Assembly (NCBI RefSeq): GCF_018035235.1
Contig: NZ_WPCV01000002.1
Coordinates: 248,001-312,000, forward strand
DNA length: 64,000 bases
Source: Citrobacter sp. On2M
GTDB taxonomy: Bacteria > Pseudomonadota > Gammaproteobacteria > Enterobacterales > Enterobacteriaceae
Reading direction: 5' to 3'
Position 1 is the stretch's first letter. Every line of letters starts with the position of its first letter. The notes under the pieces were generated by a model. That model did no database searches, had not been told where the DNA came from, and worked only from the letters and a program-made list of their open reading frames with translations. Of the stretch, positions 1 through 64,000 are shown one piece after another. A program made the position numbers and the translations under genes.

Positions 1-1160
1 ACCGCCAGGCCAGACGAGGAAGGGACCAGGAAGGAGAGCAACACTTCCAGCCAGTAGGTCACATTGATAAAAATGGTGGTGGACAGACCGGAGACTAAAT
101 TTTCGGCGCTGTGCAGAATGGTGTGGGTAATCATACCGTTATCCATCACCACGACGATACCGCGCGCAATGCCGATAATCAGCGCCACGCCGAGCAGATC
201 CCGCGCGCCGTCAATGAATGTGCTGGTGAAGCCCTCTTCACTCATACGGGCAATCACGCCGACGATAATCGCTGAGGCCAGAAAGACTGCGGATATTTCT
301 GCCATCCACCATCCGAGTACCGCGACGCCATAAATCATTACCGCAAAGGCGGCGGCGAATATCAGCAGGATCCACTTACGCGTAGCCGTGAATTCAAGGT
401 TAGCATTGCCGCGATTACCGAGAAAATGGGCGCGGTTTTCCTCCATTTTATCCGCCACAATCGACAACTCCGGGTGATTACGGACTTTGCGCGCATAACG
501 CATGACCCACACCACGCAGATAACATAGCCGATGACCAGCAGCAGAATGCGCATCAGCATTCCCTGCGTGAAAGGGATCCCGGCGGCGTTTGCGGCGATG
601 ACCGTCGCAAAAGGGTTGATGGTCGAACCGAGCGTGCCGATGCCTGCGCCGAGTAGCACGGTTGCAGCAGCAACCAGTGGATCAAAGCGCGCGGCCATCA
701 TGACCGGAACCAGCAATGTGTAGAATGGGAGTGATTCCTCCGCCATGCCGTAAATCGTGCCTCCGGCGGCGAAAAGCCCCATCAGAATGGGGATCATCCA
801 CTCTTCTTTTCCGTTCAGCCTGACCGTCACGCGTTCGATGCCGGCATCAATGGCGCCCGTTTTGTTTACCACGCCGAGAAACCCACCGATGATCAGGACA
901 AACAGCGCAACATCAATTGCGCCTGCGGTGTAGGTTTCGTGGTTATAAAGCCCGTCAATCGGTGCCAGCAGGACAGCGGTTATGCCTTGCGGATGCGCCT
1001 CTGTAGGGGCATAGGTACCGGCAACCGGCACTTCTTTGCCGAGGGTAGCATTCATCGCCATCTGGTATTTCCCTGCCGGGACAATCCAGGTCATAACGGC
1101 GACGAGCGCAATAAGAATAAACAGGATGGTATACGCGCTGGGAAATTTGAATTTGCCCAT
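1..1160 (-). CDS. YfcC-family membrane transporter of the arginine deiminase operon, partial (3' end outside window)
   Basis: The reading frame opens at an ATG at 1160, preceded by GGAG at a normal distance, and runs off the left edge, so only the first roughly 386 residues are visible. The protein is strongly hydrophobic with many predicted membrane segments; the first is around residues 7-26. It resembles the YfcC / anaerobic C4-dicarboxylate-carrier-like family. It lies 55 bases downstream of the catabolic carbamoyltransferase gene and on the same strand, so it is probably the last cistron of the arc operon. By context it may exchange arginine for ornithine, the job ArcD does elsewhere, but it is not of the classical ArcD family and the substrate is inferred. 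No frameshift is seen in the visible part. Confidence 0.75.
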   Translation of the reverse strand, partial: MGKFKFPSAYTILFILIALVAVMTWIVPAGKYQMAMNATLGKEVPVAGTYAPTEAHPQGITAVLLAPIDGLYNHETYTAGAIDVALFVLIIGGFLGVVNKTGAIDAGIERVTVRLNGKEEWMIPILMGLFAAGGTIYGMAEESLPFYTLLVPVMMAARFDPLVAAATVLLGAGIGTLGSTINPFATVIAANAAGIPFTQGMLMRILLLVIGYVICVVWVMRYARKVRNHPELSIVADKMEENRAHFLGNRGNANLEFTATRKWILLIFAAAFAVMIYGVAVLGWWMAEISAVFLASAIIVGVIARMSEEGFTSTFIDGARDLLGVALIIGIARGIVVVMDNGMITHTILHSAENLVSGLSTTIFINVTYWLEVLLSFLVPSSSGLA

Positions 1161-1215
1161 GATGTTCTCCGGATAGCTTGGGCATATGCCGCCAGGCGAC
1201 ACATGCCCGCAGGGG

Positions 1216-2220
1216 TTAGTCGCCGAGTGTCGCTACCATGACCGCTTTAATGGTATGCATCCGGTTTTCCGCTTCGTCGAAGACGATGGAATGTGCTGAC
1301 TCAAATACCTCTTCCGTGACTTCAAGCCCTTTCAGGCCGTAAGCCGCTTCGATTTCACGGCCCACCTTGGTGTGCTCATTATGGAAAGCGGGCAGGCAGT
1401 GCATGAATTTCACGTTAGGATTGCCGGTCGCATTGATGACCTGCTGGTTAATTTGATAAGGCGTCATCAGGCTGACGCGTTCTGCCCACGCTTCTTTAGG
1501 TTCGCCCATCGAAACCCAGACATCGGTGTAGAGAAAATCTACGTCGTATACCCCTTCCGCAACATCGTCCGTGAGCGTAATGCGTGCGCCTGTTACGCTG
1601 GCGATTTCGCGGCATTCGGCAACCAGCGCCTCGTCAGGCCAAAAGGACTTCGGCGCGACCAGACGAATATCCATCCCCATTTTCGCCGCGCCGACCATCA
1701 GTGAATTGCCCATGTTGTTGCGAGCGTCACCAAGATAAGCGAAGCTCAGTTCGGGTAAGGTTTTCCCTGGAGCGTGTTCAAGCATGGTCATCAGATCGGC
1801 AAGGATCTGCGTAGGGTGGAATTCATTCGTCAGCCCGTTCCAGACCGGCACGCCAGCAAATTCACCCAATTCTTCAACGATCTCCTGGCCGTAGCCGCGG
1901 TATTCGATGCCGTCATACATGCGACCCAGCACGCGAGCGGTATCTTTCATCGACTCTTTATGACCGATCTGCGAGCCGCTTGGACCGAGGTAGGTCACCT
2001 GTGCGCCCTGATCGAAAGCACCGACTTCAAAGGCGCAGCGGGTGCGCGTTGAGGTTTTTTCGAAGATCAGCGCAATATTTTTACCGACCAGCGTTTGCCT
2101 TTCGCGCCCGGCTTTTTTTGCCGTTTTTAACTCGATAGCCAGATCGATCAGGTACTGGATTTCCGTTGGGGTGTAGTCCAGCAGTTTGAGAAAATTGCGA
2201 TTTTTCAGGTTAACAGTCAT
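1216..2220 (-). CDS. arcB: Ornithine carbamoyltransferase, catabolic (arginine deiminase pathway)
   Basis: This 334-residue protein has all the signatures of the family: the carbamoyl-phosphate motif STRTR at residues 57-61, HPTQ at 135-138 and HCLP at 274-277. The enzyme interconverts citrulline plus phosphate and ornithine plus carbamoyl phosphate in the cytoplasm. It sits between the carbamate kinase gene (21 bases upstream) and the transporter gene, and downstream of arginine deiminase, so the catabolic direction is inferred from its neighbours. A second paralogue, argI, lies at 5614-6618 with ARG boxes; this copy has none that I can see. The symbol arcB reflects context; annotation pipelines may name it argF or argI. 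Confidence 0.9.
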
Positions 2221-2241
2221 GAAAATATCCTTAATGTTGGG

Positions 2242-3168
2242 TTATGCGTTGGCGGCTTCCAGGCGAATCAAGGTGCCTTTGTCACCGGCGAGAATGGCCG
2301 GGCCGTCGGCCAGTGAGCCGATGCCTGCAATTCCGTGGCAGTGAGAGACAAATTCCGCGCAGGCGGTGACTTTAGGGCCCATTGAACCGGCGTCGAATTG
2401 CATTTCACCGAGCAGTTCCGGCGTCACCTGGGCCAGCGGGCGCTGGGTAGGTTTGCCCCAGTCGAGATATACGGCGTCGGCATCAGTGAGGATCAACAAC
2501 GCATCGGCATGGAGTTGGCGGGCGAGCAGGGCGGCGGAGAGATCCTTGTCGATCACCGCTTCAATGCCGTGGAAGCCATCGGCTTTTTCCACCACCGGTA
2601 CGCCGCCGCCGCCGTTGCAAATCACCAGATGATCGCGGGCGATCAGTGTGCGAATGGCGTCGCTTTCAACGATGCGTTTGGGCTGTGGAGAGGGCACAAC
2701 GCGACGGAATGTTTTGCCATCGGCTTTGAAAATCCAGCCCTTTTCCGCGTGTAGCGTTTTAGCCTGTGCATCGTCGTAAATCGGTCCGATATATTTGGTC
2801 GGATTGCTGAAAGCCAGATCGTGGGCATCGACTTCAACCTGAGTCAGCAGGACGCTAATTTCACGTTGTGGCAGTTGGTTTTTCAGCGCTTGTTGCAGCA
2901 TATAGCCAATCATTCCCTGACTTTCCGCGCCGAGAATGTCGAGCGGATAAGGGGTGACACGGTCATAAGCGCTGTTTTGCAACGCCAAAAGTCCAACCTG
3001 TGGGCCATTGCCGTGCACCAGAATCACACGCCATTGCTGCGTGAGTTGAGCGATAGTTCTTGCTGCCAGCTCAATGTTCTTGCGCTGGATGTCAGCTTCC
3101 AGCGGCTCTCCGCGTTTGAGCAGCGCATTGCCGCCCAACGCCACAACCAGGGTAGGTTTGTTTTCCAT
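2242..3168 (-). CDS. arcC: Carbamate kinase
   Basis: This 308-residue protein begins with the VVALGGNALL motif typical of carbamate kinases and contains the conserved VHGNGPQVG segment near residue 52. It makes ATP from ADP and carbamoyl phosphate, releasing ammonia and carbon dioxide, the energy-yielding step of the arginine deiminase pathway. Only 9 bases separate it from arcA upstream and 21 from the carbamoyltransferase downstream, so the genes are surely cotranscribed. Its length is normal for the family and no defect is seen. Confidence 0.93.
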   Translation of the reverse strand: MENKPTLVVALGGNALLKRGEPLEADIQRKNIELAARTIAQLTQQWRVILVHGNGPQVGLLALQNSAYDRVTPYPLDILGAESQGMIGYMLQQALKNQLPQREISVLLTQVEVDAHDLAFSNPTKYIGPIYDDAQAKTLHAEKGWIFKADGKTFRRVVPSPQPKRIVESDAIRTLIARDHLVICNGGGGVPVVEKADGFHGIEAVIDKDLSAALLARQLHADALLILTDADAVYLDWGKPTQRPLAQVTPELLGEMQFDAGSMGPKVTACAEFVSHCHGIAGIGSLADGPAILAGDKGTLIRLEAANA

Positions 3169-3177
3169 AACGTCTCC

Positions 3178-4401
3178 TTAAATACCGTCGCGTTCCAGCG
3201 GGCAACTCATGCAGCGCGCACCGCCGCGCCCGCGTCCCAGTTCGTCGCCAGGAATGGGTAAAACGGTGATACCGGCTTTGTCGTATTTCTCGTTGGTCCA
3301 GATGTTGCGCTCGTAGCCCACCACCACGCCGGGGCGCAGCGTCAGGACGTTGTTGGCGTCGTTCCACTGTTCGCGTTCAGCTTCGAAGGCGTCACCCCCG
3401 GTGGTGATAAGCGTTATTTGGTCGAGACCCAGCGCTTTTTCGAGGGCGTGTACCAGCGTACTTTCCTGGGTACGTTTCAGGCCGCCGCGCCCGTCTGGCG
3501 TCAGGGTCCAGCACTGGACATCCGGGCGCACTACTTCCGGATAGACGGAAAAGGTATCGATATCGATGTGGGTCATGACGGTATCGAGGTGCATACAAGA
3601 GCGATGTTTCGGCAATTCGACCGCGATGACGCGTTCAGCCTGGCGATGCCTGAACAGCGACTGGGCAAGGAACTCAATACCCTGCGGCGTGGTACGTTCC
3701 GACATACCGATGAGTACCGCGCCGCGACCAATGACCAGCACATCGCCACCTTCTAAAGTGGCGTGGTCGTAATTAATATTTTCATCGCCGAAATATTTAA
3801 TAAATTCACCATCGGAAAATTGTGGATGCCAACGGTAAATTGCTCGCAGGTTATTGGTTTCCCGCTGGCGTGCGGTTTTTGCCATCGGGTTAATGGATAC
3901 ACCGTTATATATCCAGCAGGAGGTATCGCGAGTAAATAAGTGGTTTGGTAATGGCTTCATAATAAAGTCATTAATATCGTGTGTATCGACCACCATATTT
4001 TTTATTGAGGCAGGAATTTCCCCGTAGGTCAGCCCACCGCTTAAATGCCGGGCGAGCTCCCGGTGCTGCATATCTGCAAGCCATGCGCGAATATCAGCAG
4101 CGAAAGCGGGGCCAAGGCGATAATCAGAGATTTGTGTCTCCAGTAGCCAGCCTTTGGCATCTGGGATATCTAAGGTTTGTGTCAATAAATCAGTGAGTAG
4201 CAGAACCTCAATCCCTTGCTGACGTAACGTGTTGGCGAAAATGTCATGCTCTTCTCCTGCACGTTCTACCGAAAGAACATCATCAAAAAGCAGTTCCTGG
4301 CAATTTGATGGCGTCAGCCTTTTTAAACTGAGATTAGGGCGATGTAGCATTACGCTACGTAATTGACCGATTTCAGACCCGACATAATGCTTTTCCATCA
4401 T
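3178..4401 (-). CDS. arcA: Arginine deiminase
   Basis: This protein of about 406 residues hydrolyses arginine to citrulline and ammonia, the first step of the pathway. Visible family motifs are FTRDTS in the N-terminal half, the EGGD segment, [10 protein letters not shown], and the C-terminal [10 protein letters not shown], whose first cysteine (about residue 397) is the expected catalytic nucleophile. Two ATG codons stand in tandem at 4401 and 4398. The AAAGGA Shine-Dalgarno lies only about 4 bases from the first but 7 from the second, so 4398 is the likelier start. It is the first gene of a minus-strand operon that continues with arcC, the carbamoyltransferase and the transporter. Its upstream gap is long, A+T-rich and holds a CRP-like site. 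Confidence 0.93.
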
Positions 4402-5523
<1,122 letters not shown>

Positions 5524-5527
5524 CGGA

Positions 5528-5607
5528 CGCCAGGCCTGATGAGCGTAGCGCTATCAGGCACAACGGCGCAGATTGCCGGGTGTGGCGGAGCCTTACCCGG
5601 CCTACAA
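5528..5607. repeat. REP/BIME element between tabA and argI
   Basis: Two REP-like units face each other here: one with GCCTGATGAGCG...GCTATCAGGC and one with GCCGGGTG...TTACCCGGC followed by CTACAAA. This is the usual enterobacterial bacterial interspersed mosaic element placed between convergent gene ends, where it can protect mRNA 3' ends and bind gyrase or IHF. The role here is by analogy. Confidence 0.8.
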
Positions 5608-5613
5608 ACATCA

Positions 5614-6618
5614 TTATTTTGCGAGCGTTGCGACCATCACCGCTTTGATGGTGTGCATCCGGTTTTCTGCCTGATCAAATACGATGCTGGCGGGTGATTC
5701 AAAGACATCGTCGGTCACTTCTATACCGCCGTGCAGTCCGTACTCTTGCGCCATGTGTTTGCCAAGTGTGGTTTGATCGTCATGGAACGCCGGCAGGCAG
5801 TGCAGGAATTTCACCTGCGGATTACCAGTCAACGCCATCATTGCGCTATTAACCTGATACTTACGCAGCAGCGCAATACGTTCGGCCCATTTCTCTTTCG
5901 CTTCGCCCATTGATACCCAGACGTCGGTATAGATAAAGTCTGCACCTTTCACGCCCGCGGCGATATCTTCGGTCAGCGTAATATTGCCGCCGTTTTTCTG
6001 TGCCAGCGCTTTGCACTCCGCAACCAGGCTTTCTTCCGGCCAGCAGGCTCGCGGCGCGACCAGGCGCAGATCCAGCCCGGTTAACGCGGCGGCTTCCAGC
6101 ATGGAGTTACCCATATTGTTACGTGCATCGCCTGAATAAACCAGCGTCATTTCATTGAGCGCTTTACCTGGCAGGTGTTCCTGCATCGTGAGCAAATCTG
6201 CCAGCAACTGGGTAGGGTGAAATTCGTTAGTTAATCCGTTCCATACCGGAACTCCGGCGTATTCCGCAAGCGTCTCGACAATTTCCTGGCCATGGCCCCG
6301 ATACTGAATACCGTCGTACATACGACCGAGCACGCGGGCGGTGTCTTTGATCGACTCTTTATGACCAATCTGGCTGCCGCTTGGCCCGAGATACGTTACG
6401 CGCGCGCCCTGATCGTATGCGGCAACTTCGAAAGAGCAACGGGTACGGGTTGAGTCTTTTTCGAAGATGAGCGCGATGTTTTTACCGGTGAGTTTAGCGA
6501 CCTCTGTGCCGTTTTTTTTATCCGCCTTGAGCTGCGCGGCGAGCTGGAGCAGTGACGTCAGTTCAGCAGAGGTGAAATCAAGCAGTTTCAAAAAATGTTT
6601 CTGATAAAAGGTAGACAT
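5614..6618 (-). CDS. argI: Ornithine carbamoyltransferase, biosynthetic
   Basis: This 334-residue enzyme makes citrulline from ornithine and carbamoyl phosphate in arginine biosynthesis. STRTR (56-60), HPTQ (134-137) and HCLP (273-276) are all intact. It is clearly a paralogue of the catabolic copy at 1216-2220 but differs throughout, so this is not an assembly duplicate. The position next to rraB is the argI position of E. coli. Two tandem ARG boxes in the promoter show ArgR repression, which marks this copy as the biosynthetic one. Confidence 0.95.
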
Positions 6619-6645
6619 AGTTCCCTCACATGGCTTAGGCCATTT

Positions 6646-6684
6646 ATTGAATTAAAATTCAATTTATATGGATGTTTATTCATT
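6646..6684. promoter_or_regulatory. Tandem ARG boxes (ArgR operators) of argI
   Basis: Box 1 at 6646-6663 is a perfect palindrome, ATTGAATTAAAATTCAAT. Box 2 at 6667-6684, TATGGATGTTTATTCATT, is an imperfect copy. The 3-base spacing is the classical arrangement for hexameric ArgR. The boxes lie 28-66 bases upstream of the argI start, overlapping its promoter. Confidence 0.9.
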
Positions 6685-6781
6685 TGCAACCTTGTTTAAC
6701 AAATCTTTCCTGGAAAGGTGGAGGCAATGACAGCGGTATGTGACAATAAGAGTATCGGCAGGACATTATGAGGAACGAGCC

Positions 6782-7207
6782 ATGGCAAACCCGGAACTAC
6801 TGGAAGAACAGCGTGAAGAAACGCGCTTGATTATTGAAGAGTTACTCGAAGATGGCAGCGATCCAGACGCGCTGTACACCATCGAGCATCACCTTTCTGC
6901 GGATGACTTTGAAACCCTGGAAAAAGCGGCAGTAGAAGCTTTCAAGCTGGGCTATGAAGTGACCGAGCCGGAAGAGCTGGAAGTGGAAGAAGGTGACACG
7001 GTTATTTGCTGTGACATTCTGAGCGAATGCGCTCTGAATGCCGAGTTGATCGACGCTCAGGTTGAGCAACTGATGAACCTGGCTGAGAAATATGATGTGG
7101 AATACGACGGTTGGGGCACCTATTTCGAAGACCCAAACGGCGAAGAAGGTGAAGACGGCGACGATGAAGACCTCGTCGACGAAGATGATGACGGCGTGCG
7201 TCACTAA
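6782..7207 (+). CDS. rraB: Ribonuclease E inhibitor protein RraB
   Basis: The 141-residue acidic protein matches RraB (YjgD), which binds RNase E and changes which transcripts the degradosome cuts. An in-frame ATG exists upstream at 6740, but the family begins at MANPE, and this ATG at 6782 has AGGA 7 bases ahead, so 6782 is chosen. The C-terminus is a run of Asp, Glu and Gly residues ending in DDDGVRH, as in E. coli. miaE follows after 51 bases. Confidence 0.93.
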
Positions 7208-7219
7208 GTCATCTGCTGA

Positions 7220-7245
7220 CCTACGGTGGCGTATGCTGCCGTAGG
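7220..7245 (+). other. Hairpin between rraB and miaE
   Basis: CCTACGG (7220-7226) and CCGTAGG (7239-7245) form a perfect 7-bp stem. It ends only a few bases before the AAGGA Shine-Dalgarno of miaE. There is no U-tract, so it is more likely an mRNA processing or translation-modulating structure than a terminator; function is inferred. Confidence 0.4.
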
Positions 7246-7258
7246 CCAAGGACAACGT

Positions 7259-8017
7259 ATGGATTACCTGCAAATACTCTCCCCGATCCACAACTTCCTG
7301 CACTGTAAAACGCCCCAGGCCTGGCTTGATAAAGCGCGAGACCCGGCGAATCTCCCTCTGTTACTGACCGATCACCTCGTCTGCGAGCTGAAAGCGGCGC
7401 AAACGGCTATGCTGCTGGTGCGTAAGTATGTCGCAGATAAACAGGGATCGCAGGCGCTGCTGGACTGGCTGAAACCCTATGAGGCGTATGCTTTCAGGGA
7501 TGGGGATGAACCGGATTTTATCGCACTGAATAAACAGATTAGCAAAAGTGTGATGCCGCAAACTGACGACCCGTGGGGACGCAAGCTTATCGACAGCATG
7601 GTTTTGCTGATCAAAGAAGAACTTCACCACTTCTGGCAGGTGCGTGAGATGATGATGAGCCGCAATATTCCCTACGTCAAAATCACCGCCAGCCGTTATG
7701 CCAAAGGCATGCTCAAAGAGGTGCGAACCCACGAGCCATTAACGCTAATCGATAAGCTGATTTGCGGGGCTTACATTGAAGCACGTTCTTGTGAACGGTT
7801 CGCCGCGCTGGCGCCGTATCTGGATGACGATTTACAGTCATTTTATCTGTCACTGCTGCGTTCTGAAGCGCGGCACTATCAGGATTATCTGGCGCTGGCG
7901 CAGCAGGTTTCTGCTGACGATATCAGTAGCCGGGTGCGGTTCTTTGGCGAAGTAGAAGCCGCGTTGATTACCTCTCCCGACGATGAATTCCGTTTTCACA
8001 GCGGGGTGCCCGCTTAG
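7259..8017 (+). CDS. miaE: tRNA 2-methylthio-N6-isopentenyl adenosine-37 hydroxylase
   Basis: This 252-residue non-haem di-iron monooxygenase hydroxylates the isopentenyl group of ms2i6A37 in tRNAs that read codons starting with U. Glutamate/histidine motifs expected for the di-iron centre are visible, for example KEELHHFWQ and EARHYQDY. MiaE is present in Salmonella and Citrobacter but absent from E. coli K-12, where rraB is followed by other genes. The start at 7259 has AAGGA 6 bases upstream; an upstream in-frame ATG at 7226 lacks one and would lie in the hairpin. Confidence 0.93.
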   Translation: MDYLQILSPIHNFLHCKTPQAWLDKARDPANLPLLLTDHLVCELKAAQTAMLLVRKYVADKQGSQALLDWLKPYEAYAFRDGDEPDFIALNKQISKSVMPQTDDPWGRKLIDSMVLLIKEELHHFWQVREMMMSRNIPYVKITASRYAKGMLKEVRTHEPLTLIDKLICGAYIEARSCERFAALAPYLDDDLQSFYLSLLRSEARHYQDYLALAQQVSADDISSRVRFFGEVEAALITSPDDEFRFHSGVPA

Positions 8018-8030
8018 CCTCCTTCTCTGA

Positions 8031-8057
8031 CGCGCGGCAGACATTGCCGCGCGATTT
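8031..8057 (+). terminator. Probable terminator after miaE
   Basis: CGCGCGGCA and TGCCGCGCG form a 9-bp stem around a 5-base loop, followed by a short ATTT. The stem is strong but the U-tract is weak. Confidence 0.5.
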
Positions 8058-8182
8058 AACCCTTCCTGTTGCTGTTAACAAAATCTGGTGGCTGGCAATC
8101 GCTCACTGCTGCCGTAATAATCAAAACGCGCGAAGGGGAAATATATCCCCAGAACAGAGACGATTTGGCATAAGGATGGTTA

Positions 8183-9013
8183 ATGAACTGGACACACGTA
8201 TTGTTGGCGGGGTATATCGGGGCGGTGATTGCTATCGTCATCGGCATGTTTCGCAAAAAAGGCTGGCTGGGCAAGCTCTCCGGCGCGGTGGTTTTTGTGG
8301 TGGCAATTGTCGCGTGGAATCTGTTTGATGTGCACTACCTGATCCCGCGGGAAAGCCCGAATTATGGGCTGACGGATGCGCAGAAATTTGAAAACGCGAT
8401 GCTGTCCATGCCCGTTTATCAGGTGCTTAAGGAGCAGGAGCCTGCGCTGTGGCAGAACATCCTCACCCAGGCAACGCAGCTGAAAGAGGCGGGGAAAAGC
8501 GAGCAACAGATTATCGACGCTATTCAGCCGCAGATCCTGCAGGTACAGATGGCGCGTTTGCAGCAGGCGCCTGATGCCAATGTGATCGAGTATATGAAGA
8601 TTAATCTCGAGCAGATTTCCGCGGTGGCAAAAGTGGGCAATGACGAATGTTTTCGCTTTTTGTTCCCGGCGGTGAAAGGTGGGATTAACCCAGTGCGTAT
8701 TATTCCGCGTGAGATCATGGATCGTCGTATGGCGAGTGATATGAGCATGATGTATGCCTCACATGGCCCAAAAAAACATACGGTCACGGCAGAAGAAAAA
8801 CAGCTGGCGCTTCAGGATCTGCAATCCATCAGCCCGGGTCTGGTACAGCGCTTTGGACCGGATATCCAAATCATGGCCGATCCGAGTAAAGGCGTGGGCA
8901 AAGAGAAAGTCGTCTGTGAAATGGTGCAAGATTTATGGTCACAGGTGCTGAAGCTGCCAACCGCGCGCGCGGCCGGCGTTATTCGGCTGATGCTCTCAGC
9001 CGAAATGCAGTAA
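8183..9013 (+). CDS. Conserved membrane-anchored protein of unknown function
   Basis: I do not recognise a family with a known function. The 276-residue protein has two hydrophobic N-terminal segments (about residues 5-22 and 30-50) and then a long soluble region with predicted helices and few charged clusters. Homologues occur at this place in Salmonella-type genomes, where old annotations called them a topoisomerase; nothing in the sequence supports that. The start has AAGGA 8 bases upstream. It ends at a shared terminator with convergent yjgM and appears to be a single-gene unit. Confidence 0.75.
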   Translation: MNWTHVLLAGYIGAVIAIVIGMFRKKGWLGKLSGAVVFVVAIVAWNLFDVHYLIPRESPNYGLTDAQKFENAMLSMPVYQVLKEQEPALWQNILTQATQLKEAGKSEQQIIDAIQPQILQVQMARLQQAPDANVIEYMKINLEQISAVAKVGNDECFRFLFPAVKGGINPVRIIPREIMDRRMASDMSMMYASHGPKKHTVTAEEKQLALQDLQSISPGLVQRFGPDIQIMADPSKGVGKEKVVCEMVQDLWSQVLKLPTARAAGVIRLMLSAEMQ

Positions 9014-9022
9014 CGTAACCAG

Positions 9023-9053
9023 AGCCCCTCGGCGTGAGGTCAGAGGGGCTTTA
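9023..9053. terminator. Terminator between the unknown membrane protein gene and yjgM
   Basis: AGCCCCTC (9023-9030) pairs with GAGGGGCT (9043-9050), followed by TTTAAC on the plus strand. The right arm lies inside the last codons of yjgM, so the terminator overlaps that coding region. Confidence 0.6.
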
Positions 9054-9543
9054 ACATCCGCACTTCACAATCTACATGTCCGGTACAGCCGAGCGCTTCG
9101 CTGATATGCTTAAACCCTAAATGTTCATACAGGCGGATAGCCTCGGTCAGAAATGCCGTCGTTTCAAGATAACACTGCTTAAAACCCTGCTCGCGGGCAT
9201 GGTCAAGCGCCATCAGCGCCAGCTTTTTCGCCAGCCCCTGACCGCGTGCGCTTGGGAGGAAGTACATCTTTTGCAGTTCGCAAATGTCCGGTTCGCTACA
9301 CCCTAATGGCGCAACGCCGCCGCCGCCCACGACTTCACCATTTTGCTCAACCACCCAGTAGGCTGCGCCCGGCTGGCTGTAAACCTGAAACAGCTCGTCC
9401 AGATTGGGATCGGCAACGGTATAGCCTTTATCGGCGGTCAGGCCGTATTCGGCGGAAACCTGACGGATAACGTGGGCAATAGCGGCGTTGTCGTCGGCGG
9501 TAATGCGGCGCAGCGTCGTTGAGACAGGTGTGATAACACTCAT
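9040..9543 (-). CDS. yjgM: GNAT-family N-acetyltransferase YjgM
   Basis: The 167-residue protein has the GNAT fold. The acetyl-CoA loop is near [14 protein letters not shown], following LQKMYF, and the substrate-side motif is [14 protein letters not shown]. Its length and sequence match E. coli YjgM, an acetyltransferase for which O-acetylserine has been suggested as a substrate. The open frame extends upstream to 9735 into valS, but homology and position favour the ATG at 9543. It is separated from valS by a strong terminator, so it has its own promoter. Confidence 0.85.
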
Positions 9544-9623
9544 AGCGAACTCATGACATAAAAGTGAGACATATGCAGTTAATAACACTGCGGTGAGGGG
9601 AAGTGCAAGCGAGGATAATTCAA

Positions 9624-9659
9624 GAAAAAGCCTCTGCGCGGGTGCGTCAGAGGCTTTTA
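9624..9659 (-). terminator. Rho-independent terminator of valS
   Basis: On the minus strand GCCTCTG, a 11-base loop, CAGAGGC and then TTTTTCTTG form a canonical terminator immediately after valS. On the plus strand the tract TTTTAT makes it partly bidirectional. Confidence 0.85.
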
Positions 9660-9703
9660 TCGTCTGCGGTGCCGGATACGCTACGCTTATCCTGCAAACA
9701 ATT

Positions 9704-12559
9704 TTATAGCGCGGCGATAACCGCCTGCTGCTCAATCAGCTTCGCTTTGGCTTCTGCGTAACCGTCCAGCTTCTCACGTTCTTTGGCGATCACCGCTTCC
9801 GGGGCGCGAGCAACGAAACCTTCGTTGGACAGTTTGCCTTCGATACGGGCAATCTCACCTTCAATTTTCGCCACTTCTTTTGCCAGACGCGCCAGTTCAT
9901 CATCTTTGTTGATGAGACCCGCCATCGGGATCAGTAGCTCGGCACCGTCGATGATTTTGGTCACGGAGACCGGACCTTTGTCATCGGCAGGTAGCACGGT
10001 GATGCTTTCCAGACGCGCCAGGTTCAGCAGGAAGCTCTTGTTATCGTTCACACGACGCATCGCATCCGCGCTGCAACCACGCAGCAACAGCTCCAGCGGT
10101 TTACCCGGGGCAATGTTCATTTCCGCGCGGATGTTACGTACGGCAACGATCGCCTGCTTCAGCCATTCGGTATCAGAAGCCGCCGCTTCATCAACCTGTG
10201 CGGCGTTATATTCCGGGAACGGCTGCAGCATGATGGTATCAGCGGTGTTGCCACAAATTACTTTCACGCGCTGCCAGATGGTCTCGGTGATGAACGGAAT
10301 AATCGGGTGCGCCAGGCGCAGCAGACCTTCCAGCACGGTGACCAGCGTATTACGGGTGCCGCGCAGTTCAGCATCAGTTCCTCCGGTCATTACCGGCTTG
10401 GTCAGCTCCAGATACCAGTCGCAGAACTGGTTCCAGGTGAATTCGTACAGGATGCCCGCGGCGATATCGAAGCGGAAGTTATCCAGCGCTTCGCGGTACG
10501 CTTTAACGGTCTGGTTGAATTCAGCCAGGATCCAGCGGTCGGCCAGCGACAGGGTCATTTCGCCGCCGTTAAAGCCGCAATCCTGATCTTCGGTGTTCAT
10601 CAGCACGAAGCGGCTGGCGTTCCACAGCTTGTTACAGAAGTTACGGTAACCTTCCAGACGCTTCATATCCCAGTTGATATCGCGACCGGTGGAGGCGAGT
10701 GCGGCCAGGGTAAAGCGCAGGGCGTCGGTGCCGTGCGGCTCGATGCCGTTCGGGAACTGCTTCTCGGTACGTTTGGCGATCTTCTCGGCCAGCTGCGGCT
10801 GCATCATGTTGCCGGTACGTTTTTCCAGCAGCTCCGGCAGGGAGATACCGTCGACCATATCCAGCGGGTCAATTACGTTGCCCTTGGATTTGGACATCTT
10901 CTGGCCTTCGTCGTCACGGATCAGACCGGTCATGTAGACGGTATGGAACGGAACCTGCGGCTTGCCGTTTTCATCTTTGATGAAATGCATGGTCATCATG
11001 ATCATGCGGGCAATCCAGAAGAAGATGATGTCGAAGCCGGAAACCATCACGCTGGTTGGGTGGAACTGACGCAGCGCGTCGGTATTTTCCGGCCAGCCCA
11101 GGGTAGAGAAGGTCCACAGCGCGGAGGAGAACCAGGTGTCGAGAACGTCTTCGTCCTGACGCAGCGCAACGTCGGCGCCGAGGTTGTTTTCCTGACGCAC
11201 TTCGTCTTCGGTACGGCCAACGTAGACGTTACCCGCCTCGTCGTACCATGCCGGGATACGGTGACCCCACCACAGCTGACGGGAGATACACCAGTCCTGA
11301 ATATCGCGCATCCAGGAGAAGTACATGTTTTCGTACTGCTTCGGTACGAACTGAATGTCGCCGTTCTCTACCGCTTCTACCGCCGGTTTCGCCAGCACAT
11401 CGGCACGGACGTACCACTGGTCGGTCAGCATCGGTTCGATAACCACGCCGCCACGGTCGCCGTAAGGTACGGTCAGATCGTGAGGTTTGATCTCTTCCAG
11501 CAGGCCCAGCGCGTCGATGGTTGCAACGATCGCTTTACGTGCAGCAAAGCGTTCCAGCTTCTGGAATTCAGCCGGGATTTCACTGGAGTAAACGTCAGAC
11601 TCTTCGCCTTTGGTATCGTACACTTCCGCCGTTTCGCGGATGTCGCCGTCAAAGGTCAGAATGTTGATCATCGGCAGGCCGTGACGTTTCCCGACTTCGT
11701 AGTCGTTGAAATCGTGTGCCGGGGTGATCTTCACGCAGCCGGTGCCTTTTTCCATGTCGGCGTGTTCGTCACCGACGATCGGAATGCGGCGGTTAACCAG
11801 CGGCAGGATCAGGAATTTGCCGATCAGATCTTTATAACGCGGATCTTCCGGGTTCACGGCCACGCCGGTATCGCCCAGAATGGTTTCCGGACGGGTAGTC
11901 GCCACGACCAGGTAATCTTTACCGTCAGCGGTTTTCGCGCCGTCGGCCAGTGGATAGCGGATGTGCCACATCGAGCCTTTAGACTCGCGGTTTTCCACTT
12001 CCAGATCAGAGATAGCAGTGCGCAGTTTCGGATCCCAGTTTACCAGGCGCTTGCCACGGTAAATCAGGTCTTCTTTGTACAGGCGAACAAAGACTTCTTT
12101 CACGGCATTGGAAAGACCTTCGTCCATGGTGAAGCGCTCGCGCTCCCAGTCAACGGAGTTGCCGAGACGGCGCATCTGACGGGTAATGGTGCCGCCGGAT
12201 TCCGCTTTCCACTGCCAGATTTTGTCGATGAAGGCATCGCGACCGTAGTCGTGACGGGTTTTACCTTCTTCAGCGGCAATCTTACGCTCAACCACCATTT
12301 GGGTGGCGATACCCGCGTGGTCGGTACCGGCCTGCCACAGAGTGTTTTTACCCTGCATGCGCTGGTAGCGAATCATGGTATCCATGATGGTTTGCTGGAA
12401 AGCATGACCCATATGCAAACTGCCGGTGACGTTCGGCGGCGGGATCATGATGCAGAAGGACTCTTTGCTTTCATCGCCGTTAGGTTTGAAATAGCCCTGC
12501 TTTTCCCAGTGCTCGTAAAGCGGCTGTTCGATATCTTGTGGGTTGTATGTCTTTTCCAT
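9704..12559 (-). CDS. valS: Valyl-tRNA synthetase
   Basis: This 951-residue class I synthetase charges tRNA-Val. The ATP-binding signature HMGH lies at residues 49-52 and KMSKS near residue 554. The inserted editing domain (CP1) lies between them, and a C-terminal coiled-coil arm is visible in the repeated Glu/Lys/Ala segment that ends the protein. Its start overlaps the holC stop by one base (TAATG), so the two are translationally coupled, as in E. coli. Confidence 0.97.
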
Positions 12560-13002
12560 TATTTCCAGGTTGCCGTATTCAGGTTAAAACCAGCCACGCG
12601 GTAAGCTTTGTAGCGATCACGTGCCGATTGTTTCAAAGAATCTTCGTAAGGGACGAAGTCTATCACTTCTGTGAAAGCGGTGGCAAAATCTGCAAAGCCA
12701 ACGCGCAAACTGATGAGCAGGTCACGTGGGCTGCTGTTGCGTTTTTCTGGCCAGGCAATCTCTACCGGGGCGCCGCCTCTGGGGCCTTCACCCGCCAGAT
12801 TATGCGGAACAAAGCTTTCTGCCGGTCTTGCCCACAGAGCTTCATCCAGTCGAAGAGCCTGCTTTTCGTTTTCGCAGGCGATCAGCACGCGCTTGCCAGC
12901 CCGCCAACGTTCTGCGGCAATTTCACACACCAGTTGTTCAACGGCGCTTAAGCCATCAACGGTAGTGTCATTATCCAGAAGATAGAACGTCGCATTCTTC
13001 AT
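12559..13002 (-). CDS. holC: DNA polymerase III chi subunit
   Basis: The 147-residue chi subunit links the clamp loader of the replicase to single-strand-binding protein. The sequence from [12 protein letters not shown] to the C-terminus matches E. coli HolC in length and content. An upstream in-frame ATG at 13035 would add 11 residues not present in the family, so 13002 is chosen. It lies between pepA and valS in the conserved order. Confidence 0.95.
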
Positions 13003-13036
13003 ATATGGGGCTTCTTGTGGTGAATTTAAATACAAG

Positions 13037-13140
13037 GCCGGGTGACCCGGCCTTATCGCCTGATGGCGACGCTTGCACGTCTTATCAGGCCTACAGCGTG
13101 TTGCTTTGTAGGCCGGATAAGCGTAGCGCCATCCAGCATT
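13037..13140. repeat. BIME / REP cluster between pepA and holC
   Basis: Several REP-like arms are seen: GGCCGGGTGACCCGGCC, GCCTGATGGCGACGC...TTATCAGGCCTAC, and TGTAGGCCGGATAAGCG...GCCATCC. The first palindrome, at the holC-proximal side, could also act as a terminator for pepA. Confidence 0.85.
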
Positions 13141-13146
13141 TACACA

Positions 13147-14661
<1,515 letters not shown>

Positions 14662-14924
14662 CTACGCTCCTGAATCTTAAAGACAACAGCGGTGGCTACG
14701 GATAGAATTGCAAGCTTTCGTAACTCATACCCGCTGTTGCGGTGACTTCGTGTTAATCTTAACGTTATTACGGCATTGGCACGTCAGAACAATTTCTGAG
14801 AGGTGGATCCGTTGAGTATAATGATCTTAGCGACGATTTCGACGACTCAAGAGAATAAATGACGTTTAAGCCATGAAACAAGCTAAATTCCGGCAAAAGA
14901 CGGGTTTTTACGGGCGTATTTAAA

Positions 14925-16025
14925 GTGATAATCATAAGATATCTGGTTCGGGAAACGCTCAAAAGCCAACTTGCGATCCTATTCATCCTGCTTTTGATCT
15001 TCTTTTGTCAAAAGTTAGTCAGGATCCTTGGTGCGGCTGTTGACGGCGACATCCCGGCGAATCTGGTGCTCTCGCTGCTGGGGCTGGGCGTGCCAGAAAT
15101 GGCGCAACTTATCTTGCCCTTAAGCCTGTTCCTCGGGCTGCTGATGACGCTGGGCAAACTGTATACCGAAAGTGAAATTACGGTCATGCATGCCTGTGGG
15201 CTGAGCAAGACTGTGCTTATTAAAGCAGCGATGGTACTGGCGTTGTTTACCAGTATTATTGCGGCGGTCAACGTGATGTGGGCCGGACCGTGGTCCTCCC
15301 GGCATCAGGATGAAGTACTGGCGGAGGCGAAAGCCAACCCCGGTATGGCGGCGCTCGCTCAGGGGCAATTCCAGCAGGCGACTAACGGCGGTTCGGTACT
15401 GTTTATCGAAAGCGTCGACGGCAGTAACTTCAAAGATGTGTTCCTCGCGCAAATCCGCCCGAAAGGTAACGCCCGTCCTTCGGTGGTGGTGGCTGATTCC
15501 GGACATCTTACGCAGATGCGCGATGGCTCCCAGGTCGTAACCCTAAACCAGGGGACGCGCTTTGAAGGGACCGCGCTGCTGCGCGATTTCCGCATTACCG
15601 ACTTCCAGGATTATCAGGCGATTATCGGTCATCAGGCCGTGGCGCTGGATCCAAACGATACCGAACAGATGACCATGCGTACGCTGCTGGCGACCGACAC
15701 CGATCGCGCCCGCGCGGAGCTGACCTGGCGTATCACGTTAGTATTCACCGTATTTATGATGGCACTGATGGTCGTTCCGCTGAGTGTGGTAAACCCGCGT
15801 CAGGGGCGTGTACTGTCCATGCTGCCAGCCATGCTGCTCTATTTGCTGTTCTTCCTGGTGCAGACGTCGCTGAAGTCGAACGGTGGCAAAGGTAAGCTGG
15901 ATCCTGTGTTCTGGATGTGGGTGGTTAACCTGGCTTATCTGGCACTGGCGATTGTGCTCAACCTCTGGGATACGGTGCCGATGCGCCGCTTACGTGCCCG
16001 TTTTATGCGTAAAGGAGCGGTATAA
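14925..16025 (+). CDS. lptF: LPS export ABC transporter permease LptF
   Basis: The 366-residue inner-membrane protein is half of the LptFG permease that, with LptB, extracts lipopolysaccharide and feeds it to LptC/A/D. The sequence is nearly that of E. coli LptF, with N-terminal membrane segments, a periplasmic jellyroll region (about 130-260) and three C-terminal membrane segments. The start codon is GTG at 14925. The stop overlaps the lptG start by one base (TAATG). Confidence 0.96.
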   Translation: MIIIRYLVRETLKSQLAILFILLLIFFCQKLVRILGAAVDGDIPANLVLSLLGLGVPEMAQLILPLSLFLGLLMTLGKLYTESEITVMHACGLSKTVLIKAAMVLALFTSIIAAVNVMWAGPWSSRHQDEVLAEAKANPGMAALAQGQFQQATNGGSVLFIESVDGSNFKDVFLAQIRPKGNARPSVVVADSGHLTQMRDGSQVVTLNQGTRFEGTALLRDFRITDFQDYQAIIGHQAVALDPNDTEQMTMRTLLATDTDRARAELTWRITLVFTVFMMALMVVPLSVVNPRQGRVLSMLPAMLLYLLFFLVQTSLKSNGGKGKLDPVFWMWVVNLAYLALAIVLNLWDTVPMRRLRARFMRKGAV

Positions 16026-17107
16026 TGCAGCCCTTTGGTGTACTTGACCGCTATATCGGTAAAACCATTTTCACCACCATCATGATGACATTGTTCATGC
16101 TGGTGTCGCTCTCCGGGATCATCAAGTTTGTCGACCAGCTGAAAAAAGCCGGGCAGGGGAGCTACGATGCGATGGGTGCCGGGCTGTATACCCTGCTCAG
16201 CGCGCCGAAAGATATCCAGATCTTCTTCCCGATGGCGGCGCTGCTGGGGGCTTTGTTGGGGCTGGGCATGTTGGCCCAGCGCAGTGAACTGGTGGTGATG
16301 CAGGCTTCCGGCTTTACCCGTATGCAAGTGGCGTTATCGGTGATGAAAACCGCGATTCCGCTGGTGCTGCTGACGATGGCCATCGGCGAATGGGTTGCGC
16401 CGCAGGGTGAACAGATGGCGCGTAACTACCGTGCCCAGCAGATGTACGGCGGCTCGCTGCTCTCTACCCAGCAGGGGTTGTGGGCGAAAGACGGGGACAA
16501 CTTTGTTTACATCGAGCGGGTGAAAGGTGACGCTGAGCTAGGTGGAATCAGCATCTACGCCTTTAACGACAAACGTCGTTTGCAGTCTGTTCGCTATGCT
16601 GCCAGCGCGACGTTTGACCCGGAGCAAAAGGTCTGGCGTTTGTCGCAGGTGGATGAGTCCAACCTGACCGACCCGAAACAAATCACCGGTTCGCAGACGG
16701 TGAGCGGCACCTGGAAAACCAACCTGACGCCTGACAAGCTCGGCGTCGTGGCGTTGGATCCTGACGCGTTGTCGATTAGTGGTCTGCATAATTACGTGAA
16801 GTACCTGAAGTCGAGCGGCCAGGATGCCGGACGCTACCAGCTCAATATGTGGAGCAAAGTGTTCCAGCCGCTGTCGGTGGCGGTCATGATGCTGATGGCG
16901 CTGTCGTTTATCTTCGGCCCACTGCGTAGCGTCCCGATGGGTGTGCGTGTAGTGACGGGGATTAGCTTCGGTTTTGTATTTTATGTGCTGGACCAAATCT
17001 TTGGCCCGCTGACGCTGGTGTACGGCATTCCGCCGATTATTGGCGCGCTGCTGCCAAGCGCCAGCTTCTTCCTGATAAGCCTGTGGCTGATGCTGCGTAA
17101 ATCGTAA
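16025..17107 (+). CDS. lptG: LPS export ABC transporter permease LptG
   Basis: The 360-residue partner of LptF has the same layout: membrane segments at the N-terminus, a periplasmic jellyroll, and a C-terminal membrane bundle ending SLWLMLRKS. Translation is coupled to lptF. A strong hairpin follows at 17114-17136. Both genes are essential in relatives. Confidence 0.96.
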   Translation: MQPFGVLDRYIGKTIFTTIMMTLFMLVSLSGIIKFVDQLKKAGQGSYDAMGAGLYTLLSAPKDIQIFFPMAALLGALLGLGMLAQRSELVVMQASGFTRMQVALSVMKTAIPLVLLTMAIGEWVAPQGEQMARNYRAQQMYGGSLLSTQQGLWAKDGDNFVYIERVKGDAELGGISIYAFNDKRRLQSVRYAASATFDPEQKVWRLSQVDESNLTDPKQITGSQTVSGTWKTNLTPDKLGVVALDPDALSISGLHNYVKYLKSSGQDAGRYQLNMWSKVFQPLSVAVMMLMALSFIFGPLRSVPMGVRVVTGISFGFVFYVLDQIFGPLTLVYGIPPIIGALLPSASFFLISLWLMLRKS

Positions 17108-17113
17108 TATCTA

Positions 17114-17136
17114 CCCCTCCCGCTGTGCGGGAGGGG
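17114..17136. terminator. Hairpin between convergent lptG and yjgR
   Basis: CCCCTCCCGC and GCGGGAGGGG form a perfect 10-bp stem with a TGT loop. There is no strong U-tract on either strand, but the position between convergent genes fits a bidirectional terminator. Confidence 0.65.
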
Positions 17137-17145
17137 AGCTTCCTG

Positions 17146-18648
17146 TTAGCGTTTTCTCCCACCCATCAAACTGCCCAACATGCCACGGATTATCTGATTA
17201 GTGACCTGTCGCGCCGCGCTTTTCGCCACGCTCTGTACCACGCCATCGCGCTTGCCGCCGCGCGGTCCGGTACTGCCAAACAAAATATCCTTCAACCCAG
17301 CGAGAATACCGTCGTCAACCTCGACCGCTTTACCGTTGGCGGGAGGCGTATTTTGCTGCTCGGGGCTGGCTTGCACGCCTTGCTGTAAACGCTCATAGGC
17401 GGATTCGCGGTCGATCTCTTCCTCATATTTGCCGTACAGCGAGGAGTGATTGATCAGCCCGTTGCGCTCGTCGTCGGTCACCGGTCCCATGCGGGAACAC
17501 GGGGCAATTACCATCGCCCGCTCCACCATCGACGGGCTGCCTTTGGCGTCCAGAAACGACACCAGTGCCTCGCCGGTGCCCAACTCCTGAATGGCTTTCT
17601 CGGTATCAAACGCCGGGTTGGCGCGCATGGTTTGCGCCGCGCTTTTCACCGCTTTCTGATCTTTTGGCGTGAACGCGCGCAGGGCGTGCTGCACGCGGTT
17701 ACCCAACTGACCGAGCACGTTGTCCGGAATATCGGCCGGGTTTTGTGAGACGAACCACACGCCGACCCCTTTCGAGCGGATCAGGCGTATGACTTGTTCG
17801 ATTTTATCCAGCAGCACCTGCGGAGCGTCGTTGAACAGCAGATGCGCTTCATCAAAGAAGAACACCAGTTTGGGCTTCTCCAGATCGCCTGCTTCCGGCA
17901 GCTGTTCGTACAGTTCGGAGAGCATCCACAGCAGGCTGGCGGCGTACAGTTTGGGCATCTGATAGAGCTTCTCGGCGCTGAGGATGTTGATCATCCCTTT
18001 GCCGTTGGCGTCGGTACGCATCCAGTCTTTGATATCCAGCATCGGTTCGCCAAAGAAGTGCGCCGCACCCTGCTGCTCCAGCGAAAGCAGTCCGCGCTGG
18101 ATAGCCCCGACCGAAGCGCTGCTGATATTGCCGTACTGATTCTGGAAGGATTTGGCGTTATCGCCGATGTACTGAGTGATGGCCCGCAGGTCTTTGAAAT
18201 CGAGAAGCAGCAGGCCCTGGTCGTCGGCAATGCGGAAGATAATATCCAGCACGCCAGACTGCACGTCGTTGAGGTTCAGCAGACGGGCCAGCAGCAGCGG
18301 CCCGAGGTCAGATACCGTGGCTCGCACCGGGTGGCCTTTCTCACCGAAGATATCCCACACCGTGACCGGATTAGCATGCGGTTGCCAGTCGGTAATACCG
18401 ATGTTTTTCAGGCGGGCGAGCAGCTTTTCAGAGGTTTGTCCTTCCTCGGCCACGCCGGTTAAGTCGCCTTTCACATCAGCCATAAATACCGGTACGCCAA
18501 TCCCGGAGAGCGATTCGGCCAGTTTTTGTAGGGTGACGGTTTTGCCGGTCCCGGTCGCGCCGGTAATCAGCCCGTGACGGTTGGCCATGCCTGGCAGCAA
18601 AAACAGTTCTGTGTCCGGCGTGCGGGCAATTAGCAGGGGTGCGCTCAT
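17146..18648 (-). CDS. yjgR: Helicase HerA-like ATPase of the DUF853 family
   Basis: The 500-residue protein is a P-loop ATPase of the DUF853 / HerA-like group. Walker A is GATGTGKT at residues 30-37, and Walker B is in [11 protein letters not shown]. The C-terminus has a basic, glycine-rich stretch (GPRGGKRDG) and ends GSLMGGRKR. Its cellular role is not established. The chosen ATG at 18648 has GAGGAAAT upstream; an ATG 15 bases further upstream would overlap that Shine-Dalgarno. Confidence 0.9.
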
Positions 18649-18727
18649 TGAGATTTCCTCCATTTATCCTGCCTGGAGTATAGGCAATGTCCATCAAAGA
18701 GAGTATGCGATGGCGAGAGAAAATGAC

Positions 18728-19726
18728 TTAAAGCGTATTGCCGTGATAAATCTGATACCCCAGATCCACGGTGTTGTGGTTATGGTCGTTGTTCTTGATT
18801 TTGCTCAGCAACATCTGCGCCGCCATGCGGCCAATGTCAAAACGTGGGGTGATCACGCTGGCAAGGCTGGGGATCATCTGCCTGCCCATTTCCAGTCCGT
18901 GAAAACCAGCAATCGAGATCTGCTCCGGAACGGCCAGCTCACGCTCGCGGCACAGCAATAGCGCGCCCATCGCAATATCGTCGTTGGTGCAAAAGACACC
19001 GTCTACATCCGGATGCGCGGTGAGCGCGTCCCGCATCATCTGGGTGCCGAGATGAATGGACGAAATAGAGCGCGGATTGACGCGCAGCGGCATCAGACCC
19101 CGACGCGTCATGGCATCGCAGTAGCCGCGATAGCGCTGTTCATCGCGGACGTCGTCTTTCGAACCAAGGTAGAGGATTTTGCGCCGCTGGCGTTTATCCA
19201 GCATGGTGCTGACCATATCAAACGCGGCCTGACGGTTATCGAAACCTACTTCCATGTCCAGACGATCGCCCTGAATGTCCATTAGCTCGACCACCGGAAT
19301 GTTGGCAGAGCGCAGGAATTTAACCGTGCGCAGAGTGTGATATTTCTCGGACAGGATAATGCCGTCGATATTGTACGACAGCAGGTTGATCACCGACTCT
19401 TCCTCGGATTCCCGGTCATAATTGTAGTTGGCGATCAGCGTCTGATAGTTATGGTCTGAAGTGACTGACTCAATACCGGCCAGAATGTCAGCGAACAGCT
19501 GATTTTGAAACGAGGGGATCAGCACGCCGAGCGTATAGCTTTGCGCGTTCAGCAGCATCGCGGGCGCGCGGTTGGGGATGTAATTAATCTCCTCCATAAT
19601 CTGCGCAATGCGTTCACCGGTTTCCTTTGCGACCTTTTTCGGCGAGCGAATGTAGCGGCTCACCGTCATTTTGGTCACGCCCGCCAGCGTGGCGATATCT
19701 TGCAAAGAAATTCTGTGGTTCCTCAT
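18728..19726 (-). CDS. idnR: LacI-family regulator of idonate catabolism
   Basis: The 332-residue LacI/GalR-type regulator has an N-terminal helix-turn-helix (SLQDIATLAGVTKMTVSRYI, about residues 7-26) and a periplasmic-binding-protein-like effector domain. In E. coli IdnR activates the idn genes with idonate or 5-ketogluconate and cross-acts with GntR. It is the last gene of the idnD-O-T-R operon, 52 bases after idnT. Confidence 0.93.
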   Translation of the reverse strand: MRNHRISLQDIATLAGVTKMTVSRYIRSPKKVAKETGERIAQIMEEINYIPNRAPAMLLNAQSYTLGVLIPSFQNQLFADILAGIESVTSDHNYQTLIANYNYDRESEEESVINLLSYNIDGIILSEKYHTLRTVKFLRSANIPVVELMDIQGDRLDMEVGFDNRQAAFDMVSTMLDKRQRRKILYLGSKDDVRDEQRYRGYCDAMTRRGLMPLRVNPRSISSIHLGTQMMRDALTAHPDVDGVFCTNDDIAMGALLLCRERELAVPEQISIAGFHGLEMGRQMIPSLASVITPRFDIGRMAAQMLLSKIKNNDHNHNTVDLGYQIYHGNTL

Positions 19727-19740
19727 TTTCTCTCCAGTGC

Positions 19741-19766
19741 CGGGGAGCGCTGACCTGTGCTCCCCG
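19741..19766 (-). other. Intra-operon hairpin between idnT and idnR
   Basis: CGGGGAGC and GCTCCCCG form an 8-bp stem with a 10-base loop in the gap between idnT and idnR, without a U-tract. It may lower idnR expression or protect the upstream mRNA. Confidence 0.45.
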
Positions 19767-19778
19767 GTGATGACCGTC

Positions 19779-21098
19779 TTAATGCAGGATGGCGTTCAGC
19801 GCCAGAACACCCAGCAGACCCATAATGGAAATCAGCGTCTCCATTACCGTCCATGTGCGCAACGTTTCCCCCACGCTGAGATTAAAGTAGCCTTTAAACA
19901 GCCAGAATCCCGGATCGTTAACGTGGGAGGCAATCACACTGCCCGCGCCGGTAGCCAGCACCATCAGCGCCGGGTCGGCATGAGTGACGTTGATAATCGG
20001 CAGTACCACACCTGCGGTAGTGATAGCCGCCACGGTGGCTGAACCGAGCGCGATGCGCAGCAAAGCGGCAACCGTCCAGCACATCAGCAACGGAGAAAGC
20101 GACGTGCCGGTCATCAGGTGTGAGATATATTGTCCCACGCCGCTGTCGACCAGAACCTGCTTAAATGCACCGCCCCCGGCGATGATAAACACAATCATCG
20201 CGATCGCGCCGATAGAGTCACCAATGATATCCATAATTTGCTCGATCGTACGTCCGTTACGTCGACCAAGGGTAAAAATGGCGAGCACGATAGCAATAAA
20301 TAACGCGACCGCAGGGTTACCGATAAACTCAAAGAACACCCGCACGCTGTTGGTCTTTGGCAGTGTAATTTCGCACACCGCGGCGACCGCCATCAGTATG
20401 ACCGGGATTACCGCCGCAAAGATACTGTTCCAGAACGACGGCATCTCTTCTTCGGTGAACAGATGCGGGTTGAACAACCCTTCCGGCGGTGCTTTCTCAA
20501 AGCGGGTCAGCAGCTTAGAAAACAGCGGCCCGGCGACAATCACCGTCGGGATAGTAATAATAAATCCGTACAGCAGAGTGGTACCGAGATTGGCCTCGAA
20601 AATGGTGGCAATCGCGGTGGGGCCCGGATGCGGCGGCAGAAAACAGTGGGTCACGGACAGCGCGGCGACCATCGGTACGCCGACATACAGCAGCGGCAGG
20701 CCGGACGAGGCCACCACCGTAAATACCAGCGGCAGCAGCAGAACAAAGCCGACTTCGAAGAACATCGCTAGACCGACGACCAGACCGGTGATCACCAACG
20801 CCCACTGCACGCGTTTCTTACCAAACGTGCCAATCAGCGTGGTGGCAATGCGCTGAGCCGCACCGGTATCGGAAATCAGCTTACCGAGCATTGCGCCGAA
20901 GCCGAGGATCATCGCCAGCCCGCCGAGCGTGCCGCCGATCCCATTTTGTATTGAGTGCAGAACGGCCTGGGCATCCATCCCTTCGGCAAAACCAACGACC
21001 GCCGCCACCAGGACCAGAGCAATAAAGCCGTTAACTTTAAAGCCAATCATCAGGACCAGGAGCAGCGCGACGCCTGCCGCAATTATTATTAATGGCAT
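19779..21098 (-). CDS. idnT: Gnt-family L-idonate / gluconate transporter
   Basis: This 439-residue inner-membrane protein belongs to the GntP family of proton symporters, with about twelve hydrophobic segments and the family motif HCFLPPHPGPTAIA. It imports L-idonate and related sugar acids. It is cotranscribed between idnO and idnR. Its intact sequence contrasts with the wrecked family member gntP at 46190-46772. Confidence 0.94.
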   Translation of the reverse strand: MPLIIIAAGVALLLVLMIGFKVNGFIALVLVAAVVGFAEGMDAQAVLHSIQNGIGGTLGGLAMILGFGAMLGKLISDTGAAQRIATTLIGTFGKKRVQWALVITGLVVGLAMFFEVGFVLLLPLVFTVVASSGLPLLYVGVPMVAALSVTHCFLPPHPGPTAIATIFEANLGTTLLYGFIITIPTVIVAGPLFSKLLTRFEKAPPEGLFNPHLFTEEEMPSFWNSIFAAVIPVILMAVAAVCEITLPKTNSVRVFFEFIGNPAVALFIAIVLAIFTLGRRNGRTIEQIMDIIGDSIGAIAMIVFIIAGGGAFKQVLVDSGVGQYISHLMTGTSLSPLLMCWTVAALLRIALGSATVAAITTAGVVLPIINVTHADPALMVLATGAGSVIASHVNDPGFWLFKGYFNLSVGETLRTWTVMETLISIMGLLGVLALNAILH

Positions 21099-21140
21099 AA
21101 TCGTTTCTCTTTAAATTATTTAGAGTGGTGTGCCAAAAAT

Positions 21141-21158
21141 GCAGCGCCTGGGCGCTGC
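21141..21158 (-). other. Intra-operon hairpin between idnO and idnT
   Basis: GCAGCGC-CTGG-GCGCTGC is a perfect 7-bp stem-loop in the 76-base gap between idnO and idnT. No U-tract follows; an mRNA-stability role is the simplest reading. Confidence 0.45.
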
Positions 21159-21174
21159 GTGATGTTGCGTTGTA

Positions 21175-21942
21175 TCAGACGGCGACGAGCATGCCGCCAT
21201 CGACAAACAACAGGTGCCCGTTAACAAAATCGGATGCTTTAGAAGAGAGGAATACCGCCGCGCCAATTAGCTCCTGCGGATCGCCCCAGCGCGCCGCTGG
21301 CGTACGTTTGCACAGCCAGGAAGTGAAGGCTTCATCCTCGACCAGCGCTTTGGTCATTTCGGTTTTAAAGTAGCCCGGGGCGATACCGTTGACCTGGATA
21401 TTGTGGCGCGCCAGCTCAACGCACATTCCGCGGGTGAGCATTTTTACCGCGCCTTTAGAGGCGGCGTACGGCGTGATGGTGTCGCGGCCCAGCTCGCTCT
21501 GCATGGAGCAGATGTTGATGACCTTCCCGGCCTGACGTTCCACCATGCGACGCGTTACCGCCTGCGAGACCAGGAATACCGCCGTCTGGTTAACGGCAAT
21601 CACATCGTTCCAGTCCTGTTCCGGGAATTCGGTAAACGGATGGCGACGCTGGATACCGGCGTTATTCACCAGCACATCAATTTGGCCAATGTCTTTTTCG
21701 ATATGCTCGATGGCGGCATCAATGTCCTGTTTATGCGTAACATTGAACGGCGCGGCAACGGCGCGGATCCCTTCCTGCTGCAGTTTAGTGACGGCGGCTT
21801 CCGCGCGCTCCGGTGTAATATCATTGACGATAATCTGCGCGCCATATTTACCCAGACCAGTCGCCAGTAAATAACCAATACCCTGGGCCGAACCGGTGAT
21901 CAGAATGTTTTTGCCGTCCAGTGAAAAAAGATCGTTCATCAT
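21175..21942 (-). CDS. idnO: Gluconate 5-dehydrogenase (5-keto-D-gluconate reductase)
   Basis: This short-chain dehydrogenase of about 254 residues reduces 5-ketogluconate to D-gluconate. The nucleotide-binding GSAQGIG motif lies near residue 17, NNAG follows in the middle, and the catalytic YAASK motif is in TPYAASKGAVKML. Two tandem ATG codons (21942 and 21939) are possible starts; AAGGA precedes both, 5 or 8 bases away. idnD ends only 8 bases upstream. Confidence 0.94.
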   Translation of the reverse strand: MMNDLFSLDGKNILITGSAQGIGYLLATGLGKYGAQIIVNDITPERAEAAVTKLQQEGIRAVAAPFNVTHKQDIDAAIEHIEKDIGQIDVLVNNAGIQRRHPFTEFPEQDWNDVIAVNQTAVFLVSQAVTRRMVERQAGKVINICSMQSELGRDTITPYAASKGAVKMLTRGMCVELARHNIQVNGIAPGYFKTEMTKALVEDEAFTSWLCKRTPAARWGDPQELIGAAVFLSSKASDFVNGHLLFVDGGMLVAV

Positions 21943-21950
21943 GCTATTCC

Positions 21951-22994
21951 TTATTTTATGTCTTCGAAAACAAGCTGGACTTTCGCTGCCTGGGTTTTGT
22001 CCCCGGCGAAGTTCAGCGCCTGTTCAAGCTCGGTAAACGGATATTCGGCGCTGAGTAACGGCAGCGGATCGATAACGTTATTCGCCAGCCACGACACCGC
22101 AGTGTTGAACTCGGTGGTAAAGCGGAACGAACCTTTGAGCGCGATCTCTTTGCCGATCAGCATCATCATCGGGAAGTCTGGCACCGTGCCGCCCATGCCG
22201 ACCTGCACCATCACGCCTTTCGCGCGGGTCACTTCCAGACAGGTGGTGATTGAGGACGGATGGCCGGAGACCTCGAAGCTGACGTCGAAGTAGCCTTTCT
22301 CTTTTTTCCACTCGTCGAGCGAGTCCTGCTGCGGGTTAATCAGCGTGTCGGCTCCCATTTGTTGCGCCAGCGAGAGCGAGCGCGGGCTGATATCCGCACA
22401 GACAATCTCTGCCGCGCCGAGCGTTTTCACCGCGCTGACAATCAGACAGCCGATAGGCCCAACGCCGGAGATAAACACGCGCTTGCCCTGCAGGTCGCCC
22501 GCTTCATGTGCGGCGTGGATCGCGACCGCCAACGGTTCGGCAAAGGCCATGACTTTTTCATCCGCCTCTTGAGGGTAGGGGACGCACTGCGCAGTATCGA
22601 CGGTTTTATACTGAGTAAAGCCGCCGTCGACGTGGGGAAAATACATGGCGCTGCCAAAAAAGCGCATTTCCGTACACTGGTTTTCTTCATGCTGAAGACA
22701 GTATTTACAGTGGCCGCAGGGCTTCGACGGATTAATCGCCACTGACTGATCTTCAGGTAATTCTTTTGAATCGCTGTGCACTACTTTACCAATAACTTCA
22801 TGGCCTAAAATCATCGGCGCTTTAACGGTAAAATTACCGACTTTTCCTTCCTGATAATAATGTAAATCGGAACCACAAATACCGCCTCGGGTAATTTTTA
22901 CCAGCGTTCCTTTATTATTCCATTCTATATTTTGGTCGGTAATGGCAACAGTTTTCTTCCCCGCGACAACGCAGGATTGGGTTTTGACTTGCAT
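21951..22994 (-). CDS. idnD: L-idonate 5-dehydrogenase
   Basis: The 347-residue zinc-dependent medium-chain dehydrogenase oxidises L-idonate to 5-ketogluconate. The catalytic zinc ligands are Cys40 and the GHE motif at 64-66; a structural zinc is bound by cysteines at 93, 96, 99 and 107. It is the first gene of idnDOTR and diverges from idnK over a 217-base control region with CRP and IdnR/GntR-type sites. Confidence 0.95.
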   Translation of the reverse strand: MQVKTQSCVVAGKKTVAITDQNIEWNNKGTLVKITRGGICGSDLHYYQEGKVGNFTVKAPMILGHEVIGKVVHSDSKELPEDQSVAINPSKPCGHCKYCLQHEENQCTEMRFFGSAMYFPHVDGGFTQYKTVDTAQCVPYPQEADEKVMAFAEPLAVAIHAAHEAGDLQGKRVFISGVGPIGCLIVSAVKTLGAAEIVCADISPRSLSLAQQMGADTLINPQQDSLDEWKKEKGYFDVSFEVSGHPSSITTCLEVTRAKGVMVQVGMGGTVPDFPMMMLIGKEIALKGSFRFTTEFNTAVSWLANNVIDPLPLLSAEYPFTELEQALNFAGDKTQAAKVQLVFEDIK

Positions 22995-23056
22995 AAATGC
23001 CTCACTGGTCAGGTAGTAACCTCGGCAGCATTTAAACGGTTTTAATTGTTATTATT

Positions 23057-23072
23057 TGTGATGCAGGTCACG
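23057..23072. promoter_or_regulatory. CRP site in the idnD-idnK control region
   Basis: TGTGA-TGCAGG-TCACG matches the CRP consensus at nine of ten core positions. It sits between the divergent idnD and idnK genes, in keeping with known catabolite control of the idonate genes. Confidence 0.75.
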
Positions 23073-23093
23073 CTGAGAAATTGTTACACTACA

Positions 23094-23109
23094 ATGTTAC
23101 GCATAACGT
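23094..23109. promoter_or_regulatory. IdnR/GntR-type operator
   Basis: ATGTTAC-GC-ATAACGT is a near-perfect palindrome close to the GntR/IdnR consensus ATGTTACCGGTAACAT. It lies 21 bases past the CRP site and about 100 bases from each start codon, so it can serve both divergent units. Confidence 0.75.
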
Positions 23110-23211
23110 GATGCGCCCTGTAAATCTGTTCAGTCGCGGCGAAAAAAGGTGAATTCTGCAATGTGGAAGGCGTAGTATCGCGCCATGGAATATGAATCAG
23201 GAGTTTTTTCA

Positions 23212-23733
23212 ATGGCCGGGGAAAGTTATATTTTGATGGGCGTTTCGGGTAGCGGTAAATCTTTAATTGGTAGCAAAATTGCCGCTGTATTATCGGCTAA
23301 ATTTATTGATGGTGATGATCTCCATCCGGCTAAAAATATTGATAAAATGTCTGAAGGTATTCCATTAACCGATGAAGACCGATTGCCGTGGCTAGCGCGA
23401 TTAAATGACGCCTCATACAGTTTATATAAAAAGAACGAGACCGGGTTTATTGTCTGCTCGTCATTAAAAAAACAGTACCGAGATATATTGCGTCAGGGGA
23501 GCCCGAATGTGCATTTTCTGTGGCTGGACGGCGACTACGAGACTATTCTGGCGCGTATGCAGCGTCGGGCAGGGCATTTTATGCCGGTGGGATTACTCAA
23601 AAGTCAGTTCGACGCGCTGGAGTGCCCACAGGACGATGAGAAAGATATTGCCCGCATCGACGTGAACCATGACATTGAGCATGTGACGGAACAGTGCCGC
23701 CAGGCGGTGCTCGCGTTTCGTCACGGGCAATAA
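23212..23733 (+). CDS. idnK: D-gluconate kinase, thermosensitive
   Basis: The 173-residue kinase phosphorylates gluconate to 6-phosphogluconate, which enters the Entner-Doudoroff or pentose phosphate pathway. The P-loop is GVSGSGKS at residues 10-17, and DGDDLHP and RRAGHFMP are family motifs. The frame extends upstream to 23185, but ATG 23212 has AGGAG 8 bases ahead and matches the family start MAGES. It is shorter at the C-terminus than E. coli IdnK as I recall it (187 residues). Confidence 0.93.
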   Translation: MAGESYILMGVSGSGKSLIGSKIAAVLSAKFIDGDDLHPAKNIDKMSEGIPLTDEDRLPWLARLNDASYSLYKKNETGFIVCSSLKKQYRDILRQGSPNVHFLWLDGDYETILARMQRRAGHFMPVGLLKSQFDALECPQDDEKDIARIDVNHDIEHVTEQCRQAVLAFRHGQ

Positions 23734-23763
23734 GCCCAGCCCCTTGCGGGACTGAGCCCTGAA

Positions 23764-24783
23764 TCAGAAGTCGGCTTTCAGCACCACGCGATAGCGGGCC
23801 TTGCCATCACGCACGTGCTGGATAGCTTCGTTAATTTGCGACATCGGGTACAGCTCGGTGGTAGGCGACACCTTGCTGCGCCCGGCAAACTTCATCAGCT
23901 TGCGCAGCTCAAATGGCGTCCCGGTCGCCGAACCGGAGATGCTGCGATCCCCGGCAATTAAGGTAAATGCCGGCACCGGCAGCGGCTTCAGCACTGCACC
24001 GACGGTATGGAAGTTACCGCCGTAGGCCAGCGCTTCAAAATAGGGCTGCCAGTCGAGATCGACGTTAACCGTGTTAATGATGAGATCGAACTGGCCCGCC
24101 AGCGCTTTTAGCGCATCCGGATCGCGGCTGTTGACCACTTTATCCGCCCCCATCGCCAGCACTTCCTGTTCTTTCGCCGGATTGGAGCTGAATGCGGTCA
24201 CTTCACAACCCATCGCGTGTAACAGCTTAATGGCGATATGTCCCAGGCCGCCGATGCCGATCACCCCAACGCGGCTGGTGGCGGTGATATGGTGCATCAG
24301 CAGCGGTTTGAACACCGTGATGCCGCCACACAGCAAGGGACCAGCTGCCGCCAGGTCGATGCTCTCCGGCAAGGGGATCACCCACTGCCAGTCGGCTCGC
24401 AGCTTCTCGGCAAAGCCGCCGCGATTGAGAATAGTGGGAACGGACCCTTCCAGGCAGTTGATCTGATTGCCGCTGATACAGGCGTCACAATGTCCGCAAC
24501 TGCGCGCCGTCCAGCCAATCCCAACGCGCTGACCAACCTTCAGACCCTTATCCTGCGCCGCACTGCCGAGCGCTGCCACGCGACCAATCACCTCATGCCC
24601 GGCAACCAGCGGATACTGAGAGAATCCCCATTCGTTGTCGATCATCGACAAATCGGAATGGCAGATACCGCAGTAATCGACCTGGACTTCGACATCTTCC
24701 GGCTTGAGCTCGCCCGCATCATATTCATAGAGTTCGAGTTCGCTGCCCGCCGCTTTTGCGGCGTAGCTTTTTATCATCGACAT
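23764..24783 (-). CDS. ahr: NADPH-dependent aldehyde reductase Ahr
   Basis: This 339-residue zinc-dependent dehydrogenase (formerly YjgB) reduces a wide range of aldehydes with NADPH. The catalytic zinc ligands are Cys41 and the GHE motif at 62-64; the structural zinc cysteines are 96, 99, 102 and 110; the nucleotide-binding GIGGLGH motif follows. It lies next to leuX, as in E. coli, and marks the last backbone gene before the island. Confidence 0.94.
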
Positions 24784-24948
24784 CGTGTTTCCCTCAGTGT
24801 GGTGTTGAACTGGAAGTGTAGAGCATGGGGAAACGGGACGCTTCGCAGAAGGGGGGATTAAGAAGAGGGCAAACTGTGATGAGGGTTGCTGGTGGGAAAG
24901 GTAATGCTGAAATTTTCAACACTTAGCAGGCCAGATACACGCTGGCGC

Positions 24949-24976
24949 TTGCATGGTGGCGCACGACAGGTATAAT
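24949..24976 (+). promoter_or_regulatory. leuX promoter
   Basis: A -35 box TTGCAT at 24949-24954 and a consensus -10 box TATAAT at 24971-24976 are spaced by 16 bases and lie just ahead of the tRNA gene. Confidence 0.8.
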
Positions 24977-25003
24977 TCACAACGTTTTCCGCATCCCTTC
25001 CGT

Positions 25004-25088
25004 GCCGGAGTGGCGAAATCGGTAGACGCAGTTGATTCAAAATCAACCGTAGAAATACGTGCCGGTTCGAGTCCGGCCTTCGGCACCA
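25004..25088 (+). tRNA. leuX: tRNA-Leu (anticodon CAA)
   Basis: The 85-base gene folds into a full type II tRNA. The acceptor stem GCCGGAG pairs with CTTCGGC with one G-U pair. The anticodon CAA is at 25038-25040 within a GTTGATT/AATCAAC stem context. A variable arm, a GGTTCGAGTCC T-arm and an encoded CCA end are present. It reads UUG codons. leuX is a frequent integration site for genomic islands, and A+T-rich foreign DNA begins right after it here. Confidence 0.97.
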
Positions 25089-25312
25089 AAAGTTTGATAA
25101 TCTTCAGTTAAACCGATCAGTGTGGCTACATAATTCCTGTCGTAATTTGAATTTTCCTTTCATATAGACATAATGCTCTCAATATGATAAAGGTTATAAT
25201 TTTGATGAGCTGCTTAATGTTCGAAATTTGCTTCCATCAAATATATGTACCTATATTATAGATGATTTATTATAGTATGATAGGATAATAATTATGAAAG
25301 GAGTGATTTAGC

Positions 25313-27427
25313 ATGAGTGATGCATTCGGAATTTTTGGTCAAGAAGATATTTATTCTTTTAAAAAAACGGGGTCGTTTGGTCGTTTTTCAACAATTGAAA
25401 GTTTTCCAATAGAATTTTTTCTCACTTCCCTCAAGGCCAGCGAGCTTCATAATCTTACTTTTGCAAGAGATATTAAACCGGGTAAAAAAATAGACTTTGA
25501 TCAACTTCTTCAAAGAGATCTGGATATTGTAAGGGTTGAGACAGAAATTAAACCATATATTACAAATGCGGATTCAAAATCAAGAACCATATTTTTCCCT
25601 CCATTACTTGTTGCTGCAGTGCCTGTTTCTAAAAATACTATGGAAGAGTTTTACAGCAGACAACAAATCAATAGAACGAGTAGTGGAAATAGAAATTTCT
25701 ATGTTAGAACATGGGACGAGCTTTTTAAATTGACGTTAATGGAGGATGGTAATTATTCAATATTACCATCATTGGAAGAACCAGATAATTATATTTCTGT
25801 GGCTAGGGAACCATCTCAAATAGAAATAAATTTGTCAAATAATATTGAACGAGGAATTAAATTAATTGTAATTGATGGGCAACACCGTCTAAAAGCACTT
25901 CAAGAAGTATATGATGAAGATAGCAAGGGTGTTCTAAAAGAAATGACGGTGCCATTATGTATATTATTTTCACCAAATTCAACAAAAGAAGTTGCAGATA
26001 AATTAGAGAGTAATGGAATTACAATCCCTCGCGTTCCAGAAATTTTTAGACAGTTGTTTGTTGATGTAAATAAAAATGCAGAGCAAGTTGGCGGTCATTT
26101 TAATATTTTGCTGTCCGAAGGAAACATGGGTAGCTTGGCATGCAGGCTGTTTTGTGCACATGTATTAAATACGCAAGGTATTGAGGGGTTAGCTCAGATT
26201 GAATGGAATCAGAAAAAGAAAAAACTATCTACTGAAATTAATAGAGCTTATTATATAACTAGTATCGGAGTAATAGAAAAAGCATTATCTGAAACATTTG
26301 GTAAATTCAAAACAATAAACGACTATTTTATAAGTTTTGAGGATATAAAAGAAGCTGTTCAGCCTCCTTTAGATGATGATCATCTTGACTATCCTAAGGT
26401 TTCTTGGGATAAGTTTTCCTTATCGCAAAAGAAACATATAGTAAAGCAGATTCAGCAGCATGTTGTACCTTTGCTTGAAAGACTTTTTTTCAATAGTAAA
26501 TTATATGCACCCGCAACGGATTGTTTTCATCAAGAGATCGCCAAGCTTAAGAATAAATCAGATCATGATGCGCATGGTGGCGTTGTTTATCGTCCGGTTC
26601 TTGAATCTCTTTTAGAATATATGCCTATTCCTGAAACTGATAAGTATAGAGAGGCTCGACATAATTTAAGAGTGTTCGAAGAAGATATTAGAGATTGCAA
26701 AAGTAAAAATTGCTTTAGCATGCTGAACCATGCTATTTTCCAGCGGGCATTGTTTATGACTTGGTCTGAGATACTGAAAATTGGCAATCGAGTGTCAGTA
26801 AATAAAGATTTTGCTAATCAGTATTTTTTTGCATTAATTGATGAGTTTGCATCATATCCTTCTGATGTAATAGATTTTAAGAAAGGATACTGCCAGAGTT
26901 TTATATTTAATGGGGCTCGAGTTAACCCGACAAATGAAGTTAAAAATGGAATCTCTTATTTAATTTTATCCTTGTTATCAAGTAAAAGCACCCGTGATCG
27001 TCTGGCTAACTTAATAGACATAAAACCTGAAGATAGGGCATTGTCTGCATTTAATGAGGAAATAAGAAATACAGCCTATGCAAGTCTTAATAATTATATG
27101 TCATTATATAAAAAATACAGAGTGAAAGTTTTTAAGAGTAACTATCCGATTGATTCTACGATAGATCTTGATTTACGTCGTGAGCTTCAAGAGGAAGAAA
27201 ATAAGAAAAAAAGAGAGCTTAAAGAATTCAAAGACGGAGCCCTTTCAAAGGATAAACTGACAAATAGATTTGATGAAATGGTGAATGAGTGTATAAAGAT
27301 TGATATACTTAAAGCTCAAGAAGAATTAAGGGTATCATTAGGTCTGGAATTGGATGTTTTTGGTGTCAAAGATATATCATCCGATGTTTCTGATGATATT
27401 ATTGAAGACGAGTCAATTGACGAGTAA
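25313..27427 (+). CDS. DGQHR-domain (DndB-like) protein, large form
   Basis: The 704-residue protein carries the DGQHR motif at residues 188-192 within LIVIDGQHRLKAL. About 45 residues later comes FRQLFVDVNKNAEQVGG, which resembles the FADLNK segment of DndB. I therefore place it in the DGQHR/DndB superfamily, but it is about twice the length of DndB. Its C-terminal half (about 400-704) has no motif I recognise; residues 630-660 are rich in Lys and Glu and may form a coiled coil. The start ATG follows AAAGGAG at a spacing of about 10 bases. It is the first gene of a three-gene operon; the next starts 5 bases after its stop. Function is inferred: possibly a sensor or scaffold of a defence module. 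Confidence 0.8.
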   Translation: MSDAFGIFGQEDIYSFKKTGSFGRFSTIESFPIEFFLTSLKASELHNLTFARDIKPGKKIDFDQLLQRDLDIVRVETEIKPYITNADSKSRTIFFPPLLVAAVPVSKNTMEEFYSRQQINRTSSGNRNFYVRTWDELFKLTLMEDGNYSILPSLEEPDNYISVAREPSQIEINLSNNIERGIKLIVIDGQHRLKALQEVYDEDSKGVLKEMTVPLCILFSPNSTKEVADKLESNGITIPRVPEIFRQLFVDVNKNAEQVGGHFNILLSEGNMGSLACRLFCAHVLNTQGIEGLAQIEWNQKKKKLSTEINRAYYITSIGVIEKALSETFGKFKTINDYFISFEDIKEAVQPPLDDDHLDYPKVSWDKFSLSQKKHIVKQIQQHVVPLLERLFFNSKLYAPATDCFHQEIAKLKNKSDHDAHGGVVYRPVLESLLEYMPIPETDKYREARHNLRVFEEDIRDCKSKNCFSMLNHAIFQRALFMTWSEILKIGNRVSVNKDFANQYFFALIDEFASYPSDVIDFKKGYCQSFIFNGARVNPTNEVKNGISYLILSLLSSKSTRDRLANLIDIKPEDRALSAFNEEIRNTAYASLNNYMSLYKKYRVKVFKSNYPIDSTIDLDLRRELQEEENKKKRELKEFKDGALSKDKLTNRFDEMVNECIKIDILKAQEELRVSLGLELDVFGVKDISSDVSDDIIEDESIDE

Positions 27428-27432
27428 CCAGT

Positions 27433-28560
27433 ATGGATATTTTAACTATAAACTTAAATAAATATAAAGGTGTTGAGTCTATAGTGAAAGAGGATATTCT
27501 CAATATAAAAGTGGATTATTTGTTGATTAATGGAGATAAAGATAGTCTGGATTTTTTTAAGAAGGATTTTACCAAAAAGTTTTTGTATTTAGGGTTTTCT
27601 CCTTTGTCTGAAAATGAAATAGCAGGGCTTGCTGCCCTGCTTAGTTTTCTTAATGGGGCAAGTAAATATAATTTGAAGTACTATGGAGAAAATAACTGGA
27701 ATAACACATTGGATCCGTTTGCTATTTCATTAATTGAGTATCTAAAATCATCGGACGTGAATAAATTAATATTTCATACATCAAGTATTACAGATGGTTT
27801 TATTGAGTCGTATAATTTCCTCCCAAATTTTAAAAATACAGTACTTCCCTTATTCAAATTTAATAGAGTAATTTACTCCTTATATACAACATCTATAGGT
27901 GATTGCCAATTTAAAGATATGGATGTGAATCTTATTAAGTCTCTCAATAATACTTCAATTCACAATAAATTATCTGGTAACTTGTCAACATTTAGTGAAA
28001 GAATACCTGAGTTTACTTCTTTAATTACTTGTATGGAGATGTACTTGCATTTCTCCAAAAAAAAAGAAGTGAAAGCACTACTATTCTACGTTGCATTGTT
28101 TCTAAATATCTCAATCTTTAATCGAAGTAGACAAGAATTTGCTATTGCCTACTTATTTTTGCAACGAGCTATTGAAACGGCTTTAATTTATTTCTATCTA
28201 TCTTCTGGTGTTTTAGAAATAAATGAATATGACAGGCTTTCTTTTAGAGGTGAGCGTAATTCAATACAAGGAGTTGGTTTACTGATAAAAGAATATTTTT
28301 CCAGGAAGAATGAACCTGATCTTGAAAAAAAAATACGTAAGCTTAATCACATTAGGAATTGCAGTGTATTAGCCCATGGACTTTATTTACCCTCAAGCGC
28401 TGATTATGACTCATTATACCAAGCTTCAAAAGAATTTGTAGATAGACTAATCTTACAAGAAGAATGCGTTGCGTTTTATAAGATTTCATTATCATCCCTT
28501 AAACCGCTCTCAAGAGAGTTAGTTAGAGAAAGAGTTATCGGTTTTTTTACTGATATTTGA
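27433..28560 (+). CDS. Unknown protein with a C-terminal HEPN-like motif
   Basis: I do not recognise the full 375-residue protein. The C-terminal third (about residues 215-345) is helical and contains R308-N309-x5-H315 in KLNHIRNCSVLAHGLY. This fits the R-x4-6-H motif of HEPN ribonucleases, including its frequent following glycine. An earlier helix with RSRQEFAIAYLFLQRAIETA resembles the first HEPN helix. The N-terminal part (1-200) looks alpha/beta and could be a ligand-sensing domain, but I see no clear CARF signature. It starts 5 bases after the DGQHR gene and its TGA overlaps a possible downstream ATG, so the three genes are tightly coupled. RNase activity is inference. Confidence 0.7.
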   Translation: MDILTINLNKYKGVESIVKEDILNIKVDYLLINGDKDSLDFFKKDFTKKFLYLGFSPLSENEIAGLAALLSFLNGASKYNLKYYGENNWNNTLDPFAISLIEYLKSSDVNKLIFHTSSITDGFIESYNFLPNFKNTVLPLFKFNRVIYSLYTTSIGDCQFKDMDVNLIKSLNNTSIHNKLSGNLSTFSERIPEFTSLITCMEMYLHFSKKKEVKALLFYVALFLNISIFNRSRQEFAIAYLFLQRAIETALIYFYLSSGVLEINEYDRLSFRGERNSIQGVGLLIKEYFSRKNEPDLEKKIRKLNHIRNCSVLAHGLYLPSSADYDSLYQASKEFVDRLILQEECVAFYKISLSSLKPLSRELVRERVIGFFTDI

Positions 28561-28592
28561 TGCTATCTTTTTATAAAATTTTAGAGACTAAC

Positions 28593-30314
28593 ATGAACAT
28601 AAAAGCAGATGGTAAAAATTTAGAGCAAATTTTCTATGGATTAGATACTAGGTATTTTATACCTCGATACCAGCGTGACTATTCTTGGACGGCAAATAAT
28701 GAATTAAATGAATTATGGAATGATGTTGTATCATCGTATAAAGATGGTAAAGAGTATTTTATGGGAACATTGCTTTTAGCTTGTAAGGAAAAGAATACAT
28801 CCCATTATGATATTGTCGATGGGCAGCAAAGAACGATTAGTTTTATGTTGTTATTATCAGTGATTCAAGACTACTCTAAACTTGTGATAGATGGTGCTAT
28901 TAATGAAAACGATCTCAATTGTTCCTCTGAACGGAGAGAGGATGCTGCAGATTCTCTTTTTGCTAGTGTAAACAGACATATAAAGCAAGATGATTATTAT
29001 TTACGTGCGAATAATAAAGATTCGAAATTTTTCGAAGATGCCTTAGATATATCTCAAAGGGAAGTCACAACTGCCATTAGTAATAAATCAAATAGAATAA
29101 CAAAAGCCAAAAGATTCTTTCAGGATAAGATAAAAAAAGAATTTTTTGGGCGAAATAATTCGTTAATTGATTTGAAGAAATTTTTTCGATTTATCATAAC
29201 GAAATTGAAATTTGTGACTATTACTGTTGAAGATGACTTCGACGCATATGTGATATTTGAGTCTTTAAACTCAAAAGGTATGGATTTATCTGTAGCGGAC
29301 TTATTAAAAAATAAAATATTGAGTAATATATCTAGTAATTATCAAGACGCAGCACTTAGTGAATGGGATGATTTGGTGAAAAAAATACAAATGATTCCTG
29401 CCAGCTTTGTCGACTATATCAAGATCTACTGGAATTCATATGAGTCAACGGATGTTACGAAAGCTACTTTGTATCAATCGATTAGGAAAAATATTGGTAG
29501 CAATGAGGTAACAACAAGAAAGTTTTTAAAAGAACTAATAAATAACGCTGACTCTTTTGATCGATTGAAAAATAAATCGAATTTAAATTGGCCAAAAATA
29601 AACTCTTCAGATAAGTGGGCTGAAAAAGTAGCTGAAATGAATTTACTAGGCTACACTATTCATTTGCCCTGTTTTTTATATGCTTTGAAAAATAATGAGT
29701 CAATTTTAGAAAGATTAGCTACTTTATCTCTTAACCTACTTTTCAGATGGGTTACTATTTGTGATTATGGCATTGGGGAAATTGATTCATTATTCAAAAA
29801 GATTTTGTCTGACCTCAAGGCTAAAAAAGAAAATTCTGAAATATTAAGTAACTTCATTCCATTGATTGAAAAAGTGCAAAATTCATTTTCTGAAAGTTTT
29901 TCCTCTTATGAAACAGAAAGTTCAACTATACTTAAATATATTGCATGTAAAATAGACTTACATTTGGGGGCAACTAAAGCATTGATACCAGACTTTTTAG
30001 AGGTCGATCTTGAACATATTCTTCCTAAGAATTATGAGGTTTGGGGAGAATACATGGACTCTTTTAGCAAACCATACAATAGGTGGGTAAATTCTGTCGG
30101 GAACGTAATTTTATTAGAAAAAGGTAAGAATAGAAAAATTAAAAATTCAATATTTGTTATTAAACGTGATGTCTTTGCTAGTTCAGAGTTTTTATGTGCT
30201 AAAGATATCTCTAAATTAACCAATTGGGATGAAGGAAGTATTTATCAAAGATGCGAGTATCTAGCAGATTTAGCTAATAAAATATGGAAATTAGATGCTG
30301 ATATGTGCGCATGA
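28593..30314 (+). CDS. DUF262/DUF1524 protein (GmrSD / SspE-like)
   Basis: The protein of about 573 residues begins with a DUF262 domain showing IPRYQRDYSW (23-32) and the DGQQR motif (76-80). These are the ParB-like nucleotide-binding signatures of GmrS and SspE. The C-terminus is a DUF1524 HNH-type nuclease: EHILPK with His475, then GNVILL and the asparagine of GKN. Related proteins nick or cut DNA; SspE is stimulated by phosphorothioate DNA. An ATG at 28560 overlaps the upstream stop (TGATG) and would add 11 residues without a Shine-Dalgarno; 28593 has AGAG 6 bases upstream and starts where the family does. All key residues look intact. Confidence 0.85.
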   Translation: MNIKADGKNLEQIFYGLDTRYFIPRYQRDYSWTANNELNELWNDVVSSYKDGKEYFMGTLLLACKEKNTSHYDIVDGQQRTISFMLLLSVIQDYSKLVIDGAINENDLNCSSERREDAADSLFASVNRHIKQDDYYLRANNKDSKFFEDALDISQREVTTAISNKSNRITKAKRFFQDKIKKEFFGRNNSLIDLKKFFRFIITKLKFVTITVEDDFDAYVIFESLNSKGMDLSVADLLKNKILSNISSNYQDAALSEWDDLVKKIQMIPASFVDYIKIYWNSYESTDVTKATLYQSIRKNIGSNEVTTRKFLKELINNADSFDRLKNKSNLNWPKINSSDKWAEKVAEMNLLGYTIHLPCFLYALKNNESILERLATLSLNLLFRWVTICDYGIGEIDSLFKKILSDLKAKKENSEILSNFIPLIEKVQNSFSESFSSYETESSTILKYIACKIDLHLGATKALIPDFLEVDLEHILPKNYEVWGEYMDSFSKPYNRWVNSVGNVILLEKGKNRKIKNSIFVIKRDVFASSEFLCAKDISKLTNWDEGSIYQRCEYLADLANKIWKLDADMCA

Positions 30315-30319
30315 AAAAT

Positions 30320-30382
30320 ATAATTATAAACCATAATTTATAATTATGAGGCATAAGCCACCACCTAAGTAGGTGGCTTATG
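30320..30382. terminator. Bidirectional terminator between the DUF262 operon and dndE
   Basis: Two hairpins stand side by side. The first is an A+T-only 11-bp inverted repeat (ATAATTATAAA at 30320-30330 and TTTATAATTAT at 30337-30347). The second has 11-bp arms CATAAGCCACC (30352-30362) and GGTGGCTTATG (30372-30382). They separate two convergent operons. Confidence 0.7.
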
Positions 30383-30446
30383 ATTGCAAAGGAATATCTA
30401 GATGGCTCAAATGATATTTTTTGCTATTAAATATCGATTATTTAAC

Positions 30447-30800
30447 TCACAAGGATTTAACAATATCTTTTAAGCTACGGTAATTTCTTAATGCCGCAAT
30501 CCCATCTTCAACATGTGCAGCCCAAGCTCTGATCATTTCTTTCTGATCTAACTGTGGATAAAGCATCTTCAGCACAAGTTCTGTTGTATGCATCGTTTCA
30601 CCAAGCCAGGTAATTTTATCAAGCACAAGCTGGCCGTCTAACTTCCTATTATCTTTCTTTGGTAAAAAACGAAACTCACTTTCTACAGAACGGAAAAATG
30701 CAATACGAGCGGCTACGTTTGGAGTAACCCCTGTAAATCCTTTTAGTCTTTTGAGCTGTTCTTCAGTCTGGCGAGTAAGCTGCATTCGATTCGGGAGCAT
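30447..30800 (-). CDS. dndE: DNA phosphorothioation protein DndE
   Basis: The 117-residue basic protein opens MLPNRMQLTRQTEEQLKRLK and contains the GVTPNVAARIAFFRSVE segment typical of DndE, a small tetrameric protein that binds nicked DNA and is needed for sulphur incorporation. Its ATG overlaps the dndD stop by one base. It is the last gene of dndBCDE; no dndFGH follows, because the next gene is convergent. Confidence 0.9.
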   Translation of the reverse strand: MLPNRMQLTRQTEEQLKRLKGFTGVTPNVAARIAFFRSVESEFRFLPKKDNRKLDGQLVLDKITWLGETMHTTELVLKMLYPQLDQKEMIRAWAAHVEDGIAALRNYRSLKDIVKSL

Positions 30801-32800
30801 TAAATTGCCTCCTTAGTGAGTTGCCAGAAATATCCTGGTTTCAACGCTGATGATTTGGTATGCGCATTAAACACAATTTCATAGGCATGAGAGATGTCGT
30901 CACGCAATTGGTCCACAAAGTAGCGTTCATCTACTTCAGTATCAGTTGACAGTAGTACAACCTGATGGCTGGCAAATGGGAAATAGTGATTAATTAACTT
31001 ATCTCTGTGCTGTGAATCTAATCGTCCTAATGGAGTGTCAATAATCACAGGTAAATCACGGCCAGAGGTTTTGGCTAATGCTTCGAGAATTGCAATAGCA
31101 TAAATTTGTTTCTCACCTGCTGAAAGCAACTTACGATTTATTACATTACCTTTTTCATCAATAAGTTCAACATCAAATGTTTCTGGATTAATGTGCGCAT
31201 TGAGCTGCAAATCTTCTTTACGAGCTAGTTTTCGATAAGCTACTTCGAAATTTGTTGATAGTGTTTTTACGCGTGCTTGAGTTAAAACTTCACTGTAGCG
31301 ATCGAGCAAGTTAATCGTTTCTTGAGCATTATTAAATGCACTATTAAAACTGTGCTGATTGCGGGCAGTATCATGAGCTTTTTGCACTTGACGCACGCAA
31401 TCTAACTGTTGTTGTTTTGTCCGTTTCGCGTCTTCAAGTAATGCGCGATATTCTTGCTTCTTCAGTTCACGTTGTTTATCAAGCTCACGAATTTTCTCAA
31501 ATATATCAAGAAGCTGATCATCCTCTGGTGCTCGAGCAATATTGGCTGCAGCCTGCTCCAGCTGTTCTTCAATTTCAACTAATTGATTACGATAAAGATC
31601 AAAACGCTGCCAGGCTTTTTTACTGTCTTGCTCGATAGCTTGTTGAAGCATGCCTGCTTCACGTTCTGATATGTCGAAAAGTAGTTCACCCTTTGGTTTG
31701 GTTGCAAGATAATCTTTCAAATTATCCTCAATTGCTTCTGCAGCTATTTTCCCAGAAGTGCTGGAACGGAACGCTATATCGTTTTTAAGCTGAGTTAGGA
31801 ATTGACCAAGCTCACTTTCAAAGTTTCTGGCTTGCTTGATTTGTGTTTCTGTTGAGATCTGCTCGAGCAATCGTGTTAACGTTTTTGGAGCCAATGCATA
31901 AGGTAATGAACCATCACATTCATTACGTAACGCTTTTTCAAGACGGTCTTTTTCTTTCAACAGCGTTTCGACTTTTTGCTTTTCCTGAGCTTTGGTTTGA
32001 GCAAACGCTCCACCCTGAGCATTGAGTAGGCCTTCATAGCGAATAATCTCTTTGGACAACAGATCGATTCGTATCTTTGAAAAATCCGCTTTCTCAAGCA
32101 GTTGTTCAGTTTGGAATGCGTACTCTTTTATTTGTTTTTCCAGTACAGCAAGTTGCTGCTGCTGTGTAGCTGCAAGTTGGCTCGATTGCTGACGCTTAAT
32201 AAAAATCATTAAGTCATTGCGTAACTTGGCAATCAAATCCAGCCCTAACAGGCGGCGAACTGCGGTTTTCAAAATATTACCCGACTCGTCCTCTGCAAGT
32301 TCGGCAATTTTCTCGCCATCAAAGAAGAATAAATCAGCAATACCATGTGGGATGAGTTCATTGAGAAAGCCCTGGCATTGATCATAATCCAGTTCCTCTA
32401 AAGGAATGCCATCTTGTAAAAGCGACAGTTGGTCTTTTTTCCCTTTCTTCCAGGTTCGGGCTACCGTGAACTCTGCTTCCTGGCCACCTTTGTTATAGGT
32501 AAAGGTCAATTCTATTGCAGCCTCACTGGGTTGCTCACTAGAGTTTATTCCATTATGAATTAATGAGCTAAGCTCATTAATGTAGTCTTGGTTTTGTGTT
32601 GATAAGCCGAATGCCAGCCGACCATATAGCGCCAAACGAATGGCAGAGAGAATGGATGTTTTACCCGCACCATTTAACCCACCGAACAGTACGATAGGGC
32701 GGGGGTTGTCATCATTAGGGCGTTTTCTGGGCGCTAAATCGATGATATGTGTCCCATTGAAAACACGAAAGTTACGCAGCACCAGTTGTTTAATTAGCAT
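30800..32800 (-). CDS. dndD: DNA phosphorothioation ATPase DndD
   Basis: The 666-residue SMC/RecN-like ATPase has Walker A GLNGAGKTS at residues 41-49. Long coiled-coil segments rich in Glu, Gln, Lys and Leu occupy about 210-510, and the C-terminus has the ABC signature LLSAGEKQIYAIA followed by Walker B LPVIIDTPLGRLD. DndD is thought to remodel DNA during phosphorothioation. The open frame extends 14 codons upstream, but ATG 32800 has AAGGA ahead and matches the family start MLIKQL. It overlaps the end of dndC by 11 bases. Confidence 0.93.
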   Translation of the reverse strand: MLIKQLVLRNFRVFNGTHIIDLAPRKRPNDDNPRPIVLFGGLNGAGKTSILSAIRLALYGRLAFGLSTQNQDYINELSSLIHNGINSSEQPSEAAIELTFTYNKGGQEAEFTVARTWKKGKKDQLSLLQDGIPLEELDYDQCQGFLNELIPHGIADLFFFDGEKIAELAEDESGNILKTAVRRLLGLDLIAKLRNDLMIFIKRQQSSQLAATQQQQLAVLEKQIKEYAFQTEQLLEKADFSKIRIDLLSKEIIRYEGLLNAQGGAFAQTKAQEKQKVETLLKEKDRLEKALRNECDGSLPYALAPKTLTRLLEQISTETQIKQARNFESELGQFLTQLKNDIAFRSSTSGKIAAEAIEDNLKDYLATKPKGELLFDISEREAGMLQQAIEQDSKKAWQRFDLYRNQLVEIEEQLEQAAANIARAPEDDQLLDIFEKIRELDKQRELKKQEYRALLEDAKRTKQQQLDCVRQVQKAHDTARNQHSFNSAFNNAQETINLLDRYSEVLTQARVKTLSTNFEVAYRKLARKEDLQLNAHINPETFDVELIDEKGNVINRKLLSAGEKQIYAIAILEALAKTSGRDLPVIIDTPLGRLDSQHRDKLINHYFPFASHQVVLLSTDTEVDERYFVDQLRDDISHAYEIVFNAHTKSSALKPGYFWQLTKEAI

Positions 32801-34424
32801 GTTCGTTTTCCTTACTGGTAAGCAAGTATGATTCACTCGCATCTATAATTCTGCGCTGTAAAACCTGAAGCTCCGCTTCCAGCTTTGCGACTTCCTCTTG
32901 ATGAATATCTCGCTCGTTGCGTTTCTGCAATGTTTCTTGTTGCTGTTTAATTTCTTCTAGGCTTCCCCAGTCTTGTTTGAGAATTGTACCAAGTTTATCA
33001 AATACCCCCTGACGTCTGCTCAGGCCTTCCATCGAGACTTCCAGTTCGATTAACTTCATAACCATCTCAGGTTCAACGTCAAATCCTTGGGCAATTTGTA
33101 CAAGCAAATCAGCATCACTGGCATCAAAACGAGATTGATCGTCAATGACCCAATCCAGATCCTTTTGATAAACCTCGCGGTAAATACCCGGCAATGAGTC
33201 ATACCAATCCGGTTCGTTGGGATCTTTCAACCATTCCTGACGGATTGCATGTAGCTCTGGTTGTGTTATCAGCGTAATTTTATGACCTTGAGCATTCATA
33301 TCACGCTCAATTTCCAATAATTCCTTTAACCATTGTTGTCTGTATTTTAACCAGTACGGACCAGGGACGTGCTTACGTTCGGCACTGATTTCTTCGCCGT
33401 CTTTAGCGTATTGGTAACTTACTTTCCCTGTACGACGCTTGTAGTTACGGAAAGTATCTTTATTTGCCGGGTCAGTTGTGAAAGCTAACAGATCGCGATA
33501 TTTCAGCAGTGGGGACATCCATTCCTCACCATTCTGAATAAGGCTTTCCATCGCTTTATCTTTAGTCACGACAGTACACGTCCAGCAGCCAAAGCGGGAA
33601 TTACCGCACGAAGGAGTACTGTCATCGATTACCAATGGGCACTCGCCTTGTGCAGAGGAATCCATATAGAGCGTCCAAAGTGGGCGGTTATTTCCACCCC
33701 ATGGATTTTCCCACTCATCAATATCTTCCGGAGCATAACGGAATGCGCCACGCAGAAGTTTCCACACGTCTTCGACATCCCATGTGTCTATAGGTGTGTA
33801 AATAAAGGCATTAGGCAGTGTGGTGTGTCGGGCAAGACGCGAACCATCAATTTTATGCTTTGCGATAACCTGGGCACGTGATGCGCTTTCGCTGCTACGC
33901 GAACCCAGAACAACAATGACCTCGTCAAATTGGCTAACTTTATCCTTGATAAAGTCGCTGACCGGATTGATCTTCATGCGTTCTGTACACCAACGGAAGC
34001 TACGTGTTGGTGCTGGGTAGCCTTTACCTAGTAAATTCACCCAAAAGGTTTCGTGAGTTTTTGGCATAACGGCGTGTTGAGTGATTGGTAGTCCATCACG
34101 TTTTGCACCGGCCTCAATTAACTGCATTGTCTTTTTGATTAAATCGACAACAACGGGGGTTTCTACCAGTGTATCGGATGACACCACAAATATATCTTTG
34201 GTACGCATTTCTGGTGGAAGACCCAGCAAAGCCAGGTAAACAAGAGTGATCACTGCTGAAGAGTCTTTACCACCGCTATAGCCAATGACCCATGGACGTT
34301 TATCTGCGCAGTATACTCTTTGTACCTCAGCGACATATTCAGCTAGCGGATGTCCTGCAAACTGTTCTTGATTGATGAATTCTTCATAGTCGGCCAGATC
34401 GTAGGCCTGAGTTAATTTACTCAT
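32790..34424 (-). CDS. dndC: DNA phosphorothioation sulfurtransferase DndC
   Basis: The 544-residue protein is a PAPS-reductase-like ATP pyrophosphatase with PP-loop SGGKDSS at residues 50-56. Iron-sulphur cysteines lie in WCTERMK and in the cluster SCGNSRFGCWTCTVV. DndC activates the DNA backbone and passes sulphur to it; the sulphur donor DndA is absent here, and housekeeping IscS probably supplies it, as in other enteric Dnd systems. It overlaps dndB by 4 bases (ATGA) and dndD by 11, so the operon is tightly coupled. All key residues are intact. Confidence 0.94.
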   Translation of the reverse strand: MSKLTQAYDLADYEEFINQEQFAGHPLAEYVAEVQRVYCADKRPWVIGYSGGKDSSAVITLVYLALLGLPPEMRTKDIFVVSSDTLVETPVVVDLIKKTMQLIEAGAKRDGLPITQHAVMPKTHETFWVNLLGKGYPAPTRSFRWCTERMKINPVSDFIKDKVSQFDEVIVVLGSRSSESASRAQVIAKHKIDGSRLARHTTLPNAFIYTPIDTWDVEDVWKLLRGAFRYAPEDIDEWENPWGGNNRPLWTLYMDSSAQGECPLVIDDSTPSCGNSRFGCWTCTVVTKDKAMESLIQNGEEWMSPLLKYRDLLAFTTDPANKDTFRNYKRRTGKVSYQYAKDGEEISAERKHVPGPYWLKYRQQWLKELLEIERDMNAQGHKITLITQPELHAIRQEWLKDPNEPDWYDSLPGIYREVYQKDLDWVIDDQSRFDASDADLLVQIAQGFDVEPEMVMKLIELEVSMEGLSRRQGVFDKLGTILKQDWGSLEEIKQQQETLQKRNERDIHQEEVAKLEAELQVLQRRIIDASESYLLTSKENEHAN

Positions 34425-35506
34425 GAGACAACCATTTGAGCTTCAAGCTCCTGTTCTTCAGGAGTGAGGGGAATCGACAGTGCAAGTTTAAGTGCATTAC
34501 AGGTGAGCTGAATAGCGGTTCCCGTCTTACTCAGCTTGCCATGTTGCATTGCACGTTTAACCATTTCGGGATTGCTTTTACGCCAGTCGAAGGATTTAAG
34601 TTTCAATATTTTCTGTTGCCATTGTTCTGGCTCTTCAATGATCAGTGAGCGCCCCAAAAGTCCCAGTGCTTGCAAGCCAATACCGTGTGCATGCACGTAG
34701 TCTTGCCGTAGCTGAGCGGGGGAAACTTCTTTCCGTGCAGCAAGCTGCCAATCGGGCATAACTTTGTAAATAGCTTGCCAATATTGCGTGGCAATAGCCG
34801 TGTTATCTTCAATACTGCCTACTTTCGGGTCTTTACCTAAAAGCGCTCGAGTTGCCTGTTTAATGCTACTCAGTGTAAATAACTTATTGGAAAGCATACT
34901 GATGCTGGACTTTTCAAGCTCAGTAAGGCCGATAAACGGCTCTATCGTCATTGCCAGATATCGTGCCAGATTTGAACTTACATCACGGTGATCGTAAAGA
35001 GCTGAAAGCGATGGGCTAGGGCGAATCGCGTATTTATTTAAGTCAGCAAACATCTGCTGACTACGTCTTAACCCTTCATCGACAAAAAACAGCACAGGGA
35101 TGTTGTCCTGGCCGAGTTCTGGACGCTCGGCTAAAGCATCTTCAATCGCTTTACGGCGATGTTGACCATCATTAATGAGGATCTGGGCATCCATCGGAAC
35201 TCGAAGCGTTCCTAGGTTATTTGAGTTTTCGTACTCATCAAACTGAACGTCAACAGCAATAGACGCTGTCAATGCAGAGAAGACATAATCTTTCGGATTC
35301 TCAAGTAGATATCTGACCATCTCAGGTATTCTGGATTTGTTCAGGATGCGTTGAGCACGCAGCTCTGGTGGAACATCGGTTTCATCAAAGCTAAAAATTT
35401 TGGGTATGATGCGCATAGGGCAGGTTGCAATGTAAAATGGCCTGCCTGCTTGTACTCCGCGTACAGCGGGGAAAGAATAGCAGTAATCAGCGTCGAAGTT
35501 CGCCAT
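34421..35506 (-). CDS. dndB: Dnd operon regulator DndB
   Basis: The 361-residue protein has the DGQHR motif at 113-117 and, further on, QQMFADLNKYAIRPS, both typical of DndB. In Salmonella the homologue (DptB) represses the modification operon. Two palindromes of the form TACG-N10-CGTA lie 31-144 bases upstream of this gene, which fits autoregulation. It heads dndBCDE and its stop overlaps the dndC start. The large DGQHR protein at 25313-27427 is a distant second member in the same island. Confidence 0.92.
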   Translation of the reverse strand: MANFDADYCYSFPAVRGVQAGRPFYIATCPMRIIPKIFSFDETDVPPELRAQRILNKSRIPEMVRYLLENPKDYVFSALTASIAVDVQFDEYENSNNLGTLRVPMDAQILINDGQHRRKAIEDALAERPELGQDNIPVLFFVDEGLRRSQQMFADLNKYAIRPSPSLSALYDHRDVSSNLARYLAMTIEPFIGLTELEKSSISMLSNKLFTLSSIKQATRALLGKDPKVGSIEDNTAIATQYWQAIYKVMPDWQLAARKEVSPAQLRQDYVHAHGIGLQALGLLGRSLIIEEPEQWQQKILKLKSFDWRKSNPEMVKRAMQHGKLSKTGTAIQLTCNALKLALSIPLTPEEQELEAQMVVS

Positions 35507-35536
35507 GGCGGATTCCCTGTTGTTCGGTTAGAGCTC

Positions 35537-35556
35537 TTACGTGTTATTTTACGTAA
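35537..35556. promoter_or_regulatory. Palindromic operator 1 upstream of dndB
   Basis: TTACGT, 8 bases, ACGTAA: the core is TACG-N10-CGTA. An identical architecture occurs at 35631-35650. I recall this motif from the Salmonella DptB repressor; binding by DndB is inferred. Confidence 0.65.
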
Positions 35557-35630
35557 AAGCATTCTATTTATAAATGCTTTCTCTTCTTAAAGCATAATCT
35601 GACAAAGTGTCTGAACATTTTTTAGTTGTA

Positions 35631-35650
35631 TTACGTCTTTTTTTACGTAA
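35631..35650. promoter_or_regulatory. Palindromic operator 2 upstream of dndB
   Basis: The second copy of TTACGT-N8-ACGTAA starts 94 bases from the first and ends directly at the stop codon of the small Ner-like gene. The pair could support DNA looping by a repressor. Confidence 0.65.
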
Positions 35651-35911
35651 CTACATCTGGGTACGGAACTTACGTATCAAATCACCACGATTTATAAACT
35701 CTCCTCCCTTGTAGTATCTTTCTGGCCAGATAACCTCTGGTGGGATGCCAATTGCCTTAGCAATGATGATTTCACCTTTAGGCCATGGTCTCTCCAGAGC
35801 ATTGCCCAGTGTGGACGAACTCAATCCTGCCTCTCTGGACAGTGCTGCCAGTGACATTCCTTTTTTATGCAATGCCGCAATGATGTCGGCTTTGTGCCAA
35901 TTTGTGTTCAT
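35651..35911 (-). CDS. Ner/Nlp-like helix-turn-helix protein
   Basis: The 86-residue protein is mostly one helix-turn-helix domain. The segment KKGMSLAALSREAGLSSSTLGNALERPWPKGE (shown here only in part as the recognition region, residues 16-45) is typical of Mu Ner and the Nlp/SfsB family, and the following IAKAIGIPPEVIWPERY is also characteristic. It lies upstream of dndB on the same strand and may be read through into it. Four CTACG-N5-CGTAG palindromes separate it from the divergent XRE gene. It probably represses a promoter of this cluster; the target is inferred. Confidence 0.8.
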   Translation of the reverse strand: MNTNWHKADIIAALHKKGMSLAALSREAGLSSSTLGNALERPWPKGEIIIAKAIGIPPEVIWPERYYKGGEFINRGDLIRKFRTQM

Positions 35912-35947
35912 TTCACTTTCATCTCTGTTTAAGTAACATTACGTATG

Positions 35948-35962
35948 CTACGTAATTCGTAG
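35948..35962. promoter_or_regulatory. Operator palindrome A
   Basis: CTACG-TAATT-CGTAG, a perfect 5-bp inverted repeat about a 5-base spacer, 37 bases upstream of the Ner-like start. Confidence 0.65.
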
Positions 35963-35981
35963 TATTTTTCGAGGGGTAAAA

Positions 35982-35996
35982 TTACGTTTTTCGTAG
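35982..35996. promoter_or_regulatory. Operator palindrome B
   Basis: TTACG-TTTTT-CGTAG, one mismatch from the palindrome, beginning 34 bases after palindrome A. Confidence 0.6.
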
Positions 35997-36056
35997 TTTT
36001 GGAAAGAGGATCTAACTTTGCTGAAATTGGTATGTAAAAGATAACGTAATCTTATG

Positions 36057-36071
36057 CTACGTATTTCGTAG
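36057..36071. promoter_or_regulatory. Operator palindrome C
   Basis: CTACG-TATTT-CGTAG, perfect arms, 75 bases after palindrome B and upstream of the XRE gene. Confidence 0.65.
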
Positions 36072-36090
36072 TATCTGAAAAACTCAATAG

Positions 36091-36105
36091 CTACGATTAT
36101 CGTAG
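36091..36105. promoter_or_regulatory. Operator palindrome D
   Basis: CTACG-ATTAT-CGTAG, perfect arms, 34 bases after palindrome C. It ends 2 bases before the first ATG of the XRE gene, in the place where a Shine-Dalgarno would stand. Confidence 0.65.
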
Positions 36106-36107
36106 TT

Positions 36108-36434
36108 ATGAATGATTCTACAATGCACAATCGAACCTTCAGTAAGCGTCTTAAAGAAGCACGGCTTGCTAAGGGTTTGTCACAAAAACAGCTTGGTATT
36201 CTTGCTGGGATCGATGAATTTGTCGCAAGTCCACGTATCAATCGGTATGAGAAAGGGGTTCATCAGGCAAATATTGAAATAGTTCAACAACTTGCTAATG
36301 TGTTGGAGTTACCTTTAGCCTATTTTTATGCCGATGATGATGATTTGGCCTCAATGATAAGAAATTGGTATAGCGCTGATGCTGTGAGGAGGAAAGGCGC
36401 GCTTAATCTTCTTCTTTCCACTTCTATTGAATGA
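36108..36434 (+). CDS. XRE-family transcriptional regulator
   Basis: The 108-residue protein has a Cro/C1-type helix-turn-helix at about residues 10-70, with the core LAKGLSQKQLGILAGI and the helix VQQLANVLELPLAYFYAD that closes such domains. The ATG at 36108 directly follows palindrome D and has no Shine-Dalgarno; an internal ATG at 36123 (MHNRTFSKRL) is an equally good start. It is divergent from the Ner-like gene and likely represses both directions through the CTACG-N5-CGTAG sites. A 77-residue gene follows 54 bases downstream. Confidence 0.85.
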   Translation: MNDSTMHNRTFSKRLKEARLAKGLSQKQLGILAGIDEFVASPRINRYEKGVHQANIEIVQQLANVLELPLAYFYADDDDLASMIRNWYSADAVRRKGALNLLLSTSIE

Positions 36435-36488
36435 TTGTGGAAGCATTGTTGCGACAGTGCTTTAGTTTTTTTGGGGGGATTTATTTAA

Positions 36489-36722
36489 ATGGCAACGTAT
36501 AAAGAGATTACTGCTGATATTCGAGAAAGAACTGGAAAAACAATACATCATCCTTGTTGGATTGCTCATGTAAAGGATATGCATGGACTTACTAAACGAC
36601 AGGCCCATAATCGTAGAGATCCTAATCAGCGTGTTAAGCCGTGCCCTGAACACTGGATTACAGAGATTGAAATATCATTGATAAAGTTTGGTATGATTCA
36701 ATCAATTGATAAGAAAAACTAA
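36489..36722 (+). CDS. Small conserved island protein of unknown function
   Basis: The 77-residue protein begins MATYKEITADIRERTGKT and has the pattern CWIAHVKDMHGL...AHNRR...RVKPCPEHW. I recall similar small proteins in proteobacterial islands and integrative elements, usually annotated as hypothetical. The two conserved cysteines and basic centre hint at nucleic-acid binding, but this is a guess. A G-rich Shine-Dalgarno (GGGGGG) lies about 10 bases upstream. It is the last island gene before symE. Confidence 0.7.
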   Translation: MATYKEITADIRERTGKTIHHPCWIAHVKDMHGLTKRQAHNRRDPNQRVKPCPEHWITEIEISLIKFGMIQSIDKKN

Positions 36723-36782
36723 ATACAGAGTAGATACCCATTTGGATAATACTGTGCTTTCTCGGGATTAATCGTCACTCCC

Positions 36783-36806
36783 AATAAAGGCGCCCGCAGG
36801 CGCCTC
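36783..36806 (-). terminator. Terminator of symE
   Basis: On the minus strand AGGCGCC, TGCG, GGCGCCT and then TTATTGG form a strong hairpin with a short U-tract, 17 bases after the symE stop. Confidence 0.75.
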
Positions 36807-36822
36807 AATGACAATCACACTC

Positions 36823-37185
36823 TCACCCCTTCAACGCTTTCCCCGCAATCACCCCGATAAACTCCAGCACCTGTTTTTGCTTACGCACGGAGAGCTTTTC
36901 CACGGCGCGCAGGGATTTCATTAGTTCTGACTCTTCGGCTTCGGCGGCGCGGGCGGTTAATACGATGCAGCCTTGCATTACCCGCACATCAACGTCGGTG
37001 CCGGTGTCGAATCCGGCGGCTTTCAGCCACTGGCCCTTCATCACGATGGACGGAAACTGGACGTACTTCACTGGCAGACGGCTGTAATCAGGATAACGGC
37101 TCGCATAACCTACCTTCAGGCGACGGTTATCTGCGGTGTGGACTTCTGGATCAAATGAAACTGCAATACAATGCGTATCAGTCAT
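36823..37185 (-). CDS. symE: SymE-family type I toxin
   Basis: The 120-residue protein matches SymE: the start [17 protein letters not shown], the core [28 protein letters not shown] (residues in the middle third) and the tail [18 protein letters not shown]-like end, here [18 protein letters not shown]. SymE has a toxin activity, evolved from an AbrB-fold, and is SOS-induced in E. coli, where it condenses the nucleoid or cleaves RNA. Compared with the usual family there is an insertion of about 7 residues (VKYVQFP) before SIVMKGQWL. The frame runs further upstream to 37248, but ATG 37185 is the family start. The antisense RNA SymR covers the start. Confidence 0.88.
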
Positions 37186-37256
37186 GGTGACTATTCTCCT
37201 ATAATAGTTACTGCGATCAGCGATGCGGAGGTGTTGGCGCACCTTCACATCGCGCT
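37180..37256 (+). ncRNA. symR: SymR antisense RNA
   Basis: The plus strand from 37180 to 37256 closely follows the E. coli SymR sequence as I recall it, with the same predicted length of 77 bases. It starts at AGTCAT, overlaps the symE start codon on the other strand, and ends in a strong hairpin whose arms are GCGATG and CATCGC with AGGTG/CACCT inside. A promoter is visible: -10 TACAAT at 37167-37172, 8 bases before the predicted start, and a weak -35 TTCTGG at 37144-37149 with a 17-base spacer. SymR blocks translation of symE mRNA. Confidence 0.85.
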
Positions 37257-37517
37257 AGTAAAACCCCTGTAAATTACGCCAGTATCCTGGGGGAAGTCCA
37301 GATGTAAATAAGATGAAATAAGCGCGAATAGAACGCTTTCGGAATAAATAGAAAACCCACTCATCACAATAGATTCGGTATTATTCACCGTATAAATTCA
37401 TTCTCATTCAATCCACCAAATACCTACCATTTCCAGAAAACAACGCCCCTCTGTATCAGGCCAAAAATGCGATCTCACTCACTGAAGCAAATAGCAAACT
37501 CTGAAACAACACCGTTT

Positions 37518-37535
37518 TGTACACTTTACTTTACA
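37518..37535. promoter_or_regulatory. TyrR box, strong, upstream of tpl
   Basis: TGTACA-CTTTAC-TTTACA matches the TyrR consensus TGTAAA-N6-TTTACA at all but one arm position. Confidence 0.8.
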
Positions 37536-37540
37536 CTTTT

Positions 37541-37556
37541 GGTGATGTGAATCACA
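37541..37556. promoter_or_regulatory. CRP site, distal, upstream of tpl
   Basis: GGTGA-TGTGAA-TCACA fits the CRP consensus at nine of ten core positions and lies 5 bases from the strong TyrR box. Confidence 0.65.
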
Positions 37557-37631
37557 AATATAACCCCGTGAAGTGATCCGACTCTCACAAAATGGGGTGT
37601 ACTCATTCACGAATACATTATGCGCACAGTC

Positions 37632-37649
37632 TGGAAAGTTAAGTTTTCA
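37632..37649. promoter_or_regulatory. TyrR box, weak, upstream of tpl
   Basis: TGGAAA-GTTAAG-TTTTCA is a TyrR box with one mismatch in each arm. Its centre is exactly 114 bases from that of the strong box. Confidence 0.6.
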
Positions 37650-37740
37650 GTATTTCCCCCCTCAGTGGGCGCACTACCGCGAATGGCAAATCAATACGCA
37701 AAAAAAAACTTGTTGAATATGAACGGGTAAAAAAACGACG

Positions 37741-37758
37741 TGTGATTTACATCACTCA
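37741..37758. promoter_or_regulatory. CRP site overlapping a weak TyrR box near the tpl promoter
   Basis: TGTGA-TTTACA-TCACT at 37741-37756 is a good CRP site. The 18 bases from 37741 also match a very weak TyrR box with its centre 109 bases from the second box. Confidence 0.55.
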
Positions 37759-37930
37759 CATTTACAGCTTTTTAAATTATTGCCAGTGATTAATGTTGAC
37801 CGGACTATTTCCATAATCAATTAAATCTTGCATAGTGCCTCCACATTATTTCTCCCCCTGGCCCAGGAGGCGAATAGTTATATTTCATCATACTTTATTG
37901 ATGAACCCGATATGCTTTACGTCACATTAA

Positions 37931-39334
<1,404 letters not shown>

Positions 39335-39346
39335 ATAATCATTATG

Positions 39347-39372
39347 GCCCCATCTCAGGATGGGGCTTTTTT
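39347..39372 (+). terminator. Terminator of tpl
   Basis: GCCCCATC, loop TCAG, GATGGGGC and TTTTTT make a canonical Rho-independent terminator 13 bases after the tpl stop. Confidence 0.9.
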
Positions 39373-39523
39373 GTATTCCTTTTCTATGAACAGGAAGCCT
39401 TTGCGGTGCCCGTTACCGTGGCATAACTAAAAAAAGTAAACCCTGACTCCGACATTTTTATTATCCGCATGATGTACAAATGACAGCTGTAATTATAACG
39501 AATAGTCTACAGGAACATTTATC

Positions 39524-40789
39524 ATGGATATTAATGCCATTGAGCGACAGAGTAGTACCCCCGGACTGATTAGCGGAACCATGTTGGTTATCGCAACCGT
39601 AGTGGGTGGCGGGATGTTTTCCCTGCCGATTGCGATGGCCGGCGTATGGTTTCCCGGTGCCTCTGTTATTCTTCTGTTTATCGCCATCATGATGTTATTA
39701 ACCGGTCTGATGCTGGTTGAAGTCAATCTGCATTATGGCGCCGGTGCCAGTTTTAATACCTTTACTCAGGATTTATTAGGCCGAAAGTGGAATATCGTGG
39801 TCGGTATCGCTTTCGGCTTTGTGCTGTATATTCTGACCTATGCCTATATCTCCGGTTCGTCGGCGGTGATGGCGCAAACCGTGTTCAAATACAGCGGCGT
39901 GCGCTTTCCGGCGAATATTTCGGTGGTGATCGTCAGTATGTTAGTAGGGGCGATTGCCTGGTACAGCTCCCTGCTGGTTGGACGCATCACTACCGTGCTG
40001 ATTATCGGTAAGTTTGTGGCGTTCTTTGCCACGTTCTCCGGGCTGATTGGCCATATCGAAGTGGCAAAACTTGTCGACAGCGTGGCGGTGGCGTTGCCCA
40101 ATTCGCAGTATTTGCCCTATATCCTGATGACGCTGCCGTTCTGCATCATCTCGTTTGGTTTTCACGGTAACGTACCGAGCCTGGTCAAGCTGTATGGCAC
40201 GAGCGGGATCTCGAATATTACGCGTTCGATTATCATCGGCACGCTGTTTGCCCTGCTGTTATATATTTTCTGGCTGGGTGTGACGATGGGTAATATCAGC
40301 CGTGCCTCATTCCCGCCGATTATCGCCAAAGGCGGCAATATCGACGTGTTTGTCGAGGCTATCAGCGGGCTGTTCACCAGCCGTTATATGGATCTGATCC
40401 TGACCTTCTTCGGCAACTTCGCGGTAGCCAGCTCACTGCTGGCGGCAACGCTTGGTCTGTTCGATTATATCGCCGACCTGTTCCACTTCCCGGATGACGG
40501 TATAGGCCGTCTGAAAACCGCGCTGGTGACCTATTTCCCACCTGCTGCTGTGTGCTTCTTCTTCCCGAACGGTTTTGTGCATGCGATTGGCTATGCCGGT
40601 CTGGCCTTTACCATCTGGAGCGTGATCCTGCCGCCGTTCCTGGTGAAAGCCGCGCGAAAACGTTTTCCGACTGCCAGCTATACCGCGCCGTGTAATAACA
40701 CCGTGCTCAATCTGGTAATAATCTGCGGGGCGATTGTCTATCTGACGGTTGTTCTGGATGTATTTGGTCTGCTGCCAACGTTTCGTTAG
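39524..40789 (+). CDS. tutB: Tyrosine permease TutB
   Basis: The 421-residue inner-membrane protein belongs to the aromatic amino acid permease group of TyrP, TnaB and Mtr. It has about eleven hydrophobic segments, begins TPGLISGTMLVIATVVGGGM, and contains the family segment LPFCIISFGFHGNVPSLVKLY. It brings tyrosine in for Tpl. It has its own gap of about 190 bases after the tpl terminator, so it may be read through at low level or from its own promoter. Confidence 0.93.
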   Translation: MDINAIERQSSTPGLISGTMLVIATVVGGGMFSLPIAMAGVWFPGASVILLFIAIMMLLTGLMLVEVNLHYGAGASFNTFTQDLLGRKWNIVVGIAFGFVLYILTYAYISGSSAVMAQTVFKYSGVRFPANISVVIVSMLVGAIAWYSSLLVGRITTVLIIGKFVAFFATFSGLIGHIEVAKLVDSVAVALPNSQYLPYILMTLPFCIISFGFHGNVPSLVKLYGTSGISNITRSIIIGTLFALLLYIFWLGVTMGNISRASFPPIIAKGGNIDVFVEAISGLFTSRYMDLILTFFGNFAVASSLLAATLGLFDYIADLFHFPDDGIGRLKTALVTYFPPAAVCFFFPNGFVHAIGYAGLAFTIWSVILPPFLVKAARKRFPTASYTAPCNNTVLNLVIICGAIVYLTVVLDVFGLLPTFR

Positions 40790-40801
40790 TGCGGGGGAAT
40801 T

Positions 40802-40936
40802 ATGTTTCTGACATTGCTACGATTTCAGCATCCGCTGGTTTATCGCTTTGCGTGGCTGCGCTTGCGGGTGGTGGTGTTAAGAACGTGCGGGCTGCGTAAG
40901 AAAAAAGCGGGAGATAAGACTCAGGCCTGTCGCTGA
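40802..40936 (+). CDS. Candidate 44-residue protein after tutB
   Basis: An ATG at 40802, 12 bases after the tutB stop and preceded by GGGGGAATT, opens a 44-codon frame rich in Arg, Leu and Val (MFLTLLRFQHPLVYRF...). The Shine-Dalgarno spacing is short. It could be a real small basic protein coupled to tutB or a chance frame; I recognise no homologue. Confidence 0.25.
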   Translation: MFLTLLRFQHPLVYRFAWLRLRVVVLRTCGLRKKKAGDKTQACR

Positions 40937-40943
40937 CAGGCCT
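40923..40943. other. Perfect hairpin downstream of tutB
   Basis: AGGCCTGTC-GCT-GACAGGCCT is a perfect 9-bp stem-loop. No U-tract follows on either strand, but it lies where a terminator for tutB, or for the small minus-strand gene, is expected. Confidence 0.5.
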
Positions 40944-40951
40944 GCCTGGCA

Positions 40952-41029
40952 TTACACCCGGAAGTAGCGTGGTGGGATCAACGCGGAAAAGGCGTCGAAC
41001 TTCTTCACCATCTTTTTCCAGAACAACAT
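40952..41029 (-). CDS. Candidate 25-residue small protein
   Basis: The frame MLFWKKMVKKFDAFSALIPPRYFRV (given here as its start MLFWKK and end RYFRV in practice) spans 25 codons from ATG 41029 to TAA 40954-40952. A GAGGA Shine-Dalgarno lies about 8 bases upstream, better than that of the 93-codon frame that overlaps it. The protein is basic and amphipathic. It has its own position between convergent tutB and the lactate permease gene and is followed by a hairpin. Whether it is made is unknown. Confidence 0.3.
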   Translation of the reverse strand: MLFWKKMVKKFDAFSALIPPRYFRV

Positions 41030-41186
41030 AACAACAATCCTCGATTTGAAACATTGGCGCTATTGTAGTCAGCGCCGACAAATCGTAAAGCCAGTGACAT
41101 CGTTCCGATTCCGGGGCGGTGTAAACCTTTTAGTTCACCATTGCGTCAAATACGATTGCCGCGAATTTGACGGGGTTGACAATGGG

Positions 41187-42740
41187 TTACGCCATAAACC
41201 AGTAATAAAAGAGACCGACTTTCAGGCCGAGGATTACGATGTAGGCACAGCAGTATTTCATGGTGCCAGACATAATCTGGTTGGCCTGGCCGTCCATTTT
41301 AGTGGCTGAAACCGCAATGGCGATACTCTGCGGCGAAATCATTTTCCCTCCTGTTGCGCCAGAGGTGTTGGCCGCCGCCAGCCAGTTGGGATCGATATGC
41401 AGTTTACTGGCGGCAATGGTTTGCAGTTTGCCGAACAGAATGTTCGAATTGGTATCGCTGCCGGTAACGAACGTACCCAGCGCACCAATCACCGGGGCGA
41501 GGAAGACGTACGAACTGCCGGTCAGATCGACAATCGACTGGGCCAACGTGGAGATAATCCCGCTGATATCCATCACCGTGGCCAGTGCGACGATCGCCAT
41601 AATCGCCACAATGGAATTTTTAAGCTGGAAAATGGTTTTGATAAACACTTCCAGCATCCCGCGCGCGGACGCCCCCTGAATAAAACCGCCGATAATGGTC
41701 GCAAAGATGATCAGCATCCCCGGCGTGGTCACCCATTCAACCTTGAGCGCCAGCGTTTTGCCGTCAGCAAGGGTGAAATGCAGCACCGAGGCCAGTTGTG
41801 AGGCTGCGCCTTTTATCGTCGGGAATAGCGGCGAACACAACAGGATAAAGACAAATATGAACAGATAGATAGAACCCACGCGGAACAATACTTTTGCCGA
41901 ACGCGGCGTGGTTTCGCGGTTATGGCTGACTTCAATTCGCCACTCGGGATCGGTTTTCCCTTTGCGCAGACGGCTAACCATCGCCACGGCAAACAGGCTG
42001 ACCAGACTACCGGCAAAGGCGGGTAATTCAGCACCGAGATGAATAGCGACAAAATACTGCGGAACCAGCGTGGTAATACCGCAAATCAGCGTAATTAAAA
42101 ATACGCCGCGAATGGCTCTCAGGCCGCCGCCAATAATGCAGATAATCACAAATGGCAGCAGGATATTAAACAGCGCAAGCTGCAGAATAATGGTTCCGCC
42201 CAGGGTATAAACCGGCAGGTTAACCTGTTCCGCCAGAATAGAAACTGGGATCCCGACTGCGCCGAATGCGGTGGGAACGGTATTTGCCACCAGAGAGGCT
42301 ATTGCCGCCTTCAGCGGGTTGAAACCCAGTGCGATAAGTATACCGATCGGAATGGCGACCGCTGTACCATAACCCGCCGCGGCTTCAAGAAATCCACCAA
42401 AGCACCATGAAATCAGCAGCACCTGAATACGCTTATCTTCGCTAATGCTGGCGAGGATATCGCGCAGAATATCCAGCGCTTTGGTTGCCTGCATGACGTT
42501 ATAACTGAAGATAGCGCCGAGGATCACAATCACAATCGGCCATAATCCCTTCAGCGCACCATAGCCTATCGCGGCTTTGAGATTCTGTACGGGCATCTCC
42601 CAGAACAGAGCCGATAGCGCAGCGGTGAATACTAAAGAGATCAGTACGGAATAATGGATAGGCATTTTCAATTTTAATATTAAAAATACCATCAGTAGTA
42701 AAGGAGAAAGTGCAAGGGCAAACATAAAATATTCGTTCAT
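41187..42740 (-). CDS. L-lactate permease family transporter (LctP family)
   Basis: The 517-residue protein has about twelve to fourteen membrane segments and the LctP-family landmarks SWCFGGFLEAAAGYGTAVAIP and TGSDTNSNILFGKLQ...GGKMISPQSIAIA. It is clearly diverged from LldP of E. coli, which is longer, so I leave the symbol empty. It is divergent from lutABC across a 556-base region, and so probably imports lactate or a related 2-hydroxy acid for the Lut complex. Confidence 0.85.
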   Translation of the reverse strand: MNEYFMFALALSPLLLMVFLILKLKMPIHYSVLISLVFTAALSALFWEMPVQNLKAAIGYGALKGLWPIVIVILGAIFSYNVMQATKALDILRDILASISEDKRIQVLLISWCFGGFLEAAAGYGTAVAIPIGILIALGFNPLKAAIASLVANTVPTAFGAVGIPVSILAEQVNLPVYTLGGTIILQLALFNILLPFVIICIIGGGLRAIRGVFLITLICGITTLVPQYFVAIHLGAELPAFAGSLVSLFAVAMVSRLRKGKTDPEWRIEVSHNRETTPRSAKVLFRVGSIYLFIFVFILLCSPLFPTIKGAASQLASVLHFTLADGKTLALKVEWVTTPGMLIIFATIIGGFIQGASARGMLEVFIKTIFQLKNSIVAIMAIVALATVMDISGIISTLAQSIVDLTGSSYVFLAPVIGALGTFVTGSDTNSNILFGKLQTIAASKLHIDPNWLAAANTSGATGGKMISPQSIAIAVSATKMDGQANQIMSGTMKYCCAYIVILGLKVGLFYYWFMA

Positions 42741-43296
42741 TGCTATTCCTGATTGGTTTATTAAACCTGATTTATATTTATGTCGGGAAGGCTATATTGC
42801 TGTATAAATAAAAGATGCAAACTGAATCGCTTCAGTGAATAAAGTAATTATGATTAATGGTTTTGTAACTATTGTAATCTTTTAATTAAAATTCAATGCC
42901 AGGTAAATATACTAAAGAGCAAGTGGAATACCTATAAATAGTTATTTGATAACTCTTTTAATAATGGTGGTGACAGGAATAATTATCACCTGAAACTATT
43001 TTTAACCGACTCATAACACGGTGATTTTCAATATAAAAATGTGAGCGAGGCCGAAAGAAATAAACCAGGGTATTGCATGTACGAGTTGATTGGAGGATTA
43101 TTTGGTTTTGTCATACAAATAAAAATACAGGTATTTAAGATGATCCTGATATAAGAAGCGGAGAGCGGCCATCTCAGGAGCATGATCCGACAAACACCAT
43201 GAACCCAGACATCGGCAAAACCAGCAAACAGAAGACTGGGCGTGATATAGCGATATCAAGCGCAATAAACAGAAATGAAGCAATGGAGTAGTTATT
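42741..43296. promoter_or_regulatory. Gene-free divergent region between the lactate permease gene and lutA
   Basis: This 556-base A+T-rich gap must carry both promoters. The only structure I can support is an inverted repeat GGTGA-N12-TCACC at 42969-42990. No gene for a LutR or LldR-type regulator is nearby, and the short frames present lack Shine-Dalgarno sites. Confidence 0.4.
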
Positions 43297-44016
43297 GTGA
43301 ATGTAAATTTCTTTGTTACCTGTATTGGTGACGCCCTGAAATCACGGATGGCACGAGACTCCGTATTGCTACTGGAAAAACTGGGCTGTCACGTTAATTT
43401 CCCCGAGAAGCAAGGGTGTTGTGGTCAGCCAGCCATCAACAGCGGTTACATCAAAGAGGCGATCCCCGGAATGAAAAACCTGATCGCCGCCCTGGAAGAC
43501 AACGACGATCCGATTATCTCTCCGGCAGGCTCCTGCACCTACGCGGTAAAAAGCTACCCGACGTATCTGGCGGATGAACCTGAATGGGCGCTGCGCGCCG
43601 AGAAGGTTGCCGGACGTATGCAGGATCTCACCTCTTTTATCGTCAACAAACTGGGCGTGGTGGATGTCGGTGCCAGCCTGCAGGGCCGTGCGGTATATCA
43701 TCCTTCCTGTAGCCTGACCCGCAAGCTGGGGGTGAAGGAAGAGCCGCTGACGCTGCTGAAAAACGTGCGCGGGCTGGAGCTGATGACATTTGCCGATCAG
43801 GACACCTGCTGCGGCTTTGGCGGGACATTCTCGGTCAAGATGGCCGAGATATCTGGTGAGATGGTGAAAGAGAAAGTCTTACATCTGATGGATGCGAAGC
43901 CGGAATATTTGATTGGCGCGGACGTCAGCTGCTTGCTGAATATTGGCGGTCGGCTGCAACGTGAGGGCCAGCCGGTCAAAGTGATGCATATTGCTGAAGT
44001 GCTGATGAGCCGCTGA
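43297..44016 (+). CDS. lutA: Lactate utilization protein A (CCG-domain oxidoreductase subunit)
   Basis: The 239-residue protein has two cysteine-rich CCG domains: EKQGCCGQPAINSG near residues 36-50 and DTCCGFGGTFSV near 170. They may hold a non-cubane iron-sulphur cluster, as in heterodisulphide reductases. It matches E. coli YkgE. With LutB and LutC it forms a complex that oxidises L-lactate to pyruvate. The start codon is GTG with GGAG upstream. lutB follows after 10 bases. Confidence 0.92.
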   Translation: MNVNFFVTCIGDALKSRMARDSVLLLEKLGCHVNFPEKQGCCGQPAINSGYIKEAIPGMKNLIAALEDNDDPIISPAGSCTYAVKSYPTYLADEPEWALRAEKVAGRMQDLTSFIVNKLGVVDVGASLQGRAVYHPSCSLTRKLGVKEEPLTLLKNVRGLELMTFADQDTCCGFGGTFSVKMAEISGEMVKEKVLHLMDAKPEYLIGADVSCLLNIGGRLQREGQPVKVMHIAEVLMSR

Positions 44017-44026
44017 GGGGAAAGAG

Positions 44027-45454
44027 ATGTCGATAAAAACCAGCGATGTAGAGTTTAAACTGCGCATTCGTCAGCAGATCGAAGATCCAATCATGCGCAA
44101 AGCCGTGGCCAACGCGCAGGAGCGTATTGGTGCGAATCGGCAGAGAATGGTTGATGAGCTAGGCCACTGGGAAGACTGGCGCGATCGTGCCAGCCAGATC
44201 CGCGATCACGTTCTGAGTAACCTCGACGCTTACCTGTATCAACTCTCCGAGAAAGTGACGCAAAACGGCGGCCACGTCTATTTCGCAAAGACCAAAGAAG
44301 ACGCTACCCGCTACATTTTGCAGGTTGCACAGCGTAAAAACGCGAAGAAAGTGGTGAAGTCCAAGTCGATGGTGACCGAAGAGATCGGCGTCAACCATGT
44401 GCTGCAGGATGCCGGAATTCAGGTGATCGAAACCGATCTCGGCGAATATATCCTGCAGTTGGATCAGGATCCGCCTTCGCACGTTGTGGTCCCGGCTATT
44501 CATAAAGATCGTTATCAGATCCGCCGCGTGCTGCACGAGCGTCTGGGTTACGACGGCCCGGAAACCCCGGAAGCCATGACCTTATTTATCCGTCAGAAGA
44601 TCCGCGAGGATTTTCTCAGTGCTGAAATCGGTATTACCGGCTGTAACTTTGCTGTGGCGGAAACCGGCTCTGTTTGCCTGGTGACCAACGAAGGCAACGC
44701 ACGGATGTGCACCACGCTGCCAAAAACACACATTGCGGTGATGGGCATGGAACGTATCGCGCCGACCTTTGCCGATGTGGATGTATTGATCACCATGCTG
44801 GCGCGCAGCGCCGTGGGCGCGCGTCTGACGGGCTACAACACCTGGCTGACCGGCCCGCGTGAGGCGGATAATGTCGACGGTCCGGAAGAGTTTCACCTGG
44901 TGATTGTCGATAATGGCCGCTCGCAGGTGCTGGGTTCGGCGTTTCGCGATGTGCTGCGCTGCATCCGTTGCGGGGCCTGTATGAACACCTGCCCGGCGTA
45001 CCGTCACATTGGCGGACACGGCTATGGTTCTATCTATCCCGGCCCTATCGGCGCGGTGATCTCTCCGCTGCTCGGCGGCTATAAAGATTTTAAAGATCTG
45101 CCTTACGTCTGTTCATTATGCACGGCCTGCGACAGCGTTTGTCCGGTTAAGATTCCGCTGTCAAAACTGATCCTGCGGCATCGTCGGGTGATGGCCGAGG
45201 AAGGCATCACCCCGAAAGCCGAGCGTCGGGCGATAAAAATGTTCGCGTATGCCAATAGCCATCCGGGGCTGTGGAAAGTCGGGATGATGGCGGGCGCACA
45301 TGCGGCGAGCTGGTTTATCAATGGTGGCAAAACTCCGCTTAAGGTTGGCGCGATTGGTGACTGGATGGAGGCGCGCGATCTTCCTGATGCCGACGGTGAG
45401 AGCTTCCGCAGCTGGTTTAAGAAACATCAGGCGCAGGAGAAAAAGAATGGATAA
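44027..45454 (+). CDS. lutB: Lactate utilization iron-sulphur protein B
   Basis: The 475-residue protein has an N-terminal LUD domain and two 4Fe-4S motifs: CIRCGACMNTCPAY near residue 311 and CSLCTACDSVCPVK near residue 361. It corresponds to E. coli YkgF and carries electrons in the Lut complex. A Shine-Dalgarno GGGGAAAGAG precedes the ATG. Its end overlaps the lutC start by 8 bases. Confidence 0.93.
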   Translation: MSIKTSDVEFKLRIRQQIEDPIMRKAVANAQERIGANRQRMVDELGHWEDWRDRASQIRDHVLSNLDAYLYQLSEKVTQNGGHVYFAKTKEDATRYILQVAQRKNAKKVVKSKSMVTEEIGVNHVLQDAGIQVIETDLGEYILQLDQDPPSHVVVPAIHKDRYQIRRVLHERLGYDGPETPEAMTLFIRQKIREDFLSAEIGITGCNFAVAETGSVCLVTNEGNARMCTTLPKTHIAVMGMERIAPTFADVDVLITMLARSAVGARLTGYNTWLTGPREADNVDGPEEFHLVIVDNGRSQVLGSAFRDVLRCIRCGACMNTCPAYRHIGGHGYGSIYPGPIGAVISPLLGGYKDFKDLPYVCSLCTACDSVCPVKIPLSKLILRHRRVMAEEGITPKAERRAIKMFAYANSHPGLWKVGMMAGAHAASWFINGGKTPLKVGAIGDWMEARDLPDADGESFRSWFKKHQAQEKKNG

Positions 45455-46139
45455 CCGTACCGCGTTTTTAAACACTATCGCCCAGGCGCTGGGCCGCCCT
45501 CTACGTTTTGAGCCGCAAGCGGATGCCGCGCCGGTGAACAACTATGCCAACGAGCGCCTGACCGAGCTGAGCCCGCAACAGCGTTGCGATGCGTTTACCC
45601 AGTTTGCCAGCGAGGTGATGCTGGCCCGCTGCGAACTGACCCGCGAGGAACAGGCCGCAGAAGTCGCGCGACGCCTGTGCGAAGAGTTGGGTCAGCCGGT
45701 GGTTATCAGCGGCGACAGTCGACTGGTGGAACTGGGCATCACGGAACGTCTGCAGCAGGAATGCAACGCCGTGGTCTGGGACCCGGCGCGAGGCAGCGAA
45801 AATATTGCCGAGGCTGAGCAGGCGAAAGTGGGGGTGGTGTATGCCGAGTATGGCCTGACCGAGTCCGGCGGCGTAGTGCTGTTTTCCGCGCCGGAGCGCG
45901 GGCGTTCAATTAGCCTGCTGCCGGAGTCCTCGATTTTCGTGCTGCGCAAAAGCACTATCCTGCCGCGCGTTGCCCAACTGGCAGAGAAACTGCATCAGAA
46001 GGCGCAGGCCGGTGAGCGTATGCCGTCGTGCATTAACATTATCAGTGGACCCAGTTCGACGGCAGATATTGAGCTTATCAAGGTGGTTGGGGTGCATGGC
46101 CCGGTGAAGGCGGTATATCTGATTATTGAGGATTGTTGA
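45447..46139 (+). CDS. lutC: Lactate utilization protein C (LUD domain)
   Basis: The 230-residue LUD-domain protein matches E. coli YkgG. The conserved segment AEYGLTESGGVVL and the C-terminal SGPSSTADIELIKVVGVHGP are visible. The open frame extends upstream to 45300 inside lutB, but ATG 45447 gives the family start MDNR and has AGGAGAAAAAGA before it. It completes the lutABC operon. Confidence 0.92.
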   Translation: MDNRTAFLNTIAQALGRPLRFEPQADAAPVNNYANERLTELSPQQRCDAFTQFASEVMLARCELTREEQAAEVARRLCEELGQPVVISGDSRLVELGITERLQQECNAVVWDPARGSENIAEAEQAKVGVVYAEYGLTESGGVVLFSAPERGRSISLLPESSIFVLRKSTILPRVAQLAEKLHQKAQAGERMPSCINIISGPSSTADIELIKVVGVHGPVKAVYLIIEDC

Positions 46140-46189
46140 GGCAGGATTCAGAACCGCTCTGGCGTGAAGAGCCAGAGCGGTATCGACGT

Positions 46190-46772
46190 TATGCAATCAA
46201 GCTGATGATCAATACGATAATCAGGTCAACAACGGAGTTCACCAGCACCAGTAACGCCGAGTCGACGCCAACCAGTTGACCGGTTGCCAGACGAATAAGC
46301 ACGGTTATCAACCACGCCATGATGTACGGAGAGATATTGCCGTGCGACATCAGCATGCCGATGGTATTGCCAATGCCGGTATCAATAATGGTCTGCTTCA
46401 GTACGCCGCCTGTGCCGATGATCAGGAGCACCATGGCGATGCTTTTCACTGCGTTTTCAAAGGCATTCATCACCCACTGCCTGTCGTGACCACGCGCGGT
46501 ACCAGAATAGACACGCCGAAGGAGGGCAGATTGTTCTGGTCAACCAGTACGTCGGCTTTCATGAACGACGGCGTTGGGCGATCGAGGTTGCCGAGGAACT
46601 TTGGCAGGATAAGCCCGGCGCAGCTCACGCTCGGAATGATCACCAGAATGCCATAGATGTAGACCATGCCCATGTCCGCGCCGTAGGCGTTAACCAGCGC
46701 AACCGGCCCCGGCTGTGGCGGGAACAACGAGTGAGTGGTGGCGGCGGTAACGGCGGGGATCGCCAGCTTGGT
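46190..46772 (-). pseudogene. gntP: gntP relic (fructuronate/gluconate transporter), heavily deleted
   Basis: In E. coli an intact gntP of about 447 codons lies next to uxuA. Here only pieces remain in order on the minus strand: [15 protein letters not shown]...FPPQPGP, then [10 protein letters not shown], then a frame-shifted junction to [16 protein letters not shown], then LIRLATGQ joined straight to LVGV, then LLVL joined to [17 protein letters not shown]. The first third of the gene is also missing. Three internal deletions have endpoints at short shared sequences. The product cannot be a working transporter. Confidence 0.9.
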
Positions 46773-46809
46773 TGAACTATTATGATTTTTGGTTGAGATG
46801 CTACCTATA

Positions 46810-46821
46810 TTGGTTAACCAT
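46810..46821. promoter_or_regulatory. UxuR/ExuR-type operator 1
   Basis: TTGGTTAACCAT is a near-perfect copy of the hexuronate operator core. It lies between the gntP relic and uxuA and may once have served both. Confidence 0.6.
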
Positions 46822-46913
46822 TGATGCGATGAATGTCATATTGCGTTACATGTTTACAGTCTTACCGAACTGAATGGCCTTAATTAGGCGATCTAATCGG
46901 CATAAACCGTGAT

Positions 46914-46925
46914 TTGGTTAACCAA
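46914..46925. promoter_or_regulatory. UxuR/ExuR-type operator 2
   Basis: TTGGTTAACCAA is a perfect palindrome inside ATTTGGTTAACCAATTT, close to the UxuR/ExuR consensus. It is centred 104 bases from operator 1 and just upstream of a TTGACA box at 46940-46945. Confidence 0.7.
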
Positions 46926-47012
46926 TTTATCGCTTCAGGTTGACATGTCATACCAAAAGGGGGAATTTATATGCCATATCGTCGAGTCCATAACGTAAAC
47001 GAGGAATAAAAC

Positions 47013-48197
47013 ATGGAACAGACATGGCGCTGGTATGGTCCTAACGATCCGGTCACCTTAGCGGATGTACGTCAGGCGGGTGCCACAGGCGTTGTCACCG
47101 CTTTGCACCATATCCCTAACGGGGAGGTGTGGAAGGTTGATGAAATCCTGAAGCGCAAAACTATTGTTGAGCAGGCGGGCCTGGTCTGGTCGGTCGTCGA
47201 AAGCGTGCCGATCCACGAAGACATTAAAACCCGTTCCGGCAACTATCTGCAGTGGATCACCAACTACCAGCAAAGCCTGCGTAACCTGGCCCAGTGCGGC
47301 ATTCGTACCGTGTGCTACAACTTCATGCCTGTTCTCGACTGGACCCGTACCGACCTGGAATACGTCCTGCCAGACGGCTCCAAAGCGCTGCGTTTTGACC
47401 AGATTGAATTTGCCGCCTTTGAGTTGCATATCCTCCAGCGTCCGGGCGCGGAAGCAGACTACACCGCCGAAGAGATTGCTCAGGCAAATGAACGCTTCGC
47501 CACCATGAGCGATGAAGACAAAGCGCGTCTGACCCGCAACATCATTGCCGGTCTGCCGGGGGCAGAAGAGGGCTACACGCTCGACCAGTTCCGCCAGCAT
47601 CTTGCGCGCTATAAAGATATCGATAAAGCCGCGCTACGTGAGAATTTCGCCGTCTTCCTGAAGGCGATTATTCCGGTGGCGGAAGAAGCTGGCGTACGCA
47701 TGGCAGTTCACCCGGACGATCCGCCGCGCCCGATCCTCGGCCTGCCGCGCATTGTTTCCACGGTGGAAGACATGCAGTGGATGGTCGATACGGTTAACAG
47801 CATGGCGAATGGTTTCACTATGTGCACCGGTTCCTACGGCGTGCGGGCGGATAACGATCTGGTCGACATGATTAAACAGTTTGGCCCACGCATTTACTTC
47901 ACCCATCTGCGCTCCACGCTGCGTGAAGATAATCCGAAAACCTTTCATGAGGCGGCGCATCTTAATGGCGACGTCGACATGTACGAAGTGGTGAAAGCGA
48001 TCGTTGAAGAAGAGCAACGCCGTAAAGCGGAAGGGAAGGAAGATTTGATCCCGATGCGTCCGGACCATGGCCACCAGATGCTGGACGATCTGAAAAAGAA
48101 AACCAACCCAGGCTACTCCGCGATTGGTCGCCTGAAAGGGCTGGCGGAAGTGCGCGGCGTTGAGATGGCTATCCAGCGCGCTTTCTTCAGCCGCTAA
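47013..48197 (+). CDS. uxuA: D-mannonate dehydratase
   Basis: The 394-residue enzyme converts D-mannonate to 2-keto-3-deoxygluconate in glucuronate catabolism. The metal-binding histidine and cysteine residues lie in [28 protein letters not shown] and MRPDHGHQM. Length and sequence match E. coli UxuA. A hairpin with a U-tract lies between it and uxuB. UxuR-type operators lie upstream. Confidence 0.96.
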
Positions 48198-48205
48198 AGC
48201 GAGTT

Positions 48206-48237
48206 GCCGGCCACCTGTCTGGCCGGCTTTTTCTTTT
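48206..48237 (+). terminator. Terminator-like hairpin between uxuA and uxuB
   Basis: GCCGGCCA, loop CCTGTC, TGGCCGGC and TTTTTCTTTT make a near-ideal Rho-independent terminator in the 78-base gap inside the operon. Some transcripts must pass it if uxuB has no promoter of its own. Confidence 0.8.
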
Positions 48238-48275
48238 CTCATCCGTTGGTCTTTCAACGGGTTCTGGAGTTCACG

Positions 48276-49751
48276 ATGACAACGACAATTGCCAATAGCG
48301 ACCTGCCGGTTGCGCGCCCTGCATGGGACAGCTCGCGCCTGCAATCCCGCATTGTTCACCTGGGATGCGGCGCTTTTCACCGCGCGCATCAGGCGCTGTA
48401 CACCCATCATTTGCTGGAAACCACCGACAGCGACTGGGGGATCTGTGAAGTTAACCTGATGCCGGGTAACGACTGCGTACTGATTGAAAATCTGCGCAAG
48501 CAGCAACTGCTGTATACCGTGGCGGAAAAAGGCGCGGACAACACCGTGCTGAAAGTGATCGGTTCAATGAAAGAAGCGCTGCACCCGGACCTTGACGGCT
48601 GTGACGGTATTTTACAGGCTATGGCGCGCCCGCAGACGGCAATTGTTTCGCTGACGGTCACCGAAAAAGGCTACTGCACCGATGCGGCCAGCGGTCAGTT
48701 AGATCTCAATAACCCGCTGATTAAACACGATCTGGCGAATCCTACCGCGCCGAAATCGGCGATTGGTTACATCGTACAAGCGCTGTACCTGCGTCGTGAG
48801 CAGGGGCTGGCTGCCTTCACCGTGATGTCCTGCGATAACGTGCGTGAAAATGGGCATGTGGCGAAAGTCGCGGTGCTGGGGCTGGCGCAGGCGCGCGACC
48901 CGCAGCTGGCGCAGTGGATTGAAGCTAATGCCACTTTCCCGTGCACCATGGTCGACCGCATTGTTCCGGCAGCGACGCCGGAAACGTTACAGGAGATTGC
49001 CGACCAGTTGGGCGTTTACGATCCGTGTGCTATCGCCTGCGAGCCGTTCCGTCAGTGGGTAATTGAAGACAATTTTGTCAACGGTCGTCCTGACTGGGAC
49101 AAGGTTGGCGCACAGTTCGTGGCCGACGTGGTGCCGTTTGAAATGATGAAACTGCGCATGCTCAACGGCAGCCACTCTTTCCTCGCGTATCTGGGCTATC
49201 TCGGCGGCTATGAAACTATCGCCGATACCATGACGAATCCGGCGTACCGCAAAGCGGCGTTTGCGCTGATGATGCAGGAGCAGGCGCCGACGCTCTCGAT
49301 GCCGGAAGGCACCGATCTCAACGCTTACGCGACCCTGCTGATCGAGCGTTTTAGCAACCCGTCTCTGCGCCACCGTACCTGGCAAATTGCGATGGACGGC
49401 AGCCAGAAACTGCCGCAGCGCCTGCTTGATCCAGTGCGCCTGCATCTGCAAAACGCCAGCGGCTGGCGTCACCTGGCGCTGGGCGTGGCGGGCTGGATGC
49501 GCTACACCCACGGTGTGGATGAGCAGGGGCAGGCCATTGATGTTGTCGACCCAATGCTGGCTGAATTCCAGCGCATTAACCGACAGTACCAGGGGGCCGA
49601 GCGCGTGACGGCGCTGCTGGGGCTGTCTGGCATTTTTGGTTATGACCTGGCGGAAAACGCCGACTTTGTGGAGACCATTATTGCGGTGTATCAACAGTTA
49701 TGTGAACACGGCGCACGTGAGTGCGTTGCGGCATTAAGCGCTGACGCATAA
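48276..49751 (+). CDS. uxuB: D-mannonate oxidoreductase (fructuronate reductase)
   Basis: The 491-residue NAD-dependent enzyme interconverts D-fructuronate and D-mannonate. It has the dinucleotide-binding segment HLGCGAFHRAH near the N-terminus and the catalytic KLRMLNGSHS motif in the middle, as in the polyol/mannitol dehydrogenase family. The frame opens upstream at 48204, but ATG 48276 has TGGAG upstream and gives the family start. It lacks stop or frameshift defects. Confidence 0.95.
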   Translation: MTTTIANSDLPVARPAWDSSRLQSRIVHLGCGAFHRAHQALYTHHLLETTDSDWGICEVNLMPGNDCVLIENLRKQQLLYTVAEKGADNTVLKVIGSMKEALHPDLDGCDGILQAMARPQTAIVSLTVTEKGYCTDAASGQLDLNNPLIKHDLANPTAPKSAIGYIVQALYLRREQGLAAFTVMSCDNVRENGHVAKVAVLGLAQARDPQLAQWIEANATFPCTMVDRIVPAATPETLQEIADQLGVYDPCAIACEPFRQWVIEDNFVNGRPDWDKVGAQFVADVVPFEMMKLRMLNGSHSFLAYLGYLGGYETIADTMTNPAYRKAAFALMMQEQAPTLSMPEGTDLNAYATLLIERFSNPSLRHRTWQIAMDGSQKLPQRLLDPVRLHLQNASGWRHLALGVAGWMRYTHGVDEQGQAIDVVDPMLAEFQRINRQYQGAERVTALLGLSGIFGYDLAENADFVETIIAVYQQLCEHGARECVAALSADA

Positions 49752-49766
49752 GCTCCGAACTATGAC

Positions 49767-49809
49767 GGGTCAATCAAAATATTGGTTTGGTTGACCCATT
49801 TTCTGTTTT
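49767..49809 (+). terminator. Terminator of uxuB
   Basis: GGGTCAATCAAA (49767-49778) pairs with TTTGGTTGACCC (49786-49797) with one G-U pair; ATTTTCTGTTTTT follows. The inner TTGGTTTGGTTGACC also resembles an UxuR half-site. Confidence 0.75.
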
Positions 49810-49883
49810 TGGCTTCCCGCAAATGCTATAGTTCGGTACTTATTCACCGTATCTGATTACACGCATCTGACGGACATAACACG

Positions 49884-50657
49884 ATGAAATCGAACACTTC
49901 TCAGCAAAGACCCTACCAGGAAGTGGGTGCCATGATCCGCGATCTGATTGTTCAGACGCCGTACCAGCCCGGTGAACGCTTACCACCAGAGCGTGAAATT
50001 GCCGAGATGCTCAATGTCACTCGCACGGTGGTTCGCGAAGCGTTAATCATGCTGGAAATTAAAGGCCTGGTGGACGTGCGGCGCGGGGCCGGGATCTACG
50101 TGCTCGATAATGCGGATGCGCAGACCATCGACAGTACGGATGCAAATCATTGCAATGATGCGGGGCCGTTTGAGCTGCTGCAGGCGCGGCAGCTGCTGGA
50201 AAGCAATATCGCTGAATTTGCCGCGCTGCAGGCTACCCGCGAAGATATCGTCAAAATGCGCCAGGCGTTGCGGCTCGAAGAGCGGGAGCTGGCGTCCAGC
50301 GAGCCAAACGGTTCTGAAAGCGGCGACATGCAGTTCCATCTCGCCATCGCCGAAGCCACGCATAACAGCATGCTGGTGGAGCTGTTTCGCCAGTCATGGC
50401 AGTGGCGTGAGAACAACCCGATGTGGATCCAGCTCCATAGCCACCTCGACGACACTCATTACCGCAAAGAATGGATGGGCGACCATAAACAGATCCTTGC
50501 GGCATTAATCAAAAAAGATGCTCGCGCGGCCAAGCTTGCCATGTGGCAGCATCTGGAAAATGTCAAACAGCGCCTGCTGGAGTTTTCAAATGTAGATGAC
50601 ATTGATTTTGATGGTTATCTGTTTGATTCCTGGCCGCTGGATAAAGTTAATGCGTGA
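49884..50657 (+). CDS. uxuR: GntR-family repressor of the uxu operon
   Basis: The 257-residue regulator has an N-terminal winged helix (about residues 10-75, including LPPEREIAEMLNVTRTVVRE) and a FadR-type helical effector domain with the metal-site histidine in AEATHNS. It represses uxuAB and responds to fructuronate in E. coli. It follows uxuB after a terminator, so it has its own promoter. Confidence 0.94.
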   Translation: MKSNTSQQRPYQEVGAMIRDLIVQTPYQPGERLPPEREIAEMLNVTRTVVREALIMLEIKGLVDVRRGAGIYVLDNADAQTIDSTDANHCNDAGPFELLQARQLLESNIAEFAALQATREDIVKMRQALRLEERELASSEPNGSESGDMQFHLAIAEATHNSMLVELFRQSWQWRENNPMWIQLHSHLDDTHYRKEWMGDHKQILAALIKKDARAAKLAMWQHLENVKQRLLEFSNVDDIDFDGYLFDSWPLDKVNA

Positions 50658-51304
50658 TTTTCCTTCTCTCATAAGCGGGCTATTGCGGCCCGCACCGCAC
50701 TTTTACGTATCCTTATTCATTGTCCTACCAGGCCGATATTCACGTTTTGAATGACACGTAAAAAATTGTTTCCATCGCCTCAAATGATCATTTTTCCGCC
50801 GTCTTTGTGCGATGGAAATTGATTTATATCAATTAAAAACAACTTATTTTCGCGTGCAAAAAAATGCGTTATTTACCTTATTTTTACCTTTCCGTGCTTA
50901 TTTTTAGACAAAACGGATCTGGGTAAAGTGAGAATCAACGCGATCCCTGCAGTTATCAGGATAAGGCATATCGGCATAACTACGCATAAAAACAAGCGTT
51001 TCGCGTAAATGTATACATTAATGAGGGTGTGTAACTTATTGGCCATTATGATGTTTTGAGTTGTGGTATGTCTAACGTAAATTTCTCATGTTTTTTAATC
51101 AAATGAATAAAATCGAATAAGCGTAAAGTTAACATTACATATTGTTCCATAAACATGTCATCTTTCACTTGAAACATTGTTCCATTTTTCTGCTTTTTAT
51201 TAACAATTTCATTACTATTATGACTGTATTTTGCCGTTGACATGTTTTTACACTAACTGCATATTTCATAACCATAAGCGTGTCATTACGTTCAGGAGTT
51301 GAAA
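50658..51304. promoter_or_regulatory. Gene-free region between uxuR and the RHH gene
   Basis: This 647-base gap is A+T-rich. At 50675-50693 GCGGGC and GCCCGC form a short stem that may end uxuR transcription. A perfect FNR box is at 50819-50832 and is listed separately. Beyond it I see no gene with a Shine-Dalgarno; a 65-codon minus-strand frame at 51046-51243 lacks one and is not called. Confidence 0.45.
50819..50832. promoter_or_regulatory. Perfect FNR box
   Basis: TTGAT-TTAT-ATCAA matches the FNR consensus TTGAT-N4-ATCAA at every arm position. No gene starts within 470 bases on the plus side, so its target is unclear. Confidence 0.6.
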
Positions 51305-51508
51305 ATGCCATCTCGAGACTATCCCGATATTCGAAAACCCAGAGGGACCCGATCAAAAGATATGGTTCTTTTAAGTGCCCGTGTCGATACCTCTTTATGG
51401 GAATATGTGCGAACGCTGGCATTTGAAACACGAAAAAGCAAACAAGATATTATTGCTGAAGCATTAATGTTACATCGCTCTGTTAATAAGAGTGAAAGTT
51501 TAGAGTAA
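51305..51508 (+). CDS. Small ribbon-helix-helix protein
   Basis: The 67-residue protein has the pattern of a CopG/Arc-type ribbon-helix-helix DNA-binding domain: a short strand VLLSARVDTSLWEYV, then helix RTLAFETRKSKQDIIAEALML. The ATG at 51305 has CAGGAG 7 bases ahead. It is a single gene with no partner that would make it a clear antitoxin. It may be a stand-alone regulator; its target is unknown. Confidence 0.7.
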   Translation: MPSRDYPDIRKPRGTRSKDMVLLSARVDTSLWEYVRTLAFETRKSKQDIIAEALMLHRSVNKSESLE

Positions 51509-51714
51509 TGACTCTCTGTCCGGGTTTTGTTTAAAACCCAAGAATGAAATATGTCTTGCTACTTCACTTTGAAAGTCAGTTTGATGGCGTAAATCGGGAA
51601 GATATTTATAGCCATTTTTCATCAAGAGTGTTTAATCTGACAAAGTTATTAGCTTACGGGATACTTTTTAAACCGTGACAGGTATTTACCTGGATATATT
51701 GTTGCTGCTTAAGA

Positions 51715-52908
51715 TTATATTCTTTTAGCGGTGATGAATCGCTGTTTGTATAATTGTGCGGCGCTAATTAACGCGGCGAAAAGCAGCGCTGCCGCACCAC
51801 ACAGTGTGGCGTTGATGATGGCAACTGCGCCGCTTCCCAGCAGGCTGGTTAATAGCGGTCCGAGAATTTGTCCAATGCCGTATGTCAGGGTGACCAGACC
51901 CAGCAGATTAATATTGCGCGGCACGCTAAGTTGACGGGCGAGCGGCATCACCAGCGACGTGGTGCCCATAAACGTTGCACCAAAACCGACGCTGCTTATC
52001 ACCAGCAGCGGCAAGGAATCGCTGGCGAGCGTCATGACCACGCAGGCGCTTTGTATCAGCAAATTCGCCGTCAGGCATTGCAATACTCCCCAGCGTCGGG
52101 CGGCCCACAGCCAGGCGAAACACCCCGGAATAATCGATATGCCAACCAGCGACCAGAGATGAGCCGTCAGCAGAGGCGAACCGGCGCTTTTCGCCATCAG
52201 TGGCAGGTAGGTGGCGACAATGATGTAACCAAATCCGGCCAGCCCGTACAGCAGCGCCAGCAGCCACCAGGACATCGGCTGATGCTCTGTTTTTACCGGG
52301 GGCGCGGCGGGGAGCGTATGGTCGCGAGAGGGCAGAAGCATAACCAGTAGCACAAAGAACAGAGCCGAGGCTGCCGCTGCCCCTAACCACAACGTGTGTG
52401 ATGACAGCGCAAAGTGCAGACCACTGATGACATATTCATTACCCATCAAAATGCCAGCGCCAACGCCGGAGAACAACGCGGCGATCACGAAGGGATGACG
52501 GGTATGATGCAGAACGATCATCGAGCCAAAGATCATCATACCGGCACTGGCGACGCCCGCCAGAAAGCGGATCAGCATGACCAGCACAGGCTGTGTAAAG
52601 CTGGCCATCGCCAGAATCAGTCCGGCGGTGGCGAGTGCAGAAATTAACAGCATCGGGCGTAAGCGTGAGGGAAGGTGGAAGAGCCCGAAGGAGAAGAGCA
52701 GGCTTCCCGCCAGATATCCGGCGTAGTTGGCGCTGGCAATCCACGAGAGCTGGTCAAACGTAAATTGACCTTCCGACAGCAGTACCGGCAGCATTGGGGT
52801 ATACAGAAAGCGCCCAATCCCCATGCCCAGCGTTAAGACCAGCATGCCAAAGAGTGCGACGCTGATGGCATGGCGATTTGAATCTGGACTTCCCTGAGAC
52901 ATACGCAC
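51715..52908 (-). CDS. yjiJ: MFS transporter of the YbfB/YjiJ family
   Basis: The 397-residue protein has about twelve membrane segments in two halves and matches E. coli YjiJ in length and map position. Substrate is unknown. AAGGT lies just upstream of the first ATG (52908). It is followed on the minus strand by a long A+T-rich stretch towards the RHH gene, and upstream by yjiN on the same strand with a 93-base gap. Confidence 0.88.
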
Positions 52909-53001
52909 CTTGATTTCACACAGTGAGTCGGGTGATTGTTATATTACATGTGTAAATGATAATGAAAAGTAAAAAAATAAACGACGCAAAAACCTTTCTC
53001 C

Positions 53002-54282
53002 TTAAAAATTCGCCAGCGTCAGCAGGGACGGAATTTGTGACAACAGATATAACACCAGCCCAATAGAACCTCCGACCAGCGTGCCGTTAACGCGGATAAA
53101 CTGCAAATCTTTGCCGATGTTTAACTCAATTTGCTGTGACATATCGCGTGCATCCCAACTTTTCACTGTGTCGCTGATATGGCGTGTCAGGAAGGAGGCA
53201 AACTCCGGGGCAACTTTATGTGCGGCCTGCTCCAGATGCCCATTGAGTGAGGCACGCAAGGCGCTGTCAGCAACCAGCGTTTCGCCAAACCACTGCCCGG
53301 CGCTGGCAATGCGCTGCTTCACGCGGGAATCGTCGGCGTTAATATCTGTTTTCACCCACTGGCGCAGATCTGCCCACAGTTCGCCAAGATAACGGTTGAA
53401 GGCTTCGTCTTCCTTCAGATAGCTTTTCATGCTTTCGGCCCGCACTGCCATCTCAGGATCGTTTTTGAGCTTGTCGATGAGCTTAAACGTGGCGCGATCG
53501 AACGCGTGGCGGATCTGATGCGCTTGATCGTGGCTGATGTCATCCAACAAGGAGTTAACGGCTTCCGATACCAGCTCGGCGCTGTGTTCGCCCAGCCATT
53601 CGGTCGGCAGGATCTTTGCTTTCAGCGGATGCTCGGTCTCCAGCCAGTGCACTATCTGTCGGGCGATAAATGTCCGCGAACTGTCGCGCTGGAGCAGGGC
53701 AATAAGCTGGGCAATGAGCGTGTCGAGCAGTACCTGATGGCGATTGTTTTTGGTCATGCTTTCCAGCATCAGAGCACTGGTTCCGGAGAGATCGACCTTG
53801 TCGATGGCTTTGTGCACCGCCCGCTTGATCAGCCGCTGGATGCGAGCGTCGTCGGTCAGCTCCAGAAAGCCGCTCATGATCTGCAGCAGATGTTGACCAA
53901 TACGCTGGGTGTTTTCCGGCTGGCTGAACCAGTTGCCGATTAGAAGCGCCGGTTCATGGCGGCGGATCAGAGCTACCAGAGATTGGGTATCGAGGAATTT
54001 CTCTTGCACAAACTGCCCGAGATTTTCGCCGATCCGATCCTTATTGCGAGGGATAATCGCCGTATGTTGCGAAATAAACGGGATCGGCACCCGACGAAAA
54101 AGCGCCACCACAGCGAACCAGTCCGCCAGCGCGCCTACCATCGCTGCTTCAGCGATCGCCTTGGTCCCGAGAACCCAGAAATTAGGCGGCAGAAACAGCG
54201 TGATGACGAAGGTGGCGGCCGCAATCAGCAGCAATGAGAGCGCCAGTCGCTTGGCGCGTTTGAGTTCAGCAATTTTATTCAT
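53002..54282 (-). CDS. yjiN: DUF445 membrane protein YjiN
   Basis: The 426-residue DUF445 protein has two N-terminal membrane segments (about residues 14-52), a long helical soluble part and one C-terminal segment ([19 protein letters not shown]). Its role is not established. It keeps the E. coli order yjiJ-yjiN-mdtM, except that three genes (LysR, symporter, lyase) are inserted next to it here. Confidence 0.88.
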
Positions 54283-54357
54283 AGGCTTAAGGATAGAGCC
54301 AGACGGGGGGATCGCGCAAAAAATGTGGTGCGCGTCCCATTTTCAGGCGGAGAGACC

Positions 54358-55284
54358 TTACTTCGGGATCCAGTTGTCCCAGGCGGGTAAGGGGCCGAGT
54401 TCTGCCACCAGAAAATCGATAAACGAACGCACTTTCGGGTTGCTGTACTTGCTGGGAAAGTACAGTGCATACAGGGTGTGAGTTTCACAGGTGATGGTGC
54501 CGTCGAGCATTAGCGGCGTGATCTCTTCTTTTTGAATATGATCGCCAATCAGATAAGTGGGCAAATACGCCACCCCCTGATCTTCTAACACCGATTTCAA
54601 CAGCACCAGACTGCTGTTGGCCTGGATCGGCATATGCAGTTTTAACTGATGCAGTCGATCCTGTTCATCTGCCACCTTCAGCACCGGCGTGAGGCCCGGG
54701 TAAACCAGGCAATCATGATCTACCAGATCGCTCCGGCGCTGGGGCATGCCTTTTTTGGCAAGGTAGCCGGGTGAGGCACAGTACGCCCAGCGAACAGGCA
54801 CCAGTTTGCGCATCGCATAGTTTTGCGGCGGTGCGGTGGAAATTCGCAGGGCAATGTCGAAATCCGTTTCGTTCAGATTCACAAAGTTATCGTTGAGATC
54901 GATATACAGATTCACATCCGGGAACTGGGAGCGATATTTATCCACCAGGTTCACCAGTCGGGAATAACCAAACGCAATGGAGCAGGTTATACGTAATTCA
55001 CCCTGCGGGTTATGGTAATAACCGGAAGTAGTGTTCAGTGTTTCATCGAATTCTTTCAACAGCTTGTTAGCGCGATTAAAGAGATATTGCCCGGCATCGG
55101 TCAGGGTAATACTGCGGGTGGTGCGTTTAATTAATGTCGTGCCTAACGTATCTTCCATCGCCGCCAGGCTTTTGCTGACCGCAGACGGCGAGACGTTGAG
55201 CTGTGCCGCGGCTTCTGACAATCCTCCGCAGTCGACGATTTTAGTAAAAAACTCAAGATGCTTAAGTGAAATCGGCGTACTCAT
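54358..55284 (-). CDS. LysR-family transcriptional regulator
   Basis: The 308-residue protein has an N-terminal winged helix (LKHLEFFTKIVDCGGLSEAA and AVSKSLAAMEDTLG, residues about 6-50) and a LysR substrate-binding domain. It is not HypT (YjiE), whose sequence is different. It is divergent from the symporter-lyase operon across 219 bases and is probably its activator. The chosen ATG at 55284 has AAGGA 5 bases upstream; an upstream in-frame ATG at 55314 has none. Confidence 0.85.
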   Translation of the reverse strand: MSTPISLKHLEFFTKIVDCGGLSEAAAQLNVSPSAVSKSLAAMEDTLGTTLIKRTTRSITLTDAGQYLFNRANKLLKEFDETLNTTSGYYHNPQGELRITCSIAFGYSRLVNLVDKYRSQFPDVNLYIDLNDNFVNLNETDFDIALRISTAPPQNYAMRKLVPVRWAYCASPGYLAKKGMPQRRSDLVDHDCLVYPGLTPVLKVADEQDRLHQLKLHMPIQANSSLVLLKSVLEDQGVAYLPTYLIGDHIQKEEITPLMLDGTITCETHTLYALYFPSKYSNPKVRSFIDFLVAELGPLPAWDNWIPK

Positions 55285-55503
55285 AATTTCCTTAAATTCA
55301 CAAGTGATTTGCAAAAACGGTACGAATAGGCCGTTACATTCATCTTTTAAACATGCAACTATTGAATCACAGGAAACAACTTGCTGGCAAAATGAAAAAA
55401 TAACAACTTAGGTGAGTTACGTCACAAAATAAAAGGAGGCGAAACGGAAACTCATCACATTGTGAATTTAATCTCATTAATTATTATTCTAAAGGTACCG
55501 ATT

Positions 55504-56736
55504 ATGTGGTCACGACTCGAACCCTACAGATCGTCGATTATTTTATTAGTTGCTTTGGTGATTGGCGGCTTATTAGGCATTTATGCCCCATCGTTTGCAG
55601 GTAAACTCCAGCCTATAGGTCAGATATTCCTGAACCTGTTATTTATGATTATTGTGCCGCTGGTGGGGATCAGCGTCATGTCGTCCATCGCCAGTATGAC
55701 CGACCTGAAAAGGTTAGGGCGCATCATGGCGATAATCTTTATTGTTTCGATCGCGATGGCCTTTATTCCGGCGGCCGGGATCGTCGCGCTGGCGCTATGG
55801 TATAACCCGGCGCAGGGCGTCACTATCGATCTCTCGCAGTCGGTGCAGGCGGGCAGTGGCAAGATGGATTTTGTCAGCATGATCACCACCAGCGACTTTA
55901 TCGGACTGTTTTCTAAGTCCAATATTCTGGCGCTGATCGTAATGGCGATCATCGCCGGAGTGGCGATTGGGCAATCAGATCAGGCCGGTAAACGCATTGC
56001 GTCGCTGCTGGAAGATGCTAATACCGTGATCATGAAGATCGTCTCGATCATTATGAAGGTGGCGCCGGTTGGTCTGGGCTGTTATTTCGCGGCCACCATG
56101 GCCAGTCAGGACTCTGCACTGCTGTTAACCTTTGCCCGTGCTATCGGCCTGTTTATGGTCGCCACGTTGGTCTACTTTGTTTTTGGCTCGATTATCTATT
56201 CGTACATTGGCGGCGGTGTTCCAGCAGTCAAAGCCTTCTGGCGAAACGCGATTGAACCCTCCGCGACCGCGCTGGGAACCTGCTCTTCGCTGGGGACGCT
56301 CCCGGTGACCCTGCGTGCCGGTAAGGCGATGGGGATTAACCCGGAAATCGTTGATGTTTCCATTCCGCTGCTGGTTAACCTGAACAAAGGCGGCGTGGCG
56401 ATGATTGCCGCGCTGAAAATTGTCTTTATCTATTCCGTACTGGGCATGGAGTTCACTACCGAAACCTTCTTCCTGACGATGCTGATTGCGGTGCTCTCCG
56501 CCATTATCGTCGGCGGCGTGCCGGGCGGGGCGTTCCTCGGTGAAATCTTTATCGTCACCACGCTGGGTCTGCCAATGGAAGCGATCCCGATGCTGGTGGT
56601 GCTGGGCACCATTACCGATGCGCCAGCCACGTTGATTAACGTAATCCATGATTTGAATGCGGCGCAGATTGTTGAACGGTTCGCTGGAAAAAAGCAGATC
56701 AACACTGAAATAAACTCTACTGCTACGGTGGTATAG
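55504..56736 (+). CDS. Dicarboxylate/amino acid:cation symporter
   Basis: The 410-residue protein belongs to the DAACS family of GltP and DctA. Visible are about eight membrane helices, the serine-rich re-entrant loop around [12 protein letters not shown], and the NLNKGG and [13 protein letters not shown] segments that bind substrate and cation. It lies 31 bases ahead of a cystathionine-lyase gene, so its substrate is probably a sulphur amino acid such as cystine or cystathionine, rather than glutamate. The open frame starts at 55462, but ATG 55504 follows AAAGGT and fits the family. Confidence 0.85.
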
Positions 56737-56767
56737 ATTTTCACACGGATTAAGAACAGGAGATGTT

Positions 56768-57958
56768 ATGAAAGACGCAATGAAGCTTGAGACGCACCTG
56801 GTTGTTGCGGGTCGCGACAAACGTTATACCCAGGGAGCGGTGAATCCGGTGATCCAACGCGCCTCTTCGCTGGTGTTTGATACCGTGAAGGACAAGAAAT
56901 TTGCCACCGCCAATCGTGCGAACGGCGAACTGTTTTACGGTCGTCGCGGCACATACACGCACTTTGCTTTCCAGAAGGCCATGAGCGAGCTGGAAGGAGG
57001 CGTTGGTTGCGCGCTGTACCCGTGCGGTGCGGCGGCGGTCACTAATGCGATTCTGGCGTTTGTTCAAAGCGGCGACCATATCCTGATGACCGGCGCGGCC
57101 TATGAACCAACCCAGGATTTTTGTAATAAGATCCTGAGTAAATTCAACGTTGAAACCACCTATTACGATCCGCTGATCGGCCCGGGTATTGTCGATCTTC
57201 TGCGTCCTGAAACGAAAGTGGTATTCCTGGAATCCCCCAGTTCAATCACCATGGAAGTGCAGGACGTGCCGGGAATGGTGAAGGCGATCCGCGCGGTGAA
57301 CCCGGAGATTGTCATTATGATCGACAATACCTGGGCAGCGGGTGTGCTGTTTAAAGCGTTGGATTATGGCGTGGATATTTCCATTCAGGCGGGAACGAAG
57401 TACACCATTGGTCATTCGGACGGCATGTTAGGCACGGCGGTGTCCAACGCCCGTTGCTGGGATCGCCTGCGTGAAAATTCCTATCTGATGGGACAAACGC
57501 TGGATGCCGATACGGCCTACAACGGCAGCCGTGGATTGCGCACCCTGGCTGTACGCCTGAAGCAGCATCAGGAAAGCAGCATCCATATTGCCCGCTGGTT
57601 GTCGGCCAGACCGGAAGTGGCGCGGGTGAATCATCCGGCCTTACCGGAGTGTCCGGGGCACGAGTATTTTCAGCGTGACTTTACCGGAAGCTCAGGTCTG
57701 TTCTCGTTCGTGCTGAAAAAGAGACTTACCGACGAGCAGATGGCGAATTTCCTCGATAACTTCTCGCTGTTCCATATGGCTTATTCGTGGGGCGGGTTTG
57801 AGTCGCTCATTCTGGCGAATCAGCCGGAGGAACTGAACAGCATTCGCCCGGCAGGAGAGGTGGATTTCAGCGGCACGCTGGTCAGGGTGCATATCGGCCT
57901 TGAGGATATCGACGATCTGATTGCCGATCTCGAAGCGGGATTTGCGCGTATTGCTTAA
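56768..57958 (+). CDS. Cystathionine beta-lyase-like PLP enzyme (MetC paralogue)
   Basis: The 396-residue Cys/Met-metabolism PLP enzyme resembles E. coli MetC along its full length. The PLP lysine is Lys211 in [12 protein letters not shown]; the phosphate-binding [10 protein letters not shown] and the RRGT segment of the neighbouring subunit are intact. It should cleave the C-S bond of cystathionine, cystine or cysteine to pyruvate, ammonia and a thiol. The backbone metC is elsewhere in Enterobacteriaceae, so this is probably a second, catabolic copy, tied to the adjacent symporter and LysR regulator. It is not the known C. freundii methionine gamma-lyase. Confidence 0.88.
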
Positions 57959-57972
57959 GGTGATGTGAGTTG

Positions 57973-58051
57973 TGTCGGATGTGGCGCAAACGTCATATCC
58001 GGCCTGTTGCAACTATGCAGGCCAGATAAGCGTAAGCGCCATCCGGCATGT
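57973..58051. repeat. BIME / REP pair between the lyase gene and mdtM
   Basis: GTCGGATGTGGCG...CATATCCGGCC and GGCCAGATAAGCG...CGCCATCCGGC are two REP-type arms placed between convergent gene ends. Confidence 0.8.
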
Positions 58052-59292
58052 TAGCTCTCTGTGGCTAACGTCGTCGCCTCATGCTGGCGCACCCGTTTGA
58101 GCAAGGCTGCCAGCGTGAACACGACAGCGATCCCCGCCACAACCGCCAGCAGATGAAACGAGATCCTGCCACCGTTAAACCACAGCCAACGCCCGATTTC
58201 GACAGAAACCGCCATCACCGTCAGGATCACCATATTCAGTGACGCGGAAACAGTGCCCTTCGGTAAGTTGTTGGAAAAAAGCGTAAAACGAAACAGCGTT
58301 GGGAAGATCATTCCAATGCCAAACGCATACAGGCTGGTTCCCAGCACCGACCACAGCCAGACGTGCGGCCACAGCAAATTACCCGCGATCAGCACCGCTA
58401 ACCCGCTCAGTTGAACAGGCACGGCGCGCCAGATAAAACTGGGTTGGGTTGGATCCTTCACAAAACGAACCACCACCATATTGGCGACGATCACCGCACC
58501 AAATACTGGCGCCTGCGCCCAGGCAAACTGCGATGTGGTCATGCCGCCCGCATCAATCAGGATCACGGGTGAGACTGCCACCCAGCTCATCATCGGGATA
58601 TAGCTTAGCGACAGCGTGGCTGCGCCAAACAGGAATACCCGGTTGCGGAAAACGTCGCGGAAATCGCGCAGCACGCCACGCGCGCTGAACGGCACCGCGC
58701 CGCGCTGGACGGTTTCCGGCATTGCCAGTAGCAGGCCAACGAAGGCGATAAGCCCCATGACGGCAATAATGGCAAACAGAAACTTCCAGTGGACAAAGTG
58801 CATTAGCGCAGCCCCGGAGAGTGGGCCAATAACCGGCGCAACCAGCACAATGGAGGTGATTACCGCCATCAGCTTAATGGCCTTCGTTTGCCCAAACGCC
58901 TCCTGCACCGTGACATAACCCACAGTGGCGATAAAGCAGATGCTGGTGCCCTGCACAAAACGCGCAACCAGAAATTGCGTCATTGAGGTGGTGAACAGCG
59001 TGGCCGCGCAGGCGAGCGTAAAGATTAACGCACCCGCAATCAGCACCGGTCGACGACCAATCCGGTCTGAAAGCGGGCCTAACAGCCATTGCAGCGCCAT
59101 GCCGCCTGCCAGATAAAGGCTCACTGCAGCCGGTGCCAGGCTGACATCGGCGTTGAAATCGCGCACGACATTAATGATGCCGGGTTGGATCAGGTCCGTC
59201 GACAGATAGGCGGCGAAGTCGTACAGAATCAACGCGATGGGGAAAAATAGCGTCGTGGCGCGTTGGGAGAAAAACGCGAAAATCCGTTGCAT
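58051..59292 (-). CDS. mdtM: Multidrug efflux MFS transporter MdtM
   Basis: The 413-residue protein has twelve predicted membrane segments. It carries the MFS motif [16 protein letters not shown] after helix 2 and the drug-proton antiporter motif C around [11 protein letters not shown]. The sequence matches E. coli MdtM, which exports drugs, ethidium, bile salts and chloramphenicol and takes part in alkali tolerance. The start at 59292 has AAGGAG upstream; the longer frame to 59391 is not supported. Confidence 0.93.
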
Positions 59293-59615
59293 AAAACAGC
59301 TCCTTGTCGGGAGAAAACCCTCAACGGGAATAGCGAAATTCAATACCGTCTTTGAGACGTCAGGCCGATGACAGAAAAATGCAGACTGCAAATGTACTGA
59401 ATTTCATGTAATCAAAAACGCTGCCCGCGCAAGGCGCAAGCAGGAGAAACGTTTTCAGACTCGGGTCAGAAAACGTAACGATTACAGGTAACAATCAGCA
59501 CATCGCACCTCGGGAAGAATTAGTTGAATGGATAATAGCCACCCAAAGTGTAATGCGGATTGGATATTAATTAAACGAGTTTATCCGCTTTATTTGCAGA
59601 AATTCATCTCGCTTA
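59293..59615. promoter_or_regulatory. Gene-free region upstream of mdtM
   Basis: This 323-base region carries the mdtM promoter and the end of the LysE-type gene. It holds one 28-base imperfect palindrome at 59449-59476, with arms ACGTTTTC and GAAAACGT and inner GAC/GTC. Nothing else is supported. Confidence 0.4.
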
Positions 59616-60266
59616 TCAGAAAGTGATGCTCTGCAGAAAACGCAGCACGATCGCACCGCCGAAGACAATCAGTACGCCCCCGGCGATATGCTCTACCCAC
59701 AATATTCCTCTGGTTAACCGTCGCTGGATCTGCGGTAAACCTATGAACATAACGATCAACAGATCCCACACCAGCACCACGCTGGTCATCCAGATCCCGC
59801 TCACGGCTTGTTGCAGCAGCGTCACCGATGGGCCGAGCAGTGCGGTCATCAGCGCCAGATAAAACAGCGCATTTTTGGGGTTGAGCAACGACGAACCTAA
59901 CCCCAGCAGCAGCTGTTTGCTAAATCCCGGGCAGGTAGACGGGGCGTCTGCTCCGGACAGGGTTTGCGGGCGGCTGCGTATTAGCAGGCTGCCTATCCAC
60001 AATAAATAGAGCGCGCCCACAAGCTCAATAACCGTAAACAGCAGGGGACGTTGGCGCAGGATCCCCCAACCGATAATCGCCAGCAGGATATACAGCCCAT
60101 TGCCTATGGCGATACCCACACACAGCCCGGTGCTGCCGCGCATCCGGTAACGGGCGGCGTAACCGACCAGTAAAAAGAAGTCCGGCCCGGGGCTTAGCAG
60201 AGCGACAAAATGTGCCAGCGCCAGTGCGGGAAAAACCGATGGAAAAAGTACAGAAAGCAGTGACAT
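59616..60266 (-). CDS. LysE/RhtB-family amino acid exporter
   Basis: The 216-residue protein has the family start (ALAHFVALLSPGPDFFLLVGYAARYR), about six membrane helices, and the LLGLGSSLLNPKNALFYLAL motif of the RhtB group. Substrates of the family are homoserine, threonine and other neutral or basic amino acids; this one is unknown. ATG 60266 has GAGGT 6 bases ahead. An AraC-type gene lies 48 bases upstream on the same strand and may control it. The pair is inserted between mdtM and rpnD relative to E. coli. Confidence 0.87.
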   Translation of the reverse strand: MSLLSVLFPSVFPALALAHFVALLSPGPDFFLLVGYAARYRMRGSTGLCVGIAIGNGLYILLAIIGWGILRQRPLLFTVIELVGALYLLWIGSLLIRSRPQTLSGADAPSTCPGFSKQLLLGLGSSLLNPKNALFYLALMTALLGPSVTLLQQAVSGIWMTSVVLVWDLLIVMFIGLPQIQRRLTRGILWVEHIAGGVLIVFGGAIVLRFLQSITF

Positions 60267-60314
60267 AGCGACCTCAGAGAATGAACCTGCGATCACCCTA
60301 CGCCTGGCATAACG

Positions 60315-61130
60315 CTATTTATTGTCTGAAATTGATCGTCCCAACGCGTACTGGCGCGGTGTTGCTGCGGTGTAGCGGACAAAGGTGCGGTGGAAATGAC
60401 TCTGGTCGGCAAAACCGCTCTGATAGCCGACATCGGCAATCTCGTCCCCGGCACGAAGCCGCTGGCGGGCATAGTCAATCCGCAAGATATTCAGATAACT
60501 TGCAGGCGTGAGTCCTGTGTCCTGCTTAAAGGTACGGATCAGTGTTTCTTTACGCATGCCGCACTCTTGCGCCAGATTGTCCAGCGAGGGCGGAGCCAGC
60601 AGATTGGTCTGCAACCGTTCACGCAGATACTGGCTGGCGGTGCTTTGGTTTTCCGGTGTTACCGATTGCAATGGCAGCGAGCGCAGCAATGCTTGTGCGG
60701 CATCCGTTATCTGCGTCGTTTGCCGTTGCTGCATAAGCGCCACGAGGTTCATATAGTGCTGGAATAATTGCGGGTCGCGAATAACGGGATCGCGCGAGCA
60801 AAGCATTTGATTGTTGTTGAGCGCAGGCAGATGGACAAGACACCACCGGACATCAAGATAAAGCATGTGATAGCTGCGAAACAGTCCGTTCACGGGATTA
60901 CAGCTGTGTGGCACCAATGGCGGGATCACAATCAGATCGCCCACTTTCAGGTGATAATCTTTTCCATCGCACTGGCTGCATGTTTCCCCCTCAAGAATCG
61001 CCCCAATCGAGAGCTGAGAGTGGTTATGACGCTTATAGGCCTGCTGGCTTTGCCAGGTGCTGCGTAGTTCCAGCCACGGGAGCTGTTCGTCTCGCCAGAA
61101 CGATTGTGGAATATCCCGGGTATGCGTCAC
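60315..61130 (-). CDS. AraC-family transcriptional regulator
   Basis: The 271-residue protein has an N-terminal cupin ligand domain (HNHSQLSIGAILEGE) and two C-terminal helix-turn-helix motifs (LDNLAQECGMRKETLIRTFKQ and IADVGYQSGFADQSHFHRTF). The likely start is GTG at 61130, with GGGAGGA 7 bases upstream; the open frame continues to 61235 but that extension has no Shine-Dalgarno. It sits directly upstream of the LysE-type exporter, which it probably regulates in response to an amino acid. Confidence 0.85.
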   Translation of the reverse strand: MTHTRDIPQSFWRDEQLPWLELRSTWQSQQAYKRHNHSQLSIGAILEGETCSQCDGKDYHLKVGDLIVIPPLVPHSCNPVNGLFRSYHMLYLDVRWCLVHLPALNNNQMLCSRDPVIRDPQLFQHYMNLVALMQQRQTTQITDAAQALLRSLPLQSVTPENQSTASQYLRERLQTNLLAPPSLDNLAQECGMRKETLIRTFKQDTGLTPASYLNILRIDYARQRLRAGDEIADVGYQSGFADQSHFHRTFVRYTAATPRQYALGRSISDNK

Positions 61131-61361
61131 ATCGTGTCCTCCCTGAAAGTGATGGTTTGTTATAACACAGGCCGTGCGGTCAAAAAGCGGGAATGCGCAT
61201 TGAAATAGTGATTCTGCGTGATGCGTTCCAGACAATTGCAGACGTTACAACGGGACGTTTTTATCTCTGAAAACGTCTCGCAAAGAGAGAAAGTTGCAGG
61301 TGAGGGGGGCGGTTTTGCGGCGCTACAGTCACAGCATCTTATTCCCAGGTGACGGATCGCC

Positions 61362-62324
61362 ATGAACAAAACACCGACTTCCACGCCGCATGATGCGGTC
61401 TTTAAAACGTTTTTGCATCACCCTGAAACCGCTCGGGATTTTCTCCAAATACATCTTCCCGCTTCGCTGTGTGAACTTTGTGATTTTCAGACGCTGAAAC
61501 TCGAGACAGACAGTTTCATTGAAGAGGAATTACGTGCGTACTATTCCGATGTGCTGTGGTCTGTGAAAACGACGGATGGGGATGGGTATATTTATGTCGT
61601 GATTGAACACCAGAGTACACCGAATGCGCATATGGCATTCAGGTTGATGCGCTATGCGGTTGCGGCCATGCAGAAGCATTTAGATGCCGGGCATCAGCAG
61701 TTGCCGCTGGTGGTGCCGATGTTGTTTTATCACGGCGCTAAAAGCCCGTATCCCTACTCGCTGTGCTGGCTGGATGAATTTGCCAGTCCGAAATTGGCTC
61801 GTCAGTTGTATGCTGCGGCATTTCCGCTGGTGGATATTACGGTTATTCCGGACGATGAGATTGTGCAACATCGGCGTATGGCGTTGCTAGAGCTAATACA
61901 AAAACATATCCACCAGCGCGATCTTATGGGACTGGTTGAGCAAATTGTTTCTCTGTTAGTTACCGGACTGACTAATGACAGTCAGATAAAGACGCTGTTT
62001 AATTATATTTTGCGTACAGGCGATGCACCTCGATTCAGGGAGTTTATTCGTGGGGTTGCCGAACGTTCACCGCAGCATAAGGAGCATTTGATGACGATTG
62101 CGGACAGATTGCATGAGGCTGGATTTCAAAAAGGGTGGCTCGAAGGTCAGCAGGAAGGCCAGCAAAAAGGTAAACAAGAAGGTAAACAAGAAGGTCTAAT
62201 TGAGGGGCAGCGAGCTGAGGCGCTCCGTATTGCACGCACCATGCTGGCAGACGGTATCGATATCAACACGGTACAAAGAATTACCCGACTTTCTGCTGAG
62301 GATATCCAGGGATTAAGCCACTAG
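61362..62324 (+). CDS. rpnD: Rpn-family recombination-promoting nuclease
   Basis: The 320-residue protein belongs to the Rpn / YhgA-like transposase family of the PD-(D/E)XK nuclease fold. The start [20 protein letters not shown], the [11 protein letters not shown] segment and [18 protein letters not shown] contain the expected Asp, Glu and Gln of the active site. The map position before yjiR fits rpnD (yjiP/yjiQ). Four 12-base repeats in the C-terminal region encode G-Q/K-Q-E/K-style tetrapeptides. Rpn proteins are recently linked to phage defence; the role here is inferred. The gene is intact, while in E. coli K-12 it is split. Confidence 0.88.
62145..62192 (+). repeat. Four tandem 12-base repeats in rpnD
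   Basis: Four consecutive 12-base units: GGTCAGCAGGAA, GGCCAGCAAAAA, GGTAAACAAGAA, GGTAAACAAGAA. The last two are identical. Each encodes a G-x-Q-E/K tetrapeptide, so changes in copy number keep the frame. Confidence 0.85.
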
Positions 62325-62350
62325 ACAGAGGCGAAACCGGGCGTACCGAT

Positions 62351-63763
62351 TTACTCCATCGCCACCTTCACTGCTTCTCCGAGTTTTTGCATCACTTCCC
62401 GATGCTTCTCATCAGGCGGCAATGCGCAGTTGATGCGCACACAGTTGCGATACTTTCCGGATGCGGAGAACAGCGATCCCGGAGCGACCTGTATTTTCAA
62501 CCGACAGAGCTGCTTAGCCACGCAGACCATATCAACCTGCAATGGCAGTTCGACCCAAAGCATAAAGCCACCTTTTGGTCGTGTAACGCAGATTCCACAG
62601 GGGAAGTATTCGCGCACCCAGCAGGTGTAGATTTCCATATTACGCTGATAAATCTGGCGCATACGCCGGACATGGCGATGATAGTGGCCTTCGCGCACAA
62701 AGGTTGCCGCTGCCAGCTGCGTGGCGGGAACATTGGTGCCGATAACGGCGTATTTTTTATGCAGAAGTTTGTCATGATAGCGCCCAGGAACAACCCAACC
62801 CACGCGCAGACCCGGTGCAACGGATTTGGTAAACGAACTGCACAACAGCACCCGACCGTCGATATCCCAGGAGTGGATGGTGCGCGGGCGCGGGTATTCT
62901 GTTGCCAGTTCGCCATACACATCGTCTTCAAAAATAACAATATCGTGCCGTTGGGCGAGGGCGAGCACAGCGCGTTTACGTGCATCCGGCATAATAAATC
63001 CGAGGGGATTATTGCAGTTGGGGACCAGGATCACGCCTTTGATGGGCCACTGATCCAGCGCTAATTCCAGTGCTTCAATACTGATGCCGGTATCCGGATC
63101 GGTTGGGATCTCAATAACCTTAATCCCTAAGCCGCGCAGTAGCTGCATCGTGCCGTAATAGGCGGGCGATTCTACGGCGACGATATCTCCTGGCTGGCAG
63201 ACCGACAATAGTGCCAGCGACATTCCACTCTGGCTGCCGCTGGTGATCACGATATCATCCGCAGCCACTACCGATCCGCCGTCCAGCATCAGACGGGCAA
63301 TCTGATTGCGCAGTTCACGGCATCCAGCCAGTTCGTCGTAGCCCAGCACCGCACCTAAATTGTGTTGCACCACGCGACTTAACTCGCGCCAGAGCGGTTT
63401 CAGGCTGGGTTGATTGATATCAGGGACGCCGCTGCTGAAAGGGATTATCGATTTATCTGCATGACCTGCCAGCATGCTCAGCACCTGATCCCACTGGGTT
63501 ATCTCCACCGGACGCTGGACCGGGCGCGACATCAGCGGCACCGGCGGCTGCGCTTTTTGCGGCGCGACAAAGTAGCCCGAACGTGGCTGCGGGGTGATCA
63601 ACTGCCGCTGTTCCAGCATCTGATACGCCTGCTGCACGGTGCTGATGCTCACCCCGTGTTCCTGGCTCAGGCTGCGCACCGACGGCAGTTTCTCGCCATG
63701 GCGATACAGCCCCTGCTCAATGCGTTCGGCCAGCAGTGTGGCCAGATGTTGGTAACGCGTCAT
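62351..63763 (-). CDS. yjiR: MocR/PdxR-family transcriptional regulator with aminotransferase domain
   Basis: The 470-residue protein has an N-terminal GntR-type winged helix (about residues 1-70, with SVRSLSQEHGVSISTVQQAY) fused to a fold-type I aminotransferase domain. The PLP lysine is expected near residue 312 in CSSFTKSVAPG. It matches E. coli YjiR. A 12-bp inverted repeat lies between it and the divergent yjiS gene. The ligand, which may be an amino compound or PLP, is unknown. Confidence 0.9.
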   Translation of the reverse strand: MTRYQHLATLLAERIEQGLYRHGEKLPSVRSLSQEHGVSISTVQQAYQMLEQRQLITPQPRSGYFVAPQKAQPPVPLMSRPVQRPVEITQWDQVLSMLAGHADKSIIPFSSGVPDINQPSLKPLWRELSRVVQHNLGAVLGYDELAGCRELRNQIARLMLDGGSVVAADDIVITSGSQSGMSLALLSVCQPGDIVAVESPAYYGTMQLLRGLGIKVIEIPTDPDTGISIEALELALDQWPIKGVILVPNCNNPLGFIMPDARKRAVLALAQRHDIVIFEDDVYGELATEYPRPRTIHSWDIDGRVLLCSSFTKSVAPGLRVGWVVPGRYHDKLLHKKYAVIGTNVPATQLAAATFVREGHYHRHVRRMRQIYQRNMEIYTCWVREYFPCGICVTRPKGGFMLWVELPLQVDMVCVAKQLCRLKIQVAPGSLFSASGKYRNCVRINCALPPDEKHREVMQKLGEAVKVAME

Positions 63764-63784
63764 GCTGTATCCCTCGTTATTGCC

Positions 63785-63855
63785 ATACAGATTGATAAAC
63801 CAATACAGAACGGTGGAAAAAACCGTGTGCAGATACTGTTTTAATCAATCTGTAT
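63785..63855. promoter_or_regulatory. Inverted repeat operator between yjiR and yjiS
   Basis: ATACAGATTGAT at 63785-63796 and ATCAATCTGTAT at 63844-63855 are exact inverted copies, 47 bases apart. Further half-sites are ATACAG at 63803 and ATCTGTAT at 63878-63885. Wide-spaced repeats of this kind are typical MocR-family operators. Confidence 0.6.
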
Positions 63856-63940
63856 GTTAAATAAAAGTACTTTTTGAATCTGTATTGTCAGGCAGTAAAT
63901 CCGAGAAGATAAAGCCTCTGACAAGGTGAGGAGGTGGGGT

Positions 63941-64000
63941 ATGGAATTTCACGAGAACCACGCAAAACAGCCGTTTATTGGGTTGGTGCAGATCTGGCGG
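63941..64000 (+). CDS. yjiS: DUF1127 protein YjiS, partial (cut by window end)
   Basis: An ATG at 63941, preceded by AGGAGG, opens a frame starting MEFHENHAKQPFIGLVQ that runs off the right edge after 20 codons. This is the start of E. coli YjiS, a small DUF1127 protein of about 54 residues with an arginine-rich C-terminal part. It keeps its usual place divergent from yjiR. DUF1127 proteins have been linked to phosphate, RNA and stress responses in other bacteria; the role here is unknown. Confidence 0.85.
   Translation, partial: MEFHENHAKQPFIGLVQIWR

What the first reader, a model, noticed from the sequence alone, without database searches (positions are those of the whole stretch)
25313..35506. 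dndBCDE without dndFGH, facing a three-gene DGQHR / HEPN-like / DUF262-DUF1524 operon
The phosphorothioate modification genes are complete, but the usual restriction genes dndFGH are missing. Convergent to them is a tight operon whose third product has the DUF262 plus DUF1524 layout of SspE and GmrSD, a family in which SspE senses phosphorothioates. I infer that this operon is the missing effector, or a separate defence system sharing the island. The combination of a large DGQHR protein and a HEPN-like protein with such an effector is not one I know as a named system.
Basis: partly seen in the sequence, partly recalled or inferred. Interest (0 to 1): 0.82.

Follow-up and report, generated by a model that had tools for sequence, protein, structure and literature searches.

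The report
Swappable nuclease cassette beside sulfur-DNA genes
Next to genes that write sulfur marks into DNA, this bacterium carries a three-gene cassette made of a sensor-like protein and two probable nucleases, and relatives of the sensor-like protein elsewhere keep company with sulfur-marking genes too, so it is probably an accessory defence arm of that marking system.

Summary
A tight operon (25313-30314, +) encodes a 704-aa DGQHR protein, a HEPN-type protein and a GmrSD_N+GmrSD_C (DUF262-DUF1524) protein, and converges on complete dndBCDE (30447-35506, -). No DndH was found in the genome. Relatives of the DGQHR protein, found by its sequence alone, gave 22 distinct loci. All 22 come from genomes or plasmids with phosphorothioate (PT) genes: 15 beside dnd or ssp genes, 3 beside incomplete ones, 4 with dndC elsewhere in the genome. 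Both Dnd and Ssp machines are represented. In 14 of 22 a HEPN-like gene follows. But the trio is no fixed unit: of these 14 pairs 5 stand with dndFGH, 5 with a GIY-YIG-type gene, 3 with neither, and only the window's with DUF262-DUF1524. That third protein resembles DndI (published 2024 as an effector coupling to iscS-dndBCDE) but falls in another clade; its nearest relative also converges on dndEDCB, beside dndFGH. Best reading: a cassette that joins a PT-linked sensor-RNase pair to a DndI-like DNA nuclease. Linkage to PT is well supported; mechanism is inferred.

The parts
25004..25088 (+). tRNA-Leu(caa), island anchor
   Evidence: ARAGORN; the interval from here to the conserved stretch 37964-40789 is 2.3-77.9 kb in the 13 of 17 genus genomes that have both anchors on one contig (distances worked out by hand)
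25313..27427 (+). Large DGQHR (DndB-like) protein P0001, 704 aa
   Evidence: DGQHR at 188-192; hhalign of its family to DndB 92% probability, E 5e-7, 208 columns; under all family cut-offs
27433..28560 (+). HEPN-type protein P0002, 375 aa, RN-x5-HG motif at 308-316
28557..30314 (+). DUF262-DUF1524 (GmrSD_N + GmrSD_C) protein P0003, 585 aa from TTG 28557, 584 aa from the likelier ATG 28560; YQR with Y38, DGQQR 88-92, EHILP with H487
30447..30800 (-). dndE
   Evidence: TIGR03184 80.8 bits, over cut-off
30800..32842 (-). dndD
   Evidence: TIGR03185 499.9 bits, over cut-off
32790..34424 (-). dndC
   Evidence: TIGR03183 544.1 bits, over cut-off
34421..35506 (-). dndB
   Evidence: TIGR03233 455.1 bits, over cut-off
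35651..35911 (-). Small HTH protein (PF13693) upstream of dndB, possibly a regulator
   Evidence: Pfam 115.9 bits; role not tested

Best explanation
The operon is an AT-rich cassette in the variable slot that faces dndE, and it joins two accessory modules. Module 1 is the DGQHR-HEPN pair. The DGQHR protein, of the DndB kind, is proposed to monitor PT status or the PT machine with a bound nucleotide and to hold the HEPN protein in check; when a phage disables or outruns modification, the HEPN RNase is released and stops the cell. Module 2 is the DUF262-DUF1524 protein, proposed to be an NTPase-gated HNH nickase that, like DndI, lets go of PT-marked self DNA and cuts unmarked DNA, and so serves as the main or only DNA restriction arm here, where no DndH was found. 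Shown here: gene content, domains, conserved motifs, and linkage of the DGQHR family to both Dnd and Ssp. Inferred: sensing, restraint, RNase and nickase activities, and cooperation of the two modules.
For: 22 of 22 DGQHR loci come from genomes or plasmids with PT genes, found without selecting for them (contexts). Four are Ssp loci, so the tie is to PT and not to one gene cluster. A HEPN-like gene follows in 14 of 22; RN-x5-HG stands in 12 of 12 full-length rows aligned, two of them about 95% identical. The model of P0002's C-terminal half matches HEPN structures (2hsb, 1wol, 2q00, 4nqf, 1ufb; Foldseek probability 0.96-0.99), though with E-values of 0.58-1.6. Of the 14 pairs, 5 have dndFGH, 5 a GIY-YIG-type gene, 1 (the window) DUF262-DUF1524, and 3 none of these in the stretch held. 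P0003's best PDB match is DndI 9jfl, E 5e-22, and its nearest relative in 394 order genomes (G382, 34-36% identical) also converges on dndEDCB (clade support 99/98). The trio is 30-33% GC against 41-46% for dnd; in Pectobacterium the pair is 29-32% against 46-47% for dndFGH and dndBCDE. DndI with iscS-dndBCDE, without dndFGH, protects laboratory E. coli (PMC11662687).
Against: No activity was measured. DUF262-DUF1524 inside the operon is seen in 1 of 22 loci only, so cooperation of modules 1 and 2 has no comparative support. 8 of 22 DGQHR loci have no HEPN-like neighbour (L018-L020, L031-L033, L109, L147), and L018-L020 have no dnd within 10 kb. Three pairs (L023, L024, L029) show no dndFGH, GIY-YIG or DUF262-DUF1524 partner, though L024 is a short contig and L029 has PbeA/PbeC-like genes. 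P0003 is far from DndI (23% to the DndI-type protein L082; in the tree L082 has a very long branch, so its place is unsure). The tyrosine used for PT sensing in DndI is in P0003 but also in 5 of 12 DUF262 proteins not known to be PT-linked (F in 5, motif not matched in 2). Residues 1-106 and 125-191 of P0002 are modelled with pLDDT under 50, and the P0001 model (pLDDT 81) has no credible solved match. The profile search did not find the HEPN-like protein of L029, which rests on alignment and motif.
Confidence: 0.55

Rival explanations
1. Only P0003 works with Dnd (a DndI-like system); the DGQHR-HEPN pair is a regulator and a loosely attached toxin with no part in restriction here.
For: DndI suffices with iscS-dndBCDE in the published work, and 61 of 568 dndBCD genomes there have dndI without dndFGH (PMC11662687).
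Against: DGQHR-HEPN is the part that follows PT genes (14 of 22 DGQHR loci), while 6 of P0003's 7 other matches at E<=1e-40 have no PT gene near.
Confidence: 0.2
2. The DGQHR protein tunes PT density or dnd transcription as DndB does, and the HEPN protein answers DNA damage by P0003; nothing guards the PT machine.
For: DndB is described as an ATP-dependent repressor (passages of PMC12704722 and PMC10853773), and the DGQHR family aligns to DndB.
Against: Most Dnd loci with the large DGQHR protein also keep a normal dndB, and Ssp loci carry the DGQHR protein too.
Confidence: 0.13
3. The trio is a PT-independent defence system that shares a tRNA-Leu island hotspot with dnd.
For: The site is a hotspot, and DUF262-DUF1524 proteins often stand without PT genes.
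Against: 22 of 22 DGQHR loci with PT genes, in several phyla and near different tRNA genes, against 22 of 394 order genomes with DndC.
Confidence: 0.08

Closest known systems
IscS-DndBCDE-DndI (Salmonella Cerro 87; PMC11662687, parts 1-2 of 5 and passages seen)
   Same: dndBCDE faced by a DUF262+DUF1524 protein with DGQQR and HNH-type motifs; DndI is P0003's best PDB match
   Different: P0003 is 23% identical to a DndI-type protein and in another clade; it follows DGQHR-HEPN and is not in a dndFGHI operon
SspABCD-SspE
   Same: DUF262+DUF1524 effector of a PT machine; large DGQHR proteins occur in Ssp loci too
   Different: The window has Dnd, not Ssp; P0003 (585 aa) hits SspE models weakly (45.4 bits, model length 771)
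DndBCDE-DndFGH with intervening genes
   Same: Same convergent layout; the slot between dptH/dndH and dndE holds varying genes (PMC4373003 passages report 1-3 hypothetical proteins there)
   Different: No DndFGH found; the cassette begins 0.2 kb after the tRNA
Dnd-associated HEPN, PIN and URI nucleases (Rakesh et al. 2024, PMC10853773; outline, section 17 and passages seen)
   Same: HEPN, PIN and GIY-YIG-type (URI) nucleases at the edges of Dnd loci, proposed as suicide backups
   Different: In what I saw no DGQHR partner of HEPN and no tie of such a pair to Ssp; 'DUF262' and 'DndI' do not occur in the main text. Its supplements could not be opened
PADLOC Orf5 (PDLC02691) and HEC-06 (PDLC04154)
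   Same: P0003 scores 780.7 and 333.5 bits
   Different: Model names only; I found no statement of what system Orf5 belongs to (listing only)

Membership tests
IscS-DndBCDE-DndI | complete dndBCDE, cysteine desulfurase supplied by IscS | tested here: inconclusive
   dndBCDE met; no dndA among the eleven frames read; iscS not searched
IscS-DndBCDE-DndI | DUF262+DUF1524 effector next to dndBCDE | tested here: met
IscS-DndBCDE-DndI | effector orthologous to DndI | tested here: not met
   23% identity and separate in the tree, with the caution that the DndI-type row has a very long branch; that row scores 9jfl at 3e-69, P0003 at 5e-22
IscS-DndBCDE-DndI | PT-sensing tyrosine (Y25 of DndI) | tested here: inconclusive
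   Y38 of P0003 is the counterpart, but Y also stands in 5 of 12 other DUF262 proteins
IscS-DndBCDE-DndI | PT-stimulated ATPase, nicking, toxicity without PT | not testable with these tools
   -
SspABCD-SspE | SspBCD modification genes in the locus | tested here: not met
   the locus encodes DndBCDE
DndFGH restriction | DndF, DndG and DndH present | tested here: inconclusive
   none among the frames read; DndH 0 matches in the whole genome but without a positive control; DndF and DndG not searched genome-wide
HEPN RNases | R-x4-6-H motif (recalled definition) | tested here: met
   RN-x5-HG in 12 of 12; R308, N309, H315, G316 invariant in the 10 rows of A3
HEPN RNases | helical HEPN fold | tested here: inconclusive
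   probability 0.96-0.99 to HEPN entries but E 0.58-1.6; Pfam 19.7 of 27 bits
HEPN RNases | RNase activity | not testable with these tools
   -
GmrSD family | GmrSD_N and GmrSD_C over Pfam cut-offs | tested here: met
GmrSD family | modification-dependent cleavage | not testable with these tools
DndB (TIGR03233) and DGQHR_dnd_1 (TIGR04172) | score over the curated cut-off | tested here: not met
   P0001: no TIGR03233 hit up to E 1, TIGR04172 15.7 of 450 bits

The most novel reading that the evidence does not exclude
The large DGQHR protein and its HEPN partner are an undescribed PT guard: a sensor that reads phosphorothioate status in Dnd and in Ssp cells and fires a swappable effector (HEPN RNase, GIY-YIG-type nuclease, and with smaller DGQHR relatives apparently membrane proteins) when the mark or the machine fails. 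Here it shares an operon with a second, DndI-independent lineage of DUF262-DUF1524 nucleases that took up PT discrimination on its own.
Probability: 0.35. Interest if true: 0.78.

Novelty: new variant of a known kind. Interest (0 to 1): 0.6.

Why it matters
Many dnd loci lack dndFGH, and what acts on invading DNA there is largely open. This locus offers a concrete candidate nuclease (P0003) and an accessory pair whose sensor-like half follows PT modification across two different machines, which points to a shared sensing layer. If the pair guards the PT system, it would show how PT-marked cells could answer phages that block modification.

Tried and rejected
Rejected: the trio as one fixed three-gene system (seen in 1 of 22 loci); P0003 as DndI's orthologue; the YQR tyrosine as proof of PT sensing.

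Led nowhere: viral contigs, 12 pattern matches, none encoding a relative; megablast of the trio against 5,426 E. coli genomes, no match, which says little because megablast also missed dndC there while blastn then found dndC in 204 genomes; P0002 in plasmids, none; PDB sequence searches with the DGQHR and HEPN proteins, nothing credible; fold search of P0001, nothing credible; no near repeat of the tRNA 3' end in the window (best other 20-mers differ at 5 places); 'orf5' with phosphorothioate in papers, nothing relevant in the listing. Promoter-like sites were at chance level (42 found, 40.5 expected); terminator-like sites were 17 against 9.3 expected and were not used.

Against my reading or left out of counts: two weak, short DGQHR hits of the class search (E 4e-4 and 6e-4) are not among the 22. 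L111 (G712, 382 aa) has no PT gene recognised in 19 kb; L110 (G718, 433 aa) lies in an operon with a DndC-like gene. With them it would be 23 of 24. L025 was dropped as a copy of G539. The order sample's L084 (G547) has a 533-aa frame with a weak DGQHR-profile hit (E 0.0015) behind a GIY-YIG-like frame, also not counted. PIN in L024 rests on 29% over 86 aa. The 219-aa frame of L147 was not checked as GIY-YIG. L147's and L109's ssp genes rest on the record's annotation, L109's also on BLAST. That the E. coli slot proteins are membrane proteins is judged by eye, plus an AgrB Pfam hit of 24.0 (cut-off 23) bits for one.
Full report
What is there. The window (G000:C3:248001-312000) has tRNA-Leu(caa) at 25004-25088. 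From 25313 a + strand operon encodes a 704-aa DGQHR protein (P0001), a 375-aa HEPN-type protein (P0002) and a 585-aa GmrSD_N+GmrSD_C protein (P0003). dndE, D, C and B face it on the - strand, all over NCBIfam cut-offs. dndA and dndFGH are not among the eleven frames read; a search of the whole genome with a Pectobacterium DndH was empty, without a positive control. The trio is 30-33% GC, dnd 41-46%.

How widespread. With P0001 or a small alignment of it I found matches in 1 of 17 genus genomes, 2 of 295 family, 4 of 394 order and 3 of 369 class genomes, two of the last weak and short, 16 loci in the genome-contig scan, 2 of 72,556 plasmids and no viral contig. The window's genome is counted in each genome sample. 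After removing duplicates (L025 is G539) there are 22 loci, with frames of 626-775 aa or, in L030, fragments: the window, G102, G537, G539, G459, L018-L024, L026-L033, L109 and L147.

Link to PT. PT modification genes lie within the stretch held in 18 of 22. Fourteen have dnd genes: the window, G102, G537, L021-L024 and L026-L032. Among these L024 shows only dndE and a cut dndD at a contig end, L030 is decayed, and L032 shows a DndD piece at the edge of the stretch. Four have ssp genes: G459, L033, L109 and L147. The other four are G539, whose dndBCDE lies near the end of another contig, and L018-L020, whose genomes have DndC elsewhere. In one search, 17 of the 19 genomes given had a DndC hit, 16 over the cut-off; the one under it, G459, is its SspD, and the two without a hit are those of L024 and L033. 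As background, 22 of 394 order genomes have DndC over the cut-off; of the four DGQHR genomes there three have it and the fourth has SspBCD (Fisher p 6e-4). The searches did not select for PT genes.

Partners. A HEPN-like gene follows in 14 of 22: the window, G102, G537, G539, G459, L021-L024 and L026-L030. In G459 it is a Swt1-like HEPN under Pfam's cut-off with another spacing of the motif, and in L030 a fragment. RN-x5-HG is present in 12 of 12 full-length rows aligned. A DndFGH set stands beside the pair in 5: G102, G537, G539, L026 and, in decay, L030. A GIY-YIG-type gene precedes DGQHR in G459, L021, L022, L027, L028, L032, L033 and L109; these share a G-x-Y, Y-x-G, R, E, P pattern, with weak or no Pfam hits. 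So of the 14 pairs 5 have dndFGH, 5 GIY-YIG, 1 DUF262-DUF1524 (the window) and 3 (L023, L024, L029) none of these in the stretch held. PIN proteins occur in G102, G537, L024, L026 and L030; PbeA/PbeC-like genes in L021 and L029. In the tree of 19 DGQHR proteins the window's row lies nearest to L018-L021 by path and not with the enterobacterial dndFGH-linked rows, but no well-supported small group holds it.

The slot is variable. One search fetched the loci of 20 of the 22 DndC genomes of the order; 14 of the 20 show DndH near. Profiles of the HEPN-like family found nothing in these loci; the DGQHR profile found DndB proteins, a 384-aa protein in L090 and, weakly (E 0.0015), a 533-aa frame in L084. 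In six E. coli loci opened, out of 204 of 5,426 genomes with a dndC match, the slot before dndE held nothing (1), a small hydrophobic protein with a small DGQHR protein, split in two frames in two cases (3), a DUF262 protein with an ATP-dependent nuclease (1), or a restriction endonuclease with a small protein (1). This agrees with PMC4373003 (passages), which reports 1-3 hypothetical proteins there and insertion at a leu tRNA. In the window's genus the interval from this tRNA to the next conserved stretch is 2.3-77.9 kb in 13 of 17 genomes, the other four lacking both anchors on one contig.

Gene 3. P0003's best PDB match is DndI 9jfl (5e-22). Among 394 order genomes 8 match at E<=1e-40: the window's, G382 (converging on dndEDCB, with dndFGH) and six with no PT gene recognised in the 14-15 kb fetched. 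The tree groups P0003 with G382 (99/98) and leaves a DndI-type protein apart on a very long branch. So either two DUF262-DUF1524 lineages became tied to Dnd or one diverged strongly; I favour the first without proof. DndI works with iscS-dndBCDE without dndFGH, nicks DNA and harms cells without PT; 61 of 568 dndBCD genomes have dndI and no dndFGH nearby (PMC11662687).

Mechanism. That P0003 is the PT-gated DNA nuclease here is inference from DndI and from position. That P0001 senses PT and restrains P0002 is inference from linkage to two PT machines, homology to DndB, the HEPN motif, and the proposal in PMC3506569 (passages) that immunity proteins restrain attached toxins. PMC10853773 (outline, section 17, passages) already places HEPN, PIN and URI nucleases at Dnd loci as suicide backups. 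My searches for such a pair in print cover open-licence PMC papers only, and I saw listings of most hits and passages of some; I found no description of it.

Verdict. Observation confirmed, interpretation partly supported, a new variant of a known kind. The striking part is a DGQHR protein, mostly paired with HEPN, that follows PT modification across Dnd and Ssp.

Noticed in passing
L110 (G718), 7555-12288: Operon of a DndC-like protein (39% over 316 aa to the window's DndC), a DUF262 protein, a GIY-YIG-type protein and a small DGQHR protein; no DndD or DndE was recognised in the 18 kb fetched.
   Followed up: partly
L149 4906-6599, L151 and L152 4917-6596 (E. coli), L078 5412-7105: Before dndE a small hydrophobic, probably membrane, protein sits with a small DGQHR protein (TIGR04172-like, under its cut-off, in L149 and L151). 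In L090 a GIY-YIG-like protein takes its place. Suggests DGQHR plus swappable effector as a wider theme.
   Followed up: partly
L084 (G547), 4072-6087: A GIY-YIG-like 136-aa frame followed by a 533-aa frame with a weak DGQHR-profile hit, near dndEDCB and next to a second dndE-like frame.
   Followed up: no
L030 (Pantoea symbiont): A dndFGH-DGQHR-HEPN-PIN-dndEDCB island present but decayed into fragments.
   Followed up: no
L018-L020 (Thiomargarita, Marithrix): Large DGQHR proteins, the window's nearest relatives by identity (37-39%), stand away from dnd in genomes that have DndC elsewhere.
   Followed up: partly
L109 and L147 (Asticcacaulis plasmids): Large DGQHR protein upstream of SspABCD-type genes, with a kinase and a DUF262 protein converging from the other side.
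   Followed up: partly
window 35651-35911: Small HTH protein (PF13693) 145 bases upstream of dndB, a candidate regulator of the dnd operon.
   Followed up: no
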